A DNA stretch of 64,000 nt from Pascua guehoae. Taxonomy: Eukaryota > Basidiomycota > Tremellomycetes > Trichosporonales > Trichosporonaceae. The notes below the pieces were generated by a model. That model saw only the letters and a list, made by a program, of their open reading frames with translations, ran no database searches and had not been told where the DNA came from. Positions 1 to 64,000 of the stretch are shown here, one piece after another; positions within the stretch are counted from its first letter, which is position 1, and every line of letters begins with the position of its first letter. The stretch spans positions 315,782-379,781 of the forward strand of contig BCJX01000019.1 of the NCBI GenBank assembly GCA_001600415.1. Direction: 5' to 3'. The position numbers and the translations under genes are program-made.

Positions 1-248
1 GAAGGCACCATTACCGAGTGGACCTACCGCGAGGGTGAATATCATCAGTGCATTCGATTAATAAAGCCAAAACAAGGGATCTTGGCGTTGGTGGAGTGGT
101 CCACCCTCGCTCTCGCTGATGATCTCATTGTGACAACCTCAGTAATATCTATTGTAACATCTACATACAAGATCGACTCGAGACGGTCGGTTCAGTCTGT
201 TGCTCTGCAGCCACGAGTCCCATTTCTACACTCCAACAACGGACCTGC

Positions 249-1382
249 TTACCTCTCCAACGCTCTCCTCGAGGCAATGTACGCCTCCCTCTCCTCCTTC
301 CACTCTGGCCGCACAACAGAAAGGACCGCGACGTCGTCGCCAACGACGACGTGAGGGTCGAGTGTGCGAACTTTGGAGTCTGGCGGCAAGCTCCCGTCGT
401 GCTTGAGCCCCATGCGCTCAATCTCGTCCAAGACGGCTTTTTCCTCTTTACTCGCGGCGGCGTGGAGCTGCTGCCAAAACTCGGTATCCGAGAGGCGCCA
501 GAGACTAGCCTCGTCGACGGCGCCGCGGCGCACCATGTCGCCAATGAGGCCGCCTGTCCGCGCACATAGCGCAACATTGGCAGGGGAACACCACACATCC
601 TTGTCTGCGGCAGTGTACGCGCGCGCGAGGGTCAGCGCGAGGTCGGCATCGCCGAGGGCGAGGATCCGCCCTGGGTCCGTCGCGTTGGGGTACGCCCTGA
701 GGTCGGCGAACACGCGCTGGGCATTGGCGGCGGAGAGTTTCCCAAACGCCACGGCGTCGCGGAGGCCATAGTCGAGCCTGTCTGCGCATAATGCGGGTGC
801 TGGCTGCTCGACGAGCGGAAACTCTTCTTCATCAAGCACATCTGCCCCCACCGTATCGGCGCCCATGCCGTGCGTGGCCAGGAGGGCGGGCAGTTCAGTG
901 GTCCCGACGTACCGCGCCTTGTGAACTTCATGGAAACTCTCTCCAGGCAGACACAGGGCAAAGTCGACGACGTGCGAGAGGACCGTGTGGCTGATATCAT
1001 GGAGGAGGGCAGCGACCTGTTCCGCGATACTGCCCCCGACGCTGCGGACAAGGAGCATGGCGCCGATGCTGTGCTCGAGGCGCGTCACGCGCGGTGTCAA
1101 GCCAAGCAGGTCGGTGATCCCGTGCTGTCCCACGCCGGCCAGGCGGCGCGTCGCGGGCGAGCCGAGGAGCGCGACGAGGACGGGCTCGGTGACTGTGTGT
1201 GTGCCGTACAGATCATCGTGGATGGCAATGCCCGGAGGGGAGAGTGACTGGGTTTGGGTCTGGAAGAGGCCGGTACGTGTGACATCGCCGTTGGCAAGAC
1301 CCGGGCCGTTCGAGGCCATTGCTGAGTCGCTCGAGGACGCTGGCGTGTTGCTCGAGCAGTGCGTAGTTGCGAGGAGAGTCAT
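249..1382 (-). CDS. HD-domain phosphohydrolase-like protein
   Basis: Single open frame of 377 aa from ATG 1382; ATG 1319 is an equally good alternative start and would remove a Ser/Thr-rich leader. The HD metal-binding pattern is visible: His about residue 104 in RLEHSIGAML, the HD doublet at about 128-129 in ALLHDISHTVLSH, and a distal Asp near residue 201 in CADRLDYGL. This is the arrangement of the COG1078-like branch of HD phosphohydrolases (dGTPase-related), which use paired metals to hydrolyse nucleotide phosphates. The substrate cannot be told from sequence. The stop codon lies inside a good splice donor (GTAAGC at about 252), so a short further exon to the left is possible. No targeting signal or membrane segment is seen. 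Confidence 0.75.
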   Translation of the reverse strand: MTLLATTHCSSNTPASSSDSAMASNGPGLANGDVTRTGLFQTQTQSLSPPGIAIHDDLYGTHTVTEPVLVALLGSPATRRLAGVGQHGITDLLGLTPRVTRLEHSIGAMLLVRSVGGSIAEQVAALLHDISHTVLSHVVDFALCLPGESFHEVHKARYVGTTELPALLATHGMGADTVGADVLDEEEFPLVEQPAPALCADRLDYGLRDAVAFGKLSAANAQRVFADLRAYPNATDPGRILALGDADLALTLARAYTAADKDVWCSPANVALCARTGGLIGDMVRRGAVDEASLWRLSDTEFWQQLHAAASKEEKAVLDEIERMGLKHDGSLPPDSKVRTLDPHVVVGDDVAVLSVVRPEWKEEREAYIASRRALER

Positions 1383-4300
1383 CGCGGTGGCATGAGGATG
1401 TGATCCCAGGTAACCGGTCGTGTGTCGAGAACTGCAGTGCGTGTTTGTGACAAAAGAAATGAAAGCAGCAGGCGACTCTGGAGCTTTCACTTCGAGTCTA
1501 CGTCATCTGAATGTTTGGGTCATTTGCCGCCGCCTAGATCAACCGTGGGAAATAAAGTGGCTGAAACGAAGGGGGTGCGAAAACACGAAATTCGCCGAAA
1601 ATTTACCGAATGGGATCTCCCCCTTGCTGACAGTCGCTCATGTGAATTCTCATCGATCTGCCGCAGCTGCCTGCTTTGTGCTGCCTGATTGTCTGAGGGG
1701 GTAAGTGTGACTTTCCACAATGTCAGAGCGGCACTCCAACGCTGCTCGTCGTGGCAGCAACCTGCGGTCGCACTGGTGGCTCATGTGAGCTGCAGTTGAA
1801 TCACGCCGTGAGGTGCCCAACCCCAAGATGAGCACTGTCACCACCTAATTAGTTGAAGCAGACGTGTTGCCACCAACGGGGTCGGTAATAGACCAGGTCA
1901 AGGCGCAGGCACAGGTCCCAGACGCCGCTGGAACCAGGTGTCTTTCTGAACATTGCCCGCGCTTTAGAGTTTCTTTTTCAACCTTGTTGGGTGACCAATC
2001 ATCTTGCTAGTATTCTATCGACATGATCGTCCATACACCGAGGACAAGACCGGTGTGCACAGCGCGCAGCAACGGGGATCGATCGAGCAAGGAGGTTCTT
2101 CGGTACGGTCGTCTGACTCGTTTAGAAGAAGGCACAGGAGGCGAGGAACATGCTCTGGGACGCGTCCCCATATTAGGTTCAGGTCAGTGCTCTACTGTAC
2201 AATTAAGTCGTCCCTAACGACAAGCACACCCCATCTCGGGCCAGTACCAAAAACTTCGGCTTTTTGGGCTGTAGTCAAGGTTGGCCCGGTACAAAGAAGG
2301 TTGGTCACCGGTCACAGACCATTGGAGGCACACTTGGATCCCCGGCCTTGGTACGGTAGTCACTCGCCGAAGCTGTCGCCGTCGCAGTCGCCGTCGCCGT
2401 CGCTCACGTCCTCGGAGTTGATCCTCAATGGGGTCGGAACATGCCCAGAGTGCTTCGGGGGTGACTGTCTTGTTTCAAGAGCGGCAGATGAAAATGAGCG
2501 GCGTTCGCCGTGGCTAAATCGGGTAACACAGGACCCCCGTTGGAATCGGACTGGACAGTGAAATTCTGGATACTCTGATTGATGACGGGAGATGCATGAC
2601 GTACATGAACGAGAGGGCTTACGACCACTCGTGCCTAGCCGCCTCTGTGCTCGGTCATGTTTGGGTGCGCGGATGCTGTAATGAGTCACCCCAGCAATAA
2701 ACAAACCGAGCGGTTGGCGCACATCTAACAACGTGATTTGAGGATTAGAGGGCTTGCCATGCGTACTCCATGTTTTCCCTTGGCACGGATTACCTCACAG
2801 TGTAACACTTTGGTAACTCCAAACCTGGGGATCGTTACGGTGCTTACGACTACAATGCGACCCCAGACTGACCATTCCGTCAGCCTAGGTCCCATCTACG
2901 AATATTGGGTCGTTCCAGTAGTCACATTTGGCACCTGACCATGCTGGACACAAACCTTGTTGAGTCATTCCAACGTACATAGTTGCCGACATGGTTATTC
3001 CATTTTAACGCCAGTCACGCGCTGCGCAAGTGATATGGCATCCTGCCGTCACACGTTTGTAACCTTGGTACAGTTGGATGTTCCCATTTTTGACATGACC
3101 GCGTGTGTGCATACCAACTGACAGATACCCCAAAGGGTCACCCGGGAGGATGAGCCGTAATATCCTACCCAAGAGGACAACACTGCCCAGGTCTCCTTCA
3201 GCCGCTGTGCCTCTGTAGCTTGGACACCGTCCAACATGGGCACTTGAAGAGCATTACCCACGCGACCTCGCCCTTTCGATCGGCCTGGTGTACATGGGAT
3301 GTCACGCTGGCCCCCCCACAAACTCTATAACACATCCTGCAGGGTTGATGGGCGGAAGCGCTGTCGAGCCACGTTGATCTCTCGCGGGGGTATGCATTCT
3401 GGGCAGACCAAGGAGGGTCAGGCCGAGGTTTGGTCCTTGGTCGCCTTGCCCTCTCGACGGCAATGGTCCGCAAAGCCAGTGTCTTTCTTGAGGAGAGGTG
3501 TCTTGCTGAGAGGTGAGGCCAGCTATGCAAAGCTGTCTCCATTTGCTCCTGTCCACCAACTCCTCCTGTGCTCCCCTTGACCGTACGTGAGAACAACGAC
3601 TGCCCGATCAACATTAAACTTCACTTCCGACGTGATATTATGAGACCCGACAGAGCAACGCAGTGACTGTGCGTGACTTGAAATTTCCATTCCCATGAAG
3701 AGTTGTGATAACTCAAAGTTGCTCCCTGGTTTATTTACCAGGCATTGCCTAGTGGGGAAAACTGCGGACTTGGGCAAATGTGGAAGTGGTGGAGAACAAT
3801 CCAAAGGTCTAGCGCCATGTTTAGTGCGGTCTAATGTCAGTGCGATCTTCTCAATTCCCACCCAGAGAATCGTTCGTCGCTTATCAGCGTTTGTTAGACT
3901 GGCTTGATTTTAGTATCGGTTTGCGAAGCTTCTGATACCAAGCGACGCTTATGATGCTAAACAAGCTAGACATTGCCCAGACTTGTTAGCAAGGTTGTGA
4001 AACACGCTACCTCGGGATCGTAGTAAAACGTGCAAGGAATATTGGTCCGGTTTGTAGTGGGAAAAGTGGCTGTAGCGAGTTATGCCCGAGCGGCGGAACC
4101 GAATCTGGCCGACAGGAAGTCGTACGATATGCGGGTTGAACAGGGCGAGGGTAGTAGTGTCTGGCCCAAGTGTCACCTAACGTGAGCACATGGTCATGCC
4201 TAAGCGTTATCCGAAAAGAGTCTCGACTACGAACGGAGCGACACTTTCGAGAATCGGAATGCGGAAGGCGACAAATGTGCGACCCCAAGAAGGAGGGTTG

Positions 4301-6421
4301 TGCCACAAGGGTGGCACAATACTCAAATGGGGGGTCAGGAGAGGGTTTCAAAAGGGGTATGTCGGGTGTAGATGCCGTGAGCACGGCCTTGCAGGAATAG
4401 GCCAACGTACACTACAGTACGGCATACCACTACACAACGTGGACAGTGCCTAGACGTCGCCAGGGAACGCGCTGGCCCAAGAGACGGACTTGTGTTGACG
4501 CTACTTTGGTTGGTGTCCTGCTACAGCATCACCCCGCGGAAATACTGTAGTGCCTCTTGTGCTACCAAGAGACGCGATCAAAGCTTGGGTCCTGAGGTGT
4601 CCTGAGCTGGGTGCATTGCTCGTGGGACAATGAATGACTCAGTTGGGTACCGGCGATGCATTCGGATTCCACAGCCTGGGCCGCAACGCACACAGCCCCA
4701 AACCCTCTCTTGCACCGCCCGGCTTGGCCTTGCACAGCACGGTGTTTGGATCCATGTCTGCGTCTGTGTAGTGTGCTGCTACATCTTCTACCGGCGCTGA
4801 AGCAACAGCAGCATCCCGCGATGGTTGATGTCCAAGATTAAGATCATACGGCGTTGTGCGATTTAGACTTTAGAAAGGTCCCGTCCTGGTTTCTGATTAT
4901 CGCCGGCCATGGAGATAAGGTGAGAGTTTGGGTACGGAGTTTCCAGCGCCCGGCGTCGGCCTCCATAGGCACGCACCGCCCCCCGGCAGTTTACATACAC
5001 CCCCGGCAGGCTCGCGCAGGAACTTGTCGGCGCACCGTCTGTGCGTCGGTGGGGGGGGGGGGGCAGTTCCTAGGCCGTCGTCCAAGGGGGTCGTGTTTCC
5101 GATGAATGCGAAGCTGTGCATGCAACTGTCATGTGCACCTCTGATAATGATGCAAGCCATAGTATACGGTTTGAGGCGTGGGGACCGCCGACCCGAGGAA
5201 CGGCGGCAGGGGGGGGGGGGGGGGGGGGGAGCGAGGCGAGAGATCGAGGAGGGGGGAATGTTTTTGTGTTGGAGCCCATTCAGGGTCTTGGCAGCAACCA
5301 GACAACTAACCCCTGACTTCCGCGTTTCAGGCACGTATTAGGACGAGATTTCCGACCAGTGCCTTGAACGGTCTGGTCAGGGTCCCAAAAATGGCTGCAA
5401 GACTCAGGGCGTTGCTTCTGGGGCGCCACGGCCGCTCGTTCAGGCACCGCCGATCTGGCTTTGTCTCGAGACAAGTCGACAGGAGGTACAGAGTGCAACC
5501 TCTCATGGGGTGGTACATGGTATTCATGTACCGGCGTTCGTCTTGCAACACAAGGAGCGATCATTGCACAGCCTTGCAGTACCAATGTAAGGAGGCGGTG
5601 CTGTGCCTGGCACGCGACGGCGCTCCGCGCCGCTCCGTGTCGGGGCCGGGGCCATGACGTGCAAGATATATCAGGCCACGCCGACGATACCGGACGTAAC
5701 CTTCGGCGGTCCGGCGGCACGCTGCACAGTCGTGTGCTCTGGAATGCATGTGTACCCTGTTCCCCACCGTCAGGTCCGTCATGGGGAGGGAGAGTCATCG
5801 CGCCAGTGCCTAGGCTGCGCGTCCAGGGAGGTGAGGACGGAACCAAGACGCCCTAATTTTGCAGTCATGGGGTGCCCGGCTCGGCTAACTTGCCTGGTTC
5901 CCAATGTCATGCCGTGCCCAGCGTTGGTATCCAGACACGCCGTCCGTCGTTCTCTCTTCTTCCCTTAGTGATCGTTCTGCTGCCTCTCTTCTGGACCTTT
6001 CGCCTCCATTCTTTCGCATTGCTTACTTCGCCTTGCTCCTTTCGCACTCGCCGCGTGCACTGGGGACTTGCTCTGCCTCTGGTGTTCTGCAGTCGCCAGG
6101 CTCTTGTCCTGTCTCACGTCCGAGATTAATTGCCACCAGGATGATCTCGGCATGACTCAAGACATAGACTCGTGACAAACTACATAAGTAGCGGACCGTT
6201 CCCTGATCTCTCATTGCCACACAGACACCCACGTCGAGACAACGCCCAACACTTTCAGGAAGCCCAGCGCCCTCTGTCTCGGTCATTCCACACTTGTTCT
6301 TGGCGTTCTGGCTCGTGCTCTCTTTCCCATACCTTGTTCCAGTCGCTCGCACTCGAGCCGACCGACCCCAGATCTCTGCCTTTCGCTTCTTATACTTGCT
6401 TGTGTCACAAGGCCACCAAAC
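1383..6421. other. 5 kb without a recognisable gene
   Basis: Only short overlapping open frames on both strands, with low-information translations. From about 1.7 to 4.6 kb the sequence looks visibly less GC-rich than the flanking genes, as expected for decayed DNA, but I could not match it to any transposon. Two pure G tracts are present, 13 G at 5051-5063 and 21 G at 5209-5229. The last ~450 bp before 6422 are pyrimidine-rich (for example 5950-6140 and 6290-6400) and probably hold the promoter and 5' leader of the aminotransferase gene. Confidence 0.5.
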
Positions 6422-8503
6422 ATGCCGACCAACTTGGGTGTTACTCTCTATTCCCTCTCGTCGCTGCTACCGGGCCAGGGGTCTACAACCGTGGACGAAA
6501 CACCGACGACCACCACTACCATGGCCTCCGAAACCATTGCGCCCGGCGCCGGCGAGGCCCTTCTTGCCCGCATTCGCGAGTCGGTCATTGGCGACGACAA
6601 TGTGACTTGGGGCCCATACGGGGCGCGACGACTCACATACACTGACTACTCGGCCTCGGGCAAGTCACTGACTTTCATCGAGGACTTTATTCGCCAAGAA
6701 GTACTACCACAGTACGCCAATACGCACACCGAGTCGTCTGGGACGGCGCTGCAGACGACACGATTCCGCGAGGACGCCCGGGCGATCATTGCACGCGAGG
6801 TCGGCGCCGACCCCGCGAGTGCCGCCGTGATTTTCACGGGTTCGGGGAGCACGTCAGCCATTGACAAGGTCGTCAACACTCTCGGGTTGCGAGTCTCGAC
6901 CACGTTTGAGGAGCGCTTTGGTCGAGGATCTGTCAAATCCCGCAAACTGCCGCCCAAGCAGCGCCCAGTCGTCTTCATCGGCCCCTTTGAGCACCACTCG
7001 AACGAACTCTCGTGGCGCGAGACCATTGCCGACGTGGTTGTCATCCCTGAGGGCGAGGATGGACACATTTCCATTGCGGCACTCGAACACCAGCTCAAGT
7101 GGTATGCATCCCGGCCCCTCCTTGTCGGGTCGTTCTCGGCAGCTTCGAACGTGACTGGCATCACTACCGACACTGCAGCTGTTACGGCCGTTCTGCATCG
7201 CCACGGCGCTCTGGCAATGTTCGACTACGCCGCTGCGGGCCCCCATATCCAAATCCAGTTGGGTGACATGGACGCCATGTTTCTCTCCCCACACAAGTTT
7301 AGTGGTGGCGTTGGTACTCCGGGCATTCTCGTAGCCAAGCGTAGCCTTTTCAGCAACAAGGTTCCGGTGGTACCTGGAGGAGGGACGGTCGACTTTGTCG
7401 ATCCCAGCAAACACTACTACATTCCCGATGTGGTCCACCGTGAAGAAGGCGGCACCCCAGCCATTGTAGAGTCGATCCGCGCGGGGCTCGTCTTCCAACT
7501 CAAAGCTGCGGTGGGCCATAAGCTCATTGCCGACTCCGAGGAGGCGTTTATGCGGCGTGCACTCGAGGCTTTGCGCGCCACGCCCAATGTTGAAGTGCTC
7601 GGCAACGCCAAGGCCAACCGCTTGTCCATTCTGTCGTTCCTCATCTCTCACCCCAACGGCAAATACTTCCATCACAACTTTGTCGTCGCCCTCCTCAACG
7701 ACGTGTTTGGTATCCAGGCGCGCGGGGGCTGCTCGTGTGCTGGTCCCTACGGCCACCGCCTGTTCAAGCTTGACGAGGCGAAATCAGCTGCGTACCGCCA
7801 CGTTACCGTTGATGAGGGGCTCAATGGCATCAAACCGGGTTGGGTACGCGTCACCTTCAATTACTTCATCACCGAAACCACATTCAACTACATCATTACC
7901 GCCATCAAGATGATTGCAAAGGACGGATGGCGCTTGCTGCCCCAGTACACATTCAACCTTCACACTGGGCTGTGGACAAACCGCAAGCCTCCTGTTCGCC
8001 CAGCCCTCCGCCTAACCGACCTTGCGTACGGCGGCGACGGTCGCCTTAACTGGTCGTCACACGCCCAGACCGCTCCCGAGTCGGCTCTGCAAGACTACCT
8101 GGGCCTGGCCGCTTTAATCCTTGCAGGTGCTGCGGACGGCATCCCGAGCCAAAGTGACCCCGCGACATCCGAGACAGGAGCCTCGGCAAAACAATCGTTG
8201 CAGGGTACCAACAAAGTCGCCTCTGTGGAATCGGCCACTGGCTCGACTTCGGTTATCTCGAGTCTCTGCAGCTCTGTCTCAACGACACCCGGCGAACCGA
8301 CCCCGCTACCTCCCGCGTCCATTTCACCCCTCTTTGACAAAGTATGCTGGTTTGAACTTCCAGCACAATGCCTCGTGGCTGGTCCCGAGGCCAAACAACC
8401 TTCTGCCGTAGCGGTGCCGGCTGTACGGCCCCTCTTCGGTCGCAAGCGCGTCAGCCGTGCCATTCTTTCAGTCGCTAGCTCCCTCGGGCTGCGTGTCAAA
8501 TAG
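6422..8503 (+). CDS. PLP-dependent class V aminotransferase (cysteine desulfurase-like) with long C-terminal tail
   Basis: Intronless 693 aa frame. The ATG at 6422 has a good AAAC context; the second in-frame ATG at 6521 (MASETIAPG) is where family similarity probably begins. The fold-type I core is clear: a GSGSTSAID phosphate-binding stretch, FDYAAAGPH for the PLP-ring Asp, and SPHKFSGGVGTPG, whose Lys (about residue 262 counted from 6521) should form the Schiff base. A GGCSCAGPYG loop follows, at the place where cysteine desulfurases carry their catalytic Cys. The core ends near 8090. It is followed by roughly 150 residues rich in Ser, Thr, Ala and Pro and ending in a basic patch (GRKRVSRAI), which is not part of the usual enzyme. 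Whether it acts as a desulfurase, lyase or aminotransferase is not decidable here. Confidence 0.85.
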   Translation: MPTNLGVTLYSLSSLLPGQGSTTVDETPTTTTTMASETIAPGAGEALLARIRESVIGDDNVTWGPYGARRLTYTDYSASGKSLTFIEDFIRQEVLPQYANTHTESSGTALQTTRFREDARAIIAREVGADPASAAVIFTGSGSTSAIDKVVNTLGLRVSTTFEERFGRGSVKSRKLPPKQRPVVFIGPFEHHSNELSWRETIADVVVIPEGEDGHISIAALEHQLKWYASRPLLVGSFSAASNVTGITTDTAAVTAVLHRHGALAMFDYAAAGPHIQIQLGDMDAMFLSPHKFSGGVGTPGILVAKRSLFSNKVPVVPGGGTVDFVDPSKHYYIPDVVHREEGGTPAIVESIRAGLVFQLKAAVGHKLIADSEEAFMRRALEALRATPNVEVLGNAKANRLSILSFLISHPNGKYFHHNFVVALLNDVFGIQARGGCSCAGPYGHRLFKLDEAKSAAYRHVTVDEGLNGIKPGWVRVTFNYFITETTFNYIITAIKMIAKDGWRLLPQYTFNLHTGLWTNRKPPVRPALRLTDLAYGGDGRLNWSSHAQTAPESALQDYLGLAALILAGAADGIPSQSDPATSETGASAKQSLQGTNKVASVESATGSTSVISSLCSSVSTTPGEPTPLPPASISPLFDKVCWFELPAQCLVAGPEAKQPSAVAVPAVRPLFGRKRVSRAILSVASSLGLRVK

Positions 8504-9869
8504 CTCGCGTGCCAGTATCCTTGCCCNCCCGCCCCGCCCATGCCAAGAAGCGTTTGATCCCATGCCCTCACAATACCCGCCCTTACCCAATGCTCCCAGG
8601 ACATTCAAATCCGCTCCTATGCCCATAGACTATGTACAGCATCACGATACCCCCTCTGTACCGTTACATACCTGCACGTACACTATTGCCTCATAAAGAG
8701 TGCATGAATCGTTGTCTCTATCATTAGTGACGATTGAAGCTGACGCACTGGAGTTTCACTCTCCCACGCCACATGGCCGTGGTGGCAAAAAAATTGAGTG
8801 GCGCGGATCGACGTGTGGCACCAAACACGATTCACACTTCACGCTTCACACTTCACAGTTGGCACATCCACACAAGGCACCCCTTACGTCCCCATCACGA
8901 CACGGCCCTTGTCACCCCGAGTGTGGAAGAAATGCCCATTACAAGCAAGCGGTGGATTGGCGGGACCAAAGATGCTCGGCCCCATTCTCTGGGACCTGGA
9001 GCATTCGGTGCCTCGCGGTCTGGCCACGTAACGAGACGTAAGGTTCGTGACCCCAACACTGTGCAATGGAATGGCCCATGTGAAAGGTCCGCCGTGTCAG
9101 AGATTGCAAGATGAAACAAGGCGGTGCCACCGCATACACACTCCTGTCGCCAAGGGCCGAACCCCCGAAGGCACTACGGCGACAACCTCCGCGCAGATCT
9201 AAGGCTGCGAGTGTCAGTGAGATACCTCACAAGTAGGCGCGAGATCACAGTCCAGAGCCTTCTGGAGCCGGGCGGGCGGATCACTTCAAGTATGAACACA
9301 GAGGAGAAACTCTCCAGACAATGGGCGGGGAAAGGGCAACGCCTCGGAGCGTGGTTGCGAAGGGTGCTCATGTCTGCAAATTGTTCGTTGACTCTCGCCC
9401 TCTGAACCTCTGTACTGTCCTTTCCTGGCCATTCCAACATCAACACTGTAGGTAATACACTGCACACGTAGAAAACCCCCAGTCCTAAACAAGGAACCAA
9501 CCATTGGCGCTACAAAACTTGTAAACCCAATAACCACAACCACACTCCCGACAACAACATGTCGTTAAGAGCTACCTATGTGCCTACAGCAGCAAAACTG
9601 GTGAAATCACAGTGCAGTCGTGTACTATCCGGACGGGCAGTTCCAGAATGTATCACACGGCCTGTGAGTAGATGATGTGGGGCTAATCCAGAATCAAGGA
9701 TCCATGTGACAACAGTATGCCTACAAGCAAAACTCGGTTTACTGTCCAACAGCAAGAATGGGAGAGGGACGTCGGCGTATGCCGGCACACTACACGACGC
9801 CACCTCGGTGCAGGCGTACAGGGAGGAGAAGGGAGATCCTGTGGGGCTGGGCCTCCGTCTTGCGGGAAA
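8504..9869. other. Intergenic, nothing recognised
   Basis: Contains the presumed 3' ends of the aminotransferase gene (+) and of Z1 (-), which converge here. There is one ambiguous base at 8527. Short direct repeats of the type TTCACACTTCACGCTTCACACTT occur near 8827-8860. No coding stretch, tRNA or repeat family was recognised. Confidence 0.5.
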
Positions 9870-11566
9870 TCAATGAGTGGCTGGCATCCTGCCGGAGACA
9901 CCCATGCCCGACACGGGGTATCCTTGACGACGCCCGTGGACGGGTGACGGGGACCACGCGCTATGGGCGGCTGGCTTGGGTCGATGAGTGGGTGACATTG
10001 GGTGATGGGTAGTGTGCATACGGCCGTGATGGGTGGGTGTGGGACGGAGCGAGGAAGGTGTGGGGCGATGGGCATTCTGCATGGGGCGATGTGCGGTCGG
10101 CCTGGGGTGATAGGCCACGGGAGCTGTGGCTGTGGTCCGTGCAGGCGTTGTCGCCACCGGCGTAACCTGGGCAATGCTGGCATTTATGAGCTTGTCCATT
10201 TCTTGCGGAGTGACGAGTCGGATGGTGTAACCCAGGTCGGAGAGGACGGGCGGAACGAGCTGCGATGCGGGAGGGAAGTTGTCGTCATCGTCTTTGCCGT
10301 TGTTGCGGAACCAGCGCCAGGGGAAGATAACCGAGAGGACACGACGCTTCTTGGTGCGCGAACCCTGGGTTCTGACGCGCGCCGAACGGCGTGTGGCAGT
10401 AGCTTGTGTCGTGCTGGTTTGGGACTGCTGCTTGGAAGGATGGGACTGCTTCTTGGAGCTCGATGCAGAAGTACCACCCGCCCCGCCGTCCCCTGGTTTT
10501 CGCCCGTTGTCATTTTTGGCAGTAGCATTCTTGGCCTTGCGCCGGGCGCGGTCCGAAGGGCCCTTCCACTGTTTCTTGAGTCCCGCCGCGTCGACTTGGT
10601 CGTCGTACCCAAAGGACGTCGCGACCGTCGCTTCAACCCCTGTGGCTTCCGTGGGCTGGGTCCACTGCGGACCGTCTTCGTTTGGCCGAGCCGCCCGCAT
10701 TTTGGATGCGAGAATGGCGCCTTGAGCGTATGTGTCGCGGTATAGAGCAAATTCCCGGTCCTTGAATTTGTACGTTTCGTTATTCTGAAAGTCGTGCGGC
10801 ATGCCGTAGTCCCAGATAGTCGACGCCTCCAGTTGGGCGATAGTTTGCGCCCCACGTTCGGTCGGGGTTGAATCGGCGTGGACCTCGACTGACAGCGTAG
10901 TGCCACTCATGTGGAGACGCTGGAACCTCGAGTTGACCACAGCGACGGCTAGGCGTGTGCCGACCATATAGTGTGCACCAGCGAGGTACCATGCCGCTTG
11001 GTAGAAGCATTCGCGCCAAACCGCATGGAATGCGACGGGGTCGTTGGCTTTGGGTAGATGAAGAATCTTGAACTCTGCGAGGATGCCCATGATTCCTTCG
11101 TGCGCAAAGTGAATGACCAAATCCATGGCCTTCATGTCCGTATTGTTGGCATCTGTGAGGGTCAGCATACGAATGTAGGTGGCTGCTTACACCGAGGGTC
11201 CGTTTTAACGACCTCGGTGACGTAGCGACGGTGAAGGGGACTGTTTAGCCACAGTTCTCGACACTCGGCTCCATCGTCTCCAAGATCATCCAAAAATACC
11301 TCCCCATCAACGGCGAGCTCACAGTCGCTGTCGATGAGAGATCGTAGCATGTGAATATGGGCGTTTCGCAGGTCCCCCTCCCTCTTGAAGCTCTTCTTTA
11401 AACTCCGTCCGAAGTGGCATTCGTAACGTTTCTCGAGAATGGCGATACTCGCAAGGCCGGCCCTGGTATCTCTCTCTCTCCAATTAAACAACCCAAGTGT
11501 CTCCACGTTGGGATCGGCGGCTGTCGGGGCGTCTAGAGGGACGAATAATGAGGGTTGAGGCGACAT
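9870..11566 (-). CDS. Z1: unknown protein with possible PD-(D/E)XK-like core
   Basis: Two exons, 11566-11191 and 11152-9870, joined by a 38 nt GTAAGC...CACAG intron that keeps the frame across a split codon; 552 aa. No known family was recognised. The middle holds a pattern typical of restriction-nuclease folds: Asp about residue 136 in KAMDLVIHF, then ILAEFKI with Glu 152 and Lys 154, then QAAWYLAG with a Gln/Tyr pair about 177-181, then a hydrophobic strand ending VNSRFQRL. The C-terminal 250 residues are low complexity: a basic RRSARVRTQGSRTKKRR stretch that could be a nuclear signal, an acidic DDDD patch, a conserved-looking LVTPQEMDKLI motif, then Pro/His/Thr-rich repeats. It is head-to-head with Z2, to which it is similar (VGTRLAVAVVNSRFQRL against CGTPLGMALLNTSFSRL). 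The nuclease fold is inference. Confidence 0.65.
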
Positions 11567-12543
11567 AGCGGATAAAGTGATATGGTGAACAGAATGATGA
11601 CTGAAAAGTGGAAGGGGATGGGTCTCTGTAGCTCTGTACTTATATGTTGTTCGTCTGGAATTGCTTCCCACTTTTGGTCTCCCAGTAGAACTGGGGCTGT
11701 GCCCCCAAAACCTTTGTGCAACACCGCCATGCCACCCCCCCCCCCCCCCGTAGCTGCAAGGTGGTGACAAGGGGTTTCCATGGCAGGTGTAGGGGACCGA
11801 AGGGGAAGATTAGAAGGGGAATGATAGGTCAAGGAGAAGGGAAGGATGTAGCTTTAGAGCTCAACGTCATAGATGGGAGGCATGGAGAGGCAGATGATTA
11901 CGGAGATGGTTCAAACACGCACGATGCGAGCCGCACCGCAAGGTTTATAATGAGCAGGGGTTGGAAACCATTCCCCTGTATGGCCTCTCTTTTCATAGAA
12001 GGAGGCAGTTTCATAGAGTTGCACAGCTGCAAGCTGGAATGAAGTGAGCAGCGCGTCAATATTTATTGCTCATCCCACAACCTGCGACGTGTGTCCCTGA
12101 CAAGAGTGATGGAAGTGTTTTGTGCTTGCATGAAAACAGTTCCAGCGGGACACTATTTGGGGTGCTCTCTTGAAAGCGGTGCTTGGAGGGAGGGACAAGG
12201 CCATGTTGTGTTGTGACGACAATGGCTGTAAAAGGCACCAAAGGGGGATGCGACTGAAACGTTTCAGTAACCCCCTAAAACGCTCTCCCCTGCCCCCCGC
12301 AGAGAAGGGGTGGTACGGACTAAAGTGAGGGGAAACTATAAACAATGGGAACCACTCAACGCAAGACGTCACAACCGCACCAACTGATCCCACCCTCTCG
12401 CTGTCAACATCATTGCTGTCCACTTGCATTACCGCTACCATCACCGCTACCAACACTACTACCAACCCCACCATTACCGCCGTCCTACCGTCACCACTAC
12501 TGCCACCGCTATTGTCACCACTGCCACCGTCCCTACCACCACA
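11567..12543. promoter_or_regulatory. Shared upstream region of Z1 and Z2
   Basis: The 977 bp between the two divergent start codons should hold both promoters. It contains a run of 15 C at 11735-11749, an A/T-richer part at 12040-12240, and a repetitive CACYRCTACCA-type stretch at 12420-12540 that runs into the Z2 start and could be read as coding (an in-frame ATG lies at 12424). No specific binding site was recognised. Confidence 0.4.
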
Positions 12544-13677
12544 ATGTCCCAGTCTCCGGTGACCGTCCACCATCGTACGCCAGATTGGACTGCCGGCGGC
12601 ATTCGCGCTTTTCTCAATGACATGACCCAAACGTTTGCTCCAGGTAGAAACGATCCGTCTGACCTCCACGGGTCACAGCCTATTGATGGAGTGCGGAGGG
12701 GTAACTGCCTGCGGCACACAAGGCAACTTGTACGGGATCTCCTCGTACTGTTTGGCCACACGATGGCCGACGAGTTCGACGTCTGGTGCACGGCAAAGGA
12801 GCACTACGATGCGGGTGTTCGAACGCACCTCCAGACCGAGCGTGACTATGCGCGTGATCGTTGGATTGAATGCCCCCTCTTTACCCCCAACGACAGCACG
12901 TCCTTTCGACGCCGGTGGCGCTCGTCTGGGTCGCCCGTCAGTGTCAACGTCCAACAGACTGGGCGCGTGAGCATCGGCATGCAAGTGCTGCTCATCCCAC
13001 GCGAGCCACACGACCCCGCCGCCCTCGAGCGCGCCGCACGATTCGTGCTCATCAGTGCCGTGTGGTCGCTCGCCGCCGACCATTGGCAGTGCGGTACTCC
13101 GCTCGGGATGGCGCTGCTCAACACGTCCTTTTCGCGTCTCCTCATCGCCGACGGTGTCCTGTTCGTCGAGGTGGCGGGTACTGTCGAACCGCACGATGTC
13201 GACGTGCACGACCTCGCAAACACACATGCCCTCGCGCACGACTACATGCCGCACGGCGAGGTGGACCGCGGCGAGTTTACCCTGCTGTGGACGGCGTTTG
13301 TCAAGGCGTACGATGTAGCGGCGGCTTGGGCGCTTCAGGACCGGCGCGAGTGGGAGCAAAGAGAAGATCGCGAGCGACAGGGTCAGGCGGCAGGTCAAGC
13401 GAACGGGGATCGAGGTGGCGCAGGTACTTCTGATTCCAGCGAGAGCGGGGGTGGCGATAGCGACGGCGACGACGACGACGACGATGATTCCGATTCAGAC
13501 GAGTCCACCTTTAGCGACTACAAGTTTGACTACAACGACACGCCCTACGACCACGAGTCACATCTGCTTGATTCCCTTGCACGGTACTTTGCCCGTGTCC
13601 GTATCATTCCACCCGCAGAGATGACACGCCTCATCGAACACCACCCCCCGACAGAGCCGCAGGACGGCAAGATGTAG
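12544..13677 (+). CDS. Z2: unknown protein, diverged paralogue of Z1
   Basis: Intronless, 377 aa from ATG 12544. An in-frame ATG at 12424 would add 40 low-complexity His/Tyr/Thr residues and is less likely. Similarity to Z1 is visible in two blocks: VWSLAADHWQCGTPLGMALL followed by NTSFSRLLIADGVLFVEV, and, near the end, ARVRIIPPAEMTRLI, which matches Z1's IRLVTPQEMDKLI. At the place of Z1's EFK, Z2 reads GMQ (codons at about 12975-12983), so both putative catalytic residues are replaced. A long acidic Asp/Ser tract (13455-13515) precedes the C-terminal block. Function unknown. If Z1 is a nuclease, Z2 would be an inactive relative, perhaps a partner or inhibitor; that is inference. Confidence 0.6.
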   Translation: MSQSPVTVHHRTPDWTAGGIRAFLNDMTQTFAPGRNDPSDLHGSQPIDGVRRGNCLRHTRQLVRDLLVLFGHTMADEFDVWCTAKEHYDAGVRTHLQTERDYARDRWIECPLFTPNDSTSFRRRWRSSGSPVSVNVQQTGRVSIGMQVLLIPREPHDPAALERAARFVLISAVWSLAADHWQCGTPLGMALLNTSFSRLLIADGVLFVEVAGTVEPHDVDVHDLANTHALAHDYMPHGEVDRGEFTLLWTAFVKAYDVAAAWALQDRREWEQREDRERQGQAAGQANGDRGGAGTSDSSESGGGDSDGDDDDDDDSDSDESTFSDYKFDYNDTPYDHESHLLDSLARYFARVRIIPPAEMTRLIEHHPPTEPQDGKM

Positions 13678-16600
13678 CAATAGTATGGCCAGGAAATGTA
13701 TTCTAGCGTATCAGAAGGCTGATGACGAAACAGGAGGGCTAGCATTGGCCAAAGGTGGACACTCACACTATGGCCTTCAAGGGGCGAAGGGGGGAGGGGG
13801 GGTTGGGGGGGCGGGGATTGGGGAGGTGCGAGGTCGTGCTCGGTTGTGTCAAACGCAGGTGCGAACTACCACACTGGGACAGAACACGGGCCCAACGTTT
13901 GAAACGTGTGCGTACCTGGCATGGTCAAAATATCATGGGGGCGACAGAACAAAGGCCAAACTTGCCTAGCACAAGGCTCATGGCTCAAGGGTTGTATTGC
14001 AAGTTGTGGGGCGTCCATGTCACCCTCACGTCGACACATCGTCACCTACAGGACCTCGGACCCTTGACGCTCGCTCCACAGGCGCTCGCTCCACTACCCC
14101 CGTTCCTGCCAGTCGCCCATTGCACCTGCACTTGCACCTGCACTTGCACAGTCGAGACGCTAGGGGAAAGTGTGCGTCCGTTTGTGCTCGTGACATGGAA
14201 TTCTTTCCAAAAGAAGACTGTTCTACCCAGCCTTGAGGCACAGAGATTCGTGCGAGGTACTGTGCGAGGTACTGTGCTCGATCACACAGGAACGTTTTTG
14301 TGCTGTGCGGGGGAAAGGCGACAGGTACCCGAGACGTGTGAGTGCGCGCTAGGCCAGGTGCTTTCGGGTATCTGGTTGTGCTCCTTGCATGTCGAGGGCT
14401 CGTCCTGCGCACTTGCCAGGCCTACTGGAAAGACCCACACACTGAAACGGAGCACACGAGTATGCCCCGGCGCAGTATGCCGCGGCGCAGTTTAGCCCCT
14501 CGCCCGATGTCTGCTCCATGTCCCTTGTCGGAGAATGGTAGAGCGACGGGCCAGGGGTGGTGGCCAAGTCGTCGCTAATCCGTGACAGGCACTGAACAAG
14601 CGTGCACTCTCAGCAGGCCGTGAGCATTCATCGTTTCAGACCTCCAAGAACAGACACACCGAGGCGAGACAATAGGGGGAGAAGTGGTCTTCGCCCTACG
14701 TAGCATCATCTTCCGATGCAAGCGAGACCTCGTCTTGAAGCGATTCGGCCCACTCCTGAGACGGGGCGGTATGGAGGATGGGGGGGTTCATGAAGGTCCC
14801 GCTAGAGGTTGCACGGTTCCTACAAGTTATGGGGGTTAGTACTGGACGACAAGCGAGTACCTCATCGTCCAATTCGAGAAGTGAGCCCCAGCGGTGGGCG
14901 CAGGAGTGGCGGCGAAAGGTGTGGGGCAAATGGGAGACGGGGAGGGACTATGATTGGGGTGCTGACAAAGGCAGAGGAGCGATAGCCCACCCGGAGTCAC
15001 AGGTGCGACCAGTGTTGACTGACGATTCGCTTGACCCCTTCCCCGCAACCCCACCCCCGCGTCCCTCCTTCGGGCCGTGTGGGATCTACCCCACTGCCAC
15101 ACGACAGCCTCAGCCTTGTTCGTCGACTGATGCCATTGGGACGACACCACCCTGGGTGCAGTATAGTCTGACGTCCCCTGTGATTCGATAATGGTATGTG
15201 TAAGCAGTCCCTTTCCTTGTACTGTAGATAACCTCGGCGAATGCATAATTTGGTCTTCTCCTGTCATACGTCGTCACCTTACCGCGGCCCCAAGGCCGAA
15301 CGTGATCAAATGTACAGCGCCCACCTCACCTCCACTGCCGCACCGTTTCGCCTCCGGTGGTCCGTGGAACGTCGTCTGATACGGCATTGATAGCGCACAA
15401 GAGACGGGGGTAGTGCAAACTTGGCCAGAGCGTATATCCATAGAGGTAGCTTCCCGGAAGTGTTTCACTGCGCTTCCCAGAAGTCAAACCTTGGACCTGT
15501 AGCCATTGACAACGCTCCTCACGCTGCTTCGATGCCTGCCTAAACTGGTTGTTCACTCTTGCCCGGCGCCACCCATGGACATGATGTCGGAGGCTTTACG
15601 TCGTGTCGCTCTACCCTGCTTGCTATTAGGACAGAGGCGTGGCATGAGTGCCAACTCGCAAGCGACCTGTATTGAAACGTGGCGTGGCCGAGAACAACTT
15701 ATCGCGAGCACGTCATGATGCGGGTCTATCACCAGGGCCAGGTGTCTGTAAGGGGGGCACCACTCTTGTATCCACAGGTGACGTTGCCAAAGAGTCGTCT
15801 AAAGCCACCCTTGCACTTGTACCGAACACGCAACCCCGACAAATCTTATGCCACAAGCCGAATGCCGCGCCACACATCGGGATTGTCACTTTGAGCTACT
15901 CTGTGTTAGCTCCGGCGGACGTGGACAAGGCCTGTGCTCACGAAACGCCATGTCACTGGGACAGTCTGTGAAATGCACAAGTGCAAGGGTACGGCCTGAC
16001 CTGCAGGTAGTGGGTACGGTGACGAGCACTGATATTTCTGAGACCCGTCCATCACACAGGTCAAACGCCACCGCAAAAAGACTCCAGGACCGCAGGATTG
16101 GAGAGGGATAGAGGCCACCTGAGCCACCGATGTGAGACAGACAGTTACAGTCCCCCTGTACCCCTCGCACAGACGGGCATTGCGAGTCACCGGGATGCAG
16201 GAGCGGCGTGTTGCGGCCGTATGCGGAGATACCAAAGTTAGCAACGTGGAGCGCCGAAAACGAATGATCAGTCACCGGCGGGCTCGTCATCGTCGCCCGC
16301 TGTGGTTGGCGCGTGTACGCGTTTGGTTGAGTTGTGTATCCTGTATCGGTCGCCCACCCTCGAGATCCGAAAATTCGGCCCCAGGCCCCATCCGATGACC
16401 GCCGTCTCACACAATCCCACACGAGACAAGATCGTCATGCCGCCGCCTGCCAACGGCAAGCGTTCGCTTGGGCCTCGCCCTCGTGGCCCCCGTGGCCCCC
16501 GTGGACCGCTTCCCTGCCTAGCACTCACCACTGTTCCAATTTCCAAGCCCACCAATTCACAATGCTTCCTGCCAAGGTTGCGCTTACATCAAGGCCTGCC

Positions 16601-19600
16601 AAGCTGCCAAGGCCGACGCAGAGTCCGTCCGGGCGCCACCCGTTTGATCGTCGCTAGCGTGGCGTGGCGTCGAGCTGTCGCGACGCAGAGATAAGACCCG
16701 GTATCGCGTGCAGTCACTGCGAGCTGGGTTAGCTGGGGTGTGGGGCAGGCACTGCTCTGTCAGTGGGGCTGCTGGCTGATGGCTGCTGGCTGCCCACTGC
16801 CATGCCCACTGGTCGGCCAGGTATGTCCGATCACACCACCACGCGCCGACGACTTGATGGCCATGACGTCCCGGATCTTACTGGCCACTGCTGGGTACTA
16901 GCTGCTGCATGCTCGCGTGCCCGTCGCACCTCGGGATCTCTACCATGACATTTTCCCCGCCCCCACGTCACGTCCCCGCTGTCCTCGCAGCATGCCCCGC
17001 CTCGACCACGGCGGCCGGGTAGCCGCTGCTGACGTGGGCGGGTCGGTGCTCTGTATTCACACTTGAGACACGTCGGCTCGGGCTCACCTGATACACCAGA
17101 CGTTTCAGCGAGGACGACGACGAGGACGTGTGCTGCTGTTTGGTGTTTTATCGGCCGCGAGGGCCTTGTTCGGGTCAGCAGGGGCCAGGTCAGGGGCACG
17201 TGTGCATGTGTATTTGCCTGTGCATGTGCGTGTGCATGTCCATGTGCCATGCTGAGCACTCGAACAATGCAAGCGAGGCAATGGCCGCAGTGTGGTGCAA
17301 CGTATCCAGCAGCACGTCGTCTGTGGCCAGACCGTATCCATCCGCATCGGGATATATCGGGTTGCATTCCTGTTGGCTTTGTTGTGGGCGTGTGGGCCTG
17401 GCTGGCGCTCGGGTGGCGGTTTGTGGCACCTGTGGCGGCTTGTTCCTGTAGCAGTGGCACTGGTCGTAGGTTTTAGCACGAGGTGATACATGCAGCAGGA
17501 GCTGCTGCTTGCTGCGCTGGCTGCCATTGTGGAACACTTTCAGCTCTGTGGAGTTTTAAAGACACAAAGGTATTCTGTAGAATTCAAGGTCGTGCGCTGG
17601 GAGTCCATGCACACCAGAGCTGCAAAATGCAAAGTGTAAACTGTCAGATTGTTGTTCAACGCGGATGAACGTGGTCCAAGATTTTGATTCCGCCATCCAG
17701 TCCATCCCCAAGGCCCATTGCACGCCAACCGCGTTCATTTGCGTTATTGTCCACCCGTCGTCGACGCCACGGCGCCGCCAACCGCGGCCACCAAAGCCAC
17801 CCATGATCACGATTCTCCGAGCGCATATTGAGATGCTCTGGTGTGTTGTGTGGACGACGATCGATCGTCTGGCCGCATTTTGCGTCGAGCGCGGAGAAAA
17901 AGGAACTGCTGACATGCGACACACTTCCCCACGTACGTCAGACGTGTGCGAGCATGTGTGCCTGTGTGCACAGAGGATACAGACGGTGATAACACAAGGC
18001 TTGCCATCAGTGCACGTCGCTTTGCATTGCGCCGCGGCGCGTCTCACGTCACCGTACCCCTTGTACAGCTTCGCATCTTGGCATCTTGGCAGCTTTGCGA
18101 CCGGCGGCTGGATTTCCAACGTGCTCACCTGTGCTCACTGTAACATGGACTCCCTGCCCAGTCTGCCAGCTGGAGCACTGCGAGCACTGGGGCACGGAGC
18201 ATGGAGCACACAACTGGCCCGTTTGAACTTGTCGCAGAGCGAAACAATCAATTTGCGCTCACTCACTGGCTCACCGCCGCCACCCCTGCCCGCACCCCCT
18301 CGTTCCCTTTGCTCGCTTGCCCCTTACTCGAGCCCCACAGTGGACAGTCCCGTGGATCAGCGGGACCCTCACTCGCACTCTGCACTGCCCGACACGCACA
18401 CGGCCGTTGTACCCGCCCGCACGCATTTGCCTCTTTGCCGAGCCGCCGAGGATAGCAATAGAGACGGGAATACCGTGCAGTGGACGGAGGCGGCAAAGGT
18501 GACTATCTGCACAGACCACCCTCGTGCCCACTATAGCTCTTAGGCCCCCTGAGCCCACACATACCTACTGCCTACGCGCTCTGCTGGCTCTGGCTACTCT
18601 CCAGCCCAGCTGGCCCTCACGGCCCCTCACCACCCGCCAGCCACAACACGCCGCATGCCACGCCTCACCGTACCCGCTTAGCCCCGCACGCGCCGCGCAC
18701 TCACACAGCGTGGGCTAGTGTATGAGCACATGGCCACCCCTATGTACACCTTTTGCCCTTCTGCTGCGACTGATGCGAGCCTGGTCGCGGGGTAATCGCT
18801 CCTGAGCACCGCTCATAGCCGCGCCGCAAGCTGCCAGCCGGCCCGGTCGGGGGAGCCTCACGAGGGGGGCGCGGGGCATCTTCGGGCTGGAACGTGGGGA
18901 CAATAGCACTGCCCCTCTGCACCATGACGCTGGAGCCAGGTCATGGCATTGGAAACCTGCACTGGCACAAAGTCAGCTGTCAGTCTCGAAACAACACTGG
19001 GGGTCTTGGGGAGGGGATAAAACGCCATGCAGGGTGAGTTGGGAATGAAGAAAAAAAAATGAGAGCAATAATGTCTTGTTTCGCCCGGCCAGCGCCGCCT
19101 CCAGCAATGTACCTGCGCCTCATTTGACGAAGAAAAAAAATCTGTGCGCGTGCTGGTTAGCTGGGGAGCTGGGTAGCTGAGGAGCTGGGTCTGCACGGTC
19201 CGCTTGCTCCCGATAGCCATTGTCCCAACGTCCCTCGAGTCTCTCGACTTGTGGTCCCATGCATTCCAGACCTCCCTGGACGCGCAGGACGAATTTCGGG
19301 TGATCCGGTACATACGGCGGTTCGCGGTGTCATGGTGGCGCCCCTCTGGCCCCTTGGGCAAAGGGTGGGTTCGCATTGCATTCATGAGGCGCGAGGCCGC
19401 CAGATCCACGCATGTGTTGTGGTAAGCCTCTCCTTCAACTCGGACCTCCAACCCACCCCCTGGGCCCCTCTCGCTGTGCCGCTGTGCAGGTCGCGAGGAC
19501 TGGCAGTGTGCTGGGACCACCTGCAAGCATCATGAGCCGTCAGCAGCCAGCTCGCAGGTTTTCGCGCCCACTGACCAAAGGGTCGATAGGTGAAAAAAAA

Positions 19601-21022
19601 ACGCCACAAGCCACCTTTTCCAGCCACGAGCCTGGCTCTTTGTCTCGGCGCAACGACCGGCATGCTTGGGAGCATGCCAGTGGGGGGGTTTCGCTGCGTG
19701 CTCCAGGAACCAAACGAACACAATCCGCAACCCGAGACGCGACTTGGCTCATTTGATTGGGTGGTCGAGCGGTTAGAGGGGCAGGTCGAGGGTATGACAA
19801 TAGACAAAAGCGAGGATCAGAGCTCGGTAGCGTCGCGCAAAGACCGTGTTTCAGCGTCAAACTAGCAGGGTAGCGAACAGGGGGCGAGGGTAGAGCAGGG
19901 CCACCGTACAGATCCATGAGGGAGACGATGCAGACGGCCGAGACGAGCAGCTGCAGGCATTTGCACACGGTCAAGGCCGCACTCACGTTTGCTTGCGCTC
20001 GGGTACGGCCGCCGCCACCTGGCACCTGGTCCATCCACAAACGCCTCTTTGTCGCGCGGCCCCTTTGTCGGTTGTGCGTCGCGCCCTCGTGGTTTGCTGG
20101 TGTTTCCGGCGCGTCACAGAGTGAGTGAGTCGAGCCTGTACAGTGGGTGATACAGTGGGCGCCAGGTCGAGTAGAGTGGAGAGGAGAGGCGAGGGTAGGA
20201 TTATTGGAAAAACGCCCCCGTCGGAGGCACGGGCCGTGATCATCCTACACCATCCCCTGGACAACGACAGCACAGCCACCACCTTCCCTCGTTCCCTCCC
20301 TTCCTCCCTCCATACACACTGTACAGAGTGATCTAGTGACAGCGCCTCGTTGACACACGACAACCTTCCCCCCCGGCCTCCCTCCCTTCCCCCGGCCAAA
20401 ATACACCTCTTCTTGTTTCCTTCATCTTCTTTGTCCTTCATCCTCTTCACTCTCCACTCCTCTCCATCCTCCTCCTCCCGCTCTCCACTTGACAATACAA
20501 TACAGACTTGTCCTTGTTCGCTTCACTTGCCTGCGACTCGACACACCGCACGCACACATCCACCCAAACGCGCCCTAAACGCCGTCCCCCATCCCCTTCC
20601 CCTCCCCTGCCCGCCCGTTGACCGCCCGCTACGTCCTGGTACACCCACCCCACGCGCAAAAAGGCACAGCACCGACACCCCCCGAACCCCTGGTCTTCCC
20701 CCCCACCCCCCACCTCTCCGAGCAAGGACCACCTCGAGGACCCTTTGGCCTTTGCCACCTCGCCTCGCTCGCTCCCTTTGCTTGCCCCTCTTGGCTCTGC
20801 CCAGTTGGGTTTCCTTTTCAGTTCATTGTCCCCGTTACATCCGTCGCATCCATCCTTCTTCATTCTCCACATCACTCGAGCGCCACACCGTTTACATTAA
20901 TCACCACCACCACAGTCGCCATCACCACCACTTTCCCCCCACGCTTGGCCACGGCGACCCCCCGGCCTACCTAGCCACCCTCCCTCTCCACCCGACCCCC
21001 CCTTCCTTCGCCGGGACTTACA
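13678..21022. other. 7.3 kb without a convincing gene
   Basis: Many overlapping open frames, none with recognisable domains. G-rich tract at 13785-13830. Short tandem CACCTGCACTTG units at about 14121-14150, GTGCATGT-type repeats at 17198-17250, and CGTGGCCCC repeats at 16481-16505. A possible minus-strand spliced frame at 14696-15267 is listed separately. From about 20250 to 21000 the plus strand is strongly pyrimidine-rich (CCTCC and CTTC runs); this fits the promoter and long 5' leader of the RGS gene that starts at 21023. Confidence 0.5.
14696..15267 (-). CDS. Possible small spliced hypothetical gene
   Basis: A minus-strand frame upstream of about 14860 joins in frame to a second frame that ends at 14696, across a 41 nt candidate intron with a GTACTC donor, a perfect TACTAAC branch box and a TTGTAG acceptor (about 14858-14818). 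The second exon encodes an acidic tail (QEWAESLQDEVSLASEDD). The upstream exon is Pro/Ser-rich and its true start is not clear. The translation matches nothing I know. Weak support: splice signals plus frame only. Confidence 0.2.
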
Positions 21023-23323
21023 ATGTCCGCCGCCGCGACCCAATCGTCCCACTTAATGAAGACGACCCGCAGGGGTCGTCCATTCGTCAAGGCAAGTGTA
21101 CCGCCTCGTGACTTCAAACTATCGTGTTAACACTGGTGCAGGACACACATGATCTCTTCGCCACCCTCGTCGTCTCGCTCAAGCTTGACAACCACCGGTC
21201 GTTCTTCAAGACATATCCCAACAGTTTTACCACGTAAGTACTAGTGGGGGGCGTGGGCTGGCGTCGGCCATGCGCGACCAAGAGGGTTGGCTCAGAGGTC
21301 CGTGCTGATCTCCCCATCTCTTAGCGACGAGGCATGTGTCAACCTGTCATCTCTCAAGTTTTCCCAATCCAACCGCTCGGCCGACCCAAAGGACCCTTCA
21401 CGTATCATTACGACCACGACCACGACTACTTTCTCCATGTCGCGTGACATGGCCCGAGGTGTCGGACAGCACTTTATCGATGCCCACCTCATTGAAAATG
21501 CCACCGACCTCGGGTCCAAGATGTTCAAGGACCGCGGCGTCTACATGCTCACCCCCAAGGGCTTGCATATTCTCGAGCGTTTCATCACCAAGAACGGCAT
21601 CACCACCGCCGACCACCTTTTGCGTGTCTTTGCCACGCAACCCATTTGCATGAAGCTTCTCCACCTCGAACGCCGAACACAAGATGACGAAATTCTCGTT
21701 ACCCGCAACGTGTTTGAGGTCTTGTTCCGCCGTTTCGTCGGTCGTGACCCCAACGTGACCAAGTTGAGTGACGACGAGCTGCAGGCCCAGTACCACTCGC
21801 GCCCACACGCAAAGGCTCCCCCTCTCCCACCCAACGAAGAGTTTGACCGCACCCTCGGTATCATTGTCCGCAAGATGCCTCCACCGCTCCACGACAAGGG
21901 CGCCGACCCAGAGTTCCACTTTGGTGCACTTGCTGCCCTCGACTGGTTGTGCGACTACACCACCATTGTCGGACTGGAAGAAGCCGCCGAGGTCGCTGGC
22001 CAGTTTGTCCGTTATGGTTACATTGCCCTTTTCAGCGACAAGGGCAAGGTCAAGGAGGGAAACATGGTCGTTACTGTCCGTGCGGGCGGTGCAGGTGGTG
22101 GTGCAGGTGCCGTTTACGTGAGTTGCAACGACATCGACGTTCCCCTTACCTCCTTGCTGACACCATCTTCCAGTCAGAGGCAGAGTTCCGTGCGACCGAA
22201 AAGGCAATTTACCGTATCACGCCCGAAGGCGTCAAGGTTGCACGGTGGGAGAACCTGAACACACCACCCATGCGCAGGCCTCTTGGCAAGACTGCCAGCA
22301 CCACACACTCGAGCATCCGCAATGGTGCGTCGACGCCCAAGCAGGCGTCGTCGGTTGAGGATGTCTCGGTTCAACACGCCAAGGCCAACCCGACTCGCTC
22401 GCTTGCGTCTGCAACCGACATGGGTCTCATCCGCCGCGCCAGTGTATCAGACCGTATGCGCGCAGACTTCCTTGCCGCCGAGGCCGCCAGCAACCCCGCC
22501 GCCGGCGCCGACGGCAAGGACAGCCACACTGCGCGTCTCAAGCAGATTCTTGAAGAGCCCGCACTTCGTTCCCTGTTCCGCGAGTTCCTGCGCGCAAACT
22601 TCTGTGAAGAAAACCTCAGTTTCTGGCTCGATGTCCAGGACTTTAAGCGGCGCTTCAACACGTCGTCGTCGGCCGCGGCCGCCCCGGGCGCATTGCCCAC
22701 GCAGCGTGGACAGGGTCTCCAGGCCATGGAGAAGCACCAGCAGGATCTCATTGCCATGGCGTTTGTCATTTACAACAGTGAGTCGACCTGTGCACTGGCC
22801 ATGTCTCAGTCCTAACCCCGCAGCCTACCTTGCACCCGCCTCTCCTTGCGAGCTGAACATCGACCACCAGCTTCGTGGTGAACTCATTTCGTACATGAAC
22901 GACATTCTTGAGGACAAGGATGCGTCCAAGGGCGAGATCATCCCTGGTGTCGGCAACTCGCTGCACGCCAGCCAGCTTCAGAACATGGTCTTCCTCTACG
23001 AGCGTATCCAGACCCACATTTTCCGTCTCATGGCCACCGACTCGGTTCCCAAGGTGCGTCAGCTAGACTCTGGCTTGTAGCGACTCTCAGCTGACATTTC
23101 CCAGTTTGTCAAGACGGACCGGTTCCAGGCTCTTATGCGCTCGGTGTTTTCGTACAACGAGGGCGGTGGTCCCGACGGGGCGGCCGCCGAGAACCTCGCC
23201 AACAAGGCGGCCAACATGGCCATTTCCGCCCCGCCGCCGCCGCCGTCGTCCATCGACGGCGACCTCGGCCGCGCGTACCTCACCGTCTCGAACGCGGCCA
23301 ATGAAAAGATGGCGGCCAACTAG
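21023..23323 (+). CDS. CRG1: DEP- and RGS-domain regulator of G-protein signalling (FlbA/Crg1/Sst2 type)
   Basis: Six exons: 21023-21091, 21142-21233, 21325-22117, 22174-22777, 22824-23053, 23105-23323; 668 aa. The N-terminal block (DTHDLFATLVVSLKLDNHRS, then LKFSQSNRSADPKDPSRI and TTTTTTTFSM) is the fungal FlbA-type regulatory region. Two DEP-like domains follow (about residues 60-150 and 210-330, the latter with VGLEEAAEVAGQFVRYGYI). The RGS domain begins near residue 440 (LEEPALRSLFREFLRANFCE, then ENLSFWLDVQDFK) and runs through exon 6. RGS proteins speed up GTP hydrolysis by Galpha subunits; in fungi this type dampens pheromone or growth signalling at the plasma membrane. Intron 1 has a GC-AG boundary (AAG|GCAAGT). 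An Ala-rich insert, about residues 475-490, splits the RGS domain. Family assignment is strong; orthology to Crg1 rather than another RGS protein is likely, not proven. Confidence 0.93.
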
Positions 23324-23884
23324 TGCAATCACATTTCCTTGCCTCCCCACCCGCCTCATGGATATTGCTTCGACCCCCAGAGCCACGCGCCGTGGATCTC
23401 CTTTCTTCCCTAAACAACAGCCACTGCGCCCACAAGCGCCACGTCACGCGCTGCGAAATCAGGCCACTCTGCCACTCGGATGCCCGCCTCGCACGCCCAC
23501 CCCACCCCGACGCTGTACATTAGCCTGAATTTGCACGGCCCCTTCACAGAGCCAGCCAGAAGACCCGAACCATGACCGCGCCCGTGCCCCGCCATGTCGC
23601 CGCCACGCCACAGCTCCACCCAAACCCCCGTTTCACCACGCCACGCCCGTGCAACCCCCCATAGATTGACCGCCCTGCGGCAGCAAGTGTTAGTGTATAT
23701 ATAGTATTGCCGATGCATTGCCACCATATTCATTCACCGCAACGGGTACATGATACAGATCGAGTTGTGCGTGCGTGCGTGGGTGCTCTATGTAGAGTAG
23801 AGATGGCGTCCATTCCCAAGATTCAACAACCACTTCCATTCGTGTTCATCCCCCGTCTGCGGCCGTCTATCCGACTTGTCTGGC
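23324..23884. other. Convergent intergenic region between the RGS gene and TF1
   Basis: 561 bp between two stop codons on opposite strands, so it holds two 3' ends. An AT-richer stretch with TATATATAG at 23695-23703 is present. No gene or repeat seen. Confidence 0.5.
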
Positions 23885-26676
23885 TCACACCATAAACTCG
23901 ACATTGTCGGGCCGGATATACTCGCCGAGCATGACCTCTGCATCGAGGCTGACATTGTACAGCAGCTGGGCATGTACTTCGGCGAGCCTCAACTCGCGCG
24001 ACAGCTTGCGCGTCGCGTTGACGACAAACTGCAAGCGCTCGCGGAGGACGGCCGCGCGTGCCGGGTCGGTCGGCTCGAGGCGGCGCGCAATGTGATGGAA
24101 TGCGCGACCAGTGACAAACCACAGTGTCGGCGCGAGAATGTCATAGTGAGCTGACGTGTTAGCGGTGGGGTTGCAACGCACACTCGCCACCGGCCACGGG
24201 GCCGTGCCACAACTTACACAGGTTGGTGTCGCCGGCGGCGTACGCTGCCTCGATGCAGTCGCACATTTTCATCCCAGCCGCAATAGTCTTTTCGAGCGCT
24301 TCGTGCGCCTCGCGCTCGTCGGGTGCGTCAATCTCCTCTTTCGAGTATAGGAGGAGCATTGCACTGAGGAGTTTGTCAGCACACGATTACGCTCGTTCCA
24401 CGTCGACCCACATATGAAGCGCCATCCACACCGAATTGATCGACGCGCCCTGCCGCGCTTCCTTTGGCGTCGTCGGTGCAAACGGCCGTATGACCGCCAT
24501 GTACCGCTTCGTGATACGCAGCAGATGGCTCGTGCGCTCGGGCGTCGCGACACTAGGTAATCGGTCGAGTTGGCGCGACGCCTCGCACGCAAGAGTCACC
24601 GACTTGACAACCGCCGTCATGATATACTCATCCCGATGGCCGATGACGCGCCCCGAGAGAAAGTCGTCGAGGGTCGTGTTATCGCACAACGCTTCCGGCT
24701 GTGGTGTGAGTATTGAAAGAGGGGGTGGGCCATACGCGGGGAGCGGGAAAGAGCCGGTCTTTGCCACCACCACACATACCGTGTCATACGACTCGCGCGG
24801 AAGCGGCGTCGTGATTTCTTCCTGGTCAATGGCGGCTGGCCAGTTCCAGCCGATGGCATTCGATCGATCGCAGATGAAGATTGACCAGCTGCAGAGTTAG
24901 TCGCAGGCTCCGCTCACTGCAGCTTAGGGGGCAACTCACAAGAGTTTGATGCGGTCGCCAACGTCCTGGGCATTACGCGGCGGCGGTACAATCTGGCCCT
25001 TGCCTCTGACCATACGGATTCGGGCCTCGCGCTCCATACGCTGCGCGCGGTCGGCCCCGTGAGCTTCGGGCGGCGCAAATCGCTCGCCGACGCCGCCGAG
25101 CTTTCCCAGTCCCGTCGCCCAGACGAGGGCTGCACTGGCCGAGTTTTCGTTCCACGCGTCAACAAAGCGACCCTGGGTCGCGAGGGCGAGGCACCGCAGT
25201 GTCGCGGCCGCGACGAGGTCGAGGCATCTCGTGTCGAGCGTCGACAGGGCGTGCTGTGCAAACATGCGCGACGGCGCCATGAGCGCGTCCGTCGCTGCCG
25301 CTGCGGTCGCGCAGTCGGACAGGTTGTCAGACGGCGAGCCGATGAGCAGCATTGGCATCAGGGCCGTCAGAAGCGCGGGGTGCGGGGAGAGTCCACGACC
25401 GCCAAGTCGGCCCATCAGGAAGCCTGGGTCCACGAGGCAGTGGACAAGGCGGACAGCCTTCTTGCTGTCGACAAACTGCTGGAACCTGAGTGTGAGCGAT
25501 ACGCCTGGCATTGGACACTGTGAACAAGGGGGTCACAGACAGCCTACTGAAGCACGGCAACTTCGTTCGAAGTAGCACACGTTTTGCCAGTTCGTAGTTC
25601 GTGCCACACGTAATCTCTCTCCCTCAACCACCCCGTACCAGTTTCTAAACCTCTCCGCAGCCCCGCACTACTCACAAATGCTGGACAATCTTCTCCCCGA
25701 CCCCGCCGCGCTGATTCTCCACGAGGGCCTTGACGAGCTCGTCGGCGACGGCCTGCGGCTCGAGTCCATCCCAGGGCTGTGCCTGTTCGCCGTCCGCTGC
25801 CGCCGCGTCCGCGAGGGTCATGAGGTCTGGCTCGCGCGGGGGCTTGACAAACTCTGCGAGGGTGAGGCCCTCGTCGAGGCCGAGGTTGAAGAGCTCGACG
25901 CCAGACGACGGCGTGGGGTTGGATTCGGGCGAGATAAAGGCCGCTGCGGCATTTGTCCCCGACGACGACGAAGCCATGGGGGCAGCCCCGATCCCCGAGG
26001 TTGTACCGGTACCGACGCCCGTGGTGCCTGTGGTCCCCGATGTGCCTTCCCCGCGGGAGCGCTCGAGATCGAGCCGCCGCTCGAGCTCCTGCAGCCGGTC
26101 CTCGAGGACGCGCACGCGGCTCCGCTGCTTTTTCTGGCTGTACACGCACTCCTTGCCGCTGCGTGCACACGCGGCGCACCGTGGCAGTTCGGCGGTACAC
26201 TTTAGCTTGCGCCGCTTGCAAAACTCGCACGCACCCCCGCGCGCGAGCATGTTGGCGCGCGACGTCGCCTTGCGCTTGGCGGGAGCGGCGGCGGTGGCCG
26301 TGCCCGAGGCGCCATCCGCAGAGTTTGCGCCGGCTTCTTGACCCGTCTCCGCTGCATCTTGCTCCCCGTCAGCTCCTCCGCCCTGCGTAGAGTCTCCGTC
26401 CGGTGCTGCCTCGTTCCCCATGGTAACATCCTCGGCGGTACCCACACCGCCCCCCTCGGCATCACGCACGCCCTCGCCATCGAGCGCCGGGTCGATCGGG
26501 AGGTCGAGCAGCCCCTGCGTGCTCGAGAAGAGCGTCGTAAGCGCCGCGCTCGCATCGCCAGGTGTCGGGGGTGGTGGCTCGGTGTCTACGAGCGGTGCAG
26601 AGGCCGCGTCCTCGAGCGTTTGAGGTTGGGGTGGAGGTGCAGCGCTTGCGGCGTCGCCTAGGTCGGATGTCGACAT
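23885..26676 (-). CDS. Zn2Cys6 fungal transcription factor (TF1)
   Basis: Six exons: 26676-25676, 25485-24940, 24888-24780, 24698-24412, 24363-24218, 24150-23885; 784 aa. An Ala/Asp/Gly-rich N-terminus with a basic PAKRKATSRA stretch leads to the binuclear zinc cluster (CEFCKRRKLKC, then CAACARSGKEC; spacing CX2CX6CX6CX2CX6C at about residues 150-180). A Gln/Arg/Glu-rich helix follows (VRVLEDRLQELERRLDLER), the usual linker and coiled-coil dimerisation element. The rest resembles the fungal-specific middle homology region. The first intron is long (190 nt) and its acceptor was chosen because it joins VQHL to FQQFVDSKKAVRLVH in frame. It is divergent from the P450 gene across 1.6 kb, so it is a natural candidate to control that gene; this is inference. 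Confidence 0.87.
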
Positions 26677-28302
26677 GGGGGAAGGGAAGGAGGCACGGTG
26701 GTGCCAGATAACGAGGGAGGGTAGTGTGAGGCCTTGGCACGTCAAAGACTAGACACGTGATTGATTGAATCGGACTGAGAATGATGTAGTAGCTCGAAGG
26801 CACGTTTGTGGGTTTGCACGTGCGGTGTTTGTTTGGTTCGGGGTGGTGGTGGATGGTGAGCGGCGTGTCGGTGGTGGCGATGACAACAAGAGAGAGAGGG
26901 ATGGAGACGGACGACGGGGATGCATGTCCGTCAATGCCACCCTGGCAAGCGGGCAAACGCAACAAACCCCGCTTTGGGATCTATTCCCTTACGTAAATGC
27001 GGAATTTGAGGTTGGCGGGCCTAATTTGCTGAAGGTTTCTGAGGCTTAGGCGTGCATTCTCAGTGATGGGCCTACAACTTCCAAAACAAAATGTCTCCGA
27101 GCGATAAGTGACTGTGTGTGCATCAGGGTGCGGGCCGCGGGACCGTGGGGCCGGCCGGCGCAACCTGGCACGCACCAAGGATGCTTCTGTAACCGATAGC
27201 TCATACAGTTAGTGTAGTTTGAAAGTCGAGTTGGTACTTGGAGCAGAGCAGCAATGAACGAGGTTGCGTACAGATGAGGACAGTTAGTATCAACAGCAAC
27301 CCACAGCCACTTCACGTCATTACGGTTTGCTTTAAACTCGAGGCCATTGGGGGGACAACGTGTGCCACAGAGCCGCATTTAGAAGTGCCCTTGACCCTCA
27401 ACCCTTTGCCTCCACCCCACCCTCACCGCTCACCCCAGTTCCGAGGAAGAGGCTGCTGTGCACCGGAGTCTGGCATTTGGCATTGGGTATCGAGCATGGA
27501 CCGAATACCGACTACTGTTGTGGCTGGCTACCGGTCCGAGCAGACATGAGAGAACCGACAGCCCGCTTGCGCGATCGCTTGGCATCGAGCCCCCCCCCCG
27601 CATTCCCCGCACCGCGGCGCCCAAACCCGATGACCCTCTTTAATAGGCGGCGTGTGCCGCCATTCCACAGCCGCACAGATCCGCGCTGGGCCCCGGCGCA
27701 GATCCCCGCACCATTACCAGCTTGTTATGCGTCATTATGACGATGACATCTTGTCCGCCTCCCACTTGCTACCTGCAACCTGCAGCCTGCAGCCTGGCCC
27801 TTGCCCGGGCAAGAAATGACACTAAAATGGGCGGTACGCCGTTGGCCGGCTAACAAGTCACATGCACACATGCAACGAGGCTTGAGGCTTAGCTCGAGGC
27901 TTGGCCACCTTCCCGACGCGCACACCTTGTCGTTACGCACACCTCTGTCCTCGCCCAAGCTAATGACCCATGGCCGGGCCGATTATGACACACGTCGCTG
28001 ACGCATGGAAGACAACACGTTCATTACGGCCACCGGGTCCACTGGTATCCATTGATTCCCCATTGTTGGCCTTGCTCTTGTTTGGGGGACACCCAGAGTA
28101 TAAGGCACAAGAAGCACGGTTCCGAACCTTGTGCGGCACGACTACGAACTCGCACCCGACCCGAGTACCCGCACCCACGACCTGCGTCCTCCTCGACGTT
28201 CACTCTTCGCCTCCGACGTCCGACTTAAAGGACGCGCTGTGCAGCCAAACTTGACCATTGCCTCTGTCTTCTGGAGCCTCGATCATCACCCACGCACACA
28301 CG
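26677..28302. promoter_or_regulatory. Shared upstream region of TF1 and the P450 gene
   Basis: 1626 bp between divergent start codons. Within it are several CGG/CCG half-sites of the kind bound by zinc-cluster factors (for example around 26860-26880, 27126-27156 and 28028-28040), but such triplets are common in GC-rich DNA and I can assign no specific site. No coding sequence recognised. Confidence 0.4.
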
Positions 28303-31136
28303 ATGCCCTCCGTACTCACCGACTTTGGGCTGGGGTCGTTAACCTCGACGGCCTCGTCTCTCCTCCCGTGGCTCGTCGCCGCGGCGGTGCTCGTCCCCGT
28401 CGCGCTCTATGTGTACCTGTACCCGTACGCCGAGCGGCGCCTGCCGTTCCGCAACCTGCGCGGGCCCAAGCCGGCCTCGGGCTTCTTTGGCGACGTGTTC
28501 ATGCTCAACAAGATCCCCGTGGGCGAGCGGTACCGCCGGCTGATGGACGAGCACGACTCGTCGACGCTGCGCTTACGCGCGCTGCTGGGCAAGTGGCGCA
28601 TTGTGTCCAGCGACCCCGTCGCGGTCGCATATGTGCTTCGCCACACGGGCCTGTTCCACCGGCACCCGAGCTTTAATGCGATCGTTGAGCAGATTTCGGG
28701 TCGCGGCGTCCTGATGGCCGAGGACGACGGCCACCGCCGCCAGCGCCGCGTCCTCAACTCTGCGTTCAACGGCAACTCGGTCGCAAACATGGTCCCGATG
28801 ATGTGGGAGGAAGGGTACATTCTCAAGGACAAGATTGACCACTTGGTCGACGCCGGCCAGCGCAAGCTCGCAACCGCCCAGGGCAAGGAAAAGGCCCCCA
28901 ACGCCGGCGTCCGCGTCGATGTCCTCCAGGCGTACACCCTTACGGCGCTCGACATTATCGGACGTGCAGGTGAGTTTTCTCGTGCGGCGTCGGCTTGCCT
29001 TCCCTTCTGGAGGACGCTGCTTTCCTCCCCCCCGCCCAACAGCAATATACTGATCCCTAACAGGGTTCAACTACCAATTCCACTCGCACGGCGATGGCAC
29101 CAACCCCCTCTCGACCGCGTTCAACACCATGGTCAACGTATCGCTCGAGAACAAGCTTATCGGTATCCTCCGCACAGTCTTCCCCCTGGCCCTGTCACTT
29201 GTGAGTCTAAGAGCGCCGACTACGTGTCCACAAGTCGACAAGTCTTTGAGAACTGATTCGTCCCCAGCCCACCAAGAATAAGCACACTGTGGACGCTGCG
29301 CGCACCGTTCTCGATGATGTTGGCAAGGTAAGCCGCCTCGAGTCCAGATAGAGAATCCCGCCGTGCAAAAATTCCCCGCCTTGGCTCTTCCGCGGGAGAG
29401 GGGGGTGGGGGGTGGGCTTAGGAGCTCACGCAATACGTACGGTGCTCATAACGAGCGACCCGCGGGTGGGGAGAATAAGATACGAAAAATAAACCCCACC
29501 CAGACTGCCATGGGCTCGCACACCCGCTGACGCGCAGGAAATCGTCGACCAGCGCAAGAGCGAGATTGAGCGCGACCACATCAACCTCGAAAAGGGCAAG
29601 TACGAGGGCAAGGATGTCATTTCGCTCTGCCTGCGCGCCAACATGACCGCCACCGAGCGCGACCGCATGACGGATGAAGAGGTACTCGGGCAGATTGGCA
29701 CTCTGGTAGGTTTTACTGCTTTTCTCCCCTGCGAACAGAGGGAGCGGGCTGGGTCGGCTGTGCACCCATTCCATGGTCTGGTCCCACTTCGCAGGTGGGG
29801 CTATGGGCAACATAACCGACAGCCATGGCGTCCGCTCCACATCCCGCTTGCAAACACCCACACCCCATCGTTTGGCAATACGGGCTGCTGGGAACAATAC
29901 CCGGCAAACGCCTTTGGCAAACTGGAATGCCGTCTCACATCGCCTCATCGCCTCACATCGCCTCCCATGGCCAATTTAGGAGTTTAGCCACTCACATGCC
30001 CAGATGCTCGCCGGCAACGAGACATCCGCCACCGCCCTCGGCTGGGCGTCGCTCCACCTCACGCAGAACCCCGAGATCCAGGACCGGCTTCGCGAAGAGC
30101 TCCTGTCTGTGCCCGACGACAGGCCCACTGCGTGCGTATGATTGGCGGGTCGGTGATCAACAAGTGGCATGTGCACGTCCTGTCTGGCAGCTGGCGACAG
30201 AGATCGACAGTTCCAGCTAGCTCCACTGGCACCACCAAAGCCGAGTCCTCTGACCGGATGGGCATCCCCACTCCCACTCGTGCCCCCTCTCCTTCCCCAT
30301 GCCCCGACTAACCCACCAGCGACGAGCTCAACGCGCTCCCGTACCTGGACAAGTTTGTCCGCGAGCTGCTCCGCTTCGACCCGCCCCTGCCGCAGGTGGT
30401 GCGTACGGCCGTCGTCGACTGTGTCGTGCCCCTCGGCAAGCCCGTGGTCGGGCGTGACGGGACGCTCATCACCGAGCTGCACGTGTCAAAGGGCACCGAC
30501 TTTGTTGTCCGTGAGTAGGCGAGCAGGCACCAGCACACCCAGCTAGCTGCAAGAGTGGTCGCCTCTAGGGCCAGAACGTCCAGGACGCAAACTAACCGTG
30601 TCGCAGCGATCAATAACATTAACAACTCGGAGGAGATCTGGGGACCCGACGCGAAACAGTTCAACCCGGACAGGTTTGACAACCCCGACCTCCCGACCGT
30701 GCCCGTCCCCGGTGTCTTTGGAAACCTGCTCACGTTTATCGGCGGACCGCACAACTGTCTGTAAGTGGCGCGTGCGAGAATCGGGGCCGCGTCGTGTGTA
30801 GGACGGGTTGGCATTGTCGGATCATAGGCCGGTCACAGGCTCGGTACAACCGGATCAGGTGTGCACGTCGCTGATCATCAGTGGATACCGCTTTGCACTG
30901 CTCGAGATCAAGACCATTCTCTTTGTGAGCACCCATGCATACCGCGCGATGTTGCGCGCCCCACACCACACACGCTGACGCCGCAGATCATGCTGCGCAA
31001 CTTTGTCCTCGAGACAATCCCGACCGTCAAGATTGTCCGCGAGTCGCCGGGCTTTGTCATGCGCGCCGTCGTCGAGGGCGAGGAGAGTAAGGGTATCCAG
31101 ATGCCGGTGTATGTGCGCCGCTTGGAGGCCGAGTAG
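28303..31136 (+). CDS. Cytochrome P450 monooxygenase
   Basis: Nine exons: 28303-28969, 29064-29200, 29268-29327, 29538-29705, 30004-30131, 30320-30510, 30607-30760, 30882-30924, 30987-31136; 565 aa. An N-terminal membrane anchor (about residues 20-42) precedes a Pro/Gly-containing hinge, as in ER-bound P450s. The C-helix ([15 protein letters not shown]), the I-helix oxygen-binding [11 protein letters not shown] (about residue 347), the K-helix RELLRFDPP (Glu402/Arg405) and the haem loop [17 protein letters not shown] (Cys about 501) are all present. The haem loop is split by intron 7. Every junction keeps frame. It is divergent from TF1 and convergent toward the isomerase gene 7 kb away. Its last ~80 bp are duplicated at 37369. 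Substrate unknown; the haem loop differs from that of phenylacetate hydroxylases of the CYP504 type. Confidence 0.92.
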
Positions 31137-32448
31137 GTGGGAGTATCGGAATGCTGTGGGTTGGGATGTGCCCCCGTGTGGATGTGGAGGTGGAGGGGCA
31201 AGTGGAGGTGGATCGGGCTGAGGATGAATTGTCGTCAGACGCAGTAGTACACGATTCTAGTGTCAGAAGCACGCGAGGTGCGGTAGCGAGTGCGGTAATG
31301 AACAATGTTTATGGCCAAGCATGCCTTGTTCGCATGCCTTGTTTCTGGAAAGTAGTCGCCAACACGACGCCGGATGCCATTTTGCTTGATGTGACACTGG
31401 ATCCATTTCGCTCGATGGGCAACTTGCGAATTGCGAAAGGCAGCGAGCCGAGGTTTCTCGTCGGCCAAGACCGACTCCGTAACCGACGTGTTGCCGCAGC
31501 ATGTGGGACAGCACGAGTACATACAGAGGGTAAAAAGGAACGAGTAATGGCGCAAGGGTGAGACTGGCGGACTTTTGCAAGGTCTACACTTCTGCAGCAG
31601 CTCTGCATCTGCATGCCTCGGCATCCCTGCCGCCTTCTCGTTCCTTTTTGACATCCTCTGTAGATTACAGGGTTGGAAGAAGGCGCTGCAGCAACCCCAA
31701 GCGTGCGCCACGTGCATGGGGGATGTGAGGTGCGTGAAGAGTAATGCTTTGGGCAGTGTCAGTAGGTGAGACGGTTAACGTTAACGTGTGCTCAGTCATG
31801 TGCTGCGCCAACCCCATCCTGCCCCAGTCCCAGTCCACCAGTTTCACGACGGGCCGTAGCGACATGCATGGAGAGCGCCCGTACGAGCGGCGGGGAACGG
31901 CGCCTCTTGCCAAAGTGATAATCTCGGCCAGTTCTATACTACTGTACTGCACGCAGGAGAGTACGGTACGCCATCCGAGTGTGCGTGCGCGCATCAAGCT
32001 TGTTCCGAGCAAAGGTGGGGCGTATGTGCCCTCGTGGCGATCCGCACACCCACTGGCCGGTACCGCCAGCCGGGCACAGGCCAGGCCAGCAGCCAGCAGC
32101 CAGCACCTAGCACCTAGCGCCTAGCAGTTACGGTACCGGCAGCTGCTAATCGTATCGTGTCCTAGGCGGCTCGTCAAGCGCGAAACTGCGCCGGCGTGTC
32201 GGGCTGGTGCATCCAGTCTGCCGTGACGAAGGCGGGGAGCTGCGAAATGTGCTTGAAGATTGAGTTGAGGGTGGGGTAGGGGGAGGGGGGGGAGTAGAGG
32301 CGCAGGGGGGGTGGGGACAGGGAGATTGCGGGGTAGAGGGGCAGGGACGTACCGGATGCACGAGTGGATTTGGGGCGCGAGGGCAATGTCTGCGAGGGAG
32401 AGGGCGTCGCCGTAGCAGTATCGTCCCCCGGTGGAGGTGTGGAAGACG
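31056..32448. repeat. Long direct repeat, copy A
   Basis: Starts inside the last P450 exon (GTCATGCGCGCCGTCGTCG) and ends inside a fragment of isomerase exon 2 (GGTGTGGAAGACG). The same sequence recurs in the same orientation at 37369-38697. Long near-identical blocks are seen at both ends (P450 3' end; isomerase exons) and in the middle (GTTTATGGCCAAG, GGTGCGGTAG), with indels between. Copy A keeps the intact P450 end but only a fragment of the isomerase gene; copy B is the reverse. The repeats bracket the X1/Y1 block. Confidence 0.85.
32174..32448 (-). pseudogene. 3' fragment of maleylacetoacetate isomerase gene in repeat copy A
   Basis: Minus-strand translation gives the exon 2 stretch RYCYGDALSLADIALAPQIH, a retained GTACGT donor, and the terminal exon ending ADWMHQPDTPAQFRA plus stop (32176-32174), as in the complete gene at 38169-39590. 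The N-terminal exon is absent. About eight codons at the start of the last exon (present in the full gene as FGAQIDK) and the acceptor site are lost. It is a by-product of the duplication, not a functional gene. Confidence 0.85.
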
Positions 32449-33011
32449 TCTGGTACAGTCCTTGGTGCTACATCTGTTACTGATGCTAAACTGTTCTGAT
32501 GCTACAAACTGTTACTGATGCTACAAATGGCTGCTGGCCGTACAAACTCACTGCCTACAACCTACAAACCTAGACGATTCTTCTAATCGAATAGCGACAT
32601 AAACCATACACGGCCTTTTGAGTTGTCAACGAGTGTACGATGTCAAATGAAGCCGCCCCGCCCAGTCCGAGGCAGGCTGCGGTACGGTGGCGTAGGGTAC
32701 CGCGGAGGTGCGGTGGGCGCAGAGTCGGTGGGTGGGGTCGGGGAGCGTCCTATGGATGCAGAGTAGTTTGTCGGGAGCGACGATAGGCTCGACCCGAACG
32801 AGGAGGCAGGTGCGAGGGCACTCTGGGGCGTGAGGCGCTGCTGGGGCGGTTGGGATTCCGTGGGCTATGGGTGAACAAAGGGAGTAAATGTTGTCGGAGA
32901 ATGGAGCTCACCATTCTTGGGCGTCGGGCTTGAGGGGTTGCTCGAGACGGGCCGGGTGCATCGGGGGGGATGCGAGACGACGAAGGGGAGTTATGCGACT
33001 GGAGGAGCATG
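32449..33011. other. Left part of the inserted block, downstream of X1
   Basis: Begins exactly where similarity to copy B ends. At 32468-32530 a short tandem array of CTGTTACTGATGCTACAAA-like units sits at the junction. The remainder to 33011 is GC-rich and has no recognisable coding content; it should include the 3' end of X1. A candidate small intron near the X1 stop (about 33018-32995) was seen but is not needed. Confidence 0.5.
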
Positions 33012-34320
33012 TCAGTTGCATGTCACCATTCTCATCGCATTGCTCACGGCCGAGTTGCCATGGCCGGAAGACCGAGTTGGTGCATTCCCGTACGAGCCTG
33101 GTGGAGGTAGTGCTCTGGGTATGGTAGTGATGCCGCGTGTACGCGTGAGGGCTCTTGGCAAAGCTCTTGGACGTGTTGGACGGGTGCTCGTGGGCACGAG
33201 GGGAATGTCTGGACACTTGTTGGACATGTTGCTCAAGGTCATGGCCGCCATGGCCTCAACAATGGAATACGTGCTGGTGTCTGAGCCTGACGAGGCGGTC
33301 GAGTTGTGGCCGAATGGCTTTGAGAAATAAATGCCTCGTGCCCCGCAATATTGGGGATTGGCCTCGGGGACGTAAACGACGACGAAGCGGTTGCCGGTTG
33401 TTATGAGACCGTAGGTGGTGTTGGTGAGCTTGCAGTACGCAAACACCTCGAGGAGAAGCGCAAACATGGCATGCTCTTGGTCGGAAAGGGAGCGCTTCCT
33501 TTTCGCATGCTCGGAATTGAAGACGGCCACGTCGGGACCTTTAGTGCTGCCGTCCTGTGTCTCGAGCTTAGCCCACGATGTGCCGTTCCAGTCCTCGAAG
33601 CACTGGAAGACGGCATCAGAGACGACCTGGTGCCTCTTCAACTCGGCAATGCAAAGTACGACAAGGCTGCCGTCTGGGGCCTCGACAATGATACACCTGT
33701 CCATGCGGGCGTTGCGTTTCCTGTCGGCAGAAGGATGATACCCCACGGTATGCTCCGCATGGTATGTCGGTGGCGTATAAATCGCTGGTACGTGGAAGGC
33801 CGAAGTCGCCATTATGTCGTCGAGAACGTCGCTCACACCTGCGTCAAGCTGGCGGCCCATGTCTGCCTCGCTGTAGACCTTCTTGGCACGACGCGCCTGC
33901 GAGTCCTCAACCGCACGGCGAAGGAGAGCAGTGAGCTTGTGCGGACAGTCCGGGATGCCCGCCCCAGCGAGCTTGGTGTGGAGCTGTTCGACAGCGTAGA
34001 CAAAGCTCGAGTCGTCCTCGTTCATCGGAGACACCGAAACGCGTTTGCCCTTGAGTTTCTCAGACATGATGTATTCCAAGACAGGCTTTACGCCCTTGTA
34101 CGCCTTCTTGTCATCGTCGTCGTCATCGTCCCTCCCCCGCGCCTGCTTGGGCCATGCGATCTTGGGCGTAGGGTAGTCCTCGAGGAACCGCCTCCACTGA
34201 GGACATCAGCACGATGAAAACGGGCCAGCGTACTGAGACACCGTCATCCTTTCCATCCTTCCGTTTCATCCACCCCGAGCCGGTCCTGGAATCTGGCGTG
34301 GGTGTGTGTGTTGTGGGCAT
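33012..34320 (-). CDS. X1: unknown protein with PD-(D/E)XK-like signature, module copy 1
   Basis: Two exons, 34320-34234 and 34196-33012, with a 37 nt GTACGC...CTCAG phase-0 intron; 423 aa. No named family recognised. After an Asp-rich patch (residues about 48-56) comes a KGVKPVLEYIM block. Then comes the core: ARMDRC (Asp about 195), VVLCIAELKRHQV (Glu about 214, Lys about 216), EVFAYCKL (Tyr about 283) and GLITTGNRFVVVYVPEA (about 292-308). D, then ExK, then Y, then a buried strand with TTGNR is the layout of type I restriction HsdR-like PD-(D/E)XK folds. The tail is Pro/Thr/Arg-rich. X2 at 53.7-54.6 kb shares all these blocks and the acceptor position before WxxFL. It is head-to-head with Y1. 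Nuclease activity is inference. Confidence 0.75.
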
Positions 34321-35334
34321 ACGGTTGTGTCTGCTGATATAGTGAACAAGGGTAGAGGGGTGGGGGCCGGTGGGGTGGGGNGGGGGGGGGGGGGGGTTGC
34401 ATGCCGCCCGTCCTGCTTCGCTTATGAGTGCGCGACGGGCTGGTTGAGTTACACTCCATGCGAGGTGACCGATGCGAATTAGTATGACCCATCCCTGTCG
34501 AGCTCTGCAACACGGCTGTCTGAAAGTTGTATCGCCACTGAGGGGAAATAGGTACCCAGCTTCATACACCCCTCATATCCTGTCCCAGTGTCCCAAATGG
34601 CATAGCCACAAAGGGGTAAACTGTGCTGTGGTGCATCAAAGGCGCCAAGCTCTACGTGGTCGACATGCAGCTTTTGCTCAAACGACGCACCGCCACCATC
34701 TTCCCGGCCTCTGTGTGACTGAATGAAGATGTCAGCCCAACTGCCTTGGAGACTGTGACGAAAATGAATGGGGACGCGTTAGGCGAGGAGGGGTGGTGCA
34801 GTGCCCCAGTGCACCGCAAAACACCGCCATGCTGCCATGCGGCTCACGGAGGTAGGATCCTGACGGCCGAGGCTTCAAAGGGCCAGGTTTCGTGTGAGGA
34901 GCTAGCTGTCTTTCTCTAACTTTGTCTCGTAGATCGCACAGGTCCGCATCGCGTTCCATCGATGACTAAAGAGGGGGCGCATTTCGTTCCATCCAGTTGT
35001 GGTAGAAGAGTGCCGGGTTCCAGAACTCGATGCACAGCATGCACAGCCGCCGACTGGCCATTGGTTTCAGACAGCACCGCAATGTGGAAACTTGCAAACG
35101 ACGAGAACATGTCAACAAACCCAAACCCTTTACTGCCCCTCGCGGCAATGGCAGGGCGGTGACAGGGTGAAACGCGCGACCCCACCAGTGCCAGCACTGG
35201 GTTTGACACCAAACGTCATGGGTCGCTGGTGTTTATGTAATAAAATCAAACCCAACCGGCCATGTTATAAGTCACACCGCTCAACATTCATCCTCGGCAT
35301 CGTCCAATCTCTGCACCATCCACCAACATCAGTC
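34321..35334. promoter_or_regulatory. Shared upstream region of X1 and Y1
   Basis: 1014 bp between divergent start codons. It includes an almost pure G tract at 34377-34396 with an unresolved base at 34381, only ~60 bp upstream of the X1 start. No specific regulatory site recognised. The equivalent region of module copy 2 (52611 to about 53650) is of similar size but I see no long conserved stretch. Confidence 0.4.
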
Positions 35335-36756
35335 ATGACGATGGCGGAGAACAACATTGCCCCATCCATCGAAGGGTTTCCCCGTTCTGAATGGTACGAC
35401 AATGACTACGCGCCCCCACCATACCCGGACGACGACGGATGGGGCCAGGTGCTCTGGGCTGGCCGCCTAGCAAGCCAACACTGGGCCGAGATGGCAAAGA
35501 AGGAAGACTGGCAAGAGATCGATGACCTGTGCTTCAAGCTGGCGGTCTTTGACAAGGCCGACGCTCTGTGAGTCCCCGCTGCCAATGTTGTAATGAGCGT
35601 CTGGAGCTTGACTAGCTGTCGACTAACCACACAGATACAAGCTATGGCACAGAACACCCGAAGGAGGACCACTAGCCACATTTCAAGAGTGGAAGGACAC
35701 GATGGCGGATGCTGTGGCAGAAGCGTACTACGAGGTGGGCACTTGGTCGGCACCTTGCATCTTGTCTGACAACAGGCCGAGGAGAGGCTAGAGAAAGCAC
35801 GACACCAAAGGCAAGCCCAGTCACATCCACTGCCCGAGTCTGCATTCTCGTCCTTGGAAGATGTCACTGCCTGGTGCCAGACGGCTTTCAACTGGGTCTA
35901 CGAGTCTGGCTACCACGCATGGCGGTACCCAACAGATTTCGAGTCGTACCCAAAGATCAGGGCTGAGAGCTACCGCGCTTTTCATCCCAACGGCAAGGAC
36001 CGACACGGCCATGTGCGCTTCCCTATCGCGGACCTACAAGAGACTAGATTTCCGTTTTGGGTCGGACCGCCGGGCACGTTTCCAGGCTACGATGCTCTCA
36101 ACGATTCCAGCGACGACGATGAAGACGACAACAAGGCCCGACGGAAGAAGGCGGCGACGAAGGACACGGGCTCTGGTCCCTCGGCGGCCTCGCCTTCGAC
36201 ATCGATCAAGCGCAAGCGCACCGAGGAACCCAACGCCGAGGTCAGTGCGCTCCCTTCCGACCAGCTGTCCCAACACCGCAGGCTGGCGAGCAAAGTGGTC
36301 CTCGTGGTCAATCACCTCCGGCAGGTGGCGAAAGTGACCATTACCCGAAACGGCAGCGACGCGACGATGGTGGATCCAGCCAAGGATCCCGAGGTGCGAC
36401 ACCAGCTCGAGATGGCGACGGCGGTGATGAGCAGGATGTTCCGGGGCCAACCATCAGCACTCCCGGCGGTGATGGCCCCGACAGCGACACGCCCAACGCA
36501 GCCGCCACGGATTGACACGACCATGAGACCACCACACCCACGCCCGACGGTCCTCTCCCGGACCCGGCCGACAGGACTAGCGAGGAGCGCGCAGCAGGAA
36601 GTACTGACGCGGGAGGTGGACATTGAGACTGGAATGTCCTTTCTGCATCCTAGATTGATACCGACAGATCATCCGCCTTACGGCTCCATACATCCCATGG
36701 AGGATGGCAGGTCGCGAGGAGTGATTGGGAGGTTGTTGAGAAGAGATCGGGTCTAG
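35335..36756 (+). CDS. Y1: unknown protein of the CFKLAVFDKA family, module copy 1
   Basis: Three exons, 35335-35567, 35635-35734 and 35776-36756; 437 aa (a second ATG two codons later is possible). The N-terminal ~200 residues align with Y2: FPxxxW, a PPP stretch, ASxxWA, then IDxxCFKLAVFDKAxxL at the exon 1/2 junction, then LATFQEWKDTMADAVAEAYY and SSLEDVTAWCQTAFNWVYES. Both introns interrupt the gene at the same positions and phases as in Y2 (introns of 67 and 41 nt here). The C-terminal half is charged and Pro-rich, with SIKRKRTEEP as a possible nuclear signal and a helix-rich QHRRLASKVVLVVNHLRQ. No signal peptide or membrane segment. Always adjacent and divergent to an X gene in this window. 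Function unknown. Confidence 0.75.
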
Positions 36757-36799
36757 ATTCATGTTGTACATCGCCATGTTGTGTCATTCGCAGTGCGCC

Positions 36800-37385
36800 T
36801 CAGCTTGTATCATCTTTCAGCAGGACAGGTTTCACGTCCTTCCGTATAGCGTCTTCCATCACGCCCTCGTTGGTTGCCGTCCTGGCTCTGGTCACTGGCC
36901 AACTCGGTTGGCCGAACGGTCTGGTCAGTCGCACGCTCAGACGCTTCAACCCGAGGCGCACTGTGGTCACGTGCATGACAGGTATTGCGTCAATGTCCGC
37001 GGACCGAGGCATACAAGTTGCGGCGCGAGTGCGCGGGTGGGGTGAATGCCGCGTAGAGCGTTTCGCTGGGGTTAGCGGTGTACTTGGGGGTTGAGGCGCG
37101 GGGCGACGGCTGGGAAGAAGCAAGTGGGAAAGCAGTGTAAAGTGGAGCCGACGCGTCACACTTACCCAATAAACCTAACGGCCGTCACGTCCCCACCACA
37201 CTCGTCGGAGCGGTGCAGCATGCCCTGCTTGACGAGGCGCCACGGCTCCGTCTCATGGTCCCAGCGGCGGACGCCAGGTACGCAGCGATAGAGCGCGAGG
37301 CCGCTGCCGACGCCGACGACAAAGAGGTTGCCCCACTTGAGGTGCTCGCGCTTGAGGAAGGCAATGCCGTCATGCGCGCCGTCGT
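36800..37385 (-). pseudogene. 5'-truncated gene fragment inside the inserted block
   Basis: Minus strand: an exon fragment (about 37385-37166) encodes FLKREHLKWGNLFVVGVGSG, and further on ECGGDVTAVRFIG. It ends at a consensus donor, GTAAGT (37165), and splices in frame over 56 nt (acceptor TTCCCAG) to an exon at 37109-36800 ending in LLKDDTS and a stop. The coding sequence stops being plausible where repeat copy B begins (37369), so the 5' part is missing. The VTAVRFI end is reminiscent of a WD40 strand, but I do not recognise the gene. It lies 43 bp from the convergent Y1 stop. Confidence 0.45.
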
Positions 37386-37452
37386 CGTGGGCGAGGAGAG
37401 TAAGGGTATCCAGATGCCGGTGTATGTGCGCCGCTTGGAGGGCGAGGAGGTG
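37369..37452 (+). pseudogene. 3' fragment of the P450 gene in repeat copy B
   Basis: Encodes [20 protein letters not shown], the C-terminal end of the P450. The codon that is the stop in the intact gene (GAG TAG) reads GAG GAG here, so the stop is lost. There is no upstream P450 sequence, so it cannot make a P450. Confidence 0.85.
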
Positions 37453-37554
37453 GGGCGGGTATCGGAATGTGGTGGGATGAAGGTCCCGCCGGTGTGGATG
37501 TGGATGTGGAGTGGAGGTGGATCGGGCGTGAGGATGAATTGTAGCCAGACGCAA

Positions 37555-37596
37555 TAGTACACGATTGTAGTACACGATTGTAGTACACGATTGTAG
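37555..37596. repeat. 13-bp tandem repeat, three units
   Basis: Three perfect TAGTACACGATTG units followed by TAG, inside repeat copy B. Copy A has one related unit at about 31244-31257, so the array expanded, or contracted, after duplication. Confidence 0.9.
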
Positions 37597-38168
37597 GTCA
37601 GGAGCACGCCAGGTGCGGTAGTGAGTGCAGTAATGAACACTGTTTATGGCCAAGGATGCCTTGTTTCTGGGATCTGGGAAGAATAGTCGCCAACACGAGG
37701 CCGGATGTCACTTCGGCCACTGCCCGTTCCTGGTCGGCCAAGACCGATATACTGTACAGTACCGCAGGACGTGCCAGTGCAGATTGCAGGATTAGAGTGG
37801 GGCACAGCGCACGACCCCAAGAGAGTGCAGCACGAGCAGTGTGTGGGACAGCACGACGGACCCGTGAAGCGACATGCATGGAGCGAGGGCGCTCGGTGTA
37901 TGAGTAGGCGGCGTCAGAACGCCGACCCGTGCCAGGCCAATATGAGCGTGGCTGGCTATATACTACAGTTCTGCACTGTACAGCGTGCAGGTGAGAGTTG
38001 GTAGGTACTCTATCCCACCTCTGCGTGCGGTGCATTGACGTCCGAGCCAATGTGGGACCTGCTGTCGTGGCTTTGCGTGCACAGGCCTGCCCGGTGGCTC
38101 GCCGTACCACCTAGAAGCTAGCTAGCAGCTACTGTCGCTGCTGATCGTATCGTGTTCCAGGCGGCTCG

Positions 38169-39590
38169 TCAAGCGCGAAACTGCGCCGGCGTGTCGGGCT
38201 GGTGCATCCAGTCTGCCGCGACAAAGGCCGGGAGCTGCGAAATGTGCTTGAAGATTGAGTTGAGGGTGGGGTACTTGTCGATCTGGGCGCCAAAGCTGGA
38301 GTGCGTTAGTGATGGAATCTTGGGGGCCGGGGNNNNNNNNNNNNNNNNNNNNNNNNNNNNNNNNNNNNNNNNNNNNNNNNNNNNNNNNNNNNNNNNNNNN
38401 NNNNNNNNNNNNNNNNNNNNNNNNNNNNNNNNNNNNNNNNNNNNNNNNNNNNNNNNNNNNNNNNNNNNNNNNNNNNNNNNNNNNNNNNNNNNNNNNNNNN
38501 NNGAGGGGGTCAGGGGGGAGAGAGCAGAGGAGCATTGGCGAAGTGTAAGGGGCAGGACGTAGACTAGAGGGGCAGGACGTAGAGTAGAGGACAGGACGTA
38601 CCGGATGCACGAGTGGATTTGGGGCGCGAGGGCAATGTCTGCGAGGGAGAGGGCGTCGCCGTAGCAGTACCGTCCCCCCGTGGAGGTGTGGAAGACGAGT
38701 CCTTCGAGTGCTGTGTGTGAGCGTGGGGGAGGAGGGAATCATGGAATCATGGAATCGAATCATGGAATCGTGGTGGAGCGACCCCCTTCGCGGCTGAGTA
38801 GTGGGACTATCGGGTGCGACGCCATCAGCGCCGGAGCTTGATGTCAAGCACCCGACCCCAGCGGCGCTGGAGCTTGGTGTCAAGCACCCGACCCCAGCGG
38901 CGCCGGAGCTTGGTGTCAAGCACCCCACCCCATCGGCGCCCTCGAGCTTGATGTCAAGGAGCCTCCTATGCTGTCTGCCAAGCGGAGCCTCCTATGCTGT
39001 CTGCCAAGCTCTTAATCCGCAATGCGTCCTTTGCTGACAAGGGCATTATGGATGGTGACTCGCTCGTCCTCGAACAGAGTACCAGAAATTCCAGTGGCAC
39101 AGCATTGTAACGCGACCACCGACTCACCACGGAGCCCACACTCGGCCGCCTCGCGCCCCCACTCCTGGTCGTCGACGCCGCGCGCCTTGAGGCGCTGCAT
39201 GACGCGGAGGTTGGCCAGGGGCTGCATGTCACACACGACCGTGTCGACAATGCTGCGAATGACTGCCCGTGCGCGCGCATTGCCGTCGGATTCGGCCGGG
39301 AGGAGGCGGCCAGTGGCCGACTGGGCGCCGTACACTTCGTCAATGTACTCGAGAATCGCCGCGCTCTGGGTCAGCGCCCACTGCGTGCCGTCCGTCTCGC
39401 GCACGACGAGCGCGGGCACCGTCTGCGACGGGTTGATGGCCGTGTACTCTTGCGTCCGCTGCTCGCCCTTGAGGAGCGCGACAAAGCGCACGTCGTGCGG
39501 GACATCGAGCACGGCGAGGAGCGTGCGTACCCGCGTCGCTGCAGAGGACCGAAAGTAGGTGTAGAGCGTCAGGTGCCTTGTCGTGGTCAT
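38169..39590 (-). CDS. maiA: Maleylacetoacetate isomerase / zeta-class glutathione transferase
   Basis: Three exons, 39590-39128, 38710-38602 and 38295-38169; 232 aa, the normal family size. The thioredoxin-fold half has the zeta-class motif FRSSAATRVR (active-site Ser at about residue 15) and INPSQTVPAL followed by LTQSAAILEYIDE. The helical half has GRYCYGDALSLADIALAPQ and the ending AADWMHQPDTPAQFRA, typical of this enzyme. It converts maleylacetoacetate to fumarylacetoacetate with glutathione, the penultimate step of tyrosine/phenylalanine breakdown through homogentisate, in the cytosol. Intron 1 is unusually long (417 nt) and contains minisatellites; intron 2 contains an assembly gap. 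It is divergent from TF2. Its 3' end is duplicated in repeat copy A. Confidence 0.92.
38333..38502. other. Assembly gap (N)
   Basis: 170 unresolved bases in intron 2 of the isomerase gene. The flanks are G-rich (GGGGGCCGGGG and GAGGGGGTCAGGGGGGAG), as at other unresolved spots in the window. The gap length may be nominal. Confidence 0.98.
38832..39009. repeat. Two adjacent minisatellites inside isomerase intron 1
   Basis: About 3.4 units of a 36-bp repeat (GGAGCTTGRTGTCAAGCACC and 16 more bases) at 38832-38957, then two perfect 26-bp units beginning GGAGCCTCCTATGCTGTCTG at 38958-39009. They explain why this intron is far longer than others in the window. Confidence 0.9.
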
Positions 39591-40701
39591 CGTGCGTCCG
39601 TCGTCGTCTGATATCGATGGTGCTGGTGCTGGTGCTGGTGCTGGCTGCGTTGATTGCGCTGGTTCTGTTGACTCCGTTGGCTCTGTTGGCTCTGCTGCAT
39701 ACTGGACGTGTGCATGGTAAACTCTGCATGATATAGAACTGTGATATCATCGCATCGGTCGACCGCCTCGGTCAAAGCCGTCAACTGACCGGTTACCGCG
39801 GCAAGTCGGTCCGCGGCCCATCCGCGCCCCCTTTGGCAGCCCGTGGCGAGCCAGTCAGAGCGGTGCCATAGTCGGGGTCATGGTAGTAACCTCCATTTAC
39901 CCCCCTTTTCATCCATTCAGGTGACGTACGAGTGGACAAGGCGACGCTTCGAGACCACACCCCGCTGCCCCCATTCCAGGTGCCTTATGCTCGGGGAGGG
40001 GGAGACTCTCAGGCGGGACCCAAGAGTCCGGGTCTCGTCTCCAGGCGTCGCGGTGCCCAGGTCGGTCGAGGTCTTCTGACCGTCCAGAGCTCTTGGACTC
40101 GAGTCTTCTGACAGTCCAGAGCTCTGGGACTGGAGGATCCAGATGTCTGCCGTGTCAGATGAGATGGGCATCTGCGCAGACGCATGCGGGGCCAGGCAAC
40201 TGCAGGCAGCTACAGGCAGGCCACGACATGTCAGCTGGCAGCCCACGACATGTTGTTCATGTCAGCAGCTCTCACCTAACCAGTAGCCAGTTAGTTTGCT
40301 CGCAGCCTGGGAGCTGCACAGCTGCACACTGTTGCTAGCTCGATGCGGGCGGGCATGCACACGAGTCGACAAGGTGAGAAATGAAACAGGTGTCTCGAGT
40401 GTTTGAATTCCATCTTGTTCAACTCGACAACAAGTGCAACACGAGCCACCATCCATCCGCAACTGCAACCGCAAACGCCTCCTCCGTCGCGCCTCCGCCC
40501 CCGCCAGCCCCGCGCCCCGACCCCCCCCCCCGCCCCGCCCCGCCCCCGTACAGTACGCCCGCGCCCTACGCCGCCGGCTGTCTCGCCCCCGACTGGTTTA
40601 CCCAGACCCCCTCAACCCACCTATTGCCGTGATCGACGCTACGCAGTGTGCGAACCAAGCACCCAGCACCAGCGCACGAGCCCACATCCAAGTTGCACCC
40701 C
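39591..40701. promoter_or_regulatory. Shared upstream region of the isomerase and TF2 genes
   Basis: 1111 bp between divergent start codons. A repeated CTGGTGCTGGTGCTGG tract lies at 39620-39645. Near 40081-40130, GTCCAGAGCTCTTGGACT and GTCCAGAGCTCTGGGACT form two direct copies of an imperfect palindrome centred on GAGCTC, a possible regulator site. CT-rich sequence leads into TF2. Confidence 0.45.
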
Positions 40702-43423
40702 ATGGGCCACCACCACCAAGACCAAGCCACCACGGCCACCACCCTCGCCCAGCATCAACAGCTCTCTCCACCCCTCACCGCCGACGACGACTATTCTCAC
40801 TCTCCACCAGACGGCAATACCACTACCACTTCCACCACCCACAGCAACAACAATAGCGACCACTTTGACCACCTCTTTGACCCCACAACTACCCTTTGCT
40901 CCTTTGACGATTTCTTCTTCCTCCATGATCCTTGCGCGCCGGCAGACACCATGCCGGGCCAGGAACCATCAGACACGAGCACCAGCAGCACCAATAACGA
41001 CTCTACGTCCCACAACAACCGCCAGGACCGCATCCGCACCCTGCGCGCATGCTCGACATGCTCGGCCCGCAAAGTCAAGTGCGACGGCCAGGACGAGTGC
41101 GCATCCTGTCGCCGCCTCGGTGTGTCGTGCGTCTACGTCAACTCGGGCAAGAAGCGGGGCCCACCAAAGGGCTCCCCGGCCCGTGGAGGCAAAAGGAAGA
41201 AGTCGGATGCAGTGAGTAACCCACGCCACCACCACTTTCCAACTGTAAAACTGTACACAATAGTGTGGGAAAAAAACTGACCACACCCATCCTTCCGTGT
41301 AGGCCCCGCTACACACCGACAACACGGGATCGAGAATAGACTCAAAGTCGGCGTCGGTGGAGCGGCGCACATCGGTAACATCGGCGCCAGTGACCGTCCC
41401 CACGCCGTCGCTCCCTACGCCGTCGCTCCCTACGCCGTCGCTACCTACACCCACCTTGCCCACACCCGTGCTGGATACATCCGCCGGCATCGACGCCGCC
41501 CTCGACTCGGTCCCAGTCCCCACCGAGGTGCGCTTTGCCGACGACTTTTGGGGCGACTTACTCAACTATGGCCCCTTGTCCCCGCTCAACGCGACGGGGC
41601 TCTCGCTGCCGCAGCACCCCAAAGTCGTCGACTTTGTGTCCCCCGCGCCCCCGCTTGCGGCGGCGTCGACGCCCGGCGCTAGCTCGGTCGCCGGGTCAAT
41701 TGCGCAGCATGCAGGTCTGAGCGACAATTCAATTGACCGGCTGTTACTCATCTACGAGACGTTTATCCAGCCGACATGGCCAATCATCTACCTGCCCGCG
41801 CTGCGGTCGCTGCGCAGCCTCGAGACCGAGAGCCCGCTCGTGTTTGACGCCATCCTCGCCATGGCGTCGGCCCACTGGGACGTCGACACAGTCCCCGAGG
41901 GCATCTTCCTGGGCGACCCCAGCCGCACAGCCAACCTGAGCCCTCTGACGGCGCTGAGCGAGACGCTCATCGAGAGCGTGCGCCAACGCATCCTCGCGTC
42001 GTTTTCACTGCGTCCTGAACTCGGGACCGTCCAGGCGCTCCTGCTCGTGACCCTCGTCGACTTTGGGTATGGACGCACGTCGCTTGCGTACCAGATGGCC
42101 GGGATTGCGTCGCGCATGGCCATTGACCTGGGCCTGCACTCGCAGGGCCCCGTCAACGGGATGAGCGTGGCTGGCACACCCCAGGCGGGTGACATTCGGC
42201 GGCAGCAGGAACAGTGCCGCACGCTGTGGGCGTGCTTTATCATTGACAAGATTCTTGCCGCGTCGCTCCAGCGCCCGCCGCTGTTGCGGCACGCCGACAT
42301 TGACACACCACGCATCTCGACCATGGAGCGCGACGAAATGGACCTGTGGCTCGCGGGCGGCGCCGCGCAGCACTTTGTCCAACCGCATGCGGTCGCGGTC
42401 ATGGAGCAGGCCAAGACGCACGCACTCACGTCGTTCAACGCCTGGTGCGACGTCATGTGCATCCTCGAGACCATCCTCGACGAGGTCTACCGCCCTGCGC
42501 CCCGGCGCGCGCGCATGAGCAACCAGCAGGCCGCGGGCTACGACGAGGTCGTTGCATACATTGACACCGAGCTGCGGCGGTGGCGCGTCAACCTGCCCCA
42601 GCACCTGCGCTGGACAGACGACACGCCCGCTGCCCATGCCAATATCGGAACACACATTCTCACCATGCGCGGGTGGTACCACGCCTGCATGCTCCTCCTG
42701 CACCGCCCGCGCGTGCCGTACCTCGACACGACCGCCTCGCCCGATACAGACGCCATCGAGGCCCTCCAGCAGCTGAAACGCGCCCCCGACACGGGGCCCT
42801 CGCACCACCACGTCCGTCTCCCCCAGGGCGTCGACGCGTCGCGCCACGCCGCAACGGGCATCTGCACCATCATGGAGGCGTACGAGCAGACATTCCGCGT
42901 GCGCAAGTTTCCCTCGTCGTGGGTCTACCTCGCGTTCCAGGCAGCCACCGTCCACGCCGGCCTCGCGTCACGCTGTATCCCCGACCCCCGCTCCGTCCTG
43001 TTATCGGCACGCACCGACCCCGTGTTCCGCTTTGAGCAGTGTCTCCGCTGGCTCGAGCAAATCTCCGTCAGCGTCCCCAGTGCGAGGACCCATGTCGACA
43101 TTCTCCGCAAATTGTACGCCGTCGGCGCACGCACTCGCCCACCCTCACCGGCCCCCGACCACCCCCAGTCACAGACACAGACCCAACCTCAGACACAACT
43201 GCCCCCAATCTCCACTGCAGTCGTCCCGTCGTCGGTATCGCAGCCATCCACAGCACTCTCATTCGACGCAAACCCAAACCCGTCCCCCATCGACCCACAG
43301 ACCCTGCCGCCACTTGAGCAGTCGGCCCTCATCGACAACTGGATGCTTTTTTGGGCATCCATGCCCATCGGTAGCGACGACGCGTCCCTCTGGCAGTCGT
43401 TTAACGAAATGTTTAATCTCTAA
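40702..43423 (+). CDS. Zn2Cys6 fungal transcription factor (TF2)
   Basis: Two exons, 40702-41211 and 41303-43423, 876 aa. The zinc cluster is C-STC-SARKVKC-DGQDEC-ASC-RRLGVSC (CX2CX6CX5CX2CX6C, about residues 117-145), followed by a basic patch KKRGPPKG and GGKRKK. A Pro/Thr repeat (SLPTPSLPTPSLPTPTLPTP) is encoded by near-perfect 15-bp units at 41402-41465. The large remainder is a fungal-specific regulatory domain (YETFIQPTWPIIYLPALRSL, TLWACFIIDKILAASLQRPP). The N-terminus is His/Thr/Asn-rich. It is divergent from the isomerase gene, which it may regulate; that is inference from position only. An upstream in-frame GTG extends the frame, but ATG 40702 is the first ATG. Confidence 0.9.
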
Positions 43424-43474
43424 AAGGGAGCAAAAGTGTCGTGGTGTGAGAATCGTGTTCACGAGGTAGGGGGT

Positions 43475-43535
43475 GGTCGAGTGGTCGAGCAGTCGAGCAG
43501 TCGAGCAGTTGAGCAGTCGAGCAGTCGAGGCATCG
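43475..43535. repeat. Short tandem array GTCGAGCA
   Basis: About seven imperfect 8-bp units of GTCGAGCA in the region immediately 3' of TF2. Confidence 0.8.
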
Positions 43536-45071
43536 CGCGGTCAAACGGTCGGGTCGTGGATTGTTCGTTCTTGTATATGTACATACTCCATGTATCTGTT
43601 GTGGGCCGGCCGGGCACGTGCCCACTGACAGTTTCTCTGGCGATATCGATCCGACTGGGCGTTTCTTCCACACCCATACGAGTCTGATTCACAGCGACCG
43701 AAGAAAGCTCTTGGCGCTTGACAGCCTCCTCACCTCCCCGAACCGTCCCCCAACACAACCCCGCCCCGCTCTTTGCGGAAATCCACAAATCCACACCACG
43801 CCACAGGCGCCCTACCTAGCACCTACGTATACTCCGAGCGACGAACCACCAACGCGACAAAATACGTAACGAAGCGTCCCTCGGTGGCTTCTGCGTTTCG
43901 CGCAACGGCGGCAAAGTAGACAAGTGCACTCGGCCCGTGAGCTGCTCGAACAACAAATCGACGACGACGCAGTCGAGCGCCGACATTTGGCAAAGACGTT
44001 GACGTGTCGGCTGGCGCACCAGACGGAGGCCCGACGGGGCGTCCCTCCCTCTCCTCCCTCGCCTTCCCTCCCGTCTATTGGGATCCCCCAAACACCCCCC
44101 CCCCCCCCCGGCGGTGGGTGGGCGAAGCCCGCTCACAGTACCCCGCGGTGCAGGCCTCGCGGATCCCTTTTTTCACACGAGAGCGAGGTGACGCACACCT
44201 GAGCGTGCGGGTACGAGGGAAGAAAAACGTCGAGAATGGTAGTGTTGGTGCGAGTGAGGGAAGGTGGTCGATACCGAGCAAGAGGCGTCCAGATTATTTC
44301 GGAACACGTACTCGACTACCTTCCGCCCTCACACGCGCACTCGGTTGCTGTCCCACAATTTGCCAGATGGGACCTGGATTTGGCAGAGTGGAGAGCACTT
44401 GGTGGGAAGCACAGACGGACACAAGGACGTCCCATCTGTGACAGCTCACTACACGCCCCCACGCCCGTCCTCCTCACACTATCCGACCCAACCCCACCCG
44501 AAACCGACTGGGCAGAAACACAGGATCCCGTCGTCTGCTCACTCACACTCGACGAGCCCGCCTCCTTCGTCCCTCTGATCCGACTGACGATACCCCGACC
44601 TGATCCACCCGCGCTCCATAAGCGACCTGACGTCTACAGGTGCGTCCGAAAGGCCATGAGGCTACGTTCAGCTCGGCCAGGCCAAGATGCGCAAACGCGC
44701 TCTAGCCACCAAACGATGGCACGGCAAGCAACCCACACCGATGTTCACTACTCGTTGCACCTTGCGTGTGCGTGCACCCACGCTCAACGTGGCAGTCTCA
44801 CGACTTTCCGGACGTGTACCTCGACGAAGCGAATCTCAAGACACCAATAGACGCGTGTCACTACCAACCAGTCGCAAAAGCAGTGCCAGCCGCTACTTGA
44901 TGGCCGCGCCGCACGCCAAAGGTGTCGACCGCTGGTGCGGTCCATGGTGTGATGGGGTACACGAACATTACCGCGCCGTCGTGACATGTGTGCCAGTGAC
45001 GCAGCAATGAGCGGCCAGTTTCTCCTCGTACGAGCGGCACTGTCCACTCGTCCGTCGCAACGCGACCCACG

Positions 45072-45668
45072 GAGTATACAATCATTCAAGTGCAGCCAAC
45101 CGTGACGTAGGTAGGTCTCGTCAGTGCCGGCCAGCGCCTCACGGCTCGTCACTGCTTCACGATGCAAAGTGTGTGCGCCAAGAGCCAGACGCCCGCCCCG
45201 GCTGGTCTCCCCCTCCTCCCCCACTTGAACTCTCTCCCGTCCCATCCCCGTACTGTGGACCAGGACCCATCCACACCACGATCTGAACGCAAGCAGTAGA
45301 TACCGTGTGGTAGAGCCCTCACGCACGCCTCCGACATCCTCACAGCCATGCCGTGAAACGCCGCCCACTGAGTATACAATTATTCAAGCGCAAGAAGCCC
45401 ACTGTGGCGTAGGTAGTCTCGTCAGTGTCCAGCGCGTCGCAGCTCGCTGCTCCTCTTCATGCACAGTGTGTACGCCAAGAGCCAGAAGCCCGTCCTCGCC
45501 GTCCTCGTCTTCCCATCCCATCGTCCCCTGCTTGAACCCCCCGTCCTGCCCACGTACTGCGAGGACCCATCCCCACGACACGGATCTGAACGCAAGCGGC
45601 ACACGGTGTCGAGTGGAGCCCACGCCTCTGACACCACGCAGCGTTCCCACACACGCCATGCTCGTCTC
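45072..45668. repeat. Diverged tandem duplication, period about 298 bp
   Basis: GAGTATACAATCATTCAAGT at 45072 and GAGTATACAATTATTCAAGC at 45370 start two units that can be followed side by side: GTAGGTAG-TCTCGTCAGTG, AGTGTGTRCGCCAAGAGCCA, GGACCCATCC, GATCTGAACGCAAGC, CGTG. The units differ by many substitutions and small indels, so the duplication is old. No coding capacity recognised. Confidence 0.8.
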
Positions 45669-45867
45669 ATGGATCTGGCCGGCCGCCGGACAGTGACCTC
45701 GTACTAGGGACTGACCCAGGACTTGCACAGTATAAGATGGCCCACTGCCCAGTCGCAGACTTGAATCACCACCATCACCACCACTCCCATAACCCCTAGG
45801 CACGCCCTTACCACAGCGCCCACCTCACCCCCACCTCGACCACGCACGCACGCACGACCAACTCGCC

Positions 45868-46990
45868 ATGGGCCTCCTCGACTTTCTCCACGCGTCGGCC
45901 GGCTCGCTCGCGCCCGTCTCGCCCCCGATCGGCGTGCATGCCCGCATGCTCGCGGCGGAACGCACGTCGCTCGTCCTCCAGGAACGTATGATGTCTATTA
46001 GTGGGGTGCGTCTACGGCCGCTTGGTGGTGGTGCACAGTGCAATGGTGCAATGGTACAATGGTGCAGCGGTGCAGCGGTGCAATGCCGGTGCAAGGCAAG
46101 GGATGGGCTCACGCCAGGACGACTTTAGCATCACCAACGCCGCGACGGGCGCGGCGGTGCTCAAGTGCTCGGGCAGCATGTTTTCGATGCACGACCGTAA
46201 GAGTGAGTCTGGCACGTTGCGTGAGCGGGGTATGGGCATGGGCGATGGGCCAGCTGAGAACGACACGTACGGCAGTAACAAGAAGCGAAAGATGCTCGTG
46301 GCATGGGAGAGACAGCCTGGCTCAGACCACGAAAGCGCCAGTGACTGAGTAAAGCGAACAGCATAAAGTGAACAGCAGCAGGATGCTCTCCTCTCCTCTG
46401 GCCACCTGCAAAGAACCATCCCTGACGACAACAGAGATCAAGGCCCCCGACGGCTCGCTGCTGTTCAACATTGCGACCAAGCTCGCGGACGGCGACGAGG
46501 TGTTTTACATGTTTGCGGCGGACGCGACGGGCGCCGAGGTGCTCAAGGTGTGGACCAAGAAGAGCCGTGAGTGGAGCGTGAGCTAGCGAGCGTCAGCGAG
46601 CGGCAGTGAGAGCGGGCGTGAGCGGGCGTGAGCGGGCGTGAGCGTGAGAATGGGGATCGTGATTGCCAGTATGCCAGTAAATCCGCCCGTGAGAAATCGC
46701 AGGGAGGGTCGTCAAACACGCGCTAGGAGAGTCGGCATGGGACTTGCACCAGGACGGCGACTGTCGTCCGTGTACTCAGGACATGGGTCGAATGATACAC
46801 TGCAGCTCACACCAGTCGGCTCCAAGCTCGAGGCCAACGTGCGCCTCTTTGACGGGCGCTGGGCCGACCTCGTGCTCTCGGGCGACTTTTGGGGCGGCTC
46901 GGCCAACATTACCCTCAAGAACGGGCCGGCGCTCGCGCATATTAGTCGCCAGGTTGCGAATGTTGGCGAGGCGCTGCGGGACCAGCAGAC

Positions 46991-47021
<31 letters not shown>

Positions 47022-47318
47022 TGGGTGCTGGCGCGGGCGTGGAATTGAGGAGTGGGAGGGGGGCGTCACGGTGGATGCGGCGGAGCGGAAGAGGGGAAAA
47101 GAAACGGAGAGGAAGACGGGCCCAAAGAGTGAGGGCACTGAGGGAGCGAGGAATGACCATGACCCGCGGAGGTGGACAGACGACCCCGAGTCCAAAACTC
47201 ATCCCAGTACTACCTCACAGTCGCGCAGGGCGTCGACATGGCGCTCATGGCCGCGCTGTGTATCTGCTACGACGAGTTTGAGAACGAGAACAAGAACAAG
47301 GACAAGGACGACGACTAG
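45868..47318 (+). CDS. LURP-one-related / tubby C-terminal-like protein
   Basis: Five exons: 45868-46005, 46118-46202, 46435-46566, 46780-46991, 47208-47318; 225 aa, usual for the family. The strand pattern is typical of LURP-one proteins: FSITNAATGAAVLKCSGSMF, then an API-like hairpin IKAPDGSLLFNI, then VLKVWTKKSR, then DTLQLTPVGSKLEANVRLFD, and a C-terminal hydrophobic helix (GVDMALMAALCICYDEF) that in tubby-like folds fills the barrel. It ends in a Glu/Lys/Asp tail. The family is related to tubby and phospholipid scramblases; its molecular role in fungi is not settled. Intron 4 contains a (GT)n microsatellite right at its donor (46992-47021), and intron 3 contains GAGCGGGCGT repeats. Confidence 0.85.
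46992..47021. repeat. (GT)n microsatellite at an intron donor
   Basis: GTGAGTGTGTGTGT... begins at the first intron base, so the splice donor is embedded in the array and several GT dinucleotides compete nearby. Confidence 0.9.
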
Positions 47319-49188
47319 GGGACAGTTGAGGTCGATTCGGATCGTACAAGGGACCATGGAAAGTTGTAAAGGCGGTGAAAGCAGTTGAACCATGGATGTG
47401 AGGTTGTCGTGGAATGCGAACGGGTGTCCGCCGCTGATGGCCTTGTTTCTCACCCTCGCCTCCTAACGCCCCACCCCCGCGGTCCGCCCGTGCCCCGGCC
47501 GTGCATTGTCCCGCTTAACGAACCTCGCACCCCATCTCGCTCCGTCCCTTTCCCCTAGCTGCACGAGTAGCGGTGGCGAAGTCAGACAGCCTTCCGTAAC
47601 ACTGACGAGTTGGGATCAGGTAACCTCTGCAATAGCACCACGAAGCCGCGCCATCCATATACCCAAAAGGTATCATAAATACCGTCGAGAGGGCATGCCG
47701 GCGGATTCGCTTCATGAACATGTCGTGGGAACGCGGCTGAGAGCGTGTACTATTACAAGCTCATCTTCACGGCGAGGTAGGACAGAAGAAAGTGTTGACA
47801 CGAGTGACGTCCAGGTCTCCTGCGTCTCATGTGTACTGCTCGGGTATCATGCCGCTTTCACTTCACTCACACGACCTGGCAGAGCTGATTGCCGGCTCCA
47901 GGACCACCATGCACTGTGTACGTCTGCATCGCAGGTCGTCGACGAATGGGAGAATATGCGCCAGAAAGACTTGCCAGGCGCACGGGCGCACAGGCTATTG
48001 GGACAAGGGTCTAGGGCCGTGTCGCCGAGAACACCGAGACAGTGTACGTCTTCCACAAACTCCAACGTTGAACACAGCCAAAGCCACTCCGGACAGGATC
48101 AGTAGGCACGGCGATGTGCGCTTTCGCTTGCAGACTGCGGATTCGATAACGCAGGCCACAATGAGATTTCATGCAGAGAAGTGCTGGGTCGCAGGATCGG
48201 GGGCTCGACCGGAAAGTTTAAGCCAAACGCGTTCACTATCTACCGAGAATGCTCCGTCGACCGTGACGCGTGTGGCGGTCTCGATATCCGGCGGACCATG
48301 CCCAAATCCGCGGCTTGAGCGGCACCTAGCCAGCTAATTCCGTGAGTTACCGCCACGCGAGCATGCATGTGCAGTGTGGAGGGCACGGGGTAACTACCTG
48401 ATACAGCTCACGCGCGCTGTATGGAGCGAGAATGCCCCGTTCAGCAAGCGATTGGTAACCCCCAACGCGCACGGGACGGCGTTAGGCGGTATAGGGGGAA
48501 CTGAAACGGGTCACGAACGCCACGCCGCGTCGCCAAGCCGTGCCTCCCTGGCGCCATTGCCGTGCTTGTCCATGTTGGGGTGCCACATGCTCCGGCTCGA
48601 CTTGGCGCGCGGCATGCGCGGCAGTGGCATCGCAGGTGTGGTGCAGAGATGGGCACATGTGCAGGCTGTACAGCACAGGCAGAGATTACATGCACATGGC
48701 CCTATGCTTGGTACAACGCAAGGAAGTGATCCCCATTCAATCGCACTCAAATCGCATTGTGACCCCCACGCGAGGGGTTAGCAGCGCGCCAACGCAGGTC
48801 TCGCGACCGTTCCGCCCCGCCCAGCCCCGGAGTCCCCGGAGCCACTCGTCGGCGCTACCTTCGGACCACGTCACATACACTCCGCTCCGCATGCGTGCAC
48901 GCGACCAGCGCTGCATAGGCTGTCACGGGGCTTTTGCGGGCGAAAGCACGGGGCCACGTTTGGGTTGCGTAGCTGCCATCGCGTGCCTCTCTCACACGTC
49001 CCGTGGGGGTTCCACACGATCAGCGCATCGCTCCGGCACACGACAACGGAGGAGAGGTATACATGGCCGTGCGAATGTAGACTGCAACTGTATATATGGA
49101 CGAGGAGCTTGACAGGCCTTGCACGTCATCGCCCTACACTCTTTGGCACGCCTTGCAGGCACATACAGTACACTCCTCGTCGCCCATC
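47319..49188. other. Intergenic, nothing recognised
   Basis: 1.9 kb between the LURP-one gene and the sugar transporter, with only overlapping low-information frames. A TATATATGG box at 49090-49098, about 95 bp upstream of the transporter start, could be its promoter element. Confidence 0.45.
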
Positions 49189-51091
49189 ATGGCCCCGTCA
49201 CACAACCACGAGCACGTTGGGCACAAGGCGAAACCGTCGGCCATCAACTATGTATCCGCCATCTTTGCGTACGTCCCACCCAAAATGATTAATGGGCACG
49301 GCTGACACACTCCCAGCGCCATCGGCTCGTTTTTGTTTGGTTACGACTCGGGTATCATTGGCTCGGTCATCTCGACGAGCTACGACCAGTTCCACGACTA
49401 CTTTGACAACCCAAGCGAGAATGTCACCGGTGCCGTCGTCTCGGTCTTTGCCGGCGGCGCATTTTGTGAGTCTACATTTTCAATATCGAGATCTGACAAT
49501 AGTCGGCGCACTCCTTGCAGGCCAGACGGCCGATCGTCTCGGTCGCAAGCGGACCATTCAGCTGGGTGCCATCATTGCCACTGTCGGTGAGTACGGGGTG
49601 GTCAAAAAGGAAACATTTCAGGTTGTTAACGTTGAAGGATGTGCCATTCAGACGGGTGCCGTTCACATTGCAATGCTCATCGTTGGCCGCTTCATCGCCG
49701 GAATCTCCATCGGCGTGCTTAGTATGATTGTCCCCGTCTACCAGGCCGAAATCTCGCCTCCTCACGCGCGTGGTCTGCTTTCGGGCTGGACACAACTCAT
49801 GATCGTCTGGGGCTTCTTCGTTGCCAACTGGTGCGTAGCCTTGCCTTCGGGAGAGACTACATTGGAATTTAAACCTGACACGTTACAGGGTTGGCTACGG
49901 CTGTCAATTCCTCAAGGACTCTGCACAATGGCGTATCCCACTCGCTATCCAGATCGTCCCCGCCATTTTGCTCCTTGGGTTCGTCATGTCTCTTACTTTC
50001 CACTCCGTTCGTCCTCTGACTCCACAGGGGTATGTTTGTCCTTCCTTACTCTCCGCGCTGGCTAGCAAAGCAAGACCGTCTCGAGGAAGCAAAGGCGACC
50101 CTCATCCGCCTGCACGGCGGCTCGCGCACCGCCAACACGGCTGTCGTCGAGGAGGAATTCGACGACATGCTCGCGCAGATTGCGTGGGAGCGCGAAAACC
50201 TCGCCACTAGCTACAAGGATCTCGTTGCCGACAAGGCCAGTCTTCACCGTACCCTCTGCGGCTGCCTTATTCAGGCCATGTGCCAGTGGACCGGTGTCAA
50301 TGTCAAGTGAGTCAAAGTTAAACGGGAGGGTTGTGTGCTAACACGAATCAGCAACTACTTCGGACCCACCATTTACGCTGCTCTTGGTTTCGGTGGCCAC
50401 ACGACGCTCATGATCAACGGTATTTCCGGCGCTTGGCAGGTGGTTGTAGTCTGGGTCTTCATCCAGTTTATCGGTAAGTTTACACCGTTATACGGACGCT
50501 TTAAACCTTTTTGTTGACACACCAAGTCGACCGCATGGGCCGCCGCAAGCCACTCATTATTGGCCCCATCCTTATGTGCATCTTCCTCGCATGGCAGGCA
50601 GGTATTGCCTCGCTCTTCGCCAACCCCGACTACAAGAATGAGGGCGTTGGCATTGCCGGTGTCCTCTCCATGTTCATGTTCTCGGGCGCCTTCTCGGCGT
50701 CCTTTGGACCCGTCTCGTGGATCTACCAGTCGGAAATCTTCCCCATGAACCAGCGTGCGCTCGGAACGGCCGTTTCCACCGCATCCAACTGGCTCAACAA
50801 TGTTATCATTGGCCAAGTCACTCCTTATGGCTTCAAGACGCTCGGGTGGAAGTACTTTTTCGTCTTTGTCGCCACAAACATCAGCAATGCGGTCGTTTCC
50901 TACTTCCTCTTCCCCGAGACAAAGGGCAAGACGCTCGAGGAAATTGGTTAGTCGTTCTTCACACAGAGACGAGTGCTTTTACTGACATCCCAGGCCTGCT
51001 CTTCGGAGACACCAATGTCCGGACGTTCGAGGGCGGCGATTCAAAGGCCGAAGTCGTCGACGACGAGAGGTTTGATTCGCACAAGGCGTAA
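49189..51091 (+). CDS. MFS sugar transporter (sugar porter family)
   Basis: Nine exons: 49189-49268, 49317-49465, 49503-49586, 49638-49830, 49889-49978, 50028-50306, 50352-50473, 50527-50946, 50994-51091; 504 aa, normal for 12-TM sugar porters. Signature blocks in order: FLFGYDSGIIGSV in TM1, QTADRLGRKR in loop 2-3, GRFIAGISIGVLSMIVPVYQ, LPYSPRWLAKQDR before the central loop, QWTGVNVNYFGPTIY in TM7, DRMGRRKPL in loop 8-9, and FPETKGKTLEEIG at the end of TM12. It should carry out proton-coupled or facilitated uptake of a hexose, pentose or disaccharide at the plasma membrane; the substrate is not deducible. Introns are short (37-58 nt). The gene ends 195 bp before the Y2 stop (convergent). Confidence 0.93.
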
Positions 51092-51285
51092 GGTTTTGGA
51101 AGGAAACGAGTCGGATCGAGGTCGTGCCAATGTGGGCATGGTACAGTAGTAAAGTATTTATCAACAGAGTAATGAAATGTGAATAACAGTATTGAGAAGG
51201 GAAGCAAGGTCAAGGTGTGGATCGCGGGCGCAAGCTCGATGGGGCTGAGCGGATGCTTCTATGCTACAAAATGAAACTCGGGACA

Positions 51286-52610
51286 CTACTCATTGTCTTC
51301 TGCTTTCGTGGCAGAATCAGTTGGGCTCGGCGACTTGGCAGCAGCTGTCACCACGTTGCCTGAACTTGTGTCTGATGGCGCGGCGGGCGGTACGCCTGGT
51401 GAGGGTGACTTTGAGGCATCCGCCTTGTGTCCTGGGGAGTCGGTTCGGGAAACTTTGGATATTGGGGATGCCACGTCTGCATTGGATGGCTCGGAGGCTG
51501 TGCTCGTGCGTGTGGAGTTGTCGCCATCGGTGGTGTCGGACGCGTCATCTCGTGTCGTTGCATCTGTGTCGGCGGTGGTGCCTGCAGGTCGGGGCAGTCC
51601 TCCCTTGGGCGACGGCGATACCGCGTGCCCCTCGATTCGCACTCGTTTCTCTGGCGATGCGTGCGTGGGTGAAACACCCGCCTCACGGCCCGCCTGAGCT
51701 TGCTCACCCTGCGTGGTTGGTAACTGCACACCGGGGGTGGAAGACCCACCTCGGTCGCCTGGAGCGGCGGCGAGTCCACGCGTTTGCGTTTCTTGCGTTC
51801 CGCATTCTCTTGCTCTTCCTTTTTGCGGGCCTCTTTCTCCTTCATTAGCGTGAGAGTGTCGACGACGCGAATGTTACGGCGATCGCCACGGTAGACCATC
51901 TCGTCATCAAAGTCGTCCAATGGAATGACGGTCGTTGTCGTCTTGATTTCGCCACTGTAGAAGCGGGGGTTGGGGTCGAATGGGCCATACTCGGAGGCCT
52001 CCACACCCACTTGGTCGAAGAATGGTTCCCAGGCGTAGAGCCCGTCCATGAAGCCGACATCGAGGGCACGAAGGCAAAAGTCCTCGACGGCAGAGCGATC
52101 GCCGATGGTTCCGAGGTCGACGGCCGCATTCGCTCGCCTGAGGTCGTTGACGGCCTAGAGACGTTAAATCAAGTGCTGGAGTTCGGAGCGTGCGACGTAC
52201 CGCTTTGTAGGCCAGGTCCACGAATTGCGGAATGAAGGCCATAAACTCGTCATGAGTTTCGAACGGTGTACCCTTTTCAGGTTTGTATCTACTCCAGGTT
52301 CTCAGCCTGAAAACGATGTCAGCGTGAACAGGAGCAAACCACCCTTTCTATAGCCTTACAGAGAATGTGCTTTGTCGAAAACGGCAAGTTTGAAGCAGTA
52401 CTTGTCGATACTGCTCAGAGTGCCATCGGCCGCTGCTCTGGCCCACGAACGACTAGCCTCACGGGCTGCATACAGCGCCCAGTCTTGTTGCGTTTTGATA
52501 AAAGGCGGTGGGGCAATGGGGCCCCAATGGTCCCGTGGGAAGGAGAGGTCACCTCCCCAACTGTTCTTTGGAAACCTGCCTGATAGACCAGGCCGGGGTG
52601 GCGATAACAT
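51286..52610 (-). CDS. Y2: unknown protein of the CFKLAVFDKA family, module copy 2
   Basis: Four exons, 52610-52360, 52306-52201, 52154-51750 and 51708-51286; 394 aa. The first two introns fall at the same codons and phases as in Y1. Shared blocks: RFPKNSW, APPPF, AREASRSWARA, IDKYCFKLAVFDKAHSL, LLRTWSRYKPEKGTPFETHD, SAVEDFCLRALDVGF. The middle has a highly charged helix (MKEKEARKKEEQENAERKKR, then KRKRV), a possible coiled coil or nuclear signal. The third intron (41 nt, GTGGGT...CGCAG) was chosen because it opens a Ser/Thr/Asp-rich tail ending KAEDNE; without it the frame ends at 51348 with an Arg/Pro-rich tail. No domain recognised. Divergent from the broken X2. Confidence 0.7.
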
Positions 52611-53697
52611 GGAGGATGGGGTGTGGGCGAATATCTGCTGAATACGAACACAGTGGATGCTGACGCGGATGGATGGATCGGTTTGAAGATGAGTTGATGG
52701 GGTTGAAAGAGAGGGGTGTTGGAGGGAGACGTTGGTGCGGAGTGATATTTATGCTGGTGTTTGGCGAGTTGCCCTACCTACAGTACTGTACTGTACGTAA
52801 GATGCAATGCTGTGTAGTTCATCCCGCATAGAATTAGGTTGAAACGGCCAGGGGGCCAGGGGAAATTCCCCTGTACTTGTAAGGGGCCAGAGTCTATTGG
52901 TAAAGGGGGGTGAGACGACACTCGTTTCACATCCGCACAGCCCATACATGACTTCTCCCCATTTGACCTTGTGGTTGGACTTTGACGGACACAGCCATGC
53001 TCAAGTGGAACGGTAAGCATTGCAGAATTGCCAACAGATGGGGCCAAGACGGGGGCGGGAAGCTTTCACACTCGAGGGGGGCCAGAGGATCGCCTCAACG
53101 AACATCGCGTTTCCGCACAGCCATTCTCATCTTTCCCACCCAAAGGCAAGCGTGAAGCTGAAGTCGGCCCATCCTTTCCCTTCCACCTTCGGCGTGGCAA
53201 AAGCGAAGGGTGCGTTTCGCCTGACACCGCTACTTGGCGGTGCTCATACGTTCAGTAGGTAGCTGTGCCTTTCCGAAACTTGATGATACATACCCCCACT
53301 CTCTGTTACAGTGGGCTGCGTGCCGGGAGGAGAGTCAATCTTGTTTGGGACGTGTTTGGGACGTCTCAAGTGGCTGTGGTTGCTGTGATTGCTGTTCTTC
53401 CCGCAACTTTCGTTCCACAGCTTTGCCATCTTCATTGACTCCCACAGTGAATTCTGGTTTAGACTACTGTTCCCTCCTAGAAACGTCTCACCTCGGTTTC
53501 AGCGACCCGAAGGCACAGCATAATGTACGCATCCCTCCCCAGATAGAGACGCCTGACGAACATAAGTAGTGGCAGTGATCTTGAATGCCTCTTCAAATCA
53601 CTCACCCTTTTGTCGCCGCCCCATCTCATCGTCCTGATTGTAACTGTCAGTTGCTGCGGGTCTGTGACATCCATGGATAACGGGACTGACGTCTCAG
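52611..53697. promoter_or_regulatory. Region between Y2 and X2
   Basis: Expected to hold the Y2 promoter and the lost or unclear first exon of X2. A candidate X2 first exon (ATG 53585, then GTAACT at 53640) has signals but joins exon 2 in the wrong phase. No other coding content seen. Confidence 0.35.
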
Positions 53698-54587
53698 TGG
53701 TCCCAGTTCCTTCACAACTTCCAGCTTGGCCGTGTAATCTGGTCACACCGGCAGGAGAGAAGGTATCGAAGCATCAAGCCTGTCGTTCAGTTCGCCACCA
53801 AAGACCGAATCCTCGTCGTTAGCCCCTGGGATACGTGGGAGGTTGAACAATTGCTTGCCGACTTCCACCAACAGTTGGGGGAGCCATGCCCACCCCACAT
53901 CGCCAGCAAACTGCACGACAATGAGTGCGACCACGACGCAGAACACGAAACGAGTCTCGGCAGTTGGATTGACGGTCGGCTCTATGACATCTTTCGGTAC
54001 TTGTGGAAGACACGTCACGACCTTTCAACCTTAAGTCGGGATGGGAGCTCACCGGTTTCAAACCAGAGGGCGGTTTCACTTACGACTCCGACAAATCTGC
54101 CCGCACCGACCGATACATTAACGCACGCAACAAGCAGACCCGAAAAATTCGAGTGCTGTTCTTCATGGAGATGAAGCGAGAAGCAGTGGCTCCTGATAGA
54201 GTCTTTCAAGACTTGGACGAATGGCTCGACTACTACGACAAGGCATTTGTAACTATCGACGACGGCAACCTTGAGTCATTGGACTCTCGGGGACGCAACC
54301 TGTCAGCCTACGACGTGGGCTTCACACTCGTTTCTGAAGCAGTGGGCTACTGCGTTACCAACAATACCCCTTTGGCGATCATGACAACCGGCAATCGCTT
54401 CTTCTTCGTCTACATCCCCGATGCACTGTAGACAACGCTCCCAATGAGGTATAGCGTTTTTGTCTCCCCGTCGTACGGCACAGCGTCCCCCATGTGGGAC
54501 AAGTGCTCACTCCTCGAAGCAATCGGTGCTGCAACGTTTTTCACCGTCAGGAAGAATGGCCTTTACTCCTACACGCCCCCACGCTAA
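53698..54587 (+). pseudogene. X2: broken copy of the X gene, module copy 2
   Basis: Similarity to X1 starts right after an acceptor, GTCTCAG (53691-53697), at the same place as X1 exon 2 (WSQFL against WRRFL). It goes on through YRSIKPVVQF and ILVVSP, and FHQQLG plus PPHIASKL. The frame changes at about 54002 (one base short), after DIFRYL. The next frame carries the signature: SARTDRYI (Asp), FFMEMKREA (ExK) and AIMTTGNRFFFVYIPDA. A TAG at 54429-54431 then interrupts, yet in the same frame similarity to X1 continues (YSVFVSP against GIYFSKP; LLEAIGA against IVEAMAA) to a TAA at 54585. No intron with usable signals and correct length removes either lesion. Two independent breaks make this a pseudogene unless they are assembly errors. 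Confidence 0.7.
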
Positions 54588-55688
54588 GAGTACATGAATT
54601 GTTCGTCTGCTGTCCATCTCCCCAAGTAAGGTGATTGAAGTTCACCAAAGTCCCATCTCCATAACTGATCAAGCAGCTCGTGTGTGTGCGCCTCAAAGCA
54701 TACCACGTATGTCAACTGCCGACAACTCTACCACGATACGGTAGTGCTGGCCATTCCGTGTCCCGAAGTGTCGACTGAGTCAGTGATTCTTGCAGGCCGG
54801 CAGCTGACAGTCCAGCCTCCGCAATCGCCCAAACGGAGGCCCGTCCCCAGCAGGTCCCCCTCCTCCTCTGTCGCCCTCCGTCCCGCCTATTCATAGATCG
54901 CTTGTTCCATGTGTGATGCAGTCATCTGCCGTGCCAAACAGTACAGTAGCCCATTCAGCCACCGCTGACGGTGCCGTGTCAGATCCATACCGTAGATTTT
55001 TGATGTCGTATCCAACACGACCACCAGCAGATCCCCATTTGCGGCTAAGCGTGTGACGATCACACACCAAGGCATGCGTTGGGCCTCCAATGGGGGCCGC
55101 CTTCGCTTGCTTGACCTCGCGTACAGTGTAAGTTAAAAGGGGGGCGGTGAGTGGCGCAGGGTGAGATTTGTCTCGCGCTTTCGAACGCTCATCCAAACAG
55201 ATTTCTAGGAGCAGCATGCCACGGCGTCCCTCCCCTCACTCACGTTCCTCTCCGACATGCACTGTACAGTGGCCTGCATAAAGGTAGCAAGGTACCATGC
55301 ACGACGCCACGCTGGGCAGCTGAGGTTTTGGTCAAATAGCCCTATCTGCCCCTGGCCCCATGTTGCTACAGCACCTTTATGGGGGCCATTGTATGCGATA
55401 AAGTCATCGGACACTCGGACGTTATCGATAGCACAGGTTTGGTGGCGCGGGCGGGGACACGCGACACGGCAAATGCCTCGCACGGTTGCGGGGCGCTGTT
55501 GCAAACACCGTGGCGTTGCAATTAGGCTCGACCCGTAACGATACTGAACAGGTCCTTTATCGGACCGAGACAGGCCCCACGCCCCGCACGGGGCGTCGTT
55601 TCAAACACCGCAAGTGTCTCGATGTACAGATGGTGTCAAAACGGACGTGAAGGGTCACAGGGTGAGATTTGTCTCACCAGCGAGCCAT

Positions 55689-55786
55689 AGCCTCCGTCAA
55701 AAAAAGGTCCGTCAAGTGGCGGTTAGACTCGCTGCTCAACAGCAGCATGAATGCCGCGGCATGGCTGCGCCTTTTGACGGAGGCTG
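55689..55786. repeat. Inverted repeat pair, possible remnant of a short element
   Basis: AGCCTCCGTCAAAA at about 55689 and its exact reverse complement TTTTGACGGAGGCT at about 55773 flank roughly 70 bp. A degraded third copy, CCTTTTTGACACCCTCCGTA, lies at about 55825, and a similar CCTTTTTGACATCCTCTGTA occurs in repeat copy A at about 31645. This could be the ends of a small non-autonomous element, or a hairpin. Confidence 0.5.
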
Positions 55787-56972
55787 TACCATACATGCCA
55801 CCGCATCCCCATGCCCCTCACAGTCCTTTTTGACACCCTCCGTACATACATGGCGCTACGGCCACGGCCTTCTGAAACACCAATGTAGCAGCATTTGGCT
55901 CCATCGGACGGGCGAGGCCAGGACGTAGGGGGCGCGGGGACACAGGCAATGTGCGACACCGCGCGCTCAAGGACAAGAAATAAGGTAGGCCCTGCCGGCG
56001 TTCCGGCGTTGTGGCCTGTGCTACTTGTGCACAGGCTCCAAGGCACTGAGCTTCATGACAACATTTGATCGCGTGCGGTGTGCTGGACGTCTCCTTCTGG
56101 CACTCGACACCGAGTTTTGAGTTTGCACACCGAGTTTTCCGCGGGGAGCTAAGCAGCAGAAAGGAGGAGTGCCAGGGACGAAATCCCATTAACCGTCCCT
56201 CCACCGGCTTTCTCGGGTTGGAGGGCGGGAGTCGATTGTGCCTGATCCAACCTTGTCGAGAAAGGAGTGTCCTGCGGTGCAAAGGGTCGTCCCTTACCCA
56301 AACTTAAGCATGCCGTCAGGCCCAGAAACTGCACCGCACCCCTTGTATTAAATACCTGGCCTGTGTAGCACCGGGGCCTCCTGCGCCGTGGTCTGTGGCG
56401 CGCGCAGCCACGAGGTTCCTGTTGGCTATCAAGGTTTGTTCTTGCACTACCAGACGCCGCTTTGCTGTGCCGGGGTTCTGATGCTAGATGCGACAGAGTG
56501 GATCCCGTCGTGTAGCGTGGGTATGTGTGTGGGCAGCACGTTTCAACGCGGGAATCAGTCTAAAAGAATGGCAGACGAAAGGATGAAGAGGGGCCCAGGC
56601 ACTGGTGGGGAATCACTCGATTGCCTTGATGCCAGCATGTCACACAGTAATGAGTCACACACCCAGGATCTGGCAAGAAGAGCCGTCGGATCAGACCACC
56701 AGGAACAGGCAATGTTCAAACGCCGGCCGCCCCGCCTCTCTTGGCTATGCATGCTATGCAATGCCACATGGCCGGCATGGCCGCATGGCCACGAACGAGG
56801 AAATGGGATCACCATGCCGTTGCGCCCCTGCATGTACTACGCACACCTCTTGCCCACGCACTACCATGCCGGCACTGCGTTTGAGCTCGGGCCCCTAATG
56901 GCCAAGCATTGGAGGGCCTGCTCTCTTTTTGTTCATAAGAGAGTGCTTGGGGGCGTGTCCTTTTTTTGGGTT

Positions 56973-56991
56973 CCCCCCCCCCCCCCCCCCC
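56973..56991 (+). promoter_or_regulatory. 19-C run directly upstream of the ABC transporter start
   Basis: Uninterrupted C run ending 16 bp before ATG 57008, probably inside the 5' leader. Its length is likely variable between cells or assemblies. Confidence 0.5.
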
Positions 56992-57007
56992 TCATCAGCC
57001 AACAATC

Positions 57008-59477
57008 ATGGAGACATCAACACTACCAGTCGTGCCGGAGCCACCGCTTCTCACCCCCACTGGCAACAAGCCCTCTGAGGGCTCTGTGGCCATCTTCAGC
57101 AACCTGGCGTATGAGGTCAAAGGCAAGAACGGCACAACACGTCTTGTGGACAATGTGTCGGTCCAAGTGGCACAGGGCCAGGTGAGCTCAGCAAGGCAGA
57201 TGGAGTGCCGCTTTGCTAACGATGTTAGATGCTCGCCATCTTGGGGCCTTCGTGAGTGTATTCGTGTTCGATTCTGGACCCCCACTGACTGTGCCAGGGG
57301 CGCGGGAAAGTCGACTCTGCTGGACGTCATGTCTTTCCGCAAGCGCGCCATGGATGGGGCGGATGTGAGTGTCTACACTGCCCGTATCGTCGAACTCGAA
57401 CTCACCGTGTCAGATCCGTCTCAACGACCACAAGCTGAATGCGTCGAGTATGGCCAAAGTGTCGTCGTACGTCGAGCAAAATGACGAGCGTGAGTGTCAC
57501 GCGGAAATAGCTCCCCAGCCCTGATCGGGGAGAAAAGCTGACGGCACAGATTATGGCGTCCTGACTGTCCGCGAGACAATCACCTTTGCAAGCCGCCTTA
57601 GCACCGGCGCAACAAGGGCGCAAACTCGGCAACGTGTAGACGATATCATCGCCGCACTCGGCCTCGAGAGCTGTGCCAACCTCAAGATTGGCACACCGAT
57701 CCAACGGGGCATCTCGGGCGGCCAGAAGCGCCGAGTTACCGTGGGCACCGGTCTGGTCACGTATCCACGGATTCTCTTTCTCGACGAGCCGACCAGCGGC
57801 CTCGACTCTGCGTCCGCGCGCGAGGTCATGTCGTCGATCAAACGGATCGCCGAAGCAGAGGGAATCATCGTCGTTGCGACGATCCACGCACCGTCCATCG
57901 AGACACTGCAGCTCTTTGACCAAATGATGATCCTCGCCAAGGGCAAAGTGGCATTCCGTGGAACTCTGGACGAGGCCGAGGTTCGTTGCCGCGACATCGG
58001 TCACCCGATTCGCCCATACTACAACCCAGCAGACCATCTCCTTGACCTCGTTGCGAGCGACTTTGGCGACGACAAGACGCCAATCGTCGAAGCTCTCTAT
58101 GCGAGCCACATTGCAGAGTCGGAAAAGTCGAACAACTCACGGGACAGCAACCCTGACAGTGACGTCGGATCCTTGAGCGACCACCTGAACAAACGCTCGC
58201 TCGGTCACCAGTGCGAGATTATCGGCGTGCTCTGTGAGCGAAACGTTGTCAACTACTCAAGGTGGGTCTTAGAATGGGAAGGCCTGTATAAATTTCCCCA
58301 GTAAATTTCCCCATGGGGAAATTTCGGTATGCTGTTCGGATGTCTCCCGCGACTCTGCGTTGATTTATCGGCCTCATGAGGAGCTTTGCTTTTCATCAGG
58401 CCGCCTCGCTTGCTTCGTATAACTAGCTGACGTTCTAGAAACCTTCTTGCCTACGGGGTACGCCTGGGAATGTATGCAGGAATGGGGTTCCTCCTTGCCA
58501 CAATCTGGATTCGCCTGGGACACTCGGACGGAAAGATCAACGACCGCTTGTCGGTCCACTTCTTTTCGGTGGCCTTCCTGGCCTTTATGAGTGTTGCAGG
58601 TATCCCTGCATTCTTGGAGGAGCGTGCAGTGTTCCTTCGCGAGCGGAAGAATGGTCTCTGTGAGTTGTGTGAATGATTATTTCGTTGAAGTGGCGGGCTC
58701 AGCTGACAGTCGCAGATGGCCCGTTGCCATTCGTCTTGGCCAACACCCTGATCACACTACCATTCCTCTTTGCGTGTGCTCTGCTCTTCGCCCTCATCGT
58801 CTACTGGGCGATTGGACTTCATCCCGGCGCTGGTCACTTCTTCCGCTTTCTCGCATTCCTCTTCCTGGCTCTCTTCGCCGCCGAAGCACAGGCAATGCTC
58901 ATCTCCGCTGCCGTGCCGATCTTCATCGCTGCACTGGCCCTGACTGCATTCATGAACGGCTTCTGTGAGTGTCTGACTGCCATTGATTTTCTAATGGACA
59001 GGGATGTGCGTGCAGGGATACTTTATCCGCAGCCGCTCGCTTCCAAAGTTCTGGTGAGTCACCTCCGTCCTCCTCTTCCTCCTCTTCCTCCTCCTCTCCT
59101 CCTCCTCCTGTTATTGACGCTCGTAGGAGATACAGTTTCCACTACATGGATTACCAGACCTTCGCGTTCGAGATCCTTGCCAAGAACGACCTGGTGGGCG
59201 AGGTGTTCAAGTGTAACACAGCCACATTGCCCGGCGGTGACTGCCTATGTGTTTACCCGCCGTCTGCGGCTACTATTGCGCAGCACGGGCAGTGCTTCGT
59301 CTCTGGACAGGATGTCTTGGATGTAAGTGACCACTGAGTCTACTTCTGATGTCCATGCTCACATTGCAGTACCTCGAGTTTGGCGGGATCCCGGTTGCAG
59401 GGTACGCGGGCATCATTGTTGGCATCATTGTTGTGTACCGCGTTCTGCTCTACCTCCTTCTCTGGATTCGCCGGTAA
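57008..59477 (+). CDS. ABC transporter, half-size ABCG (white/PDR-like) type
   Basis: Ten exons: 57008-57181, 57229-57251, 57298-57364, 57414-57489, 57550-58261, 58439-58659, 58716-58964, 59002-59053, 59127-59322, 59370-59477; 625 aa, right for NBD plus one membrane domain. Walker A GPSGAGKST is assembled only by splicing a 23-bp exon to the next one. Then come the Q-loop SSYVEQND, signature ISGGQKRRVTVG, Walker B ILFLDEPTSGLDS and H-loop IVVATIHAPS. The membrane half starts near exon 6 (LGMYAGMGFLLATIWIRLG) and ends in a hydrophobic segment (AGYAGIIVGIIVVYRVLLYL). Half-size ABCG proteins dimerise and export lipids, sterols or drugs. Intron 5 is long (177 nt). A 118-bp G tract starts 86 bp after the stop. 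Confidence 0.92.
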
Positions 59478-59562
59478 TTGAAGTGAGCGCTGTGCGTACG
59501 CAAGGGCCCCTTCGCTTCCCCCCTGTCTACATCGGGGGTTCCTATAGGCGTCCGCGCTCCGG

Positions 59563-59563
<1 letters not shown>

Positions 59564-59607
<44 letters not shown>

Positions 59608-59623
59608 TGGGGGGGGGGGGGGN

Positions 59624-59681
<58 letters not shown>
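59564..59681. repeat. 118-bp almost pure poly-G tract
   Basis: Only G apart from TTT at 59606-59608 and one unresolved base at 59623. Its true length is uncertain. It lies in the 3' flank of the ABC transporter gene. Confidence 0.9.
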
Positions 59682-59682
<1 letters not shown>

Positions 59683-60232
59683 TGAGGAGAGGAGGAGGTT
59701 GGTGGGATGTTGGGACGGCTCGGTCGTCGGCCGGCACCGCCAGGGGTATGAATGTACAGTGAGTGTGAGGCATGCATAGAGTATTCCAGTCCGGTTCCAT
59801 CCCCACATTAACTTGCGATGTACGATGTACGGTGAGCGATAATGCTGAAAGAGGACGAGCGGCACGGAAAACTGCACCCGTTGATGATGGGTTTTCCTGA
59901 TGACTCAGCGTTTCACAGTGTCCTTCCAAATCGAAAAGTTTACAATCGTTGGTGGTTACTGACCACCACCAACGGCCAGCGGCTTCGCGTGCCCGAACTA
60001 CTGTGGACGGACGCGTCGCGACGCGTGTGGCCATGTTACAGTTCGTGCCTGTGACTTTTCCAAATGGTCTCCCGTGCCTCCTCACCTCCCCTGTTGTTTT
60101 GTGCCACAAAACTAGGTGTACCATACCACGGAATTTTGATCGAGCGCTTGATTACTTCTTTCCCAGAGACAAAGCTCTATGTCTCTGTCTCTCACTTTCT
60201 CATTCTACTGCTCTCCAAGTCACCTCGCTTCG
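59682..60232. other. Intergenic, promoter side of the Sel1 gene
   Basis: 551 bp with no gene seen. The last ~70 bp are CT-rich (CTCTGTCTCTCACTTTCTC), typical of a fungal core promoter and leader. An in-frame ATG at 60179 would add 18 residues to the Sel1 protein. Confidence 0.45.
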
Positions 60233-61148
60233 ATGGGCAAGTTTTCTCGATTCGGTCGGCGAAAGTCTGGCTCGCCGTCGAAAACCTCAGCGGTCGCGGC
60301 CTCTCCACCTCCATCAGCGTACGAGATTGCGCGCTCGGTTGCCGACTCTTCATCCTCCACACCCGGCGCCAGTGCGAGGGCAGCAAAGGAGTTGTTACGG
60401 GCATGCCAGCGTGGCGAGGACATGCCCGTCGACGGGTCAGCGTTAATGCTCAAGCTCGCCGAGCGTGCAGCAGCCGCCGACCACCCACTGGGCTGGGGTG
60501 TCCTGAGCGAAATTTACATGGGGACATTTGAAGCGATCAAGGCCCCCGACGTGTCCTGTGCCCTCGAGGCGGCGCAGCGTGGGGCGGCCCTCGACAACGA
60601 CCTCGCCATTTTCCAGTACGCGCGAATCTTGCACTACAACCACGCCGCGCTCGACGAGAGTGTCATCTCGGGAGCGCGGACCGAAGCGGCCCAACACCTC
60701 GAGCGCCTCCTTGCGCGCAGCCCCAACGACGCGGTGCAGTATCTCGCTGCATTAATGCTGGAGTCTGGACACGGGTTCCAGCAGGACCTTCCGCGCGCGC
60801 GAGCCCTTCTCGAGCAGTCGGCATCGGCAGGCTGCGCCGATGCAGAGTTTGAGCTGTATATCTTCGACAGCAAGGGCTGGGCGGGACCCCACGACGAAGT
60901 GGCCGCCTTGCGACACCTCGAAGCTGCCGCGGCGCTCGGTCACAATCGCGCACTGGCCAATCTGGGCGGAATGTACGCCACGGGAAACGGCGTGCCGCTG
61001 GACGAGGAGGCTCTACACGTTGGCTGCGGAACGTGGTAACGCCCGCGCCGCACACGCCCTAGCGGTAATCTGCAGCACGGGCCAGGGCGCGCCACGAGAC
61101 GTGGTAAAGGCCCGATACTTCCTAGACCTGTATGACATCCTCGCCTGA
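60233..61148 (+). CDS. Sel1-repeat (TPR-like) protein with an apparent frameshift
   Basis: From ATG 60233 the frame runs 268 codons to a TAA at 61037-61039. A basic, Ser-rich N-terminus (MGKFSRFGRRKSGSPSK) precedes alpha-alpha repeats of Sel1 type: LKLAERAAAADHPLGWGVLS, ALEAAQRGAALDNDLAIFQY, ARALLEQSASAGCADAEFEL, AALRHLEAAAALGHNRALAN. The last repeat GMYATGNGVPLDEE breaks at about 61010, and the rest of the same pattern continues in another frame (LYTLAAERGNARAAHALAVI, then STGQGAPRDVVKARYF) to a TGA at 61148. So the gene is either cut short by a one-base indel or the sequence has an error there. Sel1 proteins are scaffolds; partner unknown. Confidence 0.75.
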
Positions 61149-61687
61149 AGCGGAGACCCGCCCCCGGCGGGCCCCGGCGGGCCTCAGTGGGGGCTCCCTC
61201 CTCCTTCGTCCTCCCTCTCGCCTATTGCCGACTCTGAGCGTCGGTGGGCCGCCGCATCAAGCCGCCTAAGATACAGCATTCCCATGGAGGCCGGCTGTGC
61301 AGTCTTCCTCCCTCACCTCAGCCAGTAAGAGGTATCCGCCGCAAACAACGTCTGGCATCCTGTTCGCCACGCGGGATCGAGTACTGTCGCGCATGCATCA
61401 TTCCCAAGTTTGGGTCCCGGGTCGGCTAAACACCTAACCTTGTTGACCATACGGGAGAACTTGGTCCATCCCCTTCTCCAGCTTCCGCCTTGTTCAAGTG
61501 ACCCCTCGAGTGACTCACTTTCTCGCATATCGTGACGTACTGACGTCCCTAGGACACACCAGACCTAGGAACATGTTCACTCCAGATACACCTTCCACAC
61601 AAGCCACCATCGGCGTTTGTCGCCGCGCCATCCTGAACAACACTGCCCTCTCGATCAGGAAAAAAGGTAGATATCTGCCTCAAGGCG
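61149..61687. other. Intergenic, nothing recognised
   Basis: Starts with a GGCGGGCCCCGGCGGGCC repeat just after the Sel1 stop (61160-61180). No coding or RNA feature seen up to the tRNA gene. Confidence 0.45.
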
Positions 61688-61769
61688 TGTCCATACGCTG
61701 AATCGAACAGCGGTCTCAACAGAAGCTTCGAGCCACAATGTTGCGTACTAACCACTATACTATATGAAC
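61688..61769 (-). tRNA. tRNA-His (anticodon GTG), with a 10-nt intron
   Basis: On the minus strand, GTTCATA pairs fully with TATGGAC (one G-U pair) as acceptor stem, followed by discriminator A. The D arm is GTAT...GTAC with AGTGGTTA loop. The anticodon arm is CAACA/TGTTG with loop TTGTGG...C, so bases 34-36 are GTG, reading His codons. Ten extra bases (CTCGAAGCTT) lie after position 37, the standard place for a nuclear tRNA intron. The T arm is CGCTG TTCGATT CAGCG. Box A (TAGTATAGTGG) and box B (GTTCGATTC) for Pol III are present. CCA is not encoded, as expected in eukaryotes. Confidence 0.9.
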
Positions 61770-62489
61770 ACTTGATGCTGGAAAGGCGGAGCTCCAAGCG
61801 CCTCCGGCCAACGTCGCCCAGCACACCTCCACTTTCGCGTTGCGTCGTCAAGGCGCGTCATAAACACGTATCTCAAGCGACAAGGTCATCTTGGGATACT
61901 TTCCCATCGTTTGTCCCTCTGTCATATCACTGGATTACATTTATTCTCGCCCGTCTATGGACTGGCCGTCGTGTTACTTGCCGAACACTAATGCTTATAC
62001 CATCACTGACGCCGGTCTGAAGGAAAGGAACGTGACCACAGCTGGGCTGCCAATAGCTCACCGCGCAGCACGAACCACGCGCCTCCCAGCTCGGTGACAG
62101 GCACGGGGGTAGCGGTCTCACTCTCGCTGGCCCACGAGGTCTGGCAACTGAACGGCGCCGAGCCTTCCAATGTTTCCAGAGTTTCTCCCCACACCTCACG
62201 CACCTCCATACCATGCCGCGGGTCTCCACTTTGCCCAGAACACCAGATCGCCCTCAACATTATCGGGCCCTTCACAGAGGTCCTCATGGCCTTGAGGGCC
62301 TGCTTGAGCTGATGCAGTCCCAGATGTAGCTCAAGGAGGTGCTGTGGAGGCCCTCAAAAGTTTGCGAGTTTCAACATGGCCTATTCCACAATATGGGTGC
62401 AGCTTCGTAGTCGTAATCCCCAGCATCGCCACGCAATCACATGGCATTGGCTACCAACTACCCATCCATCTCTCCGACCTCTGCGTTCC
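61770..62489. other. Intergenic between tRNA-His and the MFS transporter
   Basis: 720 bp, including the 5' flank of the tRNA and the 3' flank of the MFS gene. No gene recognised. Confidence 0.45.
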
Positions 62490-64000
62490 TCAGACCTTGA
62501 CATCCCTCTGCTCAGCCGGGGGGATCGCCTCGAGGCGCATGTCCTTTTCCGTCTCCACGCTGTTGTGCGCCTCGCCGAGATAGATCTCCTTGGTGAGGAG
62601 CGCGGGGATGAACGCGAGGAGCGAAAGAATAAGTGCAGCGAGGAAGAGGGGCCGGATACCCTCGCTGTAGGCCTGGTTGATGAGGTCGTGTGGCTCGGCG
62701 GCGCGGGCCTTAAGGAGCGTGCCAAAGATCTCGGCCCGCTGCGTCGCATTGTACACGTCGCCGACATATTTTTCGAGGTTCCGGGGCACGTTTTCGTTCC
62801 ACACCGAGCCGGAGAGGGCTGCGCCGACGCCACCGCCGAGCTGCGTCCACAGCCCGATGATGGCCACGGCCATGGCCGTGTCCTTGTGCGCGACCGAGGC
62901 CTGTGCCGCGACTTGGGTGGTGATGAAAAGCGTGCCGCCGCCGACGGACATGAGGATGCGGCCGGCAATGAGCGTGCCGGTCGACTGGTTGCCGCTCGCG
63001 CCGAGGTACTGGATGCCTTGGCCGCTGCTAGTCAGATGTGTGGTGGGATACTAACCGCGGACGTGGCACTTACATGGACCGGATTGCGAGGCCCCCAAGC
63101 TGGACATACTTGTACCCGTGCGTGAAACGCATGAGGATACCCGCAACGAGCGCAAAGACGCACAGGCCCGTAATCATGATGTTGCCATAGTAGGTGTAGT
63201 TGCGCGCGCTCCACTCGGGCTTGATAATGTAGATCCACGACAGGTCGTATGTCTCGCCCAGGCGGCGGGTAAAGTAGTACTGGAAGTCGAGAATCATGCA
63301 GCAGACAAATGTGCGGTTCAAGAGGCGGCGGGGAAGGAGGCCGTGCTTGACGAAGAAGTACTCCCAGACGCCAAACACGAGGAACAGGAAGCCGCCAACG
63401 GCGTAGAGTGCGATCAGGGAGGCTGTTGTCAGCTTGGGGTCAACGGTGCCCACCCGAGCGGGTCTCCTCCCTCGCCTTTCACTTTCCACTTGGCGAAACC
63501 CCACTCCTTCGATCCTCCTGTGCCCAATAAAAGTGGACTTACGGTTCGAGAAGCCTCCCTTAGCAGTGGTGCGCAGGGTGCCGGGCGCCAGGATGCAGGC
63601 AAACGACGTGCCGATGAGAAGGAGGCCGACGGCGTCGACCTGGATCACAAAGGTCTTGAGGCGCTGCATGAATGTCTGTTCCACGCGACCACCCTGCTGT
63701 GCGAGCGCCTCTGTTGACATTAGCTCCCTACCACCACCAATTTAGACAACCGCAACTCTGCACAGCCACAGCTCTGCGCAATCACTTGTTCACGCACCTT
63801 CAACATGTGCCTTGGCACGCCACTGGGCCCAGAACAGGAACATGATGGTCGGAGTGATGACGACGGGCACGATGATGGCAAACATGCCGTATCCCCATCG
63901 CCACCCGCGCTCCGAGTACGCGTCAATGCCCTCGGAGATGTACCCGGCGATGAAAGCCGAGAGAATCCAGGGGACGGACGTGAGCGCCTGGCCCACACCA
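62490..64000 (-). CDS. MFS siderophore-iron transporter-like protein, 5' end outside window
   Basis: Four exons visible: beyond 64000 to 63798, then 63710-63543, 63422-63074 and 63027-62490 (stop). The joins read AKAHVE-EALAQQGG, GGFSN-PSLIAL and AIRS-ISGQGIQYL, all in frame. The layout matches the 14-TM ARN/Sit/Mir branch: VIQVDAVGLLLIGTSFACIL, LLPRRLLNRTFVCCMILDF, SWIYIIKPEWSARNYTYYGN, VAIIGLWTQLGGGVGAALSG, and a C-terminal VPRNLEKYV loop followed by the last TM (FLAALILSLLAFIPALL). Such proteins take up ferric siderophores by proton symport; drug export cannot be excluded. The N-terminal helices are not in the window. The intron at 63542-63423 (120 nt) could be missed because the frame stays open through most of it. 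Confidence 0.88.

Follow-up and report, generated by a model that had tools for sequence, protein, structure and literature searches.

The genome of Pascua guehoae holds a dispersed family of gene pairs, X and Y, arranged head-to-head and diverging together, which may tentatively be taken to work like toxin-antidote (addiction) pairs. X would be a toxic nuclease consisting of one domain with a restriction-endonuclease fold; it would carry motifs like those of HsdR and Spok and would cleave and damage DNA, and Y, expressed from the common divergent region, would restrain and neutralise its own X. Loss of Y alone would then be harmful to the cell and loss of X alone harmless, and such a pair might either bias its own inheritance or be of service to the cell. 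Both proteins are under constraint, and at some loci X is broken or missing beside a kept Y.

The DNA studied is a 64,000-nt window (assembly GCA_001600415.1, contig BCJX01000019.1, positions 315,782-379,781, forward strand), which belongs to the contig here called C19; the genome comprises 33.6 Mb in 28 contigs. All counts refer to this one genome and to gene models built from sequence alone, and coordinates are window positions unless prefixed by a contig (C) number or an L number. The observations of an initial annotation of the window are partly confirmed and its interpretation is partly supported.

Two pairs in the window

The initial annotation was right in describing two divergent pairs with inverted order. 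In pair 1, X1 (34320-33012, minus strand; 423 aa) is modelled from an open frame with a splice model, an alignment of 13 intact relatives including X1 itself, and a predicted structure. Its proposed span stands but requires a 37-nt intron (34233-34197), which lies immediately 5' of the Trp-30 codon and separates a short first exon (34320-34234) from exon 2 (34196-33012). Y1 (35335-36756, plus strand; 437 aa) is a splice model with introns at 35568-35634 and 35735-35775. The 1014 bp between the two start codons (34321-35334) are presumed, from the positions of these codons, to be a two-way promoter.

In pair 2, Y2 (52610-51348, minus strand; introns 52359-52307 and 52200-52155) and X2 (53585-54587, plus strand) are separated by 974 bp (52611-53584) between the start codons as modelled. 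Two boundaries had been placed differently. Position 53698, given as the X2 start, is the start of exon 2, and X2 most likely begins at 53585, with an intron (53660-53697) placed as in X1; AG lies directly 5' of the codon after the X intron in 12 of the 14 core copies. A Y2 end at 51286 is doubtful, as it requires a third intron within the SYQPRR sequence, and since such an intron would cut a C-terminal frame that is conserved in the relatives on C14 and C23, the end at 51348 is more likely. X2 is a broken copy: the reading frame shifts near 54015 and meets an in-frame TAG at 54429-54431, and its homology continues through to 54587; its three open pieces correspond to positions 1-114, 113-265 and 279-309 of the X profile. 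Some of this damage could be assembly error, though the two lesions differ in kind. The frame of Y2 beside it is open.

The shared motifs described for the two pairs were found again: ARxDR, ELKR or EMKR, and TTGNRF in the X copies, and IDxxCFKLAVFDKA in Y1 and Y2. The latter two genes also agree in the positions of their two introns, of which the first follows CFKLAVFDKA..L and the second lies about 35 codons further along; in the other Y copies the intron number was imposed by the intron script, which allowed two-intron models only.

Other features lie close by. Pair 1 is flanked by direct-repeat fragments (31056-32448 and 37369-38697) with 79-96% identity in three pieces; the left fragment gives a sub-threshold match to a glutathione S-transferase C-terminal domain and the right contains a run of N. 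Short dispersed repeats (about 130-140 bp) that recur dozens of times across contigs are found at 31522-31662 (up to 90% identity) and 47628-47757 (up to 95%). An aminotransferase class V gene lies at 6188-8503 on the plus strand. Among its 120 matches listed, all named ones are bacterial, with at most 64% identity; horizontal acquisition is possible, and the database seems poor in close fungi.

Pairing and co-divergence across the genome

The module had been described as present twice, which is correct for the window but understates its number in the genome. The X1 query gave 14 X loci (15 matches, one gene giving two), and two further X queries of the genome found no X loci beyond these. A search with an X profile added two remote frames of 657 and 762 aa (X-II), at L050 5666-7636 (C7:1302666-1304636, plus strand) and L074 24-2309 (C13:8223-10508, minus strand). 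Profile and frame searches place each head-to-head with a remote Y, Ys that had previously been taken as single, and a genome search with one X-II as query found no others besides the two. There are thus 16 dispersed X-Y pairs, 14 core and two remote, one of them broken (that of X2), and their X loci lie on 12 contigs. The Y1 query gave 31 matches, and frame searches and a second query bring Y to 27 loci.

Every one of the 14 core X loci has a head-to-head Y upstream on the opposite strand (that on C17 was detected only at frame level at first and later completed). With X-II the count is 16 of 16, and an X without a Y was found at none of them. The distances among X proteins correlate with those among their Y partners over the 14 core pairs (Mantel r 0.815; p 2e-5, the lowest value that 50,000 permutations allow), as they do when the pair holding the broken X is removed (r 0.836, p 2e-5), and the pairs have therefore been duplicated as units. 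Most of the strength of this co-divergence, yet not all, comes from close groups, since r is still 0.42 (p 0.008) when each close group is represented by a single pair (9 in all). Together, pairing and co-divergence demonstrate that X and Y are coupled in function or, at the minimum, inherited jointly, and they bear out the earlier proposal that the two genes belong together; within this one genome, X homologues all stand beside a Y.

The nearest neighbours of X and Y disagree in 4 of the 14 pairs. The starred groups that can be shown in both trees concur (C14 with C23, these with Y2, C9b with C5c, and C5a with C2a). Elsewhere the forks are less well supported, stars marking 6 of 22 inner branches in the Y tree and 6 of 13 in the X tree, and the trees differ in the order among Y1, C9a and C8. 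X2 and Y2 cluster with the C14 and C23 pairs, the closest relative of X1 is C9a, and that of Y1 is the Y on C7, followed by C9a. With their nearest relatives elsewhere, neither of the window modules is a local copy of the other, and the idea that duplication of one gave rise to the other is not supported.

A system for self/non-self recognition, linked to incompatibility or mating and made of matched divergent pairs, would also be expected to show divergent pairing and diversification, and basidiomycete mating loci hold divergent homeodomain gene pairs. It is nevertheless the least probable of the readings considered here, as the copies are many and scattered rather than at one polymorphic locus, and Pfam scans of X and Y detected neither homeodomain nor incompatibility families. 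It is also improbable that the pairs are, or descend by domestication from, a transposable element of two genes in which X forms part of the transposition machinery. The spread of copies over 12 contigs would fit, and some transposition systems include restriction-endonuclease folds. No terminal inverted repeat stood out beyond chance in 12 pairs, which counts mildly against it: for exact repeats between flanks of 333-1000 bp, the longest was above the 95% level of shuffled sequence in none of the pairs and level with it in one. Also against it, the DNA similarity among pair copies lies mostly within the coding parts, and where a copy on C7 shares flanking DNA it does so as a segmental duplication would. 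The core X proteins, moreover, are mutually 27-66% identical and constrained. Values of dN/dS (NG86) are 0.22, 0.22, 0.31 and 0.20 for X in four pairs, a fifth pair being not computable, and 0.12-0.26 for Y over six pairs, with 0.31 for exon 3 of Y1 and C7a; all are rough because dS is 0.4-3.8.

X as a predicted nuclease, and its partner

X is predicted to adopt a restriction-endonuclease-like fold (pLDDT 82). The predicted model has the alpha-beta core of the PD-(D/E)XK superfamily and the sequence has its D...(D/E)xK motif, though in the structure comparison mitoribosomal chains match nucleases in score. The D, ExK and (E/Q)xxxY motifs are present in 15 of 15 aligned X proteins (the 13 core proteins of alignment A1 and the two X-II), and the D, E and K are invariant across the 13. 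In X1 the putative active site spans 33701-33636 on the minus strand, with D195 at 33701-33699, E214 at 33644-33642 and K216 at 33638-33636 (166, 185 and 187 in A1 numbering). The X-II proteins, which also carry these residues, have an exact QxxxY plus TNGNRH or SNGNRH. Strands are listed at 162-172 and 178-186 in the predicted structure, and a hairpin of the two would place D195, E214 and K216 opposite one another, consistent with clustering of the three. The earlier suggestion that X is a PD-(D/E)XK protein is thus supported by the predicted fold and the invariant residues.

In Y, about 200 N-terminal residues form a conserved core, the tail is variable and frequently includes a KRKR-like stretch, and a nuclear role is possible. 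A family search of Y found no family above the cut-off, and comparisons of Y found no likeness to any known antidote.

An obligate nuclease of two subunits that serves the cell, for example in defence against mobile elements or viruses, ranks just behind the toxin-antidote reading, though it too is on the unlikely side. Y would target or activate and X would cut, the paralogues having diversified into many specificities. Strict pairing, co-divergence and constraint on both proteins are predicted equally well by such an enzyme, and the basic stretches of the Y tails would fit a nuclear protein. If it were so, the family would be a DNA-cutting surveillance system unnamed by the family libraries searched. 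What speaks against it is the fate of X: X decays next to the open Y2, whereas an enzyme that the cell needs for cutting should be retained, and Y is kept without a detectable X at 11 of its 27 loci.

Inferred loss of X and known toxin-antidote systems

At ten of these 11 single Ys, X was sought among opposite-strand frames of at least 60 aa in about 3.6 kb, or more, of upstream sequence; the eleventh, C7a, was checked by scanning the frames of the locus and by DNA comparison. Three of them, C7a, C5b and C5d, fall within paired groups or next to them (support 100/99, 94/92 and 96/70). The other eight (C16, C11, C1, C22, C17b, C13b, C19c and C2b) are distant copies whose position in the tree is uncertain, and this X may never have been present there. 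Head-to-head with a remote Y at L049 5150-6313 (plus strand; C2:59650-60813) is a frame similar to the end of X (FTGNSHIFIEV..SRAFGS, E 0.0075); it shows no clear ExK and could be an X that has decayed or lost activity.

The C7 locus (C7:316643-321105, L066) has a Y gene whose exon 3 is 75% identical to that of Y1, and flanking DNA from both sides of pair 1 with no X between. Its DNA matches Y1 and window positions 32449-32747 beyond X1, at a spacing of 526 bp compared with about 2.6 kb in the window. The X-bearing part is thus missing on C7, by loss there or gain here, and loss is favoured because the relatives are paired. In a two-gene toxin-antidote system the antidote may stand alone and the toxin may not. 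Four events of X loss are inferred (X2, C7a, C5b and C5d) against none of Y loss (sign test 0.06), which weakly favours an antidote-like Y.

A toxin-antidote mode of action is plausible because in Spok and CifA/CifB a nuclease-fold toxin is accompanied by a resisting domain or partner. By domain make-up X-Y belongs to neither of them. Spok of Podospora and Fusarium, as described, has in common with X a fungal PD-(D/E)XK domain that carries QxxxY and matches HsdR best: killing by SPOK3 is reported to depend on this domain, with HsdR the best HHpred hit (PMC6660238), and SPOK1 to work via DNA damage (PMC9972908). Both families are multi-copy, and antidote-only copies, with resistance but without killing, have been described in Spok and are predicted in wtf (PMC12693581). 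Spok differs in that nuclease and kinase, the latter giving resistance, are fused in one protein, whereas X and Y are two genes, and a kinase family search (E <= 1 for the X1 and X-II frames) found none in X1, X-II or Y.

Against the N-terminal nuclease domain of HsdR, from type I restriction enzymes, X gives Pfam scores below the curated cut-off, and a helicase family search at E <= 1 with the X1 frame and the two X-II frames found no counterpart of the HsdR motor. Crinkler-type (CR) effectors are described as eukaryotic REase-fold proteins derived from transposons (PMC11342252, PMC12693581); compared with these by description, X shows no leading ATPase or kinase domain.

Wolbachia CifA/CifB (CinA/CinB) resemble X-Y, by description, as adjacent genes for a nuclease-fold effector and a counteracting partner, and comparable trees with expansion of the dyad are reported for them (PMC11342252); X and Y likewise diverge together (Mantel r 0.815, 14 pairs). 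CifA/CifB are bacterial, whereas X and Y lie head-to-head in a fungus. CifB is described as having four tandem nuclease-fold domains and X has one, each of the 13 intact core frames giving one full-length match to the X profile (the C9a frame gave one extra, spurious piece). In a system of two genes in many copies that diverge in step, toxin and antidote would be separable and swappable in tests, which bears on the origin of new killer specificities.
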